From the IMG/VR virus record IMGVR_UViG_3300046516_001459, positions 1 to 42,388 of that record: 42,388 nucleotides of DNA. The stretch is one strand, 5' to 3'. A program made the position numbers and the translations under genes. The notes under the pieces were generated by a model. That model was not told the origin of the DNA and did not search any database. It was given only the letters and a program-made list of their open reading frames with translations. The first letter of the stretch is position 1, and every line of letters begins with the position of its first letter. Shown here one piece after another: positions 1-42,388 of the stretch. This stretch comes from a virus.

Positions 1-30
1 AAGGCCGTCAACCTGTATCCTCGACGCTAA
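1..30 (+). CDS. C-terminal end of the junction-spanning small protein
   Basis: Bases 1-30 read as nine sense codons and a TAA in the frame left open at base 42388. The final A of the TAA is the first base of the ATG that starts the next gene, the same TAATG style of overlap used elsewhere in this operon. Without circular joining this would be an orphan fragment with no start. Confidence 0.72.
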   Translation, partial: KAVNLYPRR

Positions 31-446
31 TGCCGCGCCACATTCGCTCGAATCCTGCGCGCGATGAGAACCAGCCGCCGTCGGCGAGTGACTGCCTCGC
101 GCACCGCTGCGACGAACACCGCGAGATGAAGCCGGTGGACGATTCCGCAGACGACGGCGCGGAATGCGGCATCTGCGTCGCGGCGAAGTTCGTCCTCGCG
201 CACGAGGAAGCCGCCGAAAAGGAAATCCTCGATCGGCTGTTCTGGCCGATGGTGGAGACGGCGCGCGATCGGTTAAATCTGCTCGCGCTGGGCGCCGGCG
301 CGAGCTTCGAAGAACAGGCGCGCGTGCACGTCGTAGAATTCTCGAAAATCTTTGGCGCTCCGTCACCGGCTATACCGCCGGCCGAGACGCCCACGGAGGA
401 GAGCGATGGCAACCGGACAACTGACCCGCCTCGACGACCGCAGTAA
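30..446 (+). CDS. Unknown early protein directly upstream of recT
   Basis: This 138-residue protein starts on a TAATG overlap with the junction gene and runs 41 bases into recT. An alternative ATG lies at 126, but neither has a strong ribosome binding site, so coupling favours 30. The middle part contains a CGIC pair and a helical stretch rich in Ala, Glu and Leu; the C-terminus is rich in Pro and Thr and probably disordered. In many phages the gene before recT encodes the partner exonuclease (RecE, YqaJ or lambda-Exo type). This product is too short and shows no PD-(D/E)XK motif, so I do not call it that. It could be a RecT accessory protein; this is only positional inference. Confidence 0.7.
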   Translation: MPRHIRSNPARDENQPPSASDCLAHRCDEHREMKPVDDSADDGAECGICVAAKFVLAHEEAAEKEILDRLFWPMVETARDRLNLLALGAGASFEEQARVHVVEFSKIFGAPSPAIPPAETPTEESDGNRTTDPPRRPQ

Positions 447-1341
447 CGTCGTCAGTCAACTTTTCAAAATCAACAAGCCGCATATCCTCGCGGCGGCGCC
501 GAAGACGACCGGCGATCCGCTCCGCCTGCTGAACGTCGCGTTCAACGCGATTGCCTTCAATCCCGATCTGCTCGCCTGCACACAAGAGTCGCTGATGGCC
601 GGCGTGTTCGAAGCGCTGAAGCTGGGCATCGCGCTGGGCGGCCCGATGCAGGAAGGGTGGCTGATTCCCTTCAAGGAACACGGGACGCCGAAAGCGACGC
701 TGATCGTCGGCTATCAGGGCTACCGGAACATCATCGACCGCGCCGGCAGCGTCACCGATATGCACCCACGCGCCGTCCACAACGGCCGCGTGAAGGCCGG
801 CAACGACTGGCGCGAGGGGACGCCGGACGAATTCGACTACTGGTACGGGGACCAGCCGCGCATCATCCACAAGCCGCGGAACGCGATGCCGGAGAAGCGC
901 GAACAGCTCCGGTGCGTGTACTGCGTCGCGAACCTGCGGCGCGGCGGAAAGCAACTCGAGGTGATGGAACTCGCCGAGGTTGAACAGCATCGGGCGCGCA
1001 GCCGGGCGCGGGAGTCGGGCCCCTGGGTGACGGACTTCGTGCCGATGGCGCTGAAGACCGTCCTTCGGAAGATTTCAAAGTACCTCCCGAAGTCGAACGA
1101 ACTGCTCGCGCGAGCGCTCGACCTCGACGACCGGGCCGACCGCGGGGTCGACCAGTTGCTCGAGACGCCGGCCGGCGTGACCTATATCGACGCGCCAGAC
1201 GCCCCGCAGAAGCCACCGGCCGCATCCCCCGTGGATCGGCTCAAGGAACTCCACGGCGCTCCACACGGCCCCACCACGGCCGCGGAACCGCCTGCCCAGC
1301 CGCTCGTCGAACCGCCGGCTGAGGGCGACATCAAGTGGTGA
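406..1341 (+). CDS. recT: RecT-family single-strand annealing protein
   Basis: RecT proteins bind single-stranded DNA and anneal complementary strands during phage recombination and replication-fork repair. The 311-residue product has the family signature: NPDLL followed by SLMAGVFEALKLGI near residues 52-75, then GWLIPFK and LIVGYQGYRNIIDRAG, and a later WVTDFVPMALKTVLRK segment. Length and order fit the family. The C-terminus is a Pro/Ala-rich tail. The start is at 406 because GGAGGA lies at 396-401, although the frame stays open upstream. No companion exonuclease gene is visible beside it. It overlaps the preceding gene by 41 bases and is followed by a RyR-domain gene, inside an early replication and recombination operon. 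Confidence 0.92.
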   Translation: MATGQLTRLDDRSNVVSQLFKINKPHILAAAPKTTGDPLRLLNVAFNAIAFNPDLLACTQESLMAGVFEALKLGIALGGPMQEGWLIPFKEHGTPKATLIVGYQGYRNIIDRAGSVTDMHPRAVHNGRVKAGNDWREGTPDEFDYWYGDQPRIIHKPRNAMPEKREQLRCVYCVANLRRGGKQLEVMELAEVEQHRARSRARESGPWVTDFVPMALKTVLRKISKYLPKSNELLARALDLDDRADRGVDQLLETPAGVTYIDAPDAPQKPPAASPVDRLKELHGAPHGPTTAAEPPAQPLVEPPAEGDIKW

Positions 1342-1358
1342 AGGAAGGGACTTGGACC

Positions 1359-1730
1359 ATGAACGACCTCGAGATTGCACGCATCGCGCACGAAGTGAAC
1401 CGCGGCTATTGTGCGGCCCTAGGGGACCATTCACAACCGGCCTGGGAAGATGCGCCGGACTGGCAACGCGCGAGCGCTGTTGCCGGCGTGCGCCAGATTC
1501 TCGCGCATCCCGAGACGACGCCGGAACAGTCGCACGTGAGCTGGCTTGCGCAAAAGACCGCGGAAGGCTGGAGGTACGGCGAAGTGAAGGACCCGGCCGC
1601 GAAAACGCATCCCTGTTTCCGGCCGTACGCCGAACTTCCGTTCGAGCAGCGTGCGAAAGATTACCTCTTCGGCGCGGCCGTCCGCGCGGTCGCGAGGTAC
1701 GCGGCCGACGGTGTCAACGTCCTCGCATAG
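1359..1730 (+). CDS. RyR-domain phage protein
   Basis: The 123-residue product matches the pattern of the RyR domain, the roughly 90-residue repeat first described in ryanodine receptors and common as a stand-alone protein in phages. Visible signatures are IARIAHEVNRGYC at the start, then WLAQKTAEGWRYGE and a closing PYAELPFEQRAKDYLF. The domain fills nearly the whole protein. The start is set by the GGAAGGGA box at 1343-1350. The phage role of the domain is not established; suggestions include nucleotide-derivative sensing or interference with host defence. It lies between recT and the replication initiator, so an early role is likely. Confidence 0.85.
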   Translation: MNDLEIARIAHEVNRGYCAALGDHSQPAWEDAPDWQRASAVAGVRQILAHPETTPEQSHVSWLAQKTAEGWRYGEVKDPAAKTHPCFRPYAELPFEQRAKDYLFGAAVRAVARYAADGVNVLA

Positions 1731-1746
1731 CGGGGCAACGCCGGCG

Positions 1747-2679
1747 ATGAACGCCACGATCGTCATCGACACGCTCTGGACTGGAACGACTGCGCGGGAG
1801 CTTCGGCTAAGTTCGGCTCTAACGAAGTTGGTGTTTGTGTACCTCTTCACGGGGCCGGATCGAAACCCGTACGGACTCTATCGTCTCGAGGTCGATGCGA
1901 TGTTGCTCAGACTGCATGAGCGGGAAGCCGACGTCCGGCGCTCGCTCGAGCAGCTCCAGGCCGTGGGGTTCTGCTGGTGGGATGAGGCCACGGGCTGGGT
2001 ATGGGTGCGCGAGATGGCGCGCTTCCAGTTTGCCCTGCCGCTGCGCGTGGCCGACTATCGCTGTCACTCGGCGAAGAAGTGGTACCGCTCACTTCCGCCG
2101 AACCCATTTCTTGGCCTGTGGTTTGATCGGTACGCGAAGGACTTCCACCTTGCGACCGAGCCGCACGCGGTGGAGCGCCGCGCGGGACCGGACCCCGAAG
2201 CCCCTTCCAAGGGGCTGGTACAGCCCCTGTTACAGCCCCTTATTGTACGTACGGGATCTTTTGCTCTTGATCTGTCTTCTCAGGAGGTACAAGAACCCGT
2301 ACAAGGGCAATTAGTACCGCCGGATCGGACGACGGTTCCGCTGCGCGGCGCCGCGCTCGAGGAGGCGTTCGCGCGGTTGTGGGCGCTGTACTCGCCGCTG
2401 AACGGCAACGAGAAAAAAGCGGCGCGCGAGTACTTCGAGAAGCTGAAGCCGACGCCGGCGTTGCTCGCGACCATCGACGCGAACGTCCGCGGGCGCGCGC
2501 AATCCGTCGAGTGGACGAAGGAGGGCGGCCAGTTCGTGCCGCGGCTCGTGAACTACCTGAAGCAGCATCGGTGGGAAGACGACGTCGACGTCAGCCCGCG
2601 GCCGGTTGTCAGCGAGCGCACCGCGCGCACGGTGGCGGCCGCCGAAGCGTTCGTCGATAAACATCGGGAGCGCGGATGA
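1747..2679 (+). CDS. Lambda-O-like replication initiator with internal iterons
   Basis: The 310-residue product has a predicted winged-helix region (about residues 15-110, with a KLVFVYLFTGPDRNPYGLY segment) and a C-terminal module, LWALYSPLNGNEKKAAREYF through GGQFVPRLVNYLKQHRWED, that recurs in O-type phage replication initiators and primosomal proteins. By analogy it would bind the origin and pass the host DnaB helicase to its loader, here probably the next gene. Between the domains lies a linker whose DNA carries four copies of an AGCCCCT iteron followed by an AT-richer stretch, the same arrangement as lambda ori inside gene O. The start at 1747 fits the domain boundary; its binding site is weak. 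The stop overlaps the next ATG (ATGA). Confidence 0.82.
   Translation: MNATIVIDTLWTGTTARELRLSSALTKLVFVYLFTGPDRNPYGLYRLEVDAMLLRLHEREADVRRSLEQLQAVGFCWWDEATGWVWVREMARFQFALPLRVADYRCHSAKKWYRSLPPNPFLGLWFDRYAKDFHLATEPHAVERRAGPDPEAPSKGLVQPLLQPLIVRTGSFALDLSSQEVQEPVQGQLVPPDRTTVPLRGAALEEAFARLWALYSPLNGNEKKAAREYFEKLKPTPALLATIDANVRGRAQSVEWTKEGGQFVPRLVNYLKQHRWEDDVDVSPRPVVSERTARTVAAAEAFVDKHRERG
2199..2252 (+). repeat. Iteron cluster inside the initiator gene (candidate replication origin)
   Basis: Four copies of AGCCCCT lie at 2199-2205, 2210-2216 (inverted), 2222-2228 and 2234-2240. The first two form the palindrome AGCCCCTTCCAAGGGGCT, and the last two repeat at a 12-base period. A GTACGTAC palindrome follows at 2245-2252, then an AT-richer stretch to about 2310. 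The 18-base palindrome and the string CTGGTACAGCCCCT both recur exactly in the intergenic hub near 39409-39433. Lambda, whose origin iterons lie within gene O next to an AT-rich region, is the precedent. The origin function is inferred. Confidence 0.65.
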
Positions 2680-3179
2680 CCGGCAGCGCCCACGACATCG
2701 CCGCGCTGAAGCGGTTCGCCAGGACGACGGTCACGTTGGGCGCGTCGCTCCGCGCGGACCACATCGACACGCCGATGATCGAGATGTACTGGCGCGCGCT
2801 GAAGGACGTCCCTATCGAGTTACTCGAGGAGGCCGCGGTGGAACTCGCGGCGACGGCGAAGTTTTTTCCCAAGCCGGCGGAGTGGCGGCAGGCCGTCGAC
2901 GAACTCCTCGACCGGCGCGAGCGGCTGCGCGAGATTGCCGGCCCGAACGGACAGCCGCTCCTGCCAGGAGAAATCGGGGAGTACCACTGCGAGGACTGCG
3001 ATAACAGTGGGTGGGTCACCGAAGTGAAGGTCTGCGAGGGGAATTGCGGGTCGCACCTTGTCGCGAAGGCCGGCCACACGCACGCGTTCGCGTCCCCGTG
3101 CACGAACAAATTCTGTCTCGCGGCGCGGCAGCAGAAGACACAGCGGAAGCGCCGCTACGCGAAAACCAGAGGAGAGTAG
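2676..3179 (+). CDS. Putative helicase loader with zinc-type cysteine cluster
   Basis: The 167-residue product starts with a helical domain whose pattern IEMYWRALKDVPIELLEEA, then FFPKPAEWRQAV, resembles small phage helicase loaders and G39P-like proteins. The second half has paired cysteines: CEDC with a following Gly-Trp, CEGNC and CTNKFC (about residues 104-146), which probably bind zinc. The C-terminus is very basic. Such genes usually follow an O- or DnaD-like initiator, as here, and deliver replicative helicase to the origin. The start overlaps the initiator stop as ATGA. The loader assignment rests on pattern and context, not on a catalytic motif. Confidence 0.6.
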   Translation: MTGSAHDIAALKRFARTTVTLGASLRADHIDTPMIEMYWRALKDVPIELLEEAAVELAATAKFFPKPAEWRQAVDELLDRRERLREIAGPNGQPLLPGEIGEYHCEDCDNSGWVTEVKVCEGNCGSHLVAKAGHTHAFASPCTNKFCLAARQQKTQRKRRYAKTRGE

Positions 3180-3182
3180 ACG

Positions 3183-3641
3183 ATGATCCGAATCAGGAAG
3201 AGTCAGACCGCGGATACGCGGACGTGCGATTTCACAAAGGTGGATCGTTCGACGCTGCTCGCGAGTTCAATCCAGCACGTCGCCGACGTCCACCAAGCGC
3301 TCGCGTTTTTCGCTGGGGAGATCGTCTGCGCCGCCGGCCGCCACGATTTCGACAAGCTGTCGGACATCGACGGGTTCCATCACGACTTCACGACTGGGTT
3401 CACGGTCACCGACTGGTGGGATCGGCATCGGCAGTTGAACCGGCATCATCTCCAGCAGGCCGACGGCGTGCGCGAGGACGTGAACCTGATCGACGTGCTG
3501 GACTTCATCGCCGACTGCGTCATGGCCGGCATGGGGCGCACTGGCAGCGTCTATCCGTTGAACCTCTCGCCGGAGTTGCTCGAGAAGGCGTTCCAGAACA
3601 CGGTCGCGCTCCTGAAGGCGCAGGTCGAGGTCATTGGGTAA
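3183..3641 (+). CDS. HD-like DUF5662-type protein
   Basis: This 152-residue product is rich in the His and Asp residues of an HD-type helical fold. Visible are HVADVHQAL, the RHDFDKLS segment, WWDRHRQLNRHHLQ and NLIDVLDFIADCVMAG. The His-Asp pair, the paired downstream His residues and the DVLDFIADC helix match what I know of the DUF5662 family in phages, which is suspected to be a metal-dependent phosphohydrolase. No substrate is established. It starts just after the loader gene, preceded by the AGAGGAGAG box at 3169-3177, and is expressed with the early replication genes. A nucleotide-pool or signal-nucleotide hydrolase role is a guess. Confidence 0.6.
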   Translation: MIRIRKSQTADTRTCDFTKVDRSTLLASSIQHVADVHQALAFFAGEIVCAAGRHDFDKLSDIDGFHHDFTTGFTVTDWWDRHRQLNRHHLQQADGVREDVNLIDVLDFIADCVMAGMGRTGSVYPLNLSPELLEKAFQNTVALLKAQVEVIG

Positions 3642-3884
3642 GTGGGGGATTTCACGCGCGCCGGCGACGTCCCGCACGAGGTCCGGATTGCGCCGGAACT
3701 GGCCGACATCTTCCGCGAGAAGACGACGGGCACGCTCGTGCACGTGTGCGACGTGCTGCCGATGGACGTTCCCGCGGCGCAGGTCACAAAGGTCGTCATC
3801 GAGTGGCCGGCCGGTTCGCGCGAGCGCGTCCCGATCGCGGACTTCTGGCGGCGGTTTCAGTTTCGCAAGCGAGCCCCGCGATGA
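3642..3884 (+). CDS. Small unknown early protein
   Basis: Eighty residues beginning with GTG directly after the TAA of the previous gene. The sequence HEVRIAPELADIF, TLVHVCDVLPMD and VVIEWPAGS suggests a small alpha/beta fold, and the C-terminus is basic (WRRFQFRKRAPR). No family is recognised. The GTG start has a GGTCGAGG-like stretch upstream. Its stop overlaps the next gene as ATGA, so it belongs to the same translationally coupled series. Confidence 0.6.
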   Translation: MGDFTRAGDVPHEVRIAPELADIFREKTTGTLVHVCDVLPMDVPAAQVTKVVIEWPAGSRERVPIADFWRRFQFRKRAPR

Positions 3885-4126
3885 TTCGTACCGCATATCT
3901 CTGTCGCAACGGGATCTGCGAGGCGGCCGTTCCGCTCGAATGGTTGTCGCCGCGGATCGAGATCGTCCACCCGACGTTCCCGCCGGTCGCGCACCTCTAT
4001 CGACTCGCCTTTATGGATCTTGAATGCCGCGAGTGCATCTACGAGTGGTACAGCGCGAGCGTCGTTCCGGCGCCGCTCCCGGCGGACTTCAACAGCCTTC
4101 GGCGGTTTTTCGAGGGCCTCTCGTGA
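3881..4126 (+). CDS. Small unknown protein with two cysteine pairs
   Basis: Eighty-one residues. Cysteines occur as CRNGIC near the N-terminus and CREC in the middle, with HPTF and HLY histidines between them, so a single zinc site is possible. The text reads like a small phage protein that presents a metal-held loop. The ATG overlaps the previous stop, and the stop overlaps the next GTG. No homologous family is recognised. Confidence 0.6.
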   Translation: MIRTAYLCRNGICEAAVPLEWLSPRIEIVHPTFPPVAHLYRLAFMDLECRECIYEWYSASVVPAPLPADFNSLRRFFEGLS

Positions 4127-4596
4127 GGTTCCGTCCGCAGGTGGCGGCCGGCTCGAGGCGGAGCGCCAAGCGCTACATCGTCACCGCGCGGCTCGAGATT
4201 CTCGACCACGCGCTCGCGAAGAAGCTGGGCGCGGAAGGCACGTACTTCCAGAGCGGGGCCGAGGCGAAGCGATGGGTCGCGCTGAATTTTCTCCAGCGCG
4301 CGGGACAGGTGCGCGGACTTCGCCGGCAGCACGAATGCGTGTTCTGGCTGCACGCTGTCGGGCCCGATGGCCTGAAGCGCCGCATCGGCAGGTACATCGC
4401 CGATCACTGCTACGACGAGAAGGTCGCGATCGGCCCGGACGATCCGCGCTTCGCGACTAACGGCCCGTTCGCGTGGGAACCCGTCGTCGAAGACGTGAAG
4501 CCGGCCGGCGGCGACCGCGAGGACGTCTACGTCTGGAAGAAGCGCCACGTCGAGGCGGAGTACGGAATCACGGTTCGGGAATTCACTGGCCGATGA
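4123..4596 (+). CDS. DUF1064-like putative endonuclease
   Basis: The 157-residue product follows the DUF1064 pattern: a basic N-terminus, then GTYFQSGAEAKRWVALNFL, where the family has FDSKxEARRY, then GQVRGLRRQHECVFWL and GRYIADHCYDEKV, matching the family's KYIADFVY strand. DUF1064 proteins are thought to be small PD-(D/E)XK or Holliday-junction-type nucleases of phages. Glu in SGAEAK, Asp in IADH and Lys in DEK are plausible metal-site residues. GTG at 4123 is chosen because it overlaps the previous stop (GTGA). With RecT nearby, a recombination or branch-resolution role is sensible, but activity is inferred. Confidence 0.7.
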   Translation: MRFRPQVAAGSRRSAKRYIVTARLEILDHALAKKLGAEGTYFQSGAEAKRWVALNFLQRAGQVRGLRRQHECVFWLHAVGPDGLKRRIGRYIADHCYDEKVAIGPDDPRFATNGPFAWEPVVEDVKPAGGDREDVYVWKKRHVEAEYGITVREFTGR

Positions 4597-4925
4597 GTGG
4601 AGGACCGATGACCGATCTCGGTGACGCGCTCCGCGCCCTCGTAGCGAAAATGCGTGACGGGCGATCTCGGCGGCGACGGCAGCCACGACTGAACGTTGGC
4701 GAGTTTGTTGGGGCGCGGAAAGTAGATGAGTGGGCTGATGAACTGGCCGCGATCCTCGCCACCTTGGTCGGGAGGGAAGAGGCATGCGGGGTGATTGGCA
4801 AACCAGATCCTGAAAAGGGTGAGAAAGTCTGCGAGCTTCCAAGGGGCCATGACGGCTATCACAAGAATGGGAACTGGCGCTGGCTTGGATACTGGGTCGA
4901 TCCCCCGCAGGAGACGACACGATGA
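4593..4925 (+). CDS. Unknown early protein (lower-GC segment)
   Basis: 110 residues from the ATG that overlaps the previous stop. A second ATG at 4608 follows a GGAGGA box closely and could be the real start (105 residues). The N-terminal half is helical and basic; the C-terminal half has VCELPRGHDGYHKNG and a Trp-rich end. Cys, His and Trp residues suggest a small metal or DNA binding fold, but no family is recognised. Base composition falls here and stays lower to 6000, unlike the neighbouring genes, which suggests a separate origin for this stretch. Confidence 0.6.
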   Translation: MSGGPMTDLGDALRALVAKMRDGRSRRRRQPRLNVGEFVGARKVDEWADELAAILATLVGREEACGVIGKPDPEKGEKVCELPRGHDGYHKNGNWRWLGYWVDPPQETTR

Positions 4926-5161
4926 GCCGAGACAAGATGACACCGCGTCAATCGTTGCGCGCGGCCATTGATCGGTGCTGTATCGCACGCGGGGAAGCAC
5001 AATGGCTGAACGGCTATCGTGCTGGCTCAGGGCGTGGCGAGGATGCTGAGTTGTACGCGAAAGAGTCTCGCCTCTGGAAATATACGGGTGATTGCGAGCG
5101 AGCGTTAGAGGGGTACATCTCTCGCTACGCCACAGCCGTGAGCCGCAGGAGACCCCGATGA
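4922..5161 (+). CDS. Small unknown basic protein
   Basis: Seventy-nine residues, starting on an ATGA overlap and ending on an overlap with the next ATG. It is helical and charged, with RDKMTPRQSLRAAIDRCC at the start and VSRRRPR at the end. No motif is recognised. Codons with A or T at the third position are more frequent than in the replication genes upstream. It contains an 11-base partial match (ATGCTGAGTTG, 5043-5053) to the intergenic 13-base motif described elsewhere, probably by chance. Confidence 0.55.
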   Translation: MSRDKMTPRQSLRAAIDRCCIARGEAQWLNGYRAGSGRGEDAELYAKESRLWKYTGDCERALEGYISRYATAVSRRRPR

Positions 5162-6000
5162 CGCACCCGCCGAAGGCCGAGACCAGCCTAGCGTTACGCC
5201 TCTTAGAAGAACGGCGCGCACAGCATCAAGCGAATCTTGATGGCTGGACTGAGCCGAACGGCTATCTGGTCCCGACCGAACCAGACGCAGACGAACGCGT
5301 GAAGATTCGCGCGCTTCTCGCAGGCGCCATCCACGAATTGTCGTATTTACTCTCGGCCGATCCCGCTCCCCCGGTGCCCGCGTCCGCAGGCGCGGCCCCG
5401 CTCAGGGCGTTCATTCTGGACCGCATCGCAGAGTTGGAAACCACGCATGGATCTGCTGCGTCTTGTGGGTGGCACGAAGGCTTGACGTATACGTATGACA
5501 TGGAAGCGGCGGCCGCTCTGAACGAATTGAAACGACTAGACGCCGCCCTCTCCGGCTCCGGCCCGTCCCTGCCCGCCCCATTCAAGGGGCACATCGATTC
5601 GGACTGTGAAGTCTATCGAGGCGTCGGGCACATTTGCACGTGTGAGACACCAGCCGAGAAAGCCGAGCGCGCGAAGGAACGAGCCGAATGCGAAGCGGAG
5701 CGAGATGCAGCGTCCATGCCCGCCCCGGCTGAACAGATTACGGCATTAACAAAAGAACTAGAAACGACGCGGAGCCACTCCATCCACTGGGAACGACGCG
5801 CAACAGAAGCCGAACAGCGCGTAGCTGAACAGCTTTTGTACGGCCCTCGCCTGCCCGCCCCGGCGTGGAGCTGGTGGTCGGCTCGTCGTATGGTGGTTGA
5901 TCGCAGCGAGGGATATGTCGTCACATATGTGCTCACCGCTTGTGACTTGAAACGGCTAGGACTTCCCTCACCCCCTGCGTCCCCTCCAGAGGCGCCGTAG
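5158..6000 (+). CDS. Unknown protein with coiled coil, last gene of the early operon
   Basis: 280 residues. The start is supported by a CAGGAGA box at 5147-5153 and an overlap with the previous stop. The N-terminal third is helical; a middle part has HIDSDCEVYRGVGHICTC, a possible metal-binding cluster; then comes a charged coiled-coil stretch (EKAERAKERAECEAERD and beyond) and a C-terminal WSWWSARRMVV domain. Three LPAP or MPAP repeats act as linkers. Codon use is clearly more AT-rich than in the rest of the operon, with several TTA and CTA codons, suggesting recent acquisition. Function unknown. It ends nine bases before the stop of the opposing endolysin gene. Confidence 0.6.
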   Translation: MTHPPKAETSLALRLLEERRAQHQANLDGWTEPNGYLVPTEPDADERVKIRALLAGAIHELSYLLSADPAPPVPASAGAAPLRAFILDRIAELETTHGSAASCGWHEGLTYTYDMEAAAALNELKRLDAALSGSGPSLPAPFKGHIDSDCEVYRGVGHICTCETPAEKAERAKERAECEAERDAASMPAPAEQITALTKELETTRSHSIHWERRATEAEQRVAEQLLYGPRLPAPAWSWWSARRMVVDRSEGYVVTYVLTACDLKRLGLPSPPASPPEAP

Positions 6001-6009
6001 ACGAGGACG

Positions 6010-6453
6010 TTACTCGGCGATCCAGGCGGCGGTCCGCACCATCGCGGCGAGTTCCTGTGCACGGCCGCCCACCTGCCTCGCCCACACTGACCGCACCATC
6101 TCGATCGCCGCGAGGCTTGGATCGCCCCGCTCGAACGCGCCGATCATCCCCCGAAATTCCGCGAAGCCACGCGGGCCGAGATTGAACATCATATCGACGA
6201 GCGCGGCCTGTCGCACCGGCACCTGCGTGAGAAACCACTCCGGATAGATCGTTAGGAGCGCGAGTAGGGCGCGATTCACGTCGGTCTGAAACAGCACGTC
6301 GGACTCAACCCGCGAGATCCCCACGTCGGTCAGATTGCGTCCGATGCCGATCGTGATCTTCCCGCTGGTGTCGGTGTACGGCGTCAGCCGTTCGCCTTCG
6401 TGCCGGCGCAGCATCATCAAGAGCTTGCCGAGGGTGACGTCGTCCAGCTTCAT
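6010..6453 (-). CDS. GH24 phage lysozyme (endolysin)
   Basis: A 147-residue muramidase of the T4 lysozyme type that cuts the beta-1,4 bond between N-acetylmuramic acid and N-acetylglucosamine. The catalytic triad is visible as Glu19 (RRHEGERL), Asp28 (YTDTSG) and Thr34 (KITIGIGRNL), with the same 9- and 6-residue spacing as in T4 lysozyme. No signal peptide is present, so release probably depends on a holin. The frame is open further upstream, but the ATG at 6453 overlaps the stop of the holin-like gene (ATGA) and fits the family length. It is the last gene of the leftward late operon. Confidence 0.93.
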   Translation of the reverse strand: MKLDDVTLGKLLMMLRRHEGERLTPYTDTSGKITIGIGRNLTDVGISRVESDVLFQTDVNRALLALLTIYPEWFLTQVPVRQAALVDMMFNLGPRGFAEFRGMIGAFERGDPSLAAIEMVRSVWARQVGGRAQELAAMVRTAAWIAE

Positions 6454-6662
6454 GGGCGTGGCGACACGCTGTCGGCGTCCGCCTTCCCGGCCAGTGGAGA
6501 ATTCTGCAATTTGCCGATCGCCCAGGTCGAACAGAACAGAATGAATTTCAGCCAATCGCCGTACGACCACAGCACCGGCGGTCGCCCGTCGGCGGCGAGG
6601 TAGCCGACGAGCGCCCCCGCGGCCGCGAACCAGAGCACGGCGCTTTGTCGCGTGATTGTCAT
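6450..6662 (-). CDS. Putative holin, two membrane segments
   Basis: Seventy residues with two likely membrane helices: SAVLWFAAAGALVGYLAAD (about 7-25) and WLKFILFCSTWAIGKL (about 37-52). The C-terminus is polar. Size, topology and position directly before the endolysin with ATGA overlaps on both sides fit a small holin that makes the membrane lesion for endolysin release. No holin family signature is recognised, and the neighbouring 89-residue membrane protein could be the holin instead, with this one as an antiholin. Confidence 0.65.
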   Translation of the reverse strand: MTITRQSAVLWFAAAGALVGYLAADGRPPVLWSYGDWLKFILFCSTWAIGKLQNSPLAGKADADSVSPRP

Positions 6663-6928
6663 CGTCTATCCCGATCTGATCGACGCCGGCCGAAGACGTG
6701 TTCATCGAGCCGCGCGAGCGATTCCGCGTGGGTGCCCGTGCACTTGTCGAGTTCCTCGATCTTCTCCCCGTGCTCCTCGAGGCGTCGGTTAATTTCGCGT
6801 TGTCCGTCGCGGAGCGCCTGCAACGTCCCTTTAATCGCGTAGTACGCCCCGATGATCGTGACCACCATCGTGCCGGAGACAATCAAGTCGCCCAGCGTCA
6901 GACTGAGCTCGAGTTTCACGCCTGCCAT
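6659..6928 (-). CDS. Membrane protein with coiled coil (holin or spanin candidate)
   Basis: Eighty-nine residues. One membrane helix near the N-terminus (about 17-37, SGTMVVTIIGAYYAIKGTL) is followed by a charged heptad-like helix (REINRRLEEHGEKIEELDK) and a basic end. This shape is seen in small phage lysis proteins, including holin-like proteins and inner-membrane spanins. It is translationally coupled to the 70-residue membrane protein (ATGA). No lipoprotein partner lies next to it; the phage lipoprotein gene at 27480-27905 is far away. The exact role within the lysis set is uncertain. Confidence 0.6.
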   Translation of the reverse strand: MAGVKLELSLTLGDLIVSGTMVVTIIGAYYAIKGTLQALRDGQREINRRLEEHGEKIEELDKCTGTHAESLARLDEHVFGRRRSDRDRR

Positions 6929-6931
6929 TGG

Positions 6932-9900
6932 TCATTGGGCCCCACTCAAGCGGTCACGAAACTGCCGCTCGAACTCCGCGCGGTCTGGCTTGGGGACCCG
7001 CTGGAGCAATTGTTCGTAGCGCCCGCGCGCCCGCATCCGGTAGAAGTCACGGAGTTGCGTCGGCGAGAGCCCCCGCGTCGCAGAAGCGGCGGCCTCCGGA
7101 TCGCCGCCCGCGAGCGCTCGTGCCAAGTCTTCACGTGACAGCCGCGTCGCAATCCCGCGGCGGCGCTGCGCGTCGGCGACAAAGCCGTACGCGTCATCGA
7201 GCGCCTGCTGTTCGTTGGTCCCGCGCGTCGAGTGCAGCCCGAGCAGCGACAGGAAGCCTTCCCACCCTAAATGCGGCGCCTTGGGGCCGCCGGTGGCTGT
7301 CTGCTGCGGATGTTCACCGAAGCCGTGCTGGCGGAAATCGCCCAGCTCTTTCGCGAGCTTCGCGGGGTAGCGGGCCGAGAGCATCGTGCCCCCGCGCCGC
7401 GGGTCGACATCCTCGAGCAGCGAGTGATCCGCGGTCCCGCGCGCGTGCTGGTACGCGTCCTTCGCCGTGTCGACGAATACCGAGCCGGCCGCCTGGAGAT
7501 GGGGGAAAAACAAATTCGTGAACGCGATGCCCGTTGCCGCGGCGAGCCCTGTCACGCCGAGCGCGAAGCCGAGTCCGCGCCGGCGCACGCCGGGATCGGG
7601 ATGTCGCGCGACGTCGCTCATGTACTGGCTCATCACACTTGGATACTTCGTCAGCATCCGCATCGGGCCGAGCTGCCGGATGACGGGGTTGTCGCCAATC
7701 TCCCCGTAGACGCCGTGCACCTGATTCGTGACGTCGCGGGCCCAGCCGGCGGCCGTCTCGCGGTCGCTCCCAGCCTCGCGCGCGACCTTGAGCGCGCCGA
7801 GAAACGTCGCCTGCCGATTCGCGCGGTGCGCGCGGTCGATCGGATTCGTGATGGCGCCGACAAAGGCTCGCAGGGTGCTATTCGAGATGCGCCGCTCGAG
7901 CGCGTTCGGCTTCGGCGTCATCGCGAGTTCTCTGTTCGCGAGCGCTTTGCCGGCCGGCGTCCGGGCCTCTTTGAGTCCGCTGAGCACGCCCTTCGCGCCG
8001 ATCTGCGGATAGGCGGCGAGCACCTGGGCGCGCGTGAGTACTGCGGTGTCGGCGGCCGCGGCGAACAGTTTCGTGTAGATCGCCGTCTCGATCGCGCGGA
8101 GCGTTTTCCGCACGGTCTTTGGACTGAGGGACGTCACGTCGGAGGCGGCGCGTTCGACCATCGTCGGCAGGCCACGGAGCTGTTCGGCGTAGAGCTGCGC
8201 GTACCGCGCGGTGTTGGGCTGCCCGGCGTCCTTCGCCTGCTTCGCGTAGTCGTCAACCGATGCGATGGCTTCTTTCTGCCAGATGTTCCGGGTGACGCGC
8301 TGCCAGAGCGCGGCATCTTTCACGCCGGGCGGCGGCGGATCGGTGAGCGCGCGCCGGGCCTCGAGGAGATCCGGCTCGATTGTCTTCCAGAGTTCCGGCA
8401 AGGCGTGGAACGGTTGCGAGAACTTCTCGAGCGTGTTGAGTTCGGGGAGCGCCGGTTTACCGGCCCGGATGGCTTGCGTCCCGATCTTCGCGCCGGGCTC
8501 CGTCGCCATCTCTTTAAGGCCCTTGAGCACTGCCGGTGCCCGTCGGGCGAGTTCCGCGAGTAGGGCGCCTTTGACCGCGCCGGCGAGCGGGTCCTTGTCG
8601 AGCACGGCGCCGACGAGCGCCGCGCCGGACGTCCCCATGACGTGCCAGAACAGCCGCGGGTTCTGCTCGTAGAGCTTCTGGAGGCCGCCCAGCCCGGACG
8701 CGAGGTACTCGCCGGTGCGCGCGTTTTTCTTGAGCGTGTCGTCTTTCGACGTGCCGCCACGGAATTCCCGCTCCGCCTGCCGGTCGGCCGCTTCGCCCAG
8801 CAGTTTGGTGTACGTGTCCAAATTGGCTGGCGTGGGGTTCTCGAGCAGCTTCGCCCGGCTCCGGGCATCCTCGGTCATCTTCGCCTTGGCGAGCGCGGCC
8901 TCGGACTGCGTGACGGGCGTCTCGCGCTTGGCCGGCGGCGGCTCGAGGGGCCCGCGGTCCACCCGCTTGAGTCCCTCCGGCGCAGATGTTTCACGTGGAA
9001 CGTTGACCTCACCGGCCGGCACCCGGGTTTTCGCGAGCGCCGTCCGACGGTCCTGAATCCCCAACATCGTCGCTAGTTCGTCCGCTGGGACGCGCGGAGA
9101 CGTCTCTCCGAGGTTTGGCCGTGGCGTCGGGTTGGACGGCGCCTGGGGCCGCTGGACGCGTTCCTGGGCTATTCCAGCCTGCACGCCTTCCGGGTGCATC
9201 CGGACGCGATTCCCAATTTCGAGCGCTTTGTCGACGCCCATCGCGTCGACCTCGTCCGGCGAGTAGCCGAGTTGCCGGGTGAGGAAGTCCTTGACGTTGG
9301 TCTTCAGGCCCTCTTTGGGCGGGTAGACGACCGCCTGGATGTCCTGGTCGCCGCGGGCCCACGCCGCCACGGCGCGGTGCGTGCCGCCGGCAAGGTACAT
9401 CTGCCCGTCGCGGCCCTGGACGACGTTCACGGTGTCGGCGTTGTGGCGACCAACCGAGCCCGGCGGGACGCGCGAGAGCTCCGACGGGCCCTCGTCGAGT
9501 TTCGCCAGCACGCCGGCCTTGTCGACCGCGTCCTGGGTCGCGACGAGCTTGTCGAGCGGGACGCGCTGGAGCGTCGGCTTCGACAGGTCCGCCTCGGTGT
9601 TCGCCTTGTCCATCGCGCCGCGCTCGGCGACCGGGAAGGGGACACCCGTGTCGCCGAAGTGGCTCTGCACGGCCGGGAGCTGAGCCAACCGGTCTTCTGG
9701 CGCCGGCGTCTCGGCCAGTCCCGGCTGCACCTCGCCGCGGTCGGCGGCCTGCCGCTCGAGCGCGAAGGGGGCCTCTTCCTGCGGGGTGGCGTGTTCGGAT
9801 TCGCGCACCTCACCCACGTCGCCCGGCAGGCGCGGCTGGGCCTCGCCCGTGTCGAGTAGGTCCTCGACCGGGTCCTTCGCTTCGGCCGGCGGTTCGAAGG

Positions 9901-11818
9901 AGGCGTCGCCCTCGTCTTGCCACCACGGTTCGCCAGCTCGGACGCCCGCGGCGCGCAGGGCCTCGCCGGTCGAGAGCTCGCCGCCGGCATCCCGGTGCCG
10001 CTGGACGCCCTCTTCGATCAGCTGGATCAGCGCTTTCGGGTCGCGGCCGGCGAGCTGTTCCCGCCACTGCGGATCTTGACCGAGGTGCTCGGCCATCGCG
10101 TCGAGTCGGAGCCCGGAGCCCTGCCGGAGCACGTTGCGGACGCCGGCGAGATCAGCGGCAGGGAGCCGGCGCGTGAACGCGCGGCCCCCCTTAGTCGTCT
10201 GGTTCGCCTGTCCGCTTTCGGTGCCTTCCCACAGGCTTTCGATTTCCCCGTGAAACGGATCGTTCGGGTCGAGGCGGATGCCGCCCCGCTTCGCGATTTC
10301 CTCGAACAGCCGTGCGCTCGCCGGGTCCTGCGTCCGGGCGATATGCGCCATGTCCGCTTGGAGTTCGCGCGCCGAGCGCAGCCGGTCGTTGAAGGTGGCG
10401 CGCAGCTCGTCCTCGCTGCCGGTGAAGCCCTGCTTGCGCGCGTCCTCGAGCACCCCGCCCCACATCGCGTCGCCTTCCGCGTCAGTGCCCGGCGTGGACG
10501 GGGCTTCGGGCGACGCGGCCGCGGGCGGCGGTGCCTCCGGTGCCGGGAGTGTGGGCCGCTGGCGCGCGGCCTCCTGTGCGGCACGGGTTTCGGCGCGCTG
10601 ACGGTCCTGTTCCGCGATCTTGGCGCGCTGGGCGGCCATGTCGGCGTCGGAGCCGGCGGCGGGCGCCGTCTCGCCGGCGAGGAGCCGGTCGAGCAGCTCG
10701 TTCGCCCGCGGATTGGTCCGCATCATCTTCTCGTCGCGGTAGCCGAGCGCCTGCGCGATCTCGTCGCCCGGCGATGGCGCGGCTTTGCCTTTCGGGCCCG
10801 GTGGCGGCGCCGGCGGCGTGACCGTGGTCGTGGTCGCCGTTCCAGTTGGCGGTTCGGTCGCGGCCGCCGGCGGCGCGGCCCGGTCGAGGCCGAGGAACGC
10901 GTCGAGGTCGGGCGGCTGTACAGGCCTGTACCGCGAGGCTTCGTTCACGCGCGGCGCGATGGCCTGAATGGATTTCGGCGGTGGCGGAGGGGCGAACGGG
11001 CCGCCACCTCCGCCTGCCGGGGGCAGCTCGCGGCCGCCCGTACCACCGAGAGGTGGCAGCTCGTTCGTCGGGGTGGTCATCCCCTCGAGCCGGTCGGGCT
11101 CGTGGGCCGGTAGCAAACGCTGGTCAGGTCCCGGCGGCAGCTCATTCGGGTAAACATCGATGTCCGGCAGATCGCGGCCGGGCGGCAACGCGCGTTCGTC
11201 GCGCAACAAGCTCTCGAGTGGGTCCTCCGGGACGACGTGCCCCAGCCGCACCGGGATGTGCTCGCCGGGCGCGGTCAGTCGCTCGAGCGCGTGTGGCAGG
11301 AACAGCGAGGCTGCGAGCCCCGTCACCTGCCCGGCCGCCTCGAGCGGGTCCCGCTTCGCCGTTTCCTTGATGTCGTGGTACGGGATGCCGGCGATGTCCG
11401 CGGCCGCTTCTTCGGGCGAGCGGGTGCCCAGTTCCGCTTCGGGCAGGTGTCCCGGCGGCGCCCCGCCGATGAATTGCTCGAGCGCGTCCATCGGGCGCGT
11501 GATCGGCCGCGCGATCCGCTCGAATGCCGCCGGGTAGTTCCCCGCGCGCACCATCGGCGCCGCTTCGGTCCCGGCGTTGATGCCTTCCTGGATTAACGTG
11601 CGCGGAATCGTGGCGACGCCGGAGCCGAAACGGCCGATGCCAGCGATGATCGGATGCCGCTGTTCCGCGGTCGTCTTCGTCAGAAATTTGTAGACCGGAT
11701 CGTTGAGGTCGCGGTCGAGCGAGGCGAGGGCGTCGCCGGCGCCGGCCTCATCGTCGGAGGCGGCGGGTGGCGCAGCGGGCGCCGGACGTGTCAGGAACGC
11801 GGCGATCGGATCGGGCAT
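6932..11818 (-). CDS. Giant virion-associated (ejection-type) protein with ParB-like domain
   Basis: At 1628 residues this is by far the largest gene. The N-terminal 300 residues are helical and then become Pro/Ala-rich linker; there is a second linker near residue 400. Around residues 750-835 lies a ParB/sulfiredoxin-like pattern: PLDKLVATQD, then VNVVQGRDGQMYLAGGTHRA and AAWARGDQDIQAVVYP. Further on are long helical regions, a conserved-looking NRQATFLGALKVAREAGSD segment near 1340, and one hydrophobic stretch near 1414-1436 (LGFALGVTGLAAATGIAF). Its size, late position next to the ejection-type genes and the helical C-terminus fit internal virion proteins that leave the capsid with the DNA. 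A ParB-like module may bind or nick DNA or use nucleotides; activity is inferred. Confidence 0.72.
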   Translation of the reverse strand: MPDPIAAFLTRPAPAAPPAASDDEAGAGDALASLDRDLNDPVYKFLTKTTAEQRHPIIAGIGRFGSGVATIPRTLIQEGINAGTEAAPMVRAGNYPAAFERIARPITRPMDALEQFIGGAPPGHLPEAELGTRSPEEAAADIAGIPYHDIKETAKRDPLEAAGQVTGLAASLFLPHALERLTAPGEHIPVRLGHVVPEDPLESLLRDERALPPGRDLPDIDVYPNELPPGPDQRLLPAHEPDRLEGMTTPTNELPPLGGTGGRELPPAGGGGGPFAPPPPPKSIQAIAPRVNEASRYRPVQPPDLDAFLGLDRAAPPAAATEPPTGTATTTTVTPPAPPPGPKGKAAPSPGDEIAQALGYRDEKMMRTNPRANELLDRLLAGETAPAAGSDADMAAQRAKIAEQDRQRAETRAAQEAARQRPTLPAPEAPPPAAASPEAPSTPGTDAEGDAMWGGVLEDARKQGFTGSEDELRATFNDRLRSARELQADMAHIARTQDPASARLFEEIAKRGGIRLDPNDPFHGEIESLWEGTESGQANQTTKGGRAFTRRLPAADLAGVRNVLRQGSGLRLDAMAEHLGQDPQWREQLAGRDPKALIQLIEEGVQRHRDAGGELSTGEALRAAGVRAGEPWWQDEGDASFEPPAEAKDPVEDLLDTGEAQPRLPGDVGEVRESEHATPQEEAPFALERQAADRGEVQPGLAETPAPEDRLAQLPAVQSHFGDTGVPFPVAERGAMDKANTEADLSKPTLQRVPLDKLVATQDAVDKAGVLAKLDEGPSELSRVPPGSVGRHNADTVNVVQGRDGQMYLAGGTHRAVAAWARGDQDIQAVVYPPKEGLKTNVKDFLTRQLGYSPDEVDAMGVDKALEIGNRVRMHPEGVQAGIAQERVQRPQAPSNPTPRPNLGETSPRVPADELATMLGIQDRRTALAKTRVPAGEVNVPRETSAPEGLKRVDRGPLEPPPAKRETPVTQSEAALAKAKMTEDARSRAKLLENPTPANLDTYTKLLGEAADRQAEREFRGGTSKDDTLKKNARTGEYLASGLGGLQKLYEQNPRLFWHVMGTSGAALVGAVLDKDPLAGAVKGALLAELARRAPAVLKGLKEMATEPGAKIGTQAIRAGKPALPELNTLEKFSQPFHALPELWKTIEPDLLEARRALTDPPPPGVKDAALWQRVTRNIWQKEAIASVDDYAKQAKDAGQPNTARYAQLYAEQLRGLPTMVERAASDVTSLSPKTVRKTLRAIETAIYTKLFAAAADTAVLTRAQVLAAYPQIGAKGVLSGLKEARTPAGKALANRELAMTPKPNALERRISNSTLRAFVGAITNPIDRAHRANRQATFLGALKVAREAGSDRETAAGWARDVTNQVHGVYGEIGDNPVIRQLGPMRMLTKYPSVMSQYMSDVARHPDPGVRRRGLGFALGVTGLAAATGIAFTNLFFPHLQAAGSVFVDTAKDAYQHARGTADHSLLEDVDPRRGGTMLSARYPAKLAKELGDFRQHGFGEHPQQTATGGPKAPHLGWEGFLSLLGLHSTRGTNEQQALDDAYGFVADAQRRRGIATRLSREDLARALAGGDPEAAASATRGLSPTQLRDFYRMRARGRYEQLLQRVPKPDRAEFERQFRDRLSGAQ

Positions 11819-11821
11819 CGG

Positions 11822-12793
11822 TCACCGAATCGTGTAGCCCTGCACGCCCTCAATGTACGCGCGCGCGGCGTCGGGGCTCTGGAAGCCGTACTGCTGCGCG
11901 AATTCGCCGAGACGCGCGGCCGGGAAAATTTTATTCGGGTCCTTCGGCCCCGGGACCGGATTCACCCCATTGCCTTGGCCGAGCCCGGCGCGCGTGCGGA
12001 GCGCATCGATCGCGTTGTTCACGCGCGTGGTGTCTTCGGGCGTGAACGTCGGCGCCGCGGACACGCGGCCAAATGCCGACGTCGCGGAGGAGGTTTCGCG
12101 TCCGGCGGCGTTGATGCCGGCGACGTCCCGCTTCCCCTCATTCTGGAGCCCGGTTTTTGCGAAGTCCTCGTTCGCTTTGATGACGCCGGGTTGGAACGGA
12201 TACATCGCCGAAGCGTGCTGCACCGCCTCGCGCTCCTGCGCGTTCCGGAGCCCTTCGGTCTGGCCGAAGGTGTCGATCGCGCGGCTGTTGGCGGCCTGGG
12301 TGTCGAGCGCGAGCTTCTCGCGCGCCTTGATCGCGTTCGCTTCGTCGAGGTCGGGATCGGTCGCGTTGTTGCGGTGGATGGCGTCGAGCATATCCATGTT
12401 GCTCTGCATCCCGCGTTCGGTCGCGAGTTGTCGCTGCCCGTTCTCGAACGCGTCGCTGGCGAGCTTGTCGTTGATGTCGCCCTCGTCCGGTGGCGCCGCG
12501 CGCTTCAGGAGTGCCGCTGTCGCTGTCGTGCCCATCCCGCCCCCTTGCAGACCACCGTAATTGACGCCGAACCCCTTGCCCTGGTCCGCGGCGTCCTGCG
12601 CGTTGTGCTCGAGGCCGCCGTGGAACGCGTCCCACCCGGGATCGACCATCACCTCCGGCATCCCCGGATTCGCGATGCGCGCTTCCTGTTGGCGATTGCG
12701 GAACGTCACCGCGTTCGCGAGATTGATGTCGCGCGCGGACGTCGTCGGCCCGTACGACGCGTACCGCGAGAGGAGCGCGTCACTCGGCGGCAC
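11822..12793 (-). CDS. Putative internal virion / ejection protein
   Basis: 323 residues from GTG at 12793, chosen because a GAGGAG box lies just upstream within the end of the previous gene. A GTG nine codons earlier (12820) is also open. The protein is Gln-, Asn- and Ala-rich and helical, with NRQQEARIANPGMPEVMVDP near the N-terminus, MYPFQPGVIKANEDFAKTG in the middle and PDAARAYIEGVQGYTIR at the end. No catalytic motif is seen. The composition and the place between the giant protein and other low-complexity late genes match phage ejection proteins. The assignment is by context. Confidence 0.6.
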   Translation of the reverse strand: MPPSDALLSRYASYGPTTSARDINLANAVTFRNRQQEARIANPGMPEVMVDPGWDAFHGGLEHNAQDAADQGKGFGVNYGGLQGGGMGTTATAALLKRAAPPDEGDINDKLASDAFENGQRQLATERGMQSNMDMLDAIHRNNATDPDLDEANAIKAREKLALDTQAANSRAIDTFGQTEGLRNAQEREAVQHASAMYPFQPGVIKANEDFAKTGLQNEGKRDVAGINAAGRETSSATSAFGRVSAAPTFTPEDTTRVNNAIDALRTRAGLGQGNGVNPVPGPKDPNKIFPAARLGEFAQQYGFQSPDAARAYIEGVQGYTIR

Positions 12794-12968
12794 GTTTCTC
12801 CTCTGCGGCCTCTGCGGCAATCTTCCGGAGTTGGGCGCTGCGCTTGCCGGCGCGCCGGCCGGCTTCCGCGGTGAAGCGGTACGCCGTGCCGAGCGCGTGG
12901 TTCTTCTTCGCGGCCGCGGCCGCGTACCCGGGAATCGTGAAGCCTGGGCGGCGGTGGGAATCGTCCAC
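12780..12968 (-). CDS. Small basic late protein
   Basis: Sixty-two residues, Ala-, Arg- and Lys-rich (AAAAAKKNHALGTAYRF, RRAGKRSAQLRKIAAEAAEE). The GTG start shares its first base with the TAG of the previous gene, and its end contains the ribosome binding site of the next. A DNA-binding or packaging-linked role inside the head is possible from the charge alone. No family recognised. Confidence 0.55.
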   Translation of the reverse strand: MDDSHRRPGFTIPGYAAAAAKKNHALGTAYRFTAEAGRRAGKRSAQLRKIAAEAAEEKRAAE

Positions 12969-13432
12969 TAGTACGGGGTGCCTCCGGCCCGGCGGAACAA
13001 CGACGTGAGCGACGTCGGCGTGTTCATCGCGGCCGGATTGAACGGCTGCGCGCGCGCCGAGAGCGCCGCGGTCGGCGACGACATCACCGGGGCGGCCGAT
13101 CCGGCCGTGTCCGCCGGCGGGGGCGCCTGGGGAGTCGTGGGTGTCGAGGGCGTGGCTGCGGGATCGGTCGACGCGGGCGCCGTCGGTTGCGAGGGGGGCG
13201 GCGTCGGACTCGTCGGCGCCGGCGTCGGAGCACTGCCTCCGCCAAAGGAGGCCGGGTCGAGGCCGACGGCGTTCTGGATCACTGACTGGCGCGTGTTGCC
13301 GCCGAGGTACTTCGTCCCCGACTGCGCTTCGTTGCGATCCGCTGACGCGTTCGCCGCGCGGAGTTTCAGTTGATAACTCAGCTCCGCCGGATTCGATCCG
13401 TACTGCGCGACGATGTCCTGAATCGACGCCAT
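12968..13432 (-). CDS. Pro-rich late protein with LFRRAG C-terminus
   Basis: 154 residues. A short helical N-terminus (ASIQDIVAQYGSNPAELSY) is followed by about 60 residues of almost pure Pro, Thr, Ser and Ala, which must be extended. It ends in SLTSLFRRAGGTPY, which resembles the SLFALFRRAGTAY end of the adjacent 268-residue protein. The shared tail suggests that both bind the same virion partner. The start overlaps the previous stop as TGATG. No enzymatic domain is visible. Confidence 0.6.
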   Translation of the reverse strand: MASIQDIVAQYGSNPAELSYQLKLRAANASADRNEAQSGTKYLGGNTRQSVIQNAVGLDPASFGGGSAPTPAPTSPTPPPSQPTAPASTDPAATPSTPTTPQAPPPADTAGSAAPVMSSPTAALSARAQPFNPAAMNTPTSLTSLFRRAGGTPY

Positions 13433-14238
13433 CAGTACGCGGTGCCAGCGCGTCGGAAGAGGGCGAACAGCGATTGCAACTGATTCGCGCGCTGGATCGC
13501 GTAGTTCATATCCTGCGAGCGCTGCGTGATGTTCCCGCCGTAGTTCCGATCAGCCACTTGCCGCGCGCGATCGAGTGACGCCTGCGCTTGGTCGCGCACC
13601 ACGTTGCCGAGACTCTCCTCGGTGCCCTGCGTGAGATCGCCGATGCGATTCGCCGCGGTCGAGGACCCGGTGAGATTCTGGCCGGCGAGGGATTCGTTCA
13701 GCGAGTCGAGCGCGCCGCGGCCGACCTGTCCGAGCCGGTCCTTCTCGCGCGCGAACGCCTGCGCTTCCGCCGCGGAACTGTCGGTGTCCGGCGTGCTCCC
13801 GACGTGGGCGGGCGCGCCTGGAGCGCCGGCGCCGTACTTCGCCGAGAAGTTGCCGAACTCGTCCATCGCGAGATCGTCAAGCTGTTTCTGATTTGCGAAC
13901 TTCTGCTGAAACCCTTCTTCGCCGGTCGACGACGGCATCCACACGCCGCGTGTCGGGTCCCAGCTCGAGACGTTGCCGGTATTCGGATCTTGGTGAAAGG
14001 ACGGCCCCGAGACGGGAACCGCTTCCTGGATCGGCTGCGACGTGCGGCCGTACTGCGCTTGCTGTTGCGGAGTGAGAATCGGCGGGAGCGTTGGGGCGCC
14101 GGGGTTCACCTGCCGGCTGACGGCCCACGGATCGACGCCGTACTGTGTCGACGCGCTGGGCAAACCGGCACGGCCCGCGAGCGCGGCCGACGGGCTGCCG
14201 TACGTCGCGGCGGCGGGAGACATCGAGAATCCGGCCAT
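13432..14238 (-). CDS. Putative internal virion protein with LFRRAG C-terminus
   Basis: 268 residues. The first 90 residues are Pro/Gln-rich linker-like sequence; then come a helical, Gln- and Ala-rich region and a run of helices up to IQRANQLQSLFALFRRAGTAY. An AGGAG box lies 11 bases upstream of the ATG. It is followed by four further late genes without gaps. The composition and the absence of catalytic motifs fit an ejection or head-interior protein. The C-terminus is shared in pattern with the next protein. Confidence 0.6.
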   Translation of the reverse strand: MAGFSMSPAAATYGSPSAALAGRAGLPSASTQYGVDPWAVSRQVNPGAPTLPPILTPQQQAQYGRTSQPIQEAVPVSGPSFHQDPNTGNVSSWDPTRGVWMPSSTGEEGFQQKFANQKQLDDLAMDEFGNFSAKYGAGAPGAPAHVGSTPDTDSSAAEAQAFAREKDRLGQVGRGALDSLNESLAGQNLTGSSTAANRIGDLTQGTEESLGNVVRDQAQASLDRARQVADRNYGGNITQRSQDMNYAIQRANQLQSLFALFRRAGTAY

Positions 14239-14291
14239 CCGGTCGAACTGCTCCTAGCTGCTGGGGAGTGCAGCGCGGAGTGTAACACGAA

Positions 14292-14663
14292 CTACGCGGG
14301 TTCGGCGTCTTGCTCCGGCGCGGCTTTCAACCAGTCGGTGAGATCCGCGTGTCGATCGCTCACACTCGTCGAGAACGGTGCCTTGATGACGTAGTCGACC
14401 AGTCGCTCGTAGAGCGGCTGCTCGAGCACAATCGTCCCGCCACGCGCGTCGAGGTCACGCAGGCCCGTCTGCTGCGCGGTGTTTTGATTGCGACCTTCCG
14501 CCGAGATCCCCTTCAACCGTTTCAGGATCGTGCCTTCGGCGGCGCGTTCCTCGCGCGTACGGCTCCCGCTCGGATGCGCGACGTTGCCACCAGAGAGAAA
14601 GGCGCTGTAGAGCAGATCGAACTTGTCTTGCTCGCCAGCGGCGAGCCGTAGCACGCGGACCAT
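14292..14663 (-). CDS. Unknown late protein
   Basis: 123 residues from the ATG at 14663, which is preceded by a strong GAAGGAGA box (14667-14674). Ten more codons are open upstream but lack such a site. Features are AAGEQDKFDLLYSAFLSGG at the N-terminus, a basic TREERAAEGTILKRLKGIS helix and an acidic C-terminus. No family is recognised. It lies between a secreted protein and the ejection-type genes, so it may be structural or may assist assembly. Confidence 0.6.
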   Translation of the reverse strand: MVRVLRLAAGEQDKFDLLYSAFLSGGNVAHPSGSRTREERAAEGTILKRLKGISAEGRNQNTAQQTGLRDLDARGGTIVLEQPLYERLVDYVIKAPFSTSVSDRHADLTDWLKAAPEQDAEPA

Positions 14664-14693
14664 GCGTCTCCTTCGTCGGGCCTGCCAGCCCAC

Positions 14694-15173
14694 TCACTGA
14701 ATCCGAAACACCACCTGCGGCGCGACCCACCCGCAGAAAAAGCCGTTGTAGACATCGTACCCGCAGTCCCAGGACCACGGCAGATCGCTCACGGTCAACG
14801 CGTAGTACCCGGCGGTCATCGGGCCGGCGATGATGCCGAAGCCGAGATTCGCGTCGGGCGTCCCGGCGAACGCGGCGACGTCCGGGCGCGGAATGACGAG
14901 CGTCTGTCCCGGCGCGATCGGCCCGTGCGGCCCGAGCAGGAACGGGCCCGTCGGCGCGTGGCCGGTGCGCCGGTCGTACCACCACCCGGCAATCGTGCCC
15001 GAGGCGGGATCGACCCAATCGATGCACAGGAACATGATCGGCGAGTCGACGCGCTGAAAATCGCATTGCGCGGTCGGCTGGCCCGGATGCGTGGGCGAGA
15101 AGATGACGGTCGACTGCGCGCGCGCGGTCAGCGTGCACGCAAAGAGCAGTAACGGCAGCAGGAGTTTTCTCAT
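14694..15173 (-). CDS. Secreted protein with signal peptide, unknown function
   Basis: 159 residues beginning with a classical Sec signal: positive MRK, a Leu-rich core and an ARA-Q cleavage site after residue 19. LFAC at 10-13 could instead act as an imperfect lipobox. The mature part is beta-rich, with CDFQRVDSPIMFLCIDW, several Trp and Cys pairs, and Gly-Pro turns, suggesting a disulphide-stabilised extracellular fold. It sits between the tail fibre and head-interior genes. A phage protein acting in the periplasm or on the surface, for instance blocking a receptor or superinfecting phage, would fit, but nothing proves it. Confidence 0.65.
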   Translation of the reverse strand: MRKLLLPLLLFACTLTARAQSTVIFSPTHPGQPTAQCDFQRVDSPIMFLCIDWVDPASGTIAGWWYDRRTGHAPTGPFLLGPHGPIAPGQTLVIPRPDVAAFAGTPDANLGFGIIAGPMTAGYYALTVSDLPWSWDCGYDVYNGFFCGWVAPQVVFRIQ

Positions 15174-15216
15174 AGCTAGGACGCGTTATAGCCGACGGGC
15201 CTATGGCCTGTCAAGT

Positions 15217-17238
15217 CTAGAGGTCCACGCGCACCCACCGCGCGAGGGTTCCGTCGTAGTAGATCATCACCGCACAGGCGGTCCCGAGCGTGTACGTGGC
15301 GGCGGCGCCGGGCGCGGAGAAACGATTCGCCGCCGTGGAACTGGCGTCTTCGGTGCGGAAGACCACCCCGTTGGGGCCTTGGTTATTGATAATCAGCACG
15401 CGGCCGGCAACGCCGCCCGAGAACCCAGTGAGAATGGCCGCCGCGACGCCCGACGACGAGGTGAGCCGGACCACGTTACCGGTGCCGGGATTGACGTTTG
15501 CGTTATTGGTGGCGGCATCGTAGACGAGCGCCGCACCATTCGCCTCCGTCTGGAACCCGATGATCGTCCCGACGAGATCGCACGCGCCGCCGTTTTCCGC
15601 GGGCGCCGACGAGTTCACGCGGATGACGCCGGACGTATCCGGAAAGATCGACCACTGCGCGATCGTGGACCTGTCCACGAGGCCGACGCAGCCTGGAGCG
15701 CCGGAGCCAGAACTGTTGCGTCCGATGTTCACCTGCGAGCCGGCGACCGCCGTCCCGCGCGCGTATCCCACTGCTATAAGGTAGCCGACCGACGTGATCA
15801 TGATCTGCTGCTTCAGCGCGCCGGCGACATTCTGTGTGTAGAACGAGAGCTGTGATTCGTTGTTGGTGCCAGACGCGCCGGCCTCGCCGAAGATTTTCGA
15901 GACAGCGGAATTCGAGTCGGACGAGAAGACGATCGAGGTGCCGAAGCCTGGCGTCTGTACGCCGGTGACGGTGTCGCTGATAAAAAGCCCGTCCACGCTG
16001 GTGCCGCTCGTGCGCGGAATCGTGATGGTGGTCGTCCCCTGCGACGAGATCGTGACCGCCCGGAGCAAGTCCGAGAAGACCGCCCCCGGGGTGGCGCTCG
16101 TGTTGTGGACGTAGATGCCGACGCCGCCGAGATACGTCGCGGCGGAATTTTCGCGAATTCCCGTGACGCCGCCGACCAGAGTCCCGTTGTTCGCATCTCT
16201 GAAGGCGAGCCCAATCTCGCGCGCGGTGCCGACCGGCGCGGCGCCCGTCCGCTCAAAAATCGCGATGAGGGTCTGATCGCCCACGCCGCTGTCCACGGTC
16301 GAGACGTGGAACGGCACCAGCGGCCCAGTCGTCCCGATGCCGACAAAGCCCGCGCTGGGGTTGAGCGCGAGGTTTAGGTACGACGTGCCCGCCTTCACCG
16401 CCTGTATCCAGCTATAGTCGCTGTCGTGCACGCCGAAGAGCAATTTGTTGCTGCCGACGTACGCGCCGGTGCCGGTCGAGAGGGAAAAGTGCGACGACAA
16501 ATCGGACGGCGTTTGTGACGCGCCGAGGACCTCGAGCTTTGCGAACGGCGGGCTGAACGCGCCGATGCCGACGTTGCCCCCGCTGATTCGGATCACTTCG
16601 GTTTGGACGCCGCCGAGCGATGTCGTGAAGAACCGCATCCGCCCAGGCATGACGGTGGACGAGACGGCGCCGTCGACCTCGACCCGAATATCCGCGGCGG
16701 TGAATCGCGCCGAGCCGTCGTAGCCGACCGCGACGATATCGAGGATCACGTCGCCCAAGGCGAGGGCGGTCGGGCTCGTGAGGGTGCCTCGACAGGATGT
16801 CGCGCCGAATTGCGTGTTCCCGGCGGGCGCAATCAACTGAAACCCGCACGCGTTATTACTCGTGAGCGCAAACTGCGTGGTGGCCGTGATGAGGGCCGCG
16901 TTCGGGACCACGCCGTCGGCTGACGAGTGCAGACGCGTGATCGGCGCGGTGATGCCGAGGCCGAGCCGGTGGTTCGTCGCGTCCCAAAAGAAATTCGCGT
17001 TGTCCTGCGCGTAGATCCCGCTCGCGCCGGCGAACACCACGCTCCCCTGCGTGAAGATCGTCCCCGTGCCCGTGCCGCCGTTGGCCGGCGGGAGAATGCC
17101 GGTGAACGTCCCAACCTGGAGCTGGGTCGCGTTCAGCGCGCGATAGATGGCGTCGAGCTCGCCATTGATGCCGGCGAGCTGTTCCGGTGTCAGCGGCCAC
17201 TCGAGCGCGTTCGAGCGGTAGTACGCGGAATCGCTCAC
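15217..17238 (-). CDS. Tail fibre / receptor-binding protein
   Basis: 673 residues, Gly-, Thr- and Ala-rich beta sequence. Three copies of the repeat typical of trimeric fibre shafts are seen: HRLGLGITAPITRLHSSA, GNVGIGAFSPPFAKLEVLGA and GFVGIGTTGPLVPFHVSTVD. The N-terminus (about 1-45) has a helical ALEWPLTPEQLAGINGELDAIY segment that probably attaches to the tail, followed by LPPANGGTGTGT, a common fibre linker. The C-terminal GRVLIINNQGPNGVVF and TYTLGTACAVMIYYDGT resemble fibre tip domains. I see no S74 chaperone catalytic Ser-Lys pattern. It follows the propeller tail proteins with an ATGA-type overlap. Confidence 0.82.
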   Translation of the reverse strand: MSDSAYYRSNALEWPLTPEQLAGINGELDAIYRALNATQLQVGTFTGILPPANGGTGTGTIFTQGSVVFAGASGIYAQDNANFFWDATNHRLGLGITAPITRLHSSADGVVPNAALITATTQFALTSNNACGFQLIAPAGNTQFGATSCRGTLTSPTALALGDVILDIVAVGYDGSARFTAADIRVEVDGAVSSTVMPGRMRFFTTSLGGVQTEVIRISGGNVGIGAFSPPFAKLEVLGASQTPSDLSSHFSLSTGTGAYVGSNKLLFGVHDSDYSWIQAVKAGTSYLNLALNPSAGFVGIGTTGPLVPFHVSTVDSGVGDQTLIAIFERTGAAPVGTAREIGLAFRDANNGTLVGGVTGIRENSAATYLGGVGIYVHNTSATPGAVFSDLLRAVTISSQGTTTITIPRTSGTSVDGLFISDTVTGVQTPGFGTSIVFSSDSNSAVSKIFGEAGASGTNNESQLSFYTQNVAGALKQQIMITSVGYLIAVGYARGTAVAGSQVNIGRNSSGSGAPGCVGLVDRSTIAQWSIFPDTSGVIRVNSSAPAENGGACDLVGTIIGFQTEANGAALVYDAATNNANVNPGTGNVVRLTSSSGVAAAILTGFSGGVAGRVLIINNQGPNGVVFRTEDASSTAANRFSAPGAAATYTLGTACAVMIYYDGTLARWVRVDL

Positions 17239-18845
17239 CGCCGACCTTTGGTCGCGTAGGGCAGGTCGAGGCCGTAGAGTTCCACGGGCTCGTTCGCGAC
17301 GTTGTGGCGAATCTCGAGCTTGCAGAACGCGCCGATGCCGAGCCGGTCGAGGACCTTGTGATCGGTCAGCATGCTCACGGTCTGCGCGTTGCCGGCGACC
17401 GCAGCGAGGGAGCCCGGATACGGCGTGACCGTGAAGGCGCCGCCCGCCTGAATTCTATTTTTGATCGTCGGCCGCATCCAGACGTGCATCCGGTCGGGCC
17501 GGGGCGGCGTGCCGCAGAAGGGCTTGCTGAAGATGTCGAAATCGATCGCGGTACTCGCGCCGTCCGCGTGCGCCGCGGGGTCCGATCGATAGACGTTGCC
17601 GTCGGCGCCGCAGACCATCAGCACGGCGTGACCGCCGCTGTCCCAGCCGACGAAGGCGCCGGCCGGCGTGAACGCGCCGGTCTTGTGCGGCCCCATCCAG
17701 TGTTTCATGTTCAGGTCGAACGCGATCCACCGATCGAGCACCGTCGATCCAGGTGCGGCGAGGAAGAGGACGTACGCCTGCGCGATCGGATCGTAGCCGC
17801 CGACCGCATTCGGGAACATCGCGCGGTTGAAGTACGTGTCGGAGGTGAACCACGCCTGCACGGTGTCGTCGCTGATCGACGCGACGCCCTGCGCGCTCCA
17901 GGTGAAGACGCCGGTCACATTGTTTTTCGGGCCACCTAGGAAATAGCCGGTGTCCTGAATCACTTGGCAGCTATCGGGCGCCCCGCTGCCGATGCCATCG
18001 ACGAGCAGGATCGGCTTGAAGTTCGCGGCCGCGTCGCCGGTCATCTTCCAAATGAGCCCGCGCTTCAGCACGGCCAACTCGTCGCGCCGTGGCAGGAAGC
18101 CGTAGATGCCCTGCACGTCCATGCGCGGGCCGAGCGGAAACGAGAGCGGCCACGCGCACGCATCATTCGGCGCCGTCCCGACGAGCGTGTCCGGGTCGCT
18201 CGCGCTGACACCCCACAGCCGGCCTTTCCAGACGCAGACGTTCGTCAACCGATTCGGCGCGGTCCCGAGGTCCGTCGAGAGCGGCGACGCGAACTGCGAA
18301 ATCGCCGCGTCCGGCGTCGACAGATCAATCGCGGCCGTGGTGTTGTTGTCGATGTCGAGTTCCTGAAAATAAATCGAGCCGTTCGTCAGCGTCCGATACA
18401 CGCGCCGCGCGTTGATGCCGGTCTGCGGCGAGAGCGGAATTGCCGAGAGGCCGAGCGACTGGTTCGAAAGCGACTGCGCCGCGGACTCAGGCCCGAGCGG
18501 TGACTGGCCGACGACGTTCCCGTTCGCGTCTTTCACGAGGAACTGCACGCGCGCTTTGTAGGCGCCCGTGAGCCCGGAGCCGGCACCGATGCCGACGATC
18601 GGGGCGATGGCGGGCGGCACGAGCGAGAGATAGTGCGGGACCGCGTCGGTGTCGACCCACACCGGCTGACTGACGTTATTCACCATGACGGTGAAGCGAT
18701 TCAGGCAGGCGAACCGCGGCCGCACGCCGGCGAGAAACTGCACGTCCGGCGCGTTGAGAAACGAAATCTGTCCGACGACGCCCGCCGGCGTGAGGACGAA
18801 CAGCCCGAAGTCCGTCGCCACGATCATCAGGTTGGTGGAAGCCAT
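17235..18845 (-). CDS. Beta-propeller tail protein (nozzle / gp10-like)
   Basis: 536 residues in repeated beta units, for example NRLTNVCVWKGRLWGVSASD, DVQGIYGFLPRRDELAVLKR and LDRWIAFDLNMKHWMGP. NARRVYRTLTNGSIYFQE is a segment often seen in podovirus tail propellers. Such proteins extend the tail below the connector and close the DNA channel (P22 gp10 or T7 gp12 roles). It is encoded between a second propeller protein and the fibre, with overlaps at both ends. A match to a particular family cannot be settled by eye. Confidence 0.68.
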   Translation of the reverse strand: MASTNLMIVATDFGLFVLTPAGVVGQISFLNAPDVQFLAGVRPRFACLNRFTVMVNNVSQPVWVDTDAVPHYLSLVPPAIAPIVGIGAGSGLTGAYKARVQFLVKDANGNVVGQSPLGPESAAQSLSNQSLGLSAIPLSPQTGINARRVYRTLTNGSIYFQELDIDNNTTAAIDLSTPDAAISQFASPLSTDLGTAPNRLTNVCVWKGRLWGVSASDPDTLVGTAPNDACAWPLSFPLGPRMDVQGIYGFLPRRDELAVLKRGLIWKMTGDAAANFKPILLVDGIGSGAPDSCQVIQDTGYFLGGPKNNVTGVFTWSAQGVASISDDTVQAWFTSDTYFNRAMFPNAVGGYDPIAQAYVLFLAAPGSTVLDRWIAFDLNMKHWMGPHKTGAFTPAGAFVGWDSGGHAVLMVCGADGNVYRSDPAAHADGASTAIDFDIFSKPFCGTPPRPDRMHVWMRPTIKNRIQAGGAFTVTPYPGSLAAVAGNAQTVSMLTDHKVLDRLGIGAFCKLEIRHNVANEPVELYGLDLPYATKGRR

Positions 18846-21049
18846 CAGGTCCCCAAAATCAGGCCGTGGACGATCAGCGCGTCGCTATCGATGACGGACC
18901 ACACGCCCTGCGCGGTGCGTTGGAAAATGCGCTTCTGCACGGTGACGAACTGGAAATTCGCCGCCATCCACGAGCCGAGGAAGACACCGACGCCGCCGTT
19001 GGCGAGGTAGTCGAGCTCGTTCGTGAAGGTGACCCCGTCGCCGGCGAGATAGAACCGGCCCGTATGGTCGGCGCCGGACTGGAGGTCGTAGTACGCCACG
19101 AAAAGGCCCACACCTGGGAGCCCGCGCACGAGCCCGAACTGCGACACGTCGCCGGCCGCGCTGTCGGGTCCCGTCAGCGCCGTGCTCCACACCCCGCCGG
19201 GCGTGCGCGCCTCGAGGATGGCGGCCGCGCCGCCCTGCGTGTTCGCCGCGACGTAGAGCACGCCGTTGTACGTGCCCAGGTCGCCGTACTGGAAGCGATT
19301 CGATCCGACACTAATCACGCTCGAGCGCTCCGTCGTCCAGGTCGTCTCCGCGAGCGGTCGCAGGCTGTAGATGTGCGACACCTTCGTGATGTCGAGCGGC
19401 TTGTTGCGCGAGCTGACCCACAGCCGCCCCATGTAGAAGGCGCCGGCCACGAGGTCATCGCTCGTGAGCGTGAGCGCCGCGCCGATCGCGGTGGTCGCGC
19501 CGGTGACGACGTTGACCGCGTAGGCGCGTTGTGTGGTGCCGTCATCGCCGACCGCGTAGATCGTCTGCCCGTTCGCGCACAGGAGCGCCGCGCGTCGCAG
19601 CTGTACCGTGGAGGGCGACGGCAGCCGCGTGATGACGTACTCGCGCGCACCGTCCCACCCGAGAATCAGGCCGGGCGTCGCGCCGAGATAGATCGTCACG
19701 CCGCCGGCGGTGCGCAGCGATCGAGGCGTCGCATCGAGCGGCCGCGACAGCGTGGAGTCGGGATTCCAGCTCACGCCGAAGTCCGCGGATTTGATCCACT
19801 GCTTCCCGGGATTCGTGACGGCGGCCGCGCCGCGCAGGATCGAGAACGACAGGTTGTTGTCCCACGCCACGATCATCGCGGTGGCGCCTTCGACCGCGCC
19901 GCCGGCGCAGAGCCACGTCTTCGACACGCCGGTATCGCCCTGCGTCCAGCTCGAGCCGTTCGACGAGAACATGTACGGGTTGGTCGCGCCGCCCCCGCCG
20001 AGTTCTTGCATGATGACGAGCAGACCGGCCACGGCGACGATGCCGGAGTTCCCCACCTGATTCGCGAGCGTTTGGTCGGTCCACGTCACGCCGTCGGTGG
20101 ATGTCGTCGCGAACCACGTCGTGCCGTTGAACGACGGAAACGCGAACAGCCGAATCTCGGAGGACCAGACGATGGTCGAGTTCCCGCTCGAGGGGCCGCC
20201 GGAGTGAACGTTGGTTCCGGTGGTCCGGGACGTCCAGGTCACCCCGTCCGGCGAGGTCTGAATGCAGGTGGTCGCATCGAGCGATACCGCGGCGAAGAGG
20301 CTGAGTTCCGGGGACCACGCGACGCCGAGCCACTGCTTCGCGGCCGCCGCCGTCTGTGCGCTCCAGCTAATCCCGTCCGGTGACGTCATCACCCGGTGCA
20401 CGCCGCTATTGGCGACGGCGCACCAGAGGTTCAGCGCATCGGACCAGCAGACGCCCTGCCAGCCGTTAGCTTCGGCGGCGGTCTGCGCGAACCACACCAC
20501 GCCGTCGTAGGAGAGCATCACCCGGTGCGTGCCGCCGCCGGCGACGGCGACGAAGGTCTGCCCGTTCCACGCCACATCGCGCCAGCCGTTCGCTTCTGCC
20601 GCGACACGCGTCGTCCACGTCAGGCCACCGTCGTCAGACGTGAGCACGAGCCCGCCATCCCCGACCGCGACCCACCGTCGCAGGCCCGGCGCGTAGACGA
20701 ACGCGCGGACGTCATTCGCACCGGTGCTGGGCGTCGGCTTCGACGCGAAGGCGAACGAACCGCTGATGGTGTAGCCGGGCGAGGCGGTGCGCGCCACGTA
20801 GAGCGGCGAGCCGCCGGCCGCGCCGGGCGCGGGGAGGGGGAGCCCGATGCCGCCGTTGGCGGAGGCGCCCATCGATGAGAGGGAATGCGTGGGGAGCCCG
20901 GAGCGGTCGCGCAAGCCGGCGACGCCTTGCTCGCGATAGAACTGCGCGTTCTGCCCGGAGGTCAGCTCCGAGTCGTCCATCTCGAGGGGCGTCTTGACGA
21001 CGTTGACGCCCTTCGCGCCGAGCAGGTCGACAGTGTGGCGGCCGCCCAT
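18845..21049 (-). CDS. Tail protein with BNR/Asp-box-like propeller repeats
   Basis: 734 residues. The N-terminus (GVNVVKTPLEMDDSELTSGQ, then NAQFYREQG and LRDRSGL) is the tail-attachment motif that opens many podovirus propeller proteins. Next come about six Asp-box-like units of around 45 residues: TSDDGGLTWTT, LSYDGVVWFAQ, TSPDGISWSAQ, TSPDGVTWTSR, TSTDGVTWTDQ and SSNGSSWTQGD, with linking AEANGWRDVAWN and AEANGWQGVCWS. This indicates a sialidase-like or WD-like propeller. No sialidase Arg triad is evident, so a structural or glycan-binding role is likelier than catalysis. Its stop overlaps the next start as TGATG. Confidence 0.75.
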   Translation of the reverse strand: MGGRHTVDLLGAKGVNVVKTPLEMDDSELTSGQNAQFYREQGVAGLRDRSGLPTHSLSSMGASANGGIGLPLPAPGAAGGSPLYVARTASPGYTISGSFAFASKPTPSTGANDVRAFVYAPGLRRWVAVGDGGLVLTSDDGGLTWTTRVAAEANGWRDVAWNGQTFVAVAGGGTHRVMLSYDGVVWFAQTAAEANGWQGVCWSDALNLWCAVANSGVHRVMTSPDGISWSAQTAAAAKQWLGVAWSPELSLFAAVSLDATTCIQTSPDGVTWTSRTTGTNVHSGGPSSGNSTIVWSSEIRLFAFPSFNGTTWFATTSTDGVTWTDQTLANQVGNSGIVAVAGLLVIMQELGGGGATNPYMFSSNGSSWTQGDTGVSKTWLCAGGAVEGATAMIVAWDNNLSFSILRGAAAVTNPGKQWIKSADFGVSWNPDSTLSRPLDATPRSLRTAGGVTIYLGATPGLILGWDGAREYVITRLPSPSTVQLRRAALLCANGQTIYAVGDDGTTQRAYAVNVVTGATTAIGAALTLTSDDLVAGAFYMGRLWVSSRNKPLDITKVSHIYSLRPLAETTWTTERSSVISVGSNRFQYGDLGTYNGVLYVAANTQGGAAAILEARTPGGVWSTALTGPDSAAGDVSQFGLVRGLPGVGLFVAYYDLQSGADHTGRFYLAGDGVTFTNELDYLANGGVGVFLGSWMAANFQFVTVQKRIFQRTAQGVWSVIDSDALIVHGLILGT

Positions 21050-21052
21050 GCG

Positions 21053-21784
21053 CTACTCGATGAAATTCTCGTGGACGCCCTCGGCGACGTCGGGTTGGTC
21101 CTCCTGCCGCGGGTCGAGACTCACGCACATGCTGTCGCGTTCGGCTTTGTACATCGCGAGCCAGCCGGCGTCCGGCGTACCGGGATTCTGGCCGGCGCCG
21201 TCTTCGTCGGTTTCCTTCGGCTTCGCGTAGGCGACGATGAAGTTCTCGAGCGCTTGGTCTGACTCGCCCGGAATCGGGTTCGCGTCGCCGATGAGGAGCG
21301 TGCCGATGCCGGGCGTGAACACGAGGCGAATTGGCACCTGCGCGGTGAATTTCGGGGCGACGTAGATGGTCGGCAGCGCGTCGTTCCCGCGGCCGGCGAT
21401 GGCGTAGTACGCCGGCCCGCACGAGCCCGGGTCGACCGCGTCCGCGGTCCGCGCGCGCACCATGTCGGGGTGCATGTACTTCCGCGGAAAATAATTCAGC
21501 GCGGGATAGTTCGCCTGGGTGACCGGCTCGATGCCCTGAATTTTGTAAATCTTCGGCGTGGGCGAGGTGGCGATCGTCAAGGTGGTCGCGTTCACGTCCT
21601 GGGTGACCGTGCCGTCTTCGATGATCTGGAAGAAGTAGTCCTGGAGGAGATTTTGGACGTGCCGCCAGCAATCCTTCGCGCCCGCGTTGAGGTGCACGAG
21701 GAGTTCCGCGTCCGACCAGAACGTCTTGTTCGGATCGTTCAGGTGGACGCGGGCGTTATCGATGATGCTCTGACACGTCGACAC
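21053..21784 (-). CDS. Head-to-tail connector / adaptor (gp4-like)
   Basis: 243 residues. The opening IIDNARVHLNDPNKTFWSDA, then ELLVHLNAGAKDCWRHV, is the typical start of phage adaptor proteins that dock under the portal ring (P22 gp4 and gp6-like connectors). A middle beta region (TLTIATSPTPKIYKIQGIEP) and a late ALENFIVAYAKPKETDED helix follow the family layout. It stands between small head proteins and the propeller tail proteins, the expected place. No lysozyme-type active site is evident, so the peptidoglycan activity of P22 gp4 is not predicted. Confidence 0.72.
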   Translation of the reverse strand: MSTCQSIIDNARVHLNDPNKTFWSDAELLVHLNAGAKDCWRHVQNLLQDYFFQIIEDGTVTQDVNATTLTIATSPTPKIYKIQGIEPVTQANYPALNYFPRKYMHPDMVRARTADAVDPGSCGPAYYAIAGRGNDALPTIYVAPKFTAQVPIRLVFTPGIGTLLIGDANPIPGESDQALENFIVAYAKPKETDEDGAGQNPGTPDAGWLAMYKAERDSMCVSLDPRQEDQPDVAEGVHENFIE

Positions 21785-21786
21785 GG

Positions 21787-22185
21787 TTAGATGTCCGTGA
21801 TCGCGCGCGTGCTCGTCGGCTTCAGGTAGGCGTAGACCTTCCAGTTGAAGGCCAGCCCCGCCGCGGAGAGGATCATCTGGAGATCCTTCCCCTCGGTGAG
21901 CCCGATGCCGTCATCGCCGAAGTCGAGGATCGTCGGCGTCGTCGCAATCGCGGGCGACGTCGCCGGATAGATCACTTTCGGCGTGCCGTTGCTGTCCTGA
22001 AATTTCACCGTCGCCGCGGTCGACACGGTCAGATCGATGACGATTTTCTGGACGAAGATCGTGTACTTCGCCTTGCCCGGAATCACCGGGGCCGGCGTCG
22101 ACACCGTATCCGCCGCCGCGACGACGCCTTCGATGGAGACGTCGGTGAAAAGTTGCCGAAGCCGATCGCGAATGGTCGCGAGCAC
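21787..22185 (-). CDS. Small virion protein, possible head completion
   Basis: 132 residues. A short amphipathic start (MLATIRDRLRQLFTDVSIEG) leads into a beta-rich body (AKYTIFVQKIVIDLTVSTAA, ILDFGDDGIGLTEGKDL, NWKVYAYLKP). It reads like a jelly-roll or other small beta fold of a virion decoration or tail-completion protein. It is encoded just before the connector, with two bases between genes. No family is recognised. Confidence 0.6.
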   Translation of the reverse strand: MLATIRDRLRQLFTDVSIEGVVAAADTVSTPAPVIPGKAKYTIFVQKIVIDLTVSTAATVKFQDSNGTPKVIYPATSPAIATTPTILDFGDDGIGLTEGKDLQMILSAAGLAFNWKVYAYLKPTSTRAITDI

Positions 22186-22187
22186 GC

Positions 22188-22832
22188 TTACACCGCCGCC
22201 GTGAAGGGCGTCGCCGCCGTGCCGCTCGAGGCGTAGTCGGCTTCAAGCGACCAGACGTTGGCCGCCAGGTCGATCAGTTCGATGAAGTCACCGATCGTGC
22301 CCAGCCCCGTGGTGCCGCGGTTGAACGTGATCGTGTCGGACTCGGTGGAGACGGTGCCCGTGTTCGCCGTGCCGAAGGTCGAGGCCGTGGCGCCGGAGAA
22401 CGTGTAGGCTTCCCCGCGCATGAAGTCGTTGGCATTCGCGACCTTCACCACCAGGGAGCCGCTCGTCAGCGTGGTGCCGACGAAGATGTAGTACCGCGCA
22501 CCTGAGCCGGTCGCCGCGGGCAGCGTGATTGTCGAACCGGAGGCGATGTTGACGACGAGGGTTTTCCCGGCATGGGTTCCCGGCACGAGCGTGAGCGACG
22601 CGGCCGTGAGCGAGATGGGCGCGCCGGCGCCGAGGTCGTCCGTCACGATGTTGTGGACGATCCCGTCGGCACCGAGATACTTGAAGCGGTTGTCGGCGGA
22701 ATCCACGACGCAATCGACTTCGGAGCCGGTCGCGTTTCGGAGCGACGCCACGGCGTTGAACCACAACGCGCGGATCGCCATGCTCGAGACGACGCCCGAA
22801 ACGACACAGAACAGAATCGCGATAACCTGCAT
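22188..22832 (-). CDS. Beta-rich virion protein with hydrophobic leader
   Basis: 214 residues from ATG at 22832, which has a GGGAGAG box at the right distance; a GTG at 22838 lies too close to it. Residues 1-17 (MQVIAILFCVVSGVVSS) are hydrophobic and are followed by a second Met18 and AIRALWFNAVASLRNA, which looks like a normal virion protein start. The body is Gly/Thr/Ala beta sequence (TLVVNIASGSTITLPAATGS, YYIFVGTTLTSGSLVVKV), as in head decoration or fibre-like proteins. No binding site precedes the internal ATG. The leader shares its length and AGC-ATG junction with the capsid and the 177-residue protein. Confidence 0.65.
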   Translation of the reverse strand: MQVIAILFCVVSGVVSSMAIRALWFNAVASLRNATGSEVDCVVDSADNRFKYLGADGIVHNIVTDDLGAGAPISLTAASLTLVPGTHAGKTLVVNIASGSTITLPAATGSGARYYIFVGTTLTSGSLVVKVANANDFMRGEAYTFSGATASTFGTANTGTVSTESDTITFNRGTTGLGTIGDFIELIDLAANVWSLEADYASSGTAATPFTAAV

Positions 22833-22928
22833 GAGCACTCTCCCGCCCGCCCTGCCGCCCGGGTGACTGGCCCCGAACGACTGTGCGAGCGACTGAGTCT
22901 GCGCGCGCGCCAGTCCGCGCGGATACCC

Positions 22929-23462
22929 TTAGATCGCGGCGGCGATGATCGCGAAGCCCGTCGGCGCGTCCGCGACCGCGGATTTCGTGTTGCCGTTGTT
23001 GGTGGTGTGCGAGCCGAGCGTCAGACCCGTGCCGAACGGCAGGCCGTCACCGAACAGCGCGCAGTACTCGCGATTGCCGAGCGACTGCGACGAGACGCCC
23101 TGGCCCTTCAACTTGAAGGCGATGTCCGGCGCCGCGGCCGCGGTCGTCGCGTTATCCGAGCCCTTCAGCCACGCGTCCACCGTCGACGCCGAGGGCTTTT
23201 TGAAGTACAGCCCGAGCAACGCGCACGCGACGTTGGCGATGACGAAATCGGCCGTGTCGAGGCCCGAGAACGCGACGAACTGGAGGTCCGGGTTGCCGAG
23301 GGTGTCGATGTGCGCGAAGAGCGCGCGCAGCGCTTCCTGCGCGCCCGCCGAGCGGCCTTCCCCGCGCGCCTTGCGACGCGCGGTATTGGCGTCGGTCAAC
23401 GTCAGTACCATGCTGGTGAGGACGACGAGCGCGGCGATCAGTGCGTGAACGACGAAGTGCAT
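22929..23462 (-). CDS. Virion protein with hydrophobic leader
   Basis: 177 residues. An AAGGAG box (23468-23473) marks the ATG. Residues 1-17 (MHFVVHALIAALVVLTS) form a hydrophobic leader ahead of Met18-VLTLTDANTARRKARGEG, a sequence that looks like a natural protein start. Downstream are ALRALFAHIDTLGNPDLQFV, DTADFVIANVACALLGLYF and a Gly/Asn-rich C-terminus ending in hydrophobic FAIIAAAI. It is placed between head and connector genes and is probably structural. No family recognised. The 90 bases after its stop (22839-22928) hold only GC-rich sequence with no convincing signal. Confidence 0.62.
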   Translation of the reverse strand: MHFVVHALIAALVVLTSMVLTLTDANTARRKARGEGRSAGAQEALRALFAHIDTLGNPDLQFVAFSGLDTADFVIANVACALLGLYFKKPSASTVDAWLKGSDNATTAAAAPDIAFKLKGQGVSSQSLGNREYCALFGDGLPFGTGLTLGSHTTNNGNTKSAVADAPTGFAIIAAAI

Positions 23463-23474
23463 GATGGACTCCTT

Positions 23475-23504
23475 ACGCGGGGGGGCTTACTGCCGGGCCC
23501 GCGT
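23475..23504 (-). other. GC-rich hairpin in a late intergenic gap
   Basis: ACGCGGG (23475-23481) pairs with CCCGCGT (23498-23504), with further G-C pairing possible inside the loop. It lies between the stop of the 190-residue gene and the ribosome binding site of the 177-residue gene. There is no T-run after it on the minus strand, so it is not a normal intrinsic terminator; it could be an RNA stability or translation element. Confidence 0.35.
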
Positions 23505-23516
23505 TTCTAGCAGGGG

Positions 23517-24089
23517 TTACTCACGACCGACGAACATGCCACCGGGCCCTGCGCCGAGCGGTCGGTACGAAGACGATCGCGTCGTCCTCGGTTTGCGACG
23601 TCCTGGGAGTTTCCGGAAGCCGGCCCCTTCGGGCCGCACCCCCGCACCGACGCGCTGGCCGGTGATTAGTTTCATCGCCTTGTACGACTCGCTGCCCATC
23701 GCATCAAGGGTGTTCGCGAGCGTGCGCTTGTCGCTCAACTCCTGCCGCTCTTCGAGCGCGTCGAGTGCCGCGCCGGCATCGTCGAACCGCTGCGTGTCGT
23801 AGCTGGGGAGCTCGAGCAGCACGCGATTCCAGTCGAGGCCGACCGCCGCTGGCAGAATCGATTTCCACGGCCAGAGGTGATGGCGCACGTAGATCCCGCT
23901 ATCGGGCTTGTTCGCGAGCGCGTGCAGCAGGCCGTAGCCGTTCCGTCCGCGGCGCCCGATGCGGTAGAGCCCTTCGTGCGTCGACGGGAAGATCACGAGG
24001 AGCGCGTCGTAGGCGTACAGCCGCGTCAGAAACCACGTCGGTGGCTGCGCGAGCTTGAACGGATTCGACGTCTCGACGTAATTCCTCAT
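23517..24089 (-). CDS. Unknown head-region protein
   Basis: 190 residues from the ATG at 24089, which overlaps the previous stop (ATGA); a longer open frame exists upstream but has no support. Features: RNYVETSNPFKLAQPPTWFL at the start, YDALLVIFPSTHEGLYRIGR and YVRHHLWPWKSILPAAVGLD in the middle, an acidic helix (ALDALEERQELSDKR), and a Gly/Arg/Pro-rich tail. It follows the capsid and one other gene, so it is probably a virion or assembly protein. No motif is recognised. Confidence 0.62.
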   Translation of the reverse strand: MRNYVETSNPFKLAQPPTWFLTRLYAYDALLVIFPSTHEGLYRIGRRGRNGYGLLHALANKPDSGIYVRHHLWPWKSILPAAVGLDWNRVLLELPSYDTQRFDDAGAALDALEERQELSDKRTLANTLDAMGSESYKAMKLITGQRVGAGVRPEGAGFRKLPGRRKPRTTRSSSYRPLGAGPGGMFVGRE

Positions 24090-24715
24090 TTTTCGCCGGG
24101 TTGCCGATAGCCACGAATCCCCATCCCCGCCGGGTCGAACACGCCGCTCCCAACCTCGCGCCGCGAGAGCGCCATGTGCATGTCGCGCCGGCGATTCGCT
24201 TCGACGCGCGCCGCGTTGACCGATTTGCTGTTCGGCTTCCGCCGCGCGCCGGGGATATTCGACAACTCCACGTGCTGCCGATCCGCCGGCAGGAGCGAGC
24301 GATCGAGCAGCTCCCACGAGTCCGATTGTTCGGCGTGCGCGATGTTGTCGCCCCACTCGACGACGCCCAGTAGATAACTCGTCGCCTTCGCGTCCGTCGA
24401 ATTCGGGTCCATCGTGCCCATGATCGGATGTTGCCGGATGTAGGCTTCGGCCGCCGCGTACTCGCAGGCGACGCCCTCCGGGTCACGGCCTTCCGGCATG
24501 TCCTCGATCCCGTTCGCCCGGAGCGCGACGAACTCAACTTCCACCATCGGCTTGCCCTTCGCGTCGAGCATCGGCTTGTCCGGGTCTTTCTTGTCCGGAC
24601 GCGAATGCTCCACGCGACGGTAGCCGGGCGGAATGATTTCGGGGACGCCGTCGAACATGACGTCGAGCGGGTCGGTGGTCCGATTCACGAGGTGCACTAA
24701 GACGATCCGCGCCAT
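24086..24715 (-). CDS. Head-region protein, unknown
   Basis: 209 residues from ATG at 24715; the ribosome binding site is weak (GGGG). Recognisable parts are ARIVLVHLVNRTTDPLDVMF, EIIPPGYRRVEH, and QSDSWELLDRSLLPADRQHV, a stretch I associate with genes beside the capsid in podoviruses, followed by a basic helix (ARVEANRRRDMHMALSR). It is the first gene after the capsid and its terminator. It may be a capsid-binding or head-completion protein; no defined family can be assigned. Confidence 0.62.
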   Translation of the reverse strand: MARIVLVHLVNRTTDPLDVMFDGVPEIIPPGYRRVEHSRPDKKDPDKPMLDAKGKPMVEVEFVALRANGIEDMPEGRDPEGVACEYAAAEAYIRQHPIMGTMDPNSTDAKATSYLLGVVEWGDNIAHAEQSDSWELLDRSLLPADRQHVELSNIPGARRKPNSKSVNAARVEANRRRDMHMALSRREVGSGVFDPAGMGIRGYRQPGEK

Positions 24716-24730
24716 ACAACCCCATTCTGA

Positions 24731-24760
24731 AAACGCGGGAAGGCCCGAAGACCTTCCCGC
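24731..24760 (-). terminator. Intrinsic terminator after the capsid gene
   Basis: On the minus strand GCGGGAAGG, loop TCTTCGGG and CCTTCCCGC form a nine-pair stem (24735-24760) followed by GTTTTC. The loop includes a stabilising TTCG. It lies 69 bases after the capsid stop, where strongly expressed capsid genes often have a partial terminator. The downstream genes are on the same strand, so read-through must occur or a further promoter must exist. Confidence 0.7.
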
Positions 24761-24828
24761 TGTCATGGCCCGGCCAGGGAAACCTGCGACTCCCCAGCCG
24801 AAAGTCCCGACCCAGCCGGGCCCGTCGG

Positions 24829-26190
24829 TTACGAGCCGGCTTCGCGGACGACGATGAGCGACTGACCCGTGATGCCGTCGAGCCGCCAGCAGGTGCCCGG
24901 GTAGCGCAGGTGGTTCTGGTAGCGCTTCCGGTACCACGCTTCGAACGCATCGCGCGCCGTGTCGCCAGTGCCGACGCGGACGAGCACGCGATTGTCCTCG
25001 TCGACCCAGCCGCCCGGATCGCTCTGGTAGCGCACCGCGCCCATGCCCTTGGTGTCGTAGCCGATCAGCCGCGCGAGCGGGTGCGTCCGCAGGGCTTTGA
25101 TCGGCACGCCGCCGAAGGGGATGTCGCCGTGCGTGAACGCCGTCGTGCCCGGATCGGGCTTGTTTAGGTCGTTCCCGTTGTAGCGGCGATCGGGCTGCGT
25201 GAACTTGATGACGAGCCGGCGCACCGAGTGATGCGCGGACATCAGGTCCGTGGTCCCCCCGAGGATCTGCTCCTGCACGTCCGCGACGGTCTGGAGCAGG
25301 TCTTCCGAGATGGCGCCCGTCGACGCCTTCACGTACGCCTTGTAGGCGGGGTACTTGTCGCGGGGCACGTTGAAATAGTTGTTGCGGAACGTGCCGTCAT
25401 CGACGAGCGCCATGATGCCCCACGCCGCGTGCTCGTAGCTCGAATCGAGCACGTCGGTGGCTGAGGCATTCGCGACCTGCACCATGTAATCGCGATTGAC
25501 CCAGGCCGCGTTCGGCGCCGCGTCCATCGTGATCGAGGTGCCGTCGCTCGAGGCCGAGACGACCTTCTGGACGCCCGCGCGCATTTCGCCCGTCGCCGGG
25601 TTCACCGCGCCGACGAACATGCCGGGGAGGTAGAAGCGGTTGCCGAAATCCGCGCCCGTCAGGTTGCCCGGCGCGTCGACGCCCATCGTGGCGGAGTTGG
25701 ACGGCGTCGCCTGATTGATGAGCGAGAGCACGCCGCGGCCGTCGGACGTGAGCGCGTACTCTTCCATGCGCGAGATGTCGTCGATCAGCCGCGTCATCTC
25801 GTCCTTGCGGGCGGATTTCCACGCGCCTTCCGACTTCATCGAATCGTGCAGGGCTTCCGAGGTGAGGCGCACGCGGGCCATGAGCTTCCGCTGGCCGATG
25901 TGCACTTTGACCGACTGCTGCGCGCCGGCGCCCGCGAACGCGGAATCTTCACCAACCCACATCGGGGAGGTGTTGCGCGACGTGTGCGCGTTGTACACGA
26001 CGTCGAGTCCGGCGTACTCCGCGGTTTCGGGTTTGAAAATCCCCTTGAAGGGGAATTTGTTGTTGACCTGTTCTGCGACGAAGTCCTCGTAGACCGTTTT
26101 ATAAATGCCCGAAACGGTCTGCGTGTTCGCGCCGGTCGCCATGCTGGCCGCGGCGAGCGCCGCGAGGGCCAGAAGAACCAAGACGCCCAT
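24829..26190 (-). CDS. Major capsid protein with N-terminal hydrophobic leader
   Basis: 453 residues. The AGGAGG box at 26199-26204 lies inside the end of the scaffold gene and fixes the ATG at 26190. Residues 1-16 (MGVLVLLALAALAAAS) are hydrophobic, then Met17-ATGANTQTVSGIYK looks like an ordinary capsid start, with no binding site of its own. The body has VVYNAHTSRNTSPMWVGEDS, QRKLMARVRLTSEALHDSMK, DDISRMEEYALTSDGRG and YMVQVANASATDVLDSSYE, a pattern I know from podovirus-type capsid proteins with the HK97 fold. Its position directly after the scaffold and before a strong terminator supports the call. Whether the leader remains in the virion is unknown. Confidence 0.8.
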   Translation of the reverse strand: MGVLVLLALAALAAASMATGANTQTVSGIYKTVYEDFVAEQVNNKFPFKGIFKPETAEYAGLDVVYNAHTSRNTSPMWVGEDSAFAGAGAQQSVKVHIGQRKLMARVRLTSEALHDSMKSEGAWKSARKDEMTRLIDDISRMEEYALTSDGRGVLSLINQATPSNSATMGVDAPGNLTGADFGNRFYLPGMFVGAVNPATGEMRAGVQKVVSASSDGTSITMDAAPNAAWVNRDYMVQVANASATDVLDSSYEHAAWGIMALVDDGTFRNNYFNVPRDKYPAYKAYVKASTGAISEDLLQTVADVQEQILGGTTDLMSAHHSVRRLVIKFTQPDRRYNGNDLNKPDPGTTAFTHGDIPFGGVPIKALRTHPLARLIGYDTKGMGAVRYQSDPGGWVDEDNRVLVRVGTGDTARDAFEAWYRKRYQNHLRYPGTCWRLDGITGQSLIVVREAGS

Positions 26191-26194
26191 GTGC

Positions 26195-27139
26195 CTATCC
26201 TCCTGTGCCGGACATGGCCTCCCGTGCCTGCGCCCATCCTCGAGCGTGCACGTCGTCCTCTGTCTCGGCTGCTGGTCGTGTGGGGGCCGTGGTCGTGACC
26301 GCTCCGCCGCCGCCGCCAACTGGCACCGGCGGACGATTCGCGTGCGTGGTCAACGCCTCGGCACTGCTGCTCCGTCGCATCGGGTCATACATGGCCGCGC
26401 GGTACACCGGCCAGAATTCCCCCACGAGATTCTCGAGGCGGTCGTAACGCGCCGTCCGCTGCGGGTCCGCCGCGACCCACCGCGAGAACGCGACGTCGAT
26501 GCCTTGCTTGGTCATCTCCGGAAGATCCGCGGCCGTCTTGCCCGGCCCGAGGAGCTTCGCAGCTTCCTCGTAGATGGCTTTGCACTGCGTGTCGGCGTGC
26601 GATTCGTAGAACGCGTTTTCCGCTTGCTGATAGCCCTGGATCGCCGAGAGCGCACCGTCGATGTCTCCCGAGCGTTCGGCCAGCTTGGCGAGGTTGTCCA
26701 GATTTCGCAGACCCGGGATGATCTGATAGAGCCGGTCCCGGACCCGTTGCGCCTGGGCCTCGTCCTCAGTGAGCGGAGCGGCAGGAGGAGGGGCGGCCGC
26801 GGGTGGTCGCGCCGTTCGGAGTTGCTCGACTTCTGCTCGAAGCCGTGTCACCTCCGCGCGCGCCGCCGCGTCGCTGGCCTCTGCCCGCCGACGAGCCTCT
26901 TGCAGCTCGTTCACCCGGTACCGTGGCACCGTGTCGGAGGAGTCGGCATCAGGCGACGCTGGCGGAGTGCCACTCGTCCCGGGTGGGGACGCCGGCGCCG
27001 CTACGGGCGCCGCGGCCGGCACGGATGCCGGCGGAGTCTCTGTCGTCGTCGGTGCAGCGGGGCTTTCGCTGCGTGTCGCGCCCGGTCCCAATGCCTCTGC
27101 CGGGAGATCAAAATCCGGCCAGTTCGTCTCGTCCGCCAC
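26195..27139 (-). CDS. Capsid scaffold protein
   Basis: 314 residues, GTG start. Acidic N-terminus followed by a long Pro/Ala/Thr-rich stretch to about residue 70, then a coiled coil (ELQEARRRAEASDAAARAEV, TRLRAEVEQLRTA), a second Pro/Ala linker, and a helical part (NLDNLAKLAERSGDIDGALS) to the C-terminus, which ends in AQAREAMSGTGG. Helical, low-complexity and located just ahead of the capsid gene with a four-base gap: all typical of a scaffold that guides prohead assembly and then leaves. No protease triad is visible, so release rather than proteolysis is expected. Confidence 0.78.
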   Translation of the reverse strand: MADETNWPDFDLPAEALGPGATRSESPAAPTTTETPPASVPAAAPVAAPASPPGTSGTPPASPDADSSDTVPRYRVNELQEARRRAEASDAAARAEVTRLRAEVEQLRTARPPAAAPPPAAPLTEDEAQAQRVRDRLYQIIPGLRNLDNLAKLAERSGDIDGALSAIQGYQQAENAFYESHADTQCKAIYEEAAKLLGPGKTAADLPEMTKQGIDVAFSRWVAADPQRTARYDRLENLVGEFWPVYRAAMYDPMRRSSSAEALTTHANRPPVPVGGGGGAVTTTAPTRPAAETEDDVHARGWAQAREAMSGTGG

Positions 27140-27239
27140 CTAGCTACCCACCTTTGTTCCGCTCCAGCAGGAGCGCGCGGTCAGTTCCGCGGGGTTTGTC
27201 GGTTTCGGCGAACAGAGGAACACACCTCTGGCGAGGCTG

Positions 27240-27252
27240 GCAATGCTGAGTT
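27240..27252 (-). promoter_or_regulatory. 13-bp repeated intergenic motif, copy 1
   Basis: GCAATGCTGAGTT on the plus strand (AACTCAGCATTGC on the transcribed minus strand), about 100 bases upstream of the scaffold start and in the only sizeable gap of this region. The exact 13-mer occurs at two other late intergenic sites. Role unknown: phage promoter element, operator or RNA processing site are all possible. Confidence 0.5.
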
Positions 27253-27267
27253 GACCGGAACGGAGCC

Positions 27268-27477
27268 CTAGACGGTGCCGCCGGCGTCCGCCGCCGCGAT
27301 GGCCGCGCGCACCGTGCTGTCGTTTTCGAGCGCCACGAAGGCCGCGGCCGTCTCTTCGGGCGTCAACGTCGGATGCGCCGCGCTGATCCAGCCCTTGACG
27401 TCCTCCACGCCGGCGTTGCCGACCTGAATCAGAATCGCGGCCGCCTGAATCCACGCGGTGAGTTGTTCGGGTGACAT
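27268..27477 (-). CDS. Small helical late protein
   Basis: Sixty-nine residues, almost entirely helical and Ala-rich (MSPEQLTAWIQAAAILIQVG, TPEETAAAFVALENDSTVRA). The start follows the lipoprotein stop by two bases, so coupling is likely. There is no charged n-region or clear membrane helix; IQAAAILIQVG is amphipathic rather than membrane-spanning. No family recognised. The 128 bases after it hold the 13-bp motif and a short GGAGCG/CGCTCC hairpin before the scaffold start. Confidence 0.55.
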   Translation of the reverse strand: MSPEQLTAWIQAAAILIQVGNAGVEDVKGWISAAHPTLTPEETAAAFVALENDSTVRAAIAAADAGGTV

Positions 27478-27479
27478 CG

Positions 27480-27905
27480 CTATTTGACTCCTGCCTGGAT
27501 GTTCGCGACGAGCTGCTGCACGATCGGCGTCTGCACGAGTTGGAGCGCAATCGTCAGCGCTTCCTGCACGGCGGCGTTGAGCGTCTTCGGGTCCGCCGCG
27601 CTGCCGGCGGCCGCGGCCACTTCGAAGGCGTGCTGGAGGTTGAAGGCGTCACGGAGCTTCGCGTTCAACTGCTGGTGACGCACGTCGGTGAGTTGGACGG
27701 TCGCCGCGGTCGGCGTGGTGCAGTGCTGCGCCGCCGGGCCGGTCGGCGAATGGTACGCGTCGGCGACACCGAAGCAGATTTGTGCTTCGATGTCCTGCGC
27801 GAGCGCGAGCGTATTGTGGGTCGCCGTCGCGACCTGGAGCGGTGTGGTGTGGCCTGCGCATCCGACGAGCGCGGCCAGCGCGATCAAGAGAAGCCAACGT
27901 CTCAT
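27480..27905 (-). CDS. Phage-encoded lipoprotein
   Basis: 141 residues with a clear lipoprotein signal: MRRW, a Leu/Ala core and LVGC with the lipid-carrying Cys at position 16. The mature part is helical, with one Cys pair (QICFG and QHCTTP) and a Gln/Ala-rich C-terminal helix (IALQLVQTPIVQQLVANIQA). It would be anchored in the host envelope. An outer-membrane spanin or a superinfection-exclusion lipoprotein are the obvious options; length exceeds most o-spanins and it is far from the lysis genes, so exclusion or envelope modification is also plausible. Confidence 0.68.
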   Translation of the reverse strand: MRRWLLLIALAALVGCAGHTTPLQVATATHNTLALAQDIEAQICFGVADAYHSPTGPAAQHCTTPTAATVQLTDVRHQQLNAKLRDAFNLQHAFEVAAAAGSAADPKTLNAAVQEALTIALQLVQTPIVQQLVANIQAGVK

Positions 27906-28234
27906 GGCTGAGAATCCTTTCCAGTGGTGTCGCCCTTGAGGAGCGGCAAGAGTTCTTCGACAATGCCCGCGCGCAGCTCCGGTCTGAGGTCGGTGAAGCC
28001 CTGCGACTCCTGCGGGCCGCGGTAGTGCTTCGCAAGGATGCGATCAGCGATGCGCTCCGCGCGTTCGAGGATCGTCATCGTCGGTGTCGCCCCCTGTCTC
28101 GCCCGGAACGCCCGCGTCCGGACCCGATCGCGGTAGCGTCGTTCCGTGAGGTAGCACTCCGGACAGAGCCGCGAGGTTGTCTGGCCGCGGAAGTCGCGGC
28201 CACAGGTCGCGCAGCGCCGATCGGAAGGTCCCAT
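27902..28234 (-). CDS. Zinc-ribbon protein
   Basis: 110 residues. CATC (8-11) and CPEC (24-27) form a zinc ribbon, followed by a basic helix (TERRYRDRVRTRAFRARQG). From MTILERAERIADRILAKHYR on it is a separate helical domain; that internal Met could be a second start. A nucleic-acid-binding or regulatory role is likely from the ribbon plus Arg-rich helix. The stop overlaps the lipoprotein start (ATGA). Confidence 0.62.
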   Translation of the reverse strand: MGPSDRRCATCGRDFRGQTTSRLCPECYLTERRYRDRVRTRAFRARQGATPTMTILERAERIADRILAKHYRGPQESQGFTDLRPELRAGIVEELLPLLKGDTTGKDSQP

Positions 28235-28235
28235 C

Positions 28236-29234
28236 TCACAGGGGCGTGCCGTCCGGCATCCGGCCCCCGTTGCCGAAGCCCCACACCCTCGCGTCCGTGT
28301 GTTTCACGTTGTCGACCGTGCAGCAGCCGACATAGCCGTAGAGATTCGCGTCGTCTTCGTTCGGCCGGTCGCCGTCGAACATCCGCCACGCGAGCGTTTC
28401 ATCGACGCGCATCTTGTGGCGGTTCCCCTGCTCGCCGAATTGGTGCAGCGTGTCGACAATGCGCGCCTGCAACATCGCGCAGTCCCACGGCGTCCCGTCG
28501 GCGTTCGCGCCGGTCTGATAGTTCAGGCCGTCGACATCCGTCCCGATGTCGTCATAGAAGCCGTACCGTCCGCGCGGGTCGCCGTCCTTGAACCAGGAGG
28601 TCACCTGCTGCGAGAAGTGCATCCAGAACGAGCACCCGGCCGCGTGTGCTTTCTGGCCGGCGTGTTTGAACGCTTGGATCGTGGTGTCGCCGGGGACGTT
28701 CCAGAGGTTCCACTCCCACCCGAGCAGGAATTCGTCGACGGCGTGCGCAGCGATCAGCGCGTCCATGATCGGGTCGGCGAAATCCGCCCACTGCTGCGTG
28801 CTCATGTCGTGCGGATGATAGACCTTCGAGCCGATCATCATCTGCACGTAGGGCACGCGCGTCTTCACGCGCAAGCAGGTCGCGATCAGCTGGTCGAGCG
28901 ATTGGCCGTTGCCCTGACAGGAGTCCCCGTACGACAGCTTGAGGTGCGAATAGCCGTAGCCGGCGACCGTGTCGAGGTAGCGCGCCTGCCAGTCGGGATC
29001 GTAGCGATCGACGAACCACGAGAGGATGCGCTCCGGATGTTTGCTCGAGGCGCCCGGCACCCACGGCGCGCCCGGCAGCGTCACGCCCCAGGAGTCCGCG
29101 CGGAGATAGTCGCGCGTCCGCGGCGGCGTCCACGGCAGCGTGCGCACGTAATCGCCCGGCGGGAACTGCGGCAGCGGCGGCCGCGGCTTCGGCGGTGCCG
29201 CGCGCCGGCTCCCGAGTTGGACGATCAAGCTCAC
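28236..29234 (-). CDS. Putative TIM-barrel glycosidase-like virion protein
   Basis: 332 residues. After a Pro-rich N-terminus come alternating helices and strands of a TIM-barrel type: SWFVDRYDPDWQARYLDTVA, YGYSHLKLSYGDS, TRVPYVQMMIGSKVYHPHDM, DEFLLGWEWNLWNVPGD, and CSFWMHFSQQVTSWFKDGD. Acidic residues at strand ends (GWEWN, YDDIGTDVDGLNYQ) are candidate catalytic acids. It is coupled to the 588-residue gene by GTGA. A capsule or polysaccharide depolymerase fits the gene's place among virion proteins, but no glycoside hydrolase family can be named by eye. Confidence 0.5.
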   Translation of the reverse strand: MSLIVQLGSRRAAPPKPRPPLPQFPPGDYVRTLPWTPPRTRDYLRADSWGVTLPGAPWVPGASSKHPERILSWFVDRYDPDWQARYLDTVAGYGYSHLKLSYGDSCQGNGQSLDQLIATCLRVKTRVPYVQMMIGSKVYHPHDMSTQQWADFADPIMDALIAAHAVDEFLLGWEWNLWNVPGDTTIQAFKHAGQKAHAAGCSFWMHFSQQVTSWFKDGDPRGRYGFYDDIGTDVDGLNYQTGANADGTPWDCAMLQARIVDTLHQFGEQGNRHKMRVDETLAWRMFDGDRPNEDDANLYGYVGCCTVDNVKHTDARVWGFGNGGRMPDGTPL

Positions 29235-30997
29235 AGGGTTTCCTTACAGGGGATGGCCGCGAACGTCGCGTGCTTGGCATCCGGAAACAGATTCCGGCTG
29301 ATGAGCGCGCCGCCATCGGTCGAGAGGATGAAGGTTTCATCACTCGCGGCGGTGGGGACCCAGTGAATGTTGCCGCCGCTGTCGCGCGAGAGGTAGAGAT
29401 TGTCCTTCGTACGCTGCGCGAAGAGGGTCCCGTCGCCGTTGTCGAGTTTTTTGCACTCATCGACGGCGAAGCTGTTCGGCGAGCTGAAGACGTACAACAC
29501 AGTGGGTCCTTTCGGTGGTTCGGGTGTCGGGTCTGACGGCCACGGTGGCGCGTCCGGCGGGATCGCCATCACGCAGCCGGTCAATTCCGGCGTCATAACC
29601 GGGCCGCCGACGAGATAGAAGTCCGAGCGCGACGAGAGGGATCGATCGGAGAAGATGGCCGGCCCGTGCGGATTCGCGTAGACGATCTCCGCGTGGTGCG
29701 CTTCCCACCGGCACCAGCCCGCGCCTCGCGCGTAGTAGCCGACCTCGACAAACCGCCCGGGCTCATAGAAGCCGCCGGTGTCGTCGTAGGCCAGCCGGAT
29801 CGTTTCGAGGTGCCCGAGGTCCGGCCCCCAGTAGAAGTCCGCCCAGGCCGCGTCCAGCCACATCTTCCGGTTGACCGGATCACGATGTGACTCGCGGCAC
29901 GGATCGCGGACGTCCCACACTTCTTGGTGCTGGCCGCTGATGTAGGCGCCGGTCGGCGCCGCGGTGTAGACGAGCGGCCACGGGAGCTGACCGACGAACG
30001 GTTCGCCGATCGCCATGTGGCGCGGCCACCAGCGCGTATCGGTGAAGTGCATCGGCGTCGAACCGCTCGCATCCTCGAGGTGTCGGTAGCCGCCGGTGTC
30101 GAGCCGATACATCTCGTAGGCGCGGCCGGTCGGGATGATATCCCCGAACTTGATGATGAAGAAGAGGCCGGTCGCGTCCGGCTGCGTCTGGTGCTGCGGA
30201 TGCGTCGGTCCCCGCCGTGGCTGGAGCGCCGGAGACGTGGTGAGGAAGGCGACGATGTCGTAGACCTGCCCGTCAGCGGGACGGGGCGGTGACACCGGGC
30301 CAATCGGCGTCGAATCGGGTGGCGGCGTGGTTGGCTGTTCGTAGATCGGCAACGCGAGAAACTCCTCGACGGTGCCTTCGATCATCGACGCGTAGCCGGT
30401 CTTCACCATCGTGACCGTCACGAGATCGCCGACACGATGAGCGGTGAGGAATTTCGCGTCGCCGACTTCGATGAGCCGATGGTGCTTCCCGTCCCAGACG
30501 ATCGCGGCGGGACTCCACGCGTTCCAGCCGACGAGAAACGAGCGATCCTGCGCGAGCGACAGGTCCGTCCACTCGTAGACGCCATTGAGCGGCCCGGTCG
30601 TCTGGTCGCCGGTCATCACGACGTTCTGCGGCGTGACGTAGCGATAGCCCTGCGCGCCGGCGGCGCCGTTGTTGACGATCAGATCGCCGAGGTTGTCGAA
30701 GATGCACGGCTTGGTGCCGACCGGGAGCCGCGGATCTTCGGTCCACCCGGTGGATTTCCGCCAGACCGCGGCGCCGTGCGTGTCGGTGCTCGCACGCTGG
30801 CCGGCAATCGCGAATTCCGGCTGGGCGGCGCTGCCGCGCGTGATGACAGGAAAGAGGAGTGCGCTCGTTTCGCCGGGCGGAAAGGGAATCGTCCCGAGGT
30901 GCGTCTGGAGGAACTGCCCCGTCACATTGACCGCGTACTCGCCCGAGGGGAGATAGTCCCCTTCTCCGAGCGATGACGCGATCGTCCAGCGGTTCAT
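29231..30997 (-). CDS. Large unknown virion-associated protein
   Basis: 588 residues, Gly-, Trp-, Tyr- and Asp-rich, without signal peptide. Likely beta-sheet repeats occur throughout: VYEWTDLSLAQDRSFLVGWN, AIVWDGKHHRLIEVGDAKFL, GAGWCRWEAHHAEIVYANPH, DNLYLSRDSGGNIHWVPTAA. A Pro-rich linker near 235-255 (TPPPDSTPIGP) separates two halves. It may be a carbohydrate-binding or depolymerase component together with the adjacent 332-residue protein. The start overlaps the portal stop as ATGA. Function is not established. Confidence 0.6.
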   Translation of the reverse strand: MNRWTIASSLGEGDYLPSGEYAVNVTGQFLQTHLGTIPFPPGETSALLFPVITRGSAAQPEFAIAGQRASTDTHGAAVWRKSTGWTEDPRLPVGTKPCIFDNLGDLIVNNGAAGAQGYRYVTPQNVVMTGDQTTGPLNGVYEWTDLSLAQDRSFLVGWNAWSPAAIVWDGKHHRLIEVGDAKFLTAHRVGDLVTVTMVKTGYASMIEGTVEEFLALPIYEQPTTPPPDSTPIGPVSPPRPADGQVYDIVAFLTTSPALQPRRGPTHPQHQTQPDATGLFFIIKFGDIIPTGRAYEMYRLDTGGYRHLEDASGSTPMHFTDTRWWPRHMAIGEPFVGQLPWPLVYTAAPTGAYISGQHQEVWDVRDPCRESHRDPVNRKMWLDAAWADFYWGPDLGHLETIRLAYDDTGGFYEPGRFVEVGYYARGAGWCRWEAHHAEIVYANPHGPAIFSDRSLSSRSDFYLVGGPVMTPELTGCVMAIPPDAPPWPSDPTPEPPKGPTVLYVFSSPNSFAVDECKKLDNGDGTLFAQRTKDNLYLSRDSGGNIHWVPTAASDETFILSTDGGALISRNLFPDAKHATFAAIPCKETL

Positions 30998-33534
30998 TGC
31001 GTTTCGTGTCCTGACGGCGGCGCGGTGACGTCGGACACGTTACCACTTTCCTGGTTGCTGTTGTGCAACGCCCGTCCGGCCCCCACGCCATGCCCGTCCC
31101 GACCCACGGCGCGCCGATCGGCCGGTTGGCCGTTCCCATTGGGCGCGGGCCCGCGCATCGACGCCGGCGCCGGCGGCGCGCTCATCACCTGTTCGGTGCG
31201 ATCGAAGACTTCGCGCACCTGCGGATCGGCGAGGTCCTCCCCCTTGAACTGGTACTGTACCTTCACCGGCTGCGGCGGCTGCGTCTGCGCGAGGTGCTGT
31301 TGGTGCTGGGTGATCATGTTCGTGACAAACGGCATGATCGCGGGCTTCTGCGTCATCAGCGTTTGCATCGAGTCACCGTTCGCCCACTTGAGATGCTCCG
31401 CGAGGTGGACGTTCGAATCGTGCCACGCCTGGAGTTGCCCGGGCGGCGGCGCGTTCGGCTGCGGCGGCACCTGTCGCATCACGGGCTGTCCGGTCGTCGG
31501 GTCCGTAATCATCGCGCCGGTCGGGCCCTGCATCGGCGCTTGGGTCGGCGGGGCGAACTGCACGGTCGCGGCCCACTGCTCGAACGCTTCCTGCTCGCGG
31601 CGGGCGCCGGTGACCTGCGCGTCGAGGCCCGGATAGAGGTCGGTGCGGCCGAACACCTGAAGAATGCGGTAGCCCGTCTCCGGGTTCTTCGCGTCGATGA
31701 CGCCGAGGCCCTGGAGCTGTTGAATCGCGGCGCGCGTGCCGAGCGAGGTTTTCGGCATCTGCGATCCGTCTTCGACTTCGATCCGGATCGAGCCGTCGAG
31801 ACTCGCCTTCTGGAAGACCGATCGCTGCCACGCGCCGTTGGGCCCCATGATCGCGGTCGCGCGTTCGTCGGGCCCGAGTTGCCGCTCCATCTCGAGCGCG
31901 ATCTTGAACCAGTTGCGATAGGTCGCGCCGCGCGCCTCGAGCACCGTCCCGTAGCGCGACTGCGAGCGCTCGACGAGCAGTTGCATCGCGGAGAACGCTT
32001 CGACGCCGGCCGGCTTCGCGCCTTTCATGATGTCGTAGGTGCCGGCGAGCTGCTCGATGTCGGCGAGGATCATCTCGCGGATGCTGACGAGCGACGACGG
32101 GACCTGCTCGCCGGGAATGCGCTCCGGCTTCGCATTGCCGCCGGCGGCGATCGGGTTGTACTTCACGACGAGGCCGGGCTCGCCCGAAAACTTCGTGACC
32201 TCGCTCCCTTTCGGCTCGAGCCAGACGGGATTCGCGGTGCGCTGGACGATCAGTTGAATCAGGGAATCGATCTGATTGAGCTGATTCTGTTTTTCGATCA
32301 GCGACTCGAGCGGCGAGCGCGCCCAGCCGCGGCCGCCGAACTTCACATAGCCGGTGTGCAGCCACGTCCAGAGGAAGCGGCCGTCCGCGGTCTTGTAGGG
32401 GAGCGGTCCCGGCAGGCCCTCTTCCGGCAGCCGCAGCACCATGCCGGACGCGCCGTCGCCGCCGACCGTGTTCACCACGCGCAGCACGAGGCCCTGCGGG
32501 AAATCCTTGCTGGGCTTCTCCCACATTTCCGACTCGGTGACGCCTTCCTGCTCTGTCGGTTCGCCGGAGATGCTGCTGTTGGGGAGCGACGAGACTTCGT
32601 TGGTCGCGGCAAGCGATCGGAGGAGCTGCAAACTGCGTTCGCTCGCGACCGTCTCCCATTGAATCTTCGCCATCTGCTCTGGCGTGAGCCGCGACTCGTA
32701 GTATTCCTTCGTCCGCCACCGCCGGCGGATGATCACGTCGGAATCGTTCGGGTCCGAGAACGCGAGCGGGTAGGCGATTTCGAGCGGTGAGCACGCGTCG
32801 GTGCAGCCGTGGCCTTTCCGCAGCGTCTCGCCGACGGGCTGGCCGTTCTGATCGGTCGCTGGATTGAGAATCGGCGAGCCGCACGCCGGACACATATGCC
32901 CGGCTTTCTGGACGGCGACGGGCGACGACGTGACCTTGCACGCGGCGCATTGTTCGTAGGAGACAAACGCCGTCGCGGAATCGCCGGAGTAGTCCCACCA
33001 CACATGCAGGAACGTGTTGCCAAGCGCGCCGAGCCACCAGTCCGCTTCCCGCTGCACGCGCGACCACTGATGGTCGGTGCGCAGCGGCGCTTCGTACTTC
33101 GAGGCGGTTTCCGCGGCGGTGATGTCGCTGGGCGTCGCGCCTTCGGGGCGCACGGCGACGGCCAGTTCCACGCTCTGGAAGACGGAGAGAATCGTGTCGA
33201 GCGTCTCGAGGATTTTGTTCGTGACGGGCCGCGGAATCCACTTCTGCAACCGCTTGTCGACCCAATTCCCGACGGCGCGCTCGAAATAAATCCACTGCCG
33301 GCCGAGCAGGTACAGCAGCAGTCGCCACCACACACGTTCGAACGACACGCGGCGATCGGCGCACCGGCGCGCGTTTTTCTGGAAGCGCTCGAGCAGCTTC
33401 GCGTCGTCCTGGAGCGGATCTTTCGGCTCGTCTGGCGTCGCGTTGGGATCGAGCGCGCGCGAGACGGCGGCATCGAGCCCGGGCGGGTTCGGGCCGACAT
33501 CGGGCGGCGAGATGGCGTTGGTCACCCCGATCAT
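30994..33534 (-). CDS. Portal protein with inserted zinc ribbon
   Basis: 846 residues, within the size range of podovirus portals. Typical portal segments are RFQKNARRCADRRVSFERVW, KWIPRPVTNKILETLDTILS, GRGWARSPLESLIEKQNQLN and EQLAGTYDIMKGAKPAGVEA, followed by GATYRNWFKIALEMERQLG. Unusually, residues 196-218 hold CAAC and CPAC, with further Cys at 244 and 248, a zinc ribbon inserted into the wing region. The C-terminal 170 residues are Gln/Pro-rich and probably disordered. The portal forms the DNA entry ring and binds terminase. GAGGTAA precedes the ATG. It is followed by two large virion genes, an unusual order. Confidence 0.85.
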   Translation of the reverse strand: MIGVTNAISPPDVGPNPPGLDAAVSRALDPNATPDEPKDPLQDDAKLLERFQKNARRCADRRVSFERVWWRLLLYLLGRQWIYFERAVGNWVDKRLQKWIPRPVTNKILETLDTILSVFQSVELAVAVRPEGATPSDITAAETASKYEAPLRTDHQWSRVQREADWWLGALGNTFLHVWWDYSGDSATAFVSYEQCAACKVTSSPVAVQKAGHMCPACGSPILNPATDQNGQPVGETLRKGHGCTDACSPLEIAYPLAFSDPNDSDVIIRRRWRTKEYYESRLTPEQMAKIQWETVASERSLQLLRSLAATNEVSSLPNSSISGEPTEQEGVTESEMWEKPSKDFPQGLVLRVVNTVGGDGASGMVLRLPEEGLPGPLPYKTADGRFLWTWLHTGYVKFGGRGWARSPLESLIEKQNQLNQIDSLIQLIVQRTANPVWLEPKGSEVTKFSGEPGLVVKYNPIAAGGNAKPERIPGEQVPSSLVSIREMILADIEQLAGTYDIMKGAKPAGVEAFSAMQLLVERSQSRYGTVLEARGATYRNWFKIALEMERQLGPDERATAIMGPNGAWQRSVFQKASLDGSIRIEVEDGSQMPKTSLGTRAAIQQLQGLGVIDAKNPETGYRILQVFGRTDLYPGLDAQVTGARREQEAFEQWAATVQFAPPTQAPMQGPTGAMITDPTTGQPVMRQVPPQPNAPPPGQLQAWHDSNVHLAEHLKWANGDSMQTLMTQKPAIMPFVTNMITQHQQHLAQTQPPQPVKVQYQFKGEDLADPQVREVFDRTEQVMSAPPAPASMRGPAPNGNGQPADRRAVGRDGHGVGAGRALHNSNQESGNVSDVTAPPSGHETQ

Positions 33535-33538
33535 GGCG

Positions 33539-34036
33539 TTACCTCGTCACGAGGAGATGGCCCTCGTCATCGTGCGTGAGATGCGCGCGCCGCGCGGCGT
33601 CGTCGCCCATGTCCTCGAACGACAGTTCACCGCCCTCGCTCATCCCGCGATCGGGCGCGCCGGTCACGATGTCGCGCGCTTTCGCGAGCAGGTCGCCGAG
33701 CGCCGGCCGCGTGGGCGTGTAGCCGTCGTCGGCATTCGGGAGCGCGGCGCTCGCGGCCTCCGTGCGCGCAATTTCCGCCACGGGCACGAGGTAGCCGAGC
33801 TTCCGATAGAGTTCCGCGCGTTCGATTTTCAGTTCGTTGACGTGCACGCGCAGCCAATCGAAATTCGCGTTCGCGAGCGCGAGCTGGCGTGTCAGTTCAC
33901 TCGTGCGCGCGTGTTCGGCGGCGAGCTGACAGGCGAGGTCGGTCGTCTTCTCGACCGTCGCGACGAGCCGCTGTTCGTTTTGTCGGTGGATCACGCTGTT
34001 GATGATCATCACGACGGTGCGCGCGGAGAGGATCAT
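33539..34036 (-). CDS. Unknown coiled-coil protein before the portal
   Basis: 165 residues. A hydrophobic N-terminus (MILSARTVVMIINSVI) could be a membrane anchor or an amphipathic helix; then comes a long coiled coil (LTRQLALANANFDWLRVHVN, ELKIERAELYRKLGYL) and an acidic tail. The start overlaps the previous stop (ATGA), and its end supplies the binding site for the portal start. Scaffold-like or chaperone roles are possible. No family recognised. Confidence 0.6.
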   Translation of the reverse strand: MILSARTVVMIINSVIHRQNEQRLVATVEKTTDLACQLAAEHARTSELTRQLALANANFDWLRVHVNELKIERAELYRKLGYLVPVAEIARTEAASAALPNADDGYTPTRPALGDLLAKARDIVTGAPDRGMSEGGELSFEDMGDDAARRAHLTHDDEGHLLVTR

Positions 34037-34434
34037 TTGCGGAGGTCCTTCGCGTACTGCTGCCAGCGGGCCGCGGTGTTAGGGCCCTCATCGGGCAGGG
34101 TGACGTCTTTCGGGGTGATCCCGCGTGCGCGTTGGGCGAGCGCGCGTGTCGGAAAGTACTGCTCCGGCGGCTCCATCGCGTCCATGAACTGGGCGTGCGA
34201 TTCGCCGGGGAGCGGATAGGCGCCGATCGCCGACGTCAGCAAGTGTGCGCCGCGCAGGAGATTGCTGCCCCCGTCGTCGGTGGGAATCGGCGTCGCGCGC
34301 AGGCGCGCCATTTCGTCGGCGCCTTCTGGCGTCGGCGGCGGGGCGAGCGGGAGGCCGGCGCGGTTCAGCAGCGCGAGCAGGGCCGCCGGCACCTGCCGGA
34401 TCGCGCGCGTCGAGGGATAGCTATCTTGTGGCAC
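34033..34434 (-). CDS. Unknown late protein
   Basis: 133 residues, GTG start overlapping the previous gene by 14 bases. Pro-rich and helical (VPAALLALLNRAGLPLAPPP), with GAHLLTSAIGAYPLPGESHA and a C-terminal TAARWQQYAKDLRK helix. Its position between terminase and portal suggests a packaging or head protein. No motif is recognised. Confidence 0.58.
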   Translation of the reverse strand: MPQDSYPSTRAIRQVPAALLALLNRAGLPLAPPPTPEGADEMARLRATPIPTDDGGSNLLRGAHLLTSAIGAYPLPGESHAQFMDAMEPPEQYFPTRALAQRARGITPKDVTLPDEGPNTAARWQQYAKDLRK

Positions 34435-34753
34435 GGTGCACCGCTTTCTCGATCGCGGCCTGCTCTGCGATCACCGCGCGCATGTGATCGCGCGTCCGTC
34501 GCAGCGCGCGGAGTTTCGCGCCGCGCGTGGGTCCGAGGGGCACGAGAATGATCGCGGGAAAGGCGCCGCCCACAATTTCGGCGACGCGCAGATGCACGCC
34601 CTTGAACGGCAGCAGTTCGCCGCGGCGGAAGTCCCGAAAGACGTCGGGGACCGGCTGCGCCCGCTGCGCCTTCAGGTCATCGTTGGCGAGGGTCCACCGG
34701 CGCACGGCGAGTTGCAGCGCGCGGATCGGATGCGCGAACACGTTCAGCCTCAC
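34421..34753 (-). CDS. Unknown basic late protein next to terminase
   Basis: 110 residues starting with GTG that overlaps the terminase stop (GTGA). Strongly basic at both ends (HPIRALQLAVRRWTLAND and RALRRTRDHMRAVIAEQ), with a central hydrophobic strand pair (GAFPAIILVPLGPT). The charge suggests nucleic acid contact. There is no recognised family. Confidence 0.58.
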   Translation of the reverse strand: MRLNVFAHPIRALQLAVRRWTLANDDLKAQRAQPVPDVFRDFRRGELLPFKGVHLRVAEIVGGAFPAIILVPLGPTRGAKLRALRRTRDHMRAVIAEQAAIEKAVHRATR

Positions 34754-36279
34754 AGCCAGAAATCTCCTGCGGAAACGTCCTCCAGCATACCCGGCGGGTC
34801 AAGTTCGGTCGCGAAAAAGGGAATCTCCTCCGGCGCGCGCGGGCGATGTTCACGCCGGCGCATCTCCTCGATTTCGTAGCGCGTGAGCTCGTCGAAGTCT
34901 GAGAGATCGCGCTTGCCTCCCGAGGGCGATGGGTCGGGCGTCTCGAGCGTCGGGCCGCCCATCAGCAGGTAGCGCGTCGCGTCGGGCAGATCGTCTTTCC
35001 GCTTGAAGACTTTTTCTTTGCGCGTCTGCCCGTCGGGGCTCGTGTTCTCGGCCCAGCGATAGTTGCGGTGTTGGTCGACGCACTGCGGCACGCCGAGGCG
35101 CGGGTCCGCTTCGGGGAGGAGGAACCAGAGCTGCTTCTGCGCGAGCCAGGACTGCACGCGGCGAATGCCGTCTTCGACCTGATTCGGCGCCGGCGTGAGG
35201 TAAATGCCGTAACGCGGCTGCGCGAGTTCGATCATGAACTGCCGCTGCGATTTGTCGCAGCACCAGCGCGAGGGATCGAAGGGCCGGGACGGATTCCAGC
35301 GCGCGCACATTTGCTCGAGGCCGAAGACGTGCTCGTGAATCGGCTTGAAGTTCGACAAGTACTCGCCGACGAGCACGAGGCCGCGCGGGCCCATGACGCC
35401 GAGCACCGCGGCGAAGGGATGATCGCCGCCCGGATCGACGCCCACATACGCCGTGCGCGACGGGTCGATGTGCGGCCACTCCGGCAGCACGCGCTTGATC
35501 TGCTCGTCGGTGCGGACGATTTGCGAATCGAGCAGGGCGCCGTAGATCGCGCCCTCGAACGTCACGAAGTCCGCTTCGAATTCCTGTTGATAGAACAGCG
35601 GGTCCATCGACGCTTTCGCGTCGGCGAGTTCGGCTTGGCCCTCCGGCGTCTGGTAGAGCGGATTGTCCGCGGTTTTGTATTTCACCGCGAAGTACCCGGG
35701 CCGGCCCTGGAGCGCGGGGAGCCAGAAGGTTTCGTAGCACCAATCGAAGCCGTTGGGCGACGTGGTGAAAAACGCTTGGCCGCGCTTGTCGGTCAGCGCC
35801 GGCAGCATCGTGTTCCACGCGAGCTGCTGCACCTTGCGCGTCTCGTCGATCCACGCCCAATCGAGCCCGGGGCCGCGCGCCTTTTCCGGATCGTCGAGCG
35901 AGCGGAACATCGCCTGCGCGTAGTTCTTCAGTTCGAGCGTGTAGTGCTGTTCGGACCAATCCCCGATCCACGCGTGCGGAATCGTTTTGAACACCTGCGG
36001 GATGACGAAGTCGTGGAGGTCGGGATAGGTCGGGGCGCAGATCCAGCCGAGCGAGGGATTCGAGCGATCCGACGGCAACGTCGACATCCGATCGCCGACG
36101 GCGACGCCGCCGATGACGGTCTTGCCACCGCGCCGGCCGGCAATCGCCGTGACGCGATGGAACGCGTGCCGGCCGCCGGGCGTGCGCTGGCGAATCGCGG
36201 AGAGAAACGCCTGCTGATGCGGGTTGTAGCCGAGCGAGAGAATCCCGGTCGGGTTTCCGCGGACTTCTTTACCGGCCAT
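34750..36279 (-). CDS. terL: Terminase large subunit
   Basis: 509 residues, the ATPase-nuclease motor that packages DNA through the portal. Walker A is AGRRGGKT (47-54), Walker B LDWAWIDE with Asp145 and Glu146, and the coupling motif is FTTSPNG (171-177). The nuclease domain starts with VGVDPGGD (Asp282) and has Glu307 in VGEYLS, and the KRKDDLPDATRYL segment (Asp433) near 427-437 as the last acidic site. Domain order and length are standard. The ATG overlaps the end of the DUF3008 gene by 11 bases. By eye the packaging class (headful or cohesive end) cannot be decided. Confidence 0.93.
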   Translation of the reverse strand: MAGKEVRGNPTGILSLGYNPHQQAFLSAIRQRTPGGRHAFHRVTAIAGRRGGKTVIGGVAVGDRMSTLPSDRSNPSLGWICAPTYPDLHDFVIPQVFKTIPHAWIGDWSEQHYTLELKNYAQAMFRSLDDPEKARGPGLDWAWIDETRKVQQLAWNTMLPALTDKRGQAFFTTSPNGFDWCYETFWLPALQGRPGYFAVKYKTADNPLYQTPEGQAELADAKASMDPLFYQQEFEADFVTFEGAIYGALLDSQIVRTDEQIKRVLPEWPHIDPSRTAYVGVDPGGDHPFAAVLGVMGPRGLVLVGEYLSNFKPIHEHVFGLEQMCARWNPSRPFDPSRWCCDKSQRQFMIELAQPRYGIYLTPAPNQVEDGIRRVQSWLAQKQLWFLLPEADPRLGVPQCVDQHRNYRWAENTSPDGQTRKEKVFKRKDDLPDATRYLLMGGPTLETPDPSPSGGKRDLSDFDELTRYEIEEMRRREHRPRAPEEIPFFATELDPPGMLEDVSAGDFWL

Positions 36280-36469
36280 AGGCCCGGCGCTTCAGGGCAT
36301 CCGAGGCGCGCGGGGCACGCGCGGGGAGGCCCCTCTCCGGGGTGGCCGCGAAGTCGTGGAGTTGCTGATGCGACATCGTGAGCAGGCCGCGGTTCTTCGC
36401 GTCGAGTTCGTCGGGATGGTGCTCCGCAATCGCGATGGCCCGGCGCTGCGCAATCGAGGTGGCCGGCAT
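36269..36469 (-). CDS. DUF3008-type small protein
   Basis: Sixty-six residues. The N-terminal PATSIAQRRAIAIAEHHPDE and the later LLTMSHQQLHDFAATPERGL match the DUF3008 pattern, a small helical protein often found next to phage terminase genes. Function is not known. The ATG lies directly after the TAG of the small terminase, and the end overlaps the large terminase start, so all three are expected to be made together. Confidence 0.75.
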   Translation of the reverse strand: MPATSIAQRRAIAIAEHHPDELDAKNRGLLTMSHQQLHDFAATPERGLPARAPRASDALKRRAYGR

Positions 36470-37090
36470 CTACGTGTCCGTTCGCGCGACGCCGACGACG
36501 TTCGCGTCGAGCGGGGCGCTCTCGGTCTGGCCGGGACCGAAGACGACATTGACCTGGAGCGCGGGCATCGACGCGCCGGCCGCGCCCTCGTTTTTCGAGT
36601 GCGAGTAGTTACGGAAGTGGCCGAGCCCCTCGAGCGTTTTCACCGCGACGTCGACGCCCTTCTCGGATTTCTTGTTGAGAATCGCGCCGTTCACCCGATC
36701 GATCGCGTTGGCGGCGACGTCGTGCTCGAGGATGTCGCGAAGGTCGTTGAGGCGATTCGCCCGGCGCGCGCGGATGAGGATCATCTTCACCGCGTTCTCC
36801 GAGATGTTGAGCACCCGGCCGATCTGCCGGCGCGTCATGCCGGAGGTTTTCATAATCAGCACGGCCTGTCCACGCGCCCGGCGGCGCACCGCGCCCTCTT
36901 TGTGCCCGAGTTCGTCCTTGAGGAGCTTGACGGCGGTCGGGACGGTGACGTGTTTGACCTTCCCGTTGCTCCCGACGACCACGTCTTCGACAAATTCGAG
37001 GTCCGCCGGGCAGAGGACGTCTCCGAGGTCGGGTTCGGGGAGCGCGAGGGGGGCGCCCTCGATGGTGTCGACGACGTCAGACTTCGCCAC
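36470..37090 (-). CDS. terS: Terminase small subunit
   Basis: 206 residues. A helix-turn-helix is visible at GMTRRQIGRVLNISENAVKM, followed by a basic helix and a long helical oligomerisation region (RLNDLRDILEHDVAANAIDR). The preceding KVKHVTVPTAVKLLKDELGH and QAVLIMKTS complete the domain. Small terminases recognise the packaging site and regulate the motor. Position two genes before the large subunit supports the call. The start is the first ATG 34 bases downstream of a 13-bp repeated motif. Confidence 0.72.
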   Translation of the reverse strand: MAKSDVVDTIEGAPLALPEPDLGDVLCPADLEFVEDVVVGSNGKVKHVTVPTAVKLLKDELGHKEGAVRRRARGQAVLIMKTSGMTRRQIGRVLNISENAVKMILIRARRANRLNDLRDILEHDVAANAIDRVNGAILNKKSEKGVDVAVKTLEGLGHFRNYSHSKNEGAAGASMPALQVNVVFGPGQTESAPLDANVVGVARTDT

Positions 37091-37123
37091 GCTGCGGAGT
37101 GTCGCCCTAGTCAGGGTCGGCGG

Positions 37124-37136
37124 GCAATGCTGAGTT
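37124..37136 (-). promoter_or_regulatory. 13-bp repeated intergenic motif, copy 2
   Basis: GCAATGCTGAGTT, exact match to the copies at 27240 and 39234; with the third copy it shares two more bases (CA). It overlaps the stop of the 63-residue Cys-rich gene and lies about 34 bases upstream of the small terminase start, in a 45-base gap. Confidence 0.5.
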
Positions 37137-37327
37137 CAGATCCCGTCCTGGCACTCGAGCTCACAGCGGGGGCAGCAGTGGCAGCGGAAGTCGATGTCGT
37201 CGTTGATTTCGATTTGGTAGGGGCAGGGGTGCGCCGCGTCGGTGGGGGGATTGGCGAGGTTGCGCGACATCGTCGAGCAGAGTTGCCCCGGACACCACGC
37301 GCGCGGCGGGGCGGGCTCGTCGTTCAT
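37136..37327 (-). CDS. Small Cys-rich (zinc-type) protein
   Basis: Sixty-three residues with eight cysteines, in order CPGQLC, CPY, CHCC, CELEC. Such density points to metal binding, probably one or two zinc ions. The ATG overlaps the previous stop (ATGA); an open frame continues upstream without support. No family recognised. It is the last gene before the terminase block. Confidence 0.6.
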   Translation of the reverse strand: MNDEPAPPRAWCPGQLCSTMSRNLANPPTDAAHPCPYQIEINDDIDFRCHCCPRCELECQDGI

Positions 37328-37527
37328 ATGGCGCCGCCGCCGGGCACGTCCGCACCGACGTCGGGCACCTCCGCCGTCGTCACGCGGCCGAACGTCATCA
37401 CGCGCGTGTAGAACCACGCGGCCCGATTCGGATGCGCGTCGCCGACGGCGCGCAGGTAGGTGCGAAAAAACCAGAACGTCTTCGGCAGCCGGAGCACGCG
37501 ATAGGCGAGCGACCGCCGCTTAGGCAT
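37324..37527 (-). CDS. Small basic late protein
   Basis: Sixty-seven residues from ATG at 37527, which overlaps the previous stop; a GTG two codons earlier is the alternative. PKRRSLAYRVLRLPKTFWFF and RTYLRAVGDAHPNRAAWFYT are basic and aromatic, the remainder is Gly/Val-rich. It could be a small membrane-peripheral protein. Function unknown. Confidence 0.58.
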   Translation of the reverse strand: MPKRRSLAYRVLRLPKTFWFFRTYLRAVGDAHPNRAAWFYTRVMTFGRVTTAEVPDVGADVPGGGAI

Positions 37528-37819
37528 CGACACGGATGGCCTCGGGCGCCGTGTGCGGCGCGAGCGGGGTGCCGGCGATGCGACCCGAGAGCGCGCCGGC
37601 GAGGGTCGCGAGCAGCTTCACCGCTTCGCGCGAGGAGAGCGGAATCGTGCAGCCCTCGATCCCCGTCGACGCATCCTGCACGGCGTGGAGTTCGTGCGCA
37701 CCGGCGGCCTCGAGCAGATAGATCGCCGAGGACTGCGGCGTCACCGGGGCGAGCACCGTCACGATCCGGGTCGCGCCCATCTCGAGCGCGCGCTTCACCA
37801 GCCACGCGGGTTCCGTCAT
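37520..37819 (-). CDS. Unknown alpha/beta late protein
   Basis: Ninety-nine residues from ATG 37819; GTG at 37828 is a possible earlier start and no binding site decides between them. The sequence ATRIVTVLAPVTPQSSAIYL, LEAAGAHELHAVQDAS and AVKLLATLAGALSG suggests a compact alpha/beta fold. No motif or family is recognised. Upstream, bases 37829-37865 hold no gene. Confidence 0.55.
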   Translation of the reverse strand: MTEPAWLVKRALEMGATRIVTVLAPVTPQSSAIYLLEAAGAHELHAVQDASTGIEGCTIPLSSREAVKLLATLAGALSGRIAGTPLAPHTAPEAIRVDA

Positions 37820-37865
37820 GCGGCGCACGGTATCAGTTTTCTAAAGTGCTAGCAAGGGGGCTGGC

Positions 37866-38039
37866 TCACCGGACGAGCCGACGATGGCCGACGTGCCACG
37901 CGCCGCAGGTCCGGCAGCGGTAGACGTCGAGGCGCTTGAGCCGACGGAGGGGTTCTTTGGAGAGTTCCTTGAGAATCGCCATCCGGTTGACGGCCGCCGG
38001 TTCATCGGCGTACATCACCTTGCCGGTGGCGCACCGCAT
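37866..38039 (-). CDS. Short zinc-finger protein
   Basis: Fifty-seven residues. The C-terminal CRTCGAWHVGH gives Cys42, Cys45, His49 and His52, a CxxC-HxxH zinc finger; a further Cys lies at position 3. The middle is a basic helix (ILKELSKEPLRRLKRLD). Small phage zinc fingers of the type YxCxxCGxWHxGH are frequent near terminase genes. The ATG is two bases after the TAG of the previous gene, so the two are probably co-translated. Confidence 0.65.
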   Translation of the reverse strand: MRCATGKVMYADEPAAVNRMAILKELSKEPLRRLKRLDVYRCRTCGAWHVGHRRLVR

Positions 38040-38041
38040 CG

Positions 38042-38281
38042 CTACCGCCCGAACGCGCGCTTACTGAGGGCGTGATGGGCCTTGCCGTGGCGGCCGCCCT
38101 TGAGCACATTGCGAAAAAAATTCTCTTGCTTTTCCGCTTTGGGTCCGAGCGATCCGCTGGCGGCCGCGGCGTGGTTTGCGGCGGAGATCGGCTGACCGGC
38201 GGGGGTGCCGGTCGAGGCGTGTTCGCCGCCTTCGCTGAAGCTGATCGCGGGCTTGCCGCCCTGGCCTGGAATGGTCGCCAT
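38042..38281 (-). CDS. Small unknown late protein
   Basis: Seventy-nine residues from ATG 38281, with a GAGGAG box at 38287-38292. The first half is Gly/Ala/Ser-rich and disordered (GGEHASTGTPAGQPISAANH); the second half is basic (KQENFFRNVLKGGRHGKAHH, ending in LSKRAFGR). It may bind DNA or a protein partner. No family recognised. Confidence 0.6.
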   Translation of the reverse strand: MATIPGQGGKPAISFSEGGEHASTGTPAGQPISAANHAAAASGSLGPKAEKQENFFRNVLKGGRHGKAHHALSKRAFGR

Positions 38282-38295
38282 CGTGCGTCTCCTCG

Positions 38296-38715
38296 TCAGC
38301 GGATGACCGTCACAGCTCCGACCACCGCCGCTGGGGAGCTTGCGGCACCGAAAGGGTTCGACGGCGTCGACGGCGGCGAGGTCCCGCCGGGCCCGTAGGC
38401 CGCGACCGTCGCCTGATACACCGTGTTGGGCACGAGCCCGGAGAACGTCCCGGTGACGCTGATGACGTTCGCGGCATTGGGTGTCGGCTTGTGGACGTCG
38501 ACCGGCGGGAGACACGTCGTCGGCGTCGCCTTCAGGCAGGACGTCACGGTGTAGCCGGTCAGGAGCGGATTGCCGTCGAGGCCGATCGTGGTGTGGTCGC
38601 TCGAGGCGGTGAACGTCACCTGCGAGGTCGCCGGCAAAATAATTATCGGCGTCTGCGCGGCGACCGAGGCGGCGCACGCGAGCAGCAGTGCGAGGGCGAG
38701 CAGGGCGGCGCGCAT
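38296..38715 (-). CDS. Secreted FN3-like single-domain protein
   Basis: 139 residues with a Sec signal (MRAALLALALLLACAASVAA, cleavage before Gln21). The mature part, about 118 residues, resembles a fibronectin type III or Ig-like domain: QVTFTASSDHTTIGLDGNPL, TGYTVTSCLKATPTTC, ISVTGTFSGLVPNTVYQATV, then a Pro/Ser-rich tail. PNTVYQATVAAYGPGG is the standard FN3 F-G region. An exported phage protein of this kind may coat the host surface or decorate virions. The start overlaps the DUF5658 stop as TGATG. Confidence 0.68.
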   Translation of the reverse strand: MRAALLALALLLACAASVAAQTPIIILPATSQVTFTASSDHTTIGLDGNPLLTGYTVTSCLKATPTTCLPPVDVHKPTPNAANVISVTGTFSGLVPNTVYQATVAAYGPGGTSPPSTPSNPFGAASSPAAVVGAVTVIR

Positions 38716-39023
38716 CAGTGGCGCACCCGCTGGAGCGCCCACAGCCGGTAGTTGCGAATCGCGAGCGCGAGATTCCACGCCGTCGCGCCGCAGACGACCA
38801 CGAACGCGACCGAGGGTGCCGAGTCGGCGATGAGGCCCAGGCTGACGGCGAAGACGACGAGCACCAGCGCTTTGGTCACGAGCGCCCAGGCGAGATTGCG
38901 GGTCGCCCAGCGCATCAGCGGATTGGCTTCGACCAGCCCGCGCGCAAGGCCCAAGCGCGTCGTCACCGCATCGGCGGTCGAGGCCAGGGTCAGCGCGACA
39001 AACGCGGCCACCAAGGGACTCAT
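38715..39023 (-). CDS. DUF5658-like small membrane protein
   Basis: 102 residues with three likely membrane helices: LVAAFVALTLASTADAVTTR (about 4-23), ALVTKALVLVVFAVSLGLIA (about 46-65) and SVAFVVVCGATAWNLALAI (about 70-88). The ADAVTTRLGL...EANPLMRW pattern is that of DUF5658, a small bacterial and phage membrane family of unknown function. The ATG shares its A with the TGA of the upstream 59-residue gene. A holin or exclusion role is possible only by analogy. Confidence 0.68.
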   Translation of the reverse strand: MSPLVAAFVALTLASTADAVTTRLGLARGLVEANPLMRWATRNLAWALVTKALVLVVFAVSLGLIADSAPSVAFVVVCGATAWNLALAIRNYRLWALQRVRH

Positions 39024-39202
39024 CAGCATCGGCTCATCGCGCAGCGTTCGGTCAGCGGCGCCGGCAGAAAGTCGAGTTCGACCACCTCGCGCGGCTCCGG
39101 CTCCTCGGCCGGCGGACAGAGCGCGACCTCGACGTCGAGTTCCGCCAGCGCCAGCGTTCGCAGCGCCTCCGGGGAGATCACCACCCACGCCACCCCTCGC
39201 AT
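39023..39202 (-). CDS. Small unknown protein, first gene of the late operon
   Basis: Fifty-nine residues, ATG at 39202, ending in TGA that overlaps the DUF5658 start. It is acidic (LRTLALAELDVEVALCPPAE, EPEPREVVELDFLPA) and looks like a small regulatory or adaptor protein. The third copy of the 13-bp motif lies 32 bases upstream. Being first in the leftward series and coupled to the next gene supports it as real despite its length; no ribosome binding site is obvious, so the transcript may be leaderless or use the motif region. Confidence 0.55.
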   Translation of the reverse strand: MRGVAWVVISPEALRTLALAELDVEVALCPPAEEPEPREVVELDFLPAPLTERCAMSRC

Positions 39203-39233
39203 GGCCGGACTCTACCGCCGCCCTCCACCCGAC

Positions 39234-39246
39234 GCAATGCTGAGTT
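39234..39246 (-). promoter_or_regulatory. 13-bp repeated intergenic motif, copy 3
   Basis: GCAATGCTGAGTT, exact third copy, 32 bases ahead of the first late gene. On the minus strand TTGCGT, 17 bases and TAGAGT follow from within the motif, a possible promoter that would give a nearly leaderless transcript; the other two copies do not share that -10. Confidence 0.5.
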
Positions 39247-39327
39247 CACACCGCCCCGCGTCAAAAATTTGGCAGCCGGGAATCGCCTAAAGAGGAACGC
39301 GTGCGCGCGCTGTAGTAGTACTTCCCT

Positions 39328-39355
39328 ACTCTAGAGCTCTTGTAACCCCCAACAA
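39328..39355 (-). promoter_or_regulatory. Leftward promoter candidate for the late operon
   Basis: On the minus strand TTGTTG (39350-39355), 16 bases and TAGAGT (39328-39333) make a fair sigma70-like promoter. Transcription would start near 39321 and enter the 59-residue gene. Weak match; listed because a leftward start must exist here. Confidence 0.35.
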
Positions 39356-39390
39356 CAAGCCTAGCTAGAGCGGCCGGAAAAACCCTCTAT

Positions 39391-39512
39391 AAGGGGCTGT
39401 CATAGCCCCTGGTACAGCCCCTTCCAAGGGGCTTCCAAATCCACCAACCCTCCCAGTGCGACAGGCCATGCGCGAACACCAAGCCCCTGTCACAGCCCCT
39501 TCGAAGCCCCTT
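39391..39512 (+). repeat. Iteron cluster in the control region (candidate origin)
   Basis: Seven AGCCCCT units: 39392-39398 (inverted), 39404-39410, 39416-39422, 39427-39433 (inverted), 39482-39488, 39494-39500 and 39505-39511. Direct neighbours are 11 or 12 bases apart. The palindrome AGCCCCTTCCAAGGGGCT at 39416-39433 is identical to that in the initiator gene (2199-2216). An AT-richer stretch follows on the right. Most likely the binding array of the phage initiator or of a regulator that also binds inside the initiator gene. Confidence 0.65.
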
Positions 39513-39624
39513 CACGAACACAATCGAATCAACATCTTACAGACGAGACTATCCACTCAAGTCATATACCTCAAATGCGACACCCACCGCCGCCTCCACA
39601 TACCCCCCTCGGACATCTATATCG

Positions 39625-39641
39625 CTTACGTAACACGTAAG
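39625..39641. promoter_or_regulatory. CTTACG / CGTAAG dyad, candidate operator
   Basis: CTTACG, five bases and CGTAAG form a 17-base dyad in the AT-richer part of the hub. On the minus strand TATAGA follows it directly (39616-39621), so a bound protein would sit over the spacer of a leftward promoter that has no good -35. This is the pattern of an activator- or repressor-controlled promoter, but only the sequence pattern is seen. Confidence 0.4.
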
Positions 39642-40028
39642 TCGTGGAATAGAACCTGCATCGACGCTGGACCCCCCCTACCCCCCGCGCCGCTCGGCGC
39701 CGTGCCAGCGGGGCCTCCCCCCGCTCGCGCTTATGCCATGTCCGGGGGGCTGCCGCTCGCGGGCGTGCCAACCGAGCTCGAGGGGGCGGGCGAGCTGGGG
39801 ACGGGCGCCGGCGCGGTCGGGCGGGGTTGCGGGGCGGTCGGGCTCGAGGGCTCGAGCGGGGGCGCGGCGGGGTGCCTGGGCGGCCGGCGGGAGCTGCCGC
39901 GGAGGGTGACCCTCGATCGGCGGCCGGTGCCGGGCTGGGTTGAGTCGATCGCGCGCGCGGCGGATGTGGATACCTGCTACTCACCCCACGCAAAGTAAGC
40001 TCCCATGCTAGGCGCTGCGCTAGGGCCC

Positions 40029-40057
40029 TTGACAGGATTCTCCGCCCGTGCTACCGT
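40029..40057 (+). promoter_or_regulatory. Early rightward promoter, sigma70-like
   Basis: A perfect -35 TTGACA (40029-40034), 17 bases and TACCGT (40052-40057) point to the first early gene at 40174. It is the best consensus match in the hub. The resulting leader of about 110 bases contains no other clear signal apart from the ribosome binding site. Confidence 0.58.
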
Positions 40058-40173
40058 CTCGGCTCGGCCCGTCGTCAGCCCGGCCCGTCTTGGGCGGGAG
40101 GCGACACGACGCACGGCGGGCGGTTGGACCATCCTAGGGCCCCTGACGCGGGCAGAAGAGGAGCTGAGGAGCG

Positions 40174-40383
40174 ATGACCTACCAGTTCACGCTGAGGATT
40201 ACGACGGCGACCGAGACGGAAGCGGGGCAGGAGACGCGCGGGGAGCGCGGGAAGGTGGCGGACGCAGTTACGAGGCTGCTTGAGCCGTTCGTCATGCGTC
40301 CCATTGTTCCGGGGACGCGGGTAGAAGCGGTACACCTGTCGACGGTGGACGGGCTGATTTCCATCGGGCTAGACCGCGCGTGA
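40174..40383 (+). CDS. First early protein, unknown
   Basis: Sixty-nine residues. A GAGGAGCTGAGGAGC sequence (40158-40172) gives a doubled ribosome binding site ahead of the ATG. TYQFTLRITTATETEAGQET is a beta-type start, then a helix (KVADAVTRLLEPFVMRP) and a second strand (TRVEAVHLSTVDGLISIGL): a small alpha/beta fold. As the first product after the early promoter it could be a host-takeover protein; no family is recognised. Confidence 0.6.
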   Translation: MTYQFTLRITTATETEAGQETRGERGKVADAVTRLLEPFVMRPIVPGTRVEAVHLSTVDGLISIGLDRA

Positions 40384-40586
40384 CGCCTGGATTACGGGCG
40401 GTGCGGGACCATCGCCGGCGGCAGCTCGCGGGCCGGCGGTGGGTGACGTTCGAGAACGGGGAGCGGATGCGGGCGGGCAAGTTGTATTGGGCGGTCTTCT
40501 GGTATTTCGACTGCCGGCGGCCGCGGGGCGACGGGGCGTATCTCACGGCGGGCACTTCCGCTCGCCGTCATCGACAGAGGAGCTGA
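40380..40586 (+). CDS. Small basic early protein
   Basis: Sixty-eight residues from GTG, overlapping the previous stop (GTGA). Very basic and Trp/Tyr/Phe-rich (RRRQLAGRRWVTFENGERMR, KLYWAVFWYFDCRRPRGDGA), so nucleic acid binding is likely. The stop codon region contains the GAGGAGCTGA box for the next gene. Function unknown. Confidence 0.55.
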   Translation: MTPGLRAVRDHRRRQLAGRRWVTFENGERMRAGKLYWAVFWYFDCRRPRGDGAYLTAGTSARRHRQRS

Positions 40587-40588
40587 AC

Positions 40589-40891
40589 ATGCGCATTCAC
40601 ATTATCGAGAACAACAAGGGCAATCCTCCGGGGAAGCTGGCGGACGCCGAACTGCATTTCACCGAGGGGCCGCTCGCGGGGCTCAAGTTGGTCGGGTTCT
40701 CCGTGTGGGAACGGCGGGGCGGCGCCGGCTACAACGTGACCTTTCCCGCGCGCATCTACAGCGTGAACGGGGAGCGGCGATCGTTTGTGCTGCTGCGACC
40801 GCGGACGGACACCGGCGCACAGGACGCGATTCGCGACCTGATTCTGGACGCGTACGGCCGGCAGGTGCACGACAAGCAAGCGATCGCCTGA
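40589..40891 (+). CDS. Unknown early protein (SpoVG-like pattern)
   Basis: 100 residues after a GAGGAGCTGA box. ADAELHFTEGPLAGLKLVGF, SVWERRGGAGYNVTFPARIY and GERRSFVLLRPRTDTGAQDA resemble SpoVG-type small DNA-binding regulators and similar phage early proteins, with a strand-rich N-terminal two-thirds and a helical end (IRDLILDAYGRQV). The likeness is loose. The stop overlaps the next start as TGATG. Confidence 0.6.
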   Translation: MRIHIIENNKGNPPGKLADAELHFTEGPLAGLKLVGFSVWERRGGAGYNVTFPARIYSVNGERRSFVLLRPRTDTGAQDAIRDLILDAYGRQVHDKQAIA

Positions 40892-41070
40892 TGCCGATCA
40901 CCTTCCCGATCCTCGTGGCGATTGCCGAACCTGACGGAACGCTCCTTGAGCGTTTCGTTGTCGACGTCGATCGCGGCGTCGACGGATCAGCCGTGCACAC
41001 CATCGAACGCGCGGCCGCGGAGCTGCGCGACTACATCGAGCGCAAGTACAACTGCGCCGACCCGGAGTAA
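40891..41070 (+). CDS. Small unknown early protein
   Basis: Fifty-nine residues. ITFPILVAIAEPDGTLLERF then VVDVDRGVDGSAVHTIERAA and a Tyr/Lys/Cys end (YIERKYNC). An alpha/beta mini-fold without recognised family. Starts on TGATG and is followed by a hairpin that may end transcription partly. Confidence 0.58.
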   Translation: MPITFPILVAIAEPDGTLLERFVVDVDRGVDGSAVHTIERAAAELRDYIERKYNCADPE

Positions 41071-41086
41071 CCAGCCGAACACCCGA

Positions 41087-41111
41087 GGGGCGGCGGACAC
41101 CGCCCCATTTT
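41087..41111 (+). terminator. Terminator or attenuator hairpin in the early operon
   Basis: GGGGCGG (41087-41093) and CCGCCCC (41100-41106) form a seven-pair all-GC stem with loop CGGACA, followed by ATTTTC. It stands in the only gap (56 bases) of the early operon, between the fourth and fifth genes, so it probably lowers rather than stops downstream transcription. Confidence 0.55.
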
Positions 41112-41126
41112 CGAGGAGCTGACACC

Positions 41127-41333
41127 ATGCCCGACTCACCGACGTGCAACGCCGTGCTGCCGTGGGCAGCCAGTCCATGCGACAATCCCGCCGGCCCGGA
41201 CGGGAAGTGTGATGAATGCCGGAGCGAACTCGCGGATCGCGCGTTCGAGGAGCGCGAAGACCACGACCCGCACTGCACGTGCGCGGACTGCCTGCACGCG
41301 TTCCTGGTCTGGCAAGACCTGTCGAGGCTGTGA
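41127..41333 (+). CDS. Small Cys-rich early protein
   Basis: Sixty-eight residues with Cys at 7, 18, 28, 31, 50, 52 and 55 (CDEC, CTCADC) and His in HDPHC, enough for one or two zinc sites. A GAGGAGCTGA box (41113-41122) precedes the ATG. The acidic middle (ELADRAFEEREDHD) separates the clusters. No family is recognised; a small zinc-binding regulator of host or phage transcription is plausible. Confidence 0.6.
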   Translation: MPDSPTCNAVLPWAASPCDNPAGPDGKCDECRSELADRAFEEREDHDPHCTCADCLHAFLVWQDLSRL

Positions 41334-41337
41334 CGCG

Positions 41338-41613
41338 ATGCCCGCCCAGTTCACCGAAGACCAGATCGCGCAGTTGCGCGGCGCGTTCGAAGGGCTGCGA
41401 GCCTGTCCGCCGGCGCGAGCCGCGCGGATTCTCGAGCGCTGCACCGCGTCCACGCTCGAGCAGCTCGCGGCGTCGAATATCAAATTCCTGTCCGCGCTCG
41501 CGGCCGCGGAGCTGCGCCGGCGACAGGCCGCCGTGGTCGCCGCGGGCCGCGCGCACACCTGCCACTACCCCGGGTACAGCGGCGCCGGCTGTCCCGGTTG
41601 CGAGAGGAGCTAA
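41338..41613 (+). CDS. Unknown helical early protein
   Basis: Ninety-one residues, helical and Ala/Arg-rich (EDQIAQLRGAFEGLRACPPA, FLSALAAAELRRRQAAVVAA), ending in a Cys/His cluster (HTCHYPGYSGAGCPGCE). That end could hold zinc. The start is a few bases after the previous TGA. Its own last codons form the GAGGAGCTAA box used by the next gene. Confidence 0.58.
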   Translation: MPAQFTEDQIAQLRGAFEGLRACPPARAARILERCTASTLEQLAASNIKFLSALAAAELRRRQAAVVAAGRAHTCHYPGYSGAGCPGCERS

Positions 41614-41617
41614 CGCG

Positions 41618-41830
41618 ATGCCCAAACATCTCAACGCCTTTCCGGAGGCGGAGTACTGGGACGAAAAGCTAATCGGCCAGATCCCCGGCATGACACTACG
41701 CGATTACTTCGCCGCGGCGGTGATGCAGGGACTCTGCGCGCGCACCGGGGCGGCCATCGCGGCCCCTGGCGCCGGTGCCGAGGCCGCGTACGCGGTGGCG
41801 GACGCGATGATCGCGCAGCGTGCGAAGTGA
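41618..41830 (+). CDS. Small conserved-type phage protein
   Basis: Seventy residues. The GMTLRDYFAAAVMQGL segment followed by an Ala-rich helix is a pattern I have met in many short phage proteins of unknown function. An AGGAG box lies ten bases ahead of the ATG. The stop overlaps the next GTG (GTGA). Confidence 0.62.
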   Translation: MPKHLNAFPEAEYWDEKLIGQIPGMTLRDYFAAAVMQGLCARTGAAIAAPGAGAEAAYAVADAMIAQRAK

Positions 41831-42063
41831 GAGCGCGCAAGCCGCGGGTTATTCTCACGTGCGGCGCGAACACGTACAGCGCGCCGGAAGAACGGATCAT
41901 TGAGTTCAGCTTCGAGGACGGGACCGGCGGCCTGATTTCCTTCCGGCAGCCGAGCCCTGACGCCGGCCTGGGTGAACACTTGGGCCGCGTCGAAATCTAC
42001 CGGACGGAGGGCAAGGTCTTGATCGTCGCGCCGGCGACGGTCAAGGCCGTGGCGACGCGATGA
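41827..42063 (+). CDS. Small unknown early protein
   Basis: Seventy-eight residues from GTG. Beta-rich throughout (RVILTCGANTYSAPEERIIE, FSFEDGTGGLISFRQPS, GRVEIYRTEGKVLIVAPATV). A small all-beta fold such as an SH3- or OB-like domain is possible. No family recognised. Overlaps on both sides with neighbours (GTGA, ATGA). Confidence 0.58.
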   Translation: MRARKPRVILTCGANTYSAPEERIIEFSFEDGTGGLISFRQPSPDAGLGEHLGRVEIYRTEGKVLIVAPATVKAVATR

Positions 42064-42251
42064 CACGACCGCGGCGGGTGAAACCCTCCGGCATTCACGA
42101 GCGCAACGCCCCACGCGGCGCGCGCAACTGGCTGCTGGAGGCCGCCGCGGACGTGCACGCCGATCTCCGCGCGTTCGCGGCGAAGTACTCCGACCGCTTC
42201 GAATACGTGAACGGACGATTACAGCAAAAACGAAAGGACAAGCACTCATGA
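42060..42251 (+). CDS. Small basic early protein
   Basis: Sixty-three residues with a basic N-terminus (TRPRRVKPSGIHERNAPRGA), an Ala/Leu helix (NWLLEAAADVHADLRAFAAK) and a basic end (RLQQKRKDKHS). Probably nucleic-acid binding. Starts and ends on ATGA overlaps and leads into the gene that crosses the window ends. Confidence 0.58.
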   Translation: MTRPRRVKPSGIHERNAPRGARNWLLEAAADVHADLRAFAAKYSDRFEYVNGRLQQKRKDKHS

Positions 42252-42388
42252 TGACCGTCTCGATCAACCTCGGAGACGCGCCCGATCTCACCGTCGCGGC
42301 GAATGTCTTAGAGGCGACGACCGCGCACGATGCGTTCCTCGCCGTCGACATCGGGCCCGCCAGTGTCATCCTGCCCGACGTGGACACG
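42248..42388 (+). CDS. Small unknown protein, N-terminal part (gene crosses the window ends)
   Basis: Forty-seven codons run open from ATG to the last base. The start overlaps the stop of the preceding 63-residue gene as ATGA, so translation is probably coupled. If the window is circular the frame continues through bases 1-30 and ends in TAA, giving a 56-residue protein. The protein is acidic, begins MMTVSINLGD and ends DTKAVNLYPRR, and has no motif that I recognise. A small DNA-mimic or regulatory role is possible but not supported. The gene matters mainly because it shows that the sequence closes on itself. A second ATG follows the first directly, so the start may be one codon later. Confidence 0.75.
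   Translation, partial: MMTVSINLGDAPDLTVAANVLEATTAHDAFLAVDIGPASVILPDVDT

Follow-up and report, generated by a model that had tools for sequence, protein, structure and literature searches.

Why should the same short repeat lie both inside the gene for a phage replication initiator and in a distant, divergent intergenic hub? This question is raised by the 42,388-base record of a soil phage (IMGVR_UViG_3300046516_001459, analysed over its whole length and referred to here as the window), in which the word AGCCCCT is clustered in an O-like initiator gene and again in the hub (Table 1). A two-strand scan bore out an earlier note that had counted four half-sites in the gene and seven in the hub, and within each array every spacing proved to be 11 or 12 bases, which that note had given for most sites (11, 12 and 12 in the gene; 12, 12 and 11 in hub array I; 12 and 11 in hub array II); hub array II begins 55 bases after the start of the final site in hub array I. 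Two longer matches reported between gene and hub are likewise exact, namely the string CTGGTACAGCCCCT (2215-2228 and 39409-39422) and the 18-base AGCCCCTTCCAAGGGGCT (2199-2216 and 39416-39433), although to call the latter a palindrome is slightly generous: its two arms form a perfect 7+7 inverted repeat, but the four bases between them are not palindromic. In total the word occurs 12 times on the two strands of the window, a number never reached in 100 dinucleotide shuffles (mean 2.92), and when all 7-mers were scanned without a preset motif, it alone formed two arrays. The remark that the motif is found nowhere else therefore holds for arrays but not for a lone site at 36624, and the many further arrays that had been named as the outcome speaking against a shared module did not appear when the whole window was scanned.

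Table 1. Positions of the arrays, their AT-rich flanks and the genes discussed here, in window coordinates.
Feature	Position	Strand	Details
RecT-type annealing protein	352..1341	+	Pfam RecT 4.5e-28; phrog_148 2.2e-44; upstream of initiator gene
O-like replication initiator gene, 310 aa	1747..2679	+	N-terminal winged-helix-like domain (predicted), disordered linker, helical C-terminal region
Gene array, four half-sites	2199..2240	+	2199+, 2210-, 2222+, 2234+; codes for the linker; at the position of the relatives' cluster B
AT-rich stretch at and right of gene array	2219..2340		100 bases from 2219 rank third; candidate unwinding element
Holliday-junction-resolvase-like protein	4024..4596	+	phrog_190 6.4e-9
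Terminase large subunit	34750..36279	-	phrog_2 4.2e-38; anchor for locating related hubs
Stray AGCCCCT, outside any array	36624..36630	+	
Late-strand ORF (at least 60 aa) closest to hub array	38715-39188		
AT-rich stretch reaching into hub array I from its left	39311..39410		100 bases from 39311 rank fourth
Hub array I, four half-sites	39392..39433		39392-, 39404+, 39416+, 39427-; in three near-identical contigs
Hub array II, three half-sites	39482..39511	+	39482+, 39494+, 39505+
AT-rich stretch at hub array II and to its right	39488..39611		100 bases from 39488 rank second
Weak regulator-like gene	41216-41830		phrog_30599, 1.2e-5

The record is not closed and holds only part of the phage. A near-identical contig, L031, matches positions 32309-42388 of the window, continues through 5,184 bases that are absent from it (L031:10081-15264) and then matches positions 1-1272, at an identity of at least 99.9%. 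Because L031 links the end of the window to its start, the joined map puts about 10.4 kb between the gene array and the hub, which lies upstream of it. The missing stretch of about 5.2 kb carries a gene for a RecE-like exonuclease (L031:13556-14548), which together with the RecT and resolvase-like proteins makes up a recombination set comparable to that of the Bacillus phage SPP1. The hub is also carried by two more near-identical contigs, and the gene array is visible in the window's own record alone. The structural genes that could be identified lie on the minus strand to the left of the hub, while RecT and the initiator are encoded on the plus strand; no Rfam match was found in the window.

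The AT-richer DNA that the earlier note had described to the right of both arrays stands out at the scale of the window. Of its ten most AT-rich 100-base places, those that begin at 39488, 2219 and 39311 hold ranks 2, 3 and 4, and the first-ranked place, at 26025, is unrelated to the arrays. From 2241 the AT content is 49%, against a mean of 33%. An AT-rich tract thus adjoins the repeats of the gene array, as in lambda-type origins, and AT-rich elements accompany the gene and hub arrays alike, as in the SPP1 type. Words resembling DnaA boxes are not enriched in the window. A further word, TACGTACG, occurs once in the window, at 2246, directly to the right of the gene array; its presence near two other hubs was dropped as a signal, the word showing no enrichment in the window.

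The product of the initiator gene was modelled by AlphaFold as an ordered N-terminal block (pLDDT 92-98 for residues 11-140) followed by a disordered stretch (34-43 for residues 151-190), and the array encodes this disordered linker, so that the repeats lie between the N- and C-terminal parts of the protein, as expected of a lambda-type origin. The high-confidence N-terminal model consists of helices and a two-strand wing and is predicted to be a winged helix; its structural matches are mostly winged-helix proteins, and are generic and modest (Foldseek E no better than 0.27, VIA Z at most 6.3). The N-terminal part matches phrog_25210, 12196 and 1701, and the C-terminal part 270, 9474 and 9327. 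No Pfam family was assigned to the initiator, sequence searches against solved structures returned nothing credible, and close-relative scans with the whole protein over viral and genome contigs gave no confirmed relative. The neighbouring product of 2676-3179 matched no recognisable family in Pfam, PHROG or solved-structure searches beyond weak PHROGs of unknown function, and none of the six products scanned for a DnaB-type helicase or loader family (2676-3179, 3183-3641, 4024-4596, 4473-4925, 4922-5161 and 5092-6000) yielded one.

In comparisons with relatives, the word was found to follow the N-terminal domain of the initiator across phages whose surrounding genes differ. Six annotated phage relatives were opened, and AGCCCCT was present in the initiator gene of all five that possess this domain, in either orientation and at equivalent places, while IME307, which has the C-terminal part alone in common, showed no cluster. 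Because the orientation of the motif flips between homologues at the same place, the constraint acts on the DNA and not on the encoded peptide. A larger set of 136 loci, drawn from the six-member alignment and consisting of the best 80 of 402 confirmed viral loci together with 56 genome loci, contained at least one AGCCCCT inside the initiator gene in 120 cases and at least two in 117. These sites fall mostly at offsets of about 185/196 and about 429-463 from the gene start, in pairs 11 bp apart; the window's gene is without the first of these clusters and is spaced mostly at 12 bp. For 50 less redundant relatives we counted 172 occurrences, whereas 209 permutations of the same composition averaged 6.8 and reached 26 at most, and the density of the word was 3.76 per kb in the gene versus 0.08 per kb outside it, a difference of about 45-fold. 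Among the 16 genes without the word are those of nine loci (L093-L096, L099, L102, L106, L111 and L130, of which one is in Stenotrophomonas acidaminiphila), each 305 residues long; these loci retain the initiator domain, and their origin word may have changed. In three Acinetobacter-type loci (L083, L128 and L088) a further half-site pair precedes the start codon of the initiator by 23-38 bases, possibly as an autoregulatory site.

From these patterns we infer that the N-terminal domain is the binder of AGCCCCT. The word might instead be read by another protein of phage or host, the initiator gene simply carrying the sites, an explanation with which the predicted nature of initiator binding and the presence of a regulator-like gene to the right of the hub would be compatible; it is nevertheless improbable in our view, given how closely the word follows the N-terminal domain despite changes in the genes around it and how strongly it is concentrated within the gene.

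Hub arrays were also sought in relatives of the window's terminase, at 80 loci found with a terminase alignment. Apart from the near-identical contigs of the window itself, three diverged relatives, whose terminases are 45-52% identical to that of the window, carry AGCCCCT arrays with 11-bp spacing 2.1-2.7 kb upstream of the terminase: four sites in L239, two exact sites and a variant in L301, and four direct sites in L329. When 210 7-mers of the same composition were compared over 78 sources, triples of AGCCCCT were found in three, triples of one other word in one, and triples of the rest in none. Among 43 terminase-relative records searched whole, many of them fragments, 40 had no AGCCCCT pair (39 without any match to the paired pattern and one whose match was not the word). 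G107, the 36-kb contig of L301, encodes an initiator that over 306 residues shares about 35% identity with that of the window; this gene has a RecT gene (49%) nearby and an array of its own (6966-6995), and a hub array (23376-23404) lies 16.4 kb away. G107 represents a second case, after the window, of the SPP1-type arrangement, with the same repeats within the initiator gene and far from it between genes. The 16-mer CATCACCATCACCATC occurs only twice in this contig, once directly after each array, although it is simple-repeat-like and a single case. In the window, neighbouring half-sites are 12 bp apart in five of eight pairs, with both arrays contributing, compared with 4 of 196 pairs in relatives (the other 192 being at 11 bp), and the 12-bp spacers have the form G-K-Y-A-Y in both arrays. 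In both genomes where the two arrays are visible, they are thus alike beyond the core word, by virtue of the 12-bp spacers in one and the duplicated 16-mer in the other.

These comparisons bear on the suggestion that the hub array is a chance occurrence or a non-functional duplicate of part of the gene array. The exactness of the shared 18-mer and 14-mer would suit such an origin, but the hub has seven sites to the gene's four, in another order and in two clusters, hub arrays recur in differently arranged form in three diverged relatives, and composition-matched words behave otherwise, which together make this explanation very unlikely. Since the motif tracks the N-terminal domain and a genome's two arrays are alike, the premise of the earlier note that one initiator serves both arrays is well supported by comparison, whereas for its choice between two origins and autoregulation sequence gives no more than a leaning towards the former.

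G117, which has the only other window-like initiator gene among the terminase relatives (28% identical) and also a hub region, carries neither array; its GC-rich repeats were examined and not used as evidence. Inspection by eye of 44 more viral records and of 49 genomes from the wider family showed no second array of the hub kind, and the AGCCCCT pairs there fall within initiator genes or shortly before them; some lone pairs on other contigs of the genomes (e.g. G061 C252, G062 C35 and G104 C4) were left out. The flanks of the L329 hub and of the G107 gene array showed no notable AT-richness. Two hub regions have the word TACGTACGTACT in common (L239:1151-1162 and L038:2999-3010), and extra palindromes in G046 and L159 were not counted because a run of A precedes them, which led us to read them as terminator hairpins.

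We favour, with modest confidence, the reading in which the gene array forms a lambda-type origin, the hub serving the same initiator as a second origin or a fork barrier, on the grounds of the AT-rich DNA at both arrays, the fork-stalling model for SPP1 and the recombination genes. The O-like protein would bind the AGCCCCT half-sites through its predicted N-terminal winged-helix domain; the four in-gene sites and the AT-rich DNA that follows them would constitute an intragenic origin; and the seven hub sites would provide the protein with a second nucleoprotein site, between leftward late genes and rightward early genes. There, the complex could act as a second origin, as a fork barrier that, in the way proposed for SPP1 oriR, helps replication change from the circle-to-circle to the concatemer mode, or as both. 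Weighing against this reading are the 40 terminase-relative records and G117 that lack the arrays, the by-eye inspection of the wider family that showed no second array, the flanks of the L329 hub and the G107 gene array with their ordinary AT content, and the six scanned products among which no DnaB-type helicase was found. Both the identity of the binding protein and every functional step in this scheme are ones that we infer.

A serious rival, which we consider less probable though far from negligible, is that the hub array is an operator at which the initiator regulates late (or early) transcription, leaving the gene array as the sole origin. The hub does lie between oppositely oriented gene sets, its array in the window is nearer the late side, arrays occupy the corresponding region ahead of the terminase in L239, L301 and L329, which makes four lineages with hub arrays upstream of late genes, and the half-site pair preceding the initiator start codon in L083, L128 and L088 occupies a natural autoregulatory place. 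On the other hand, a scan covering the sigma-70 type alone found no such promoter in 39150-40250, and an operator pure and simple would require neither the AT-rich DNA next to the two arrays nor the non-iteron 16-mer present at both G107 arrays. The AT-rich neighbours and this duplicated 16-mer lead us to lean towards two origin modules, and the origin or barrier role and the operator role at the hub could both be true.

The word also occurs outside these phages. A triple-site scan of viral contigs gave at least 119 stretches, and among the matches listed 77 clusters were near genes of the window's initiator family and 49 were not. About twenty of 28 translated loci outside the family look like initiators by eye, and six of ten scanned matched PHROG families named for replication. 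Arrays with 11-bp spacing occur in distantly related initiator-like genes (L183, L184, L218, L231, L256, L270 and L296), a 49.8-kb viral contig has eleven sites mostly 12 bases apart (L188:1884-2046), and the sites at L253:1398-1586 stand beside two exact copies of TTATCCACA, which we take to be DnaA-box-like. Several 12-bp-spaced arrays in viral contigs were set aside, since by eye they look like four-codon repeats in coding sequence. In the open-access literature we did not find AGCCCCT described as a phage iteron, although it may have been described elsewhere; the passages that contain the word concern a terminator (PMC6316719), ribosome-binding-site rows (PMC3952083), terminators (PMC2248197) and a CRISPR spacer (PMC9723563). 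Our search of that literature added no further two-origin phages. We put forward only tentatively, and regard as rather doubtful in its entirety, the broader proposal that AGCCCCT is an old and nearly unchanged origin word of widespread, mostly unnamed phage initiators, which the lineage of the window uses twice, the hub array coupling the concatemer switch to the switch from early to late expression. If the reading that we favour is right, the two-origin plan best known from SPP1 would also be found in a distant-looking phage lineage, and a seven-base word would mark the origin of many uncharacterised phages, whose origins could then be located straight from sequence.

Among the closest known systems, SPP1 offers a parallel in overall plan. 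Its oriL and oriR, served by the initiator gp38, both have AT-rich DNA (PMC6316719), and the initiator, once bound to oriR, is believed to bring the fork to a halt and, with recombination proteins, to trigger concatemer synthesis (PMC3485210). Like the window, SPP1 has one array in the initiator gene and one that is intergenic, with AT-rich DNA at both (PMC6316719, PMC3485210), and both lineages encode a RecT-like annealing protein, an exonuclease and a resolvase. On the circular map the arrays are about 12-13 kb apart in SPP1 compared with about 10.4 kb in the window phage. As far as these accounts extend, SPP1 differs in that oriR lies inside the late region, whereas the second array of the window is in a divergent hub; in that initiator binding has been shown for SPP1 and is predicted from sequence for the window; and in that no DnaB-type helicase or loader, expected next to the initiator in an SPP1-type system, was found among the six window proteins scanned. 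The origins of lambda and Stx phages, with iterons mid-way in the O gene beside an AT-rich tract (PMC7466680), resemble the window in having repeats in the middle of the initiator gene and an AT-rich tract adjoining; in the passages used from that source they are described as in-gene arrays, while the window has a hub array too, and another word and spacing. The initiators of PHROG 25210, 12196 and 1701 share with the window a homologous N-terminal domain and AGCCCCT within the gene (120 of 136, these being the best 80 of 402 viral loci and 56 genome loci), but whereas these relatives mostly have clusters at about 185/196 and about 429-463 with 11-bp spacing, the window is without the first cluster, is spaced mostly at 12 bp and possesses arrays at the hub.

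Follow-up and report, generated by a model that had tools for sequence, protein, structure and literature searches.

Predicted hydrophobic leaders recur on the major capsid proteins of a tailed-phage family

Comparison of a viral genome with its relatives suggested that hydrophobic N-terminal leaders on the major capsid protein are a recurrent trait of one tailed-phage family, sometimes extending to other head proteins, and not an oddity of one genome. The leaders look like short, fast-changing tags resembling membrane anchors, and they could account for the assembly of some phage heads at the membrane of the host cell. The stretch of DNA analyzed, hereafter the window, comprises the 42,388 bases of an IMG/VR virus record. 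Relatives were obtained by scans of a viral collection, which yielded over 100 loci (L numbers below); nearly all of the data are metagenomic, and start sites were inferred from the sequence.

Head genes and leaders of the window

The head genes lie on the minus strand in the order terminase (34750–36279), portal, scaffold-like gene, capsid, p209, p190, p177, p214, and further virion genes. The portal is P22-like (30994–33534; phrog_156, E value 9e-19) and, having no leader, served as a control. The scaffold-like gene (26195–27139) was assigned by its position immediately 5′ of the capsid gene and by 26–28% identity to its L003 and L005 equivalents, and it carries no hydrophobic tag in the window. 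The capsid gene (24829–26190) encodes 453 amino acids including the leader. Its identity as an HK97-fold capsid is secure because it matches PHROG 14242 (major head protein; E value 5e-16), residues 17–443 of its model align to solved HK97-fold shells with Z scores of up to 18.1, and its distant relatives (L029) have matches among the annotated capsids of phages of Arthrobacter and Microbacterium. P177 (22929–23462), with a beta-sandwich at the end of its model and weak fold matches, is probably a virion protein of the decoration type; p214 (22188–22832) is also a probable virion protein, and the virion positions of both are likewise probable assignments. PDB sequence searches with the capsid and p177 gave no credible match. 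Genome scans for a host gave none with the capsid, and just approximately 30% identity on two MAG contigs with the portal.

Some minor features were observed in this region. A G + C-rich inverted repeat between the capsid and p209 genes (24734–24765; cgggaaggcccgaagaccttcccg) is possibly a transcription terminator. A small lipoprotein-like gene lies between the portal and scaffold genes (window 27480–27905; L123 983–1216; MRRWLLLIALAALVGCAG, L003 version MIRRLWLLALLVALSGSCARG), and in a rough scan of the portal–scaffold region only two leader-bearing relatives of the window clade had it. The near-identical contig L002 lacks 14 bases of the scaffold-like gene (window 26857–26870), which shifts the frame, and is otherwise identical to the window over the aligned 13.4 kb.

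The sequence-only reading had described matching hydrophobic leaders on the capsid and two neighboring proteins, each ending in Ser before a second Met, and the translations agreed exactly. The leaders are MGVLVLLALAALAAAS on the capsid (16 residues; 26143–26190), MHFVVHALIAALVVLTS on p177 (17 residues; 23412–23462), and MQVIAILFCVVSGVVSS on p214 (17 residues; 22782–22832), all on the minus strand, and in each the codon AGC precedes an inner ATG (26140–26142 in the capsid). Ribosome binding sites were found ahead of the leaders, namely AGGAGG at a spacing of 8 bases for the capsid (26199–26204), AAGGAG at 6 for p177 (23469–23474), and GGAG at 7 for p214, and none was found ahead of the three inner ATGs. 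It also held true that the intervening genes p190 and p209 and the connector-side genes have no such leaders, and that all three leaders, unlike the secreted proteins of the phage itself, lack Arg or Lys before the hydrophobic core.

The window leaders are not due to chance. Their 15-residue Kyte–Doolittle means are approximately 2.4–2.5, and only 0.8% of stop-free 22-codon stretches in the window DNA reach even 1.9. Base-shuffles that were stop-free and equally hydrophobic occurred in 0 of 5000 cases for the capsid, 0 of 5000 for p177, and 15 of 5000 for p214. In 52 leaderless capsid genes, the 22 in-frame codons upstream always contained a stop and never scored above 0.6, with stops given a strongly negative score.

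Other origins were considered and rejected. A short-match DNA search for copying of the leaders from each other or from elsewhere in the genome returned only pieces of at most 18 bases with weak E values. An assembly artefact is contradicted by L002, a separately assembled contig that carries the leaders base for base, although it may be the same virus. A dual start, with the normal capsid made from the inner ATG, is unlikely because the inner ATG has no ribosome site and several relatives that bear a leader no longer have the inner Met.

Relatives place the ancestral start at the inner ATG. Most relatives' capsids start with MAGADTQ, MGADKQ, or similar, directly after a ribosome site. The p177 homologues of L003, L004, and L005 begin at the second Met of the window protein, and a ribosome site and a stop codon lie a short distance upstream; L003 reads gtaaggaggaaacgtagATGGCG there, whereas the window reads gtaaggagtccatcATG and reaches the old ATG only after another 16 leader codons. 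Among nearly 60 p177 homologues, the leader was present only in the window (with its near-identical contig) and in L071. The p214 homologues of L003 and L005 start with MAVR or MAIR, which corresponds to the second Met in the window. In the proposed comparison with homologues, those of p177 and p214 began at the second Met, but five of the seven window-clade capsids have hydrophobic leaders, of unrelated sequence. In a separate observation, L096 encodes two adjacent p177 homologues (6159–6659 and 6750–7250).

Leaders among related phages

One leader-scoring procedure, with a strict and a looser hydrophobicity cut-off, was applied to all protein families. Of 93 capsid relatives of the HK97 fold, 9 carried a hydrophobic leader under the strict cut-off and 12 under the looser one; leaders were also present on 2 of 58 p177 proteins and 1 of 13 p214 proteins. 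These viruses had none on their portal, connector, and tail-side genes (0/210; Fisher p = 2e-5, strict); the leaderless control families were 50 portals, 62 p190, 16 p209, 31 p243, 31 p132, and 20 tail genes. T7-type capsids, which are less diverse, also had none (0/79). The majority of relatives are leaderless.

The leaders of L003 (MFPTLAALALLGFGILG, followed by Met), L056 (MGPETCTLLALLLGASAFG, followed by Met), and L004 (MRAAAALVCLFVVSLVSSAAGFPLFGPTAVI) are hydrophobic but unrelated in sequence, and no ribosome site could be recognized upstream of the L004 leader. Those of L060, L067, and L068/L129, also hydrophobic, are 33–36 residues long. A hydrophobic leader is also borne by the L020 capsid (36% identical), weaker ones were found in L052, L070, L071, and L121, and L071 has leaders on both its capsid and p177. 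Where the second Met is kept in leader-bearing relatives, it has no ribosome site; in L004, L052, L070, and L071 it has been lost. The relatives' leaders end in other residues, mostly Gly, so the Ser–AGC–ATG junction was rejected as a common signal and is an accident of the window genome. What stands of the original interpretation is that the leaders are real and look translated, with hydrophobicity under selection.

Two further kinds of N-terminus were noted. Capsid extensions that are not hydrophobic occur in L089 and L090 (5905–7305; MSTWINTKVVIDMATGDILENEGYLYSGPVAEA), with a similar one in L120 (3424–4845) and another non-hydrophobic one in L100. Classical Sec-type signal peptides, such as MRRVLMFVAASLLAVVGIAAVQPACAGAV, are encoded by genes situated among the virion genes 3′ of the capsid in L068 (7550–8215), L054 (10038–10649), L051 (10354–11301 and 11319–12677), L007 (10022–10414 and 10965–11855), L006 (10928–11422), and L023 (8942–9436).

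A capsid tree built with the leaders left out requires repeated gain or loss of the leader, with at least seven events, five of which cannot be avoided given well-supported branches. Leader-bearing capsids cluster on the tree, the trait being present in five of seven window-clade members and all three members of the L060 clade. The capsid bodies of L060 and L067 are 91% identical (dN 0.06, dS 0.62) and their leaders only 26%, yet both leaders are strongly hydrophobic. The reading frame of the leaders is kept, and their third-position GC is mostly coding-like. These patterns are consistent with selection for hydrophobicity and not for sequence, and HK97-fold capsid proteins have repeatedly accepted hydrophobic N-terminal tags.

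Possible roles of the leaders

Membrane tethering, one of the roles originally suggested, remains the best reading, although membrane insertion and an assembly role are tentative; of the other roles suggested, a cleaved assembly signal or an interior function may apply instead. The leaders could plausibly be targeting or anchoring segments, added ahead of ordinary head proteins, that recruit head subunits to the cytoplasmic membrane, where procapsids would assemble. The leader and the first residues of the protein would together form approximately a single transmembrane helix of about 20 residues; in some relatives the hydrophobic stretch is 28–40 residues long and contains a Pro/Gly/Asn turn, which could make a hairpin. 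On leaving the ribosome, the leader would become inserted in the cytoplasmic membrane or bound to it while the protein body probably stays in the cytoplasm, concentrating shell subunits at the site where the portal starts the procapsid, and the leader may later be removed or withdrawn. Over 19 residues, the mean hydropathy is 2.21 for the capsid, 2.44 for p177, and 2.25 for p214, relative to the value of at least 1.6 expected of a transmembrane anchor, which is also reached by most capsid leaders, the L071 p177, and the transmembrane-like segment, MVELAGFWNVHGGVLTLLLALSLFVLGQIVV, with which the L056 scaffold begins. In p177 and p214, Arg or Lys directly follows the helix and none precedes it, so a cytoplasmic body is favored by the positive-inside rule.

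Several observations speak against anchoring. The chief difficulty is that the modeled capsid N-terminus, when aligned with HK97 and T5 proheads, falls close to their delta-domain junction. This junction is a luminal position, so an anchor there would have to do its work while the shell is still open or else be removed; in the subset of genes scanned, no protease family was recognized. In addition, the capsid leaders of L052, L070, and L071 are only weakly hydrophobic, and most relatives manage without leaders. In the L060 group, Lys or Arg precedes the helix, an arrangement that fits a hairpin or the reverse topology, and the L004 leader lacks a recognizable ribosome site.

The same alignment of the residues just past the leader is what would be expected if the leader lay inside the procapsid like a very short delta domain, binding the scaffold or neighboring leaders hydrophobically with no membrane role. 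We consider this possible but unlikely. Scaffold N-termini also lend it some weight: aromatic or hydrophobic ones were found in 6 of 10 leader-bearing and 3 of 49 leaderless viruses (Fisher p = 3e-4), by a criterion chosen after inspection and with one leaderless case (L126) that looks false by eye. The scaffolds of several leader-bearing viruses have a short aromatic, basic start followed by a Gly-rich linker, and those of leaderless relatives are usually hydrophilic at the start; testing on the tree whether capsid leader and scaffold tag go together had too little power. A luminal peptide accounts for the capsid leader but not for those of p177 and p214, two proteins for which a place within the shell is not expected, and it leaves the transmembrane-strength hydrophobicity unexplained. 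The delta domain of HK97 and T5 is likewise an N-terminal extension of an HK97-fold capsid in the same topological place; it spans about 100–160 residues, does the scaffolding in place of a separate scaffold gene, and is cut off by a phage protease. The leaders here differ in being mostly 16–36 hydrophobic residues (16 in the window), with a separate scaffold-like gene preceding the capsid and no protease recognized among the genes scanned.

A more radical form of membrane association seems improbable. In it, HK97-fold shell subunits would be made as integral membrane proteins, the head would take shape within the bilayer or on its surface, and anchors would have arisen several times, on the capsid, the scaffold, and decoration-type proteins; at the extreme, some lipid or an anchor peptide would be kept in the virion.

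That the leaders are Sec-type signal sequences, directing export or being cut by signal peptidase like the secreted proteins of the family, is doubtful indeed. Like signal peptides, they are short N-terminal hydrophobic segments that drift rapidly in sequence, and nearby virion-module proteins of several relatives do carry classical signal peptides. By eye, the small residues at −3/−1 in AAS (capsid) and VSS (p214) could suit signal peptidase I and LTS does not; the leader of L004 contains an Arg as well as a small-residue c-region, and a positive residue before the core is also present in L060, L067, and L129. However, the window leaders lack a positive n-region and belong to proteins that have to remain cytoplasmic; export of an HK97-fold capsid would be unexpected because DNA packaging takes place in the cytoplasm. 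No lipobox Cys was found in the window leaders, the Cys of p214 lying in ILFC.

It is very improbable that start-codon drift simply added harmless residues that are hydrophobic by chance. The fast divergence of the leaders, their absence from many relatives, and the non-hydrophobic extensions of L089, L090, L100, and L120 would fit such tolerance, but 12 of 17 capsid extensions of at least 8 residues are hydrophobic, whereas none of the 16 in other families is (p = 2e-5), and stop-free base-shuffles almost never equal the strongest leaders, although 7–13% match the weaker ones of L020, L071, and L121. There is equally little likelihood that production of head proteins is tuned through SRP, trigger factor, or GroEL, called in by the hydrophobic nascent chain. 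Capsids of other phages do need GroEL, and the affected proteins are presumably abundant in virions, but most relatives fold the same capsid without a leader and other virion genes lack the trait.

Comparison with known assembly systems

Among the titles and abstracts of the open-access literature, no hydrophobic leader on a tailed-phage capsid was found. Head assembly is linked to the cytoplasmic membrane in other tailed phages: T4 heads assemble on the inner membrane (PMC3185693), head assembly of jumbo phages is membrane-associated (PMC9067925), and SPP1 procapsid precursors form at the membrane, the mechanism by which tailed-phage procapsids attach to the host membrane being stated as unknown (PMC13212656). 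The window's family would resemble them in this respect, its membrane association being putative. SPP1 depends on its portal and is not reported there to have a hydrophobic capsid tag (PMC13212656), whereas the tags in the window family sit on the capsid, p177, p214, and one scaffold, not on the portal. Close relatives with and without a genetically encoded hydrophobic capsid tag would make the question of membrane attachment directly testable.

Another likeness is offered by Inovirus pVIII, a coat protein that is anchored in the inner membrane before assembly and whose leader is sometimes cleaved (PMC3185693). Anchoring of a phage coat protein before assembly would be common to both, but pVIII is an unrelated small helical coat protein of filamentous phages, and the protein described here is an icosahedral HK97-fold capsid of a tailed phage.
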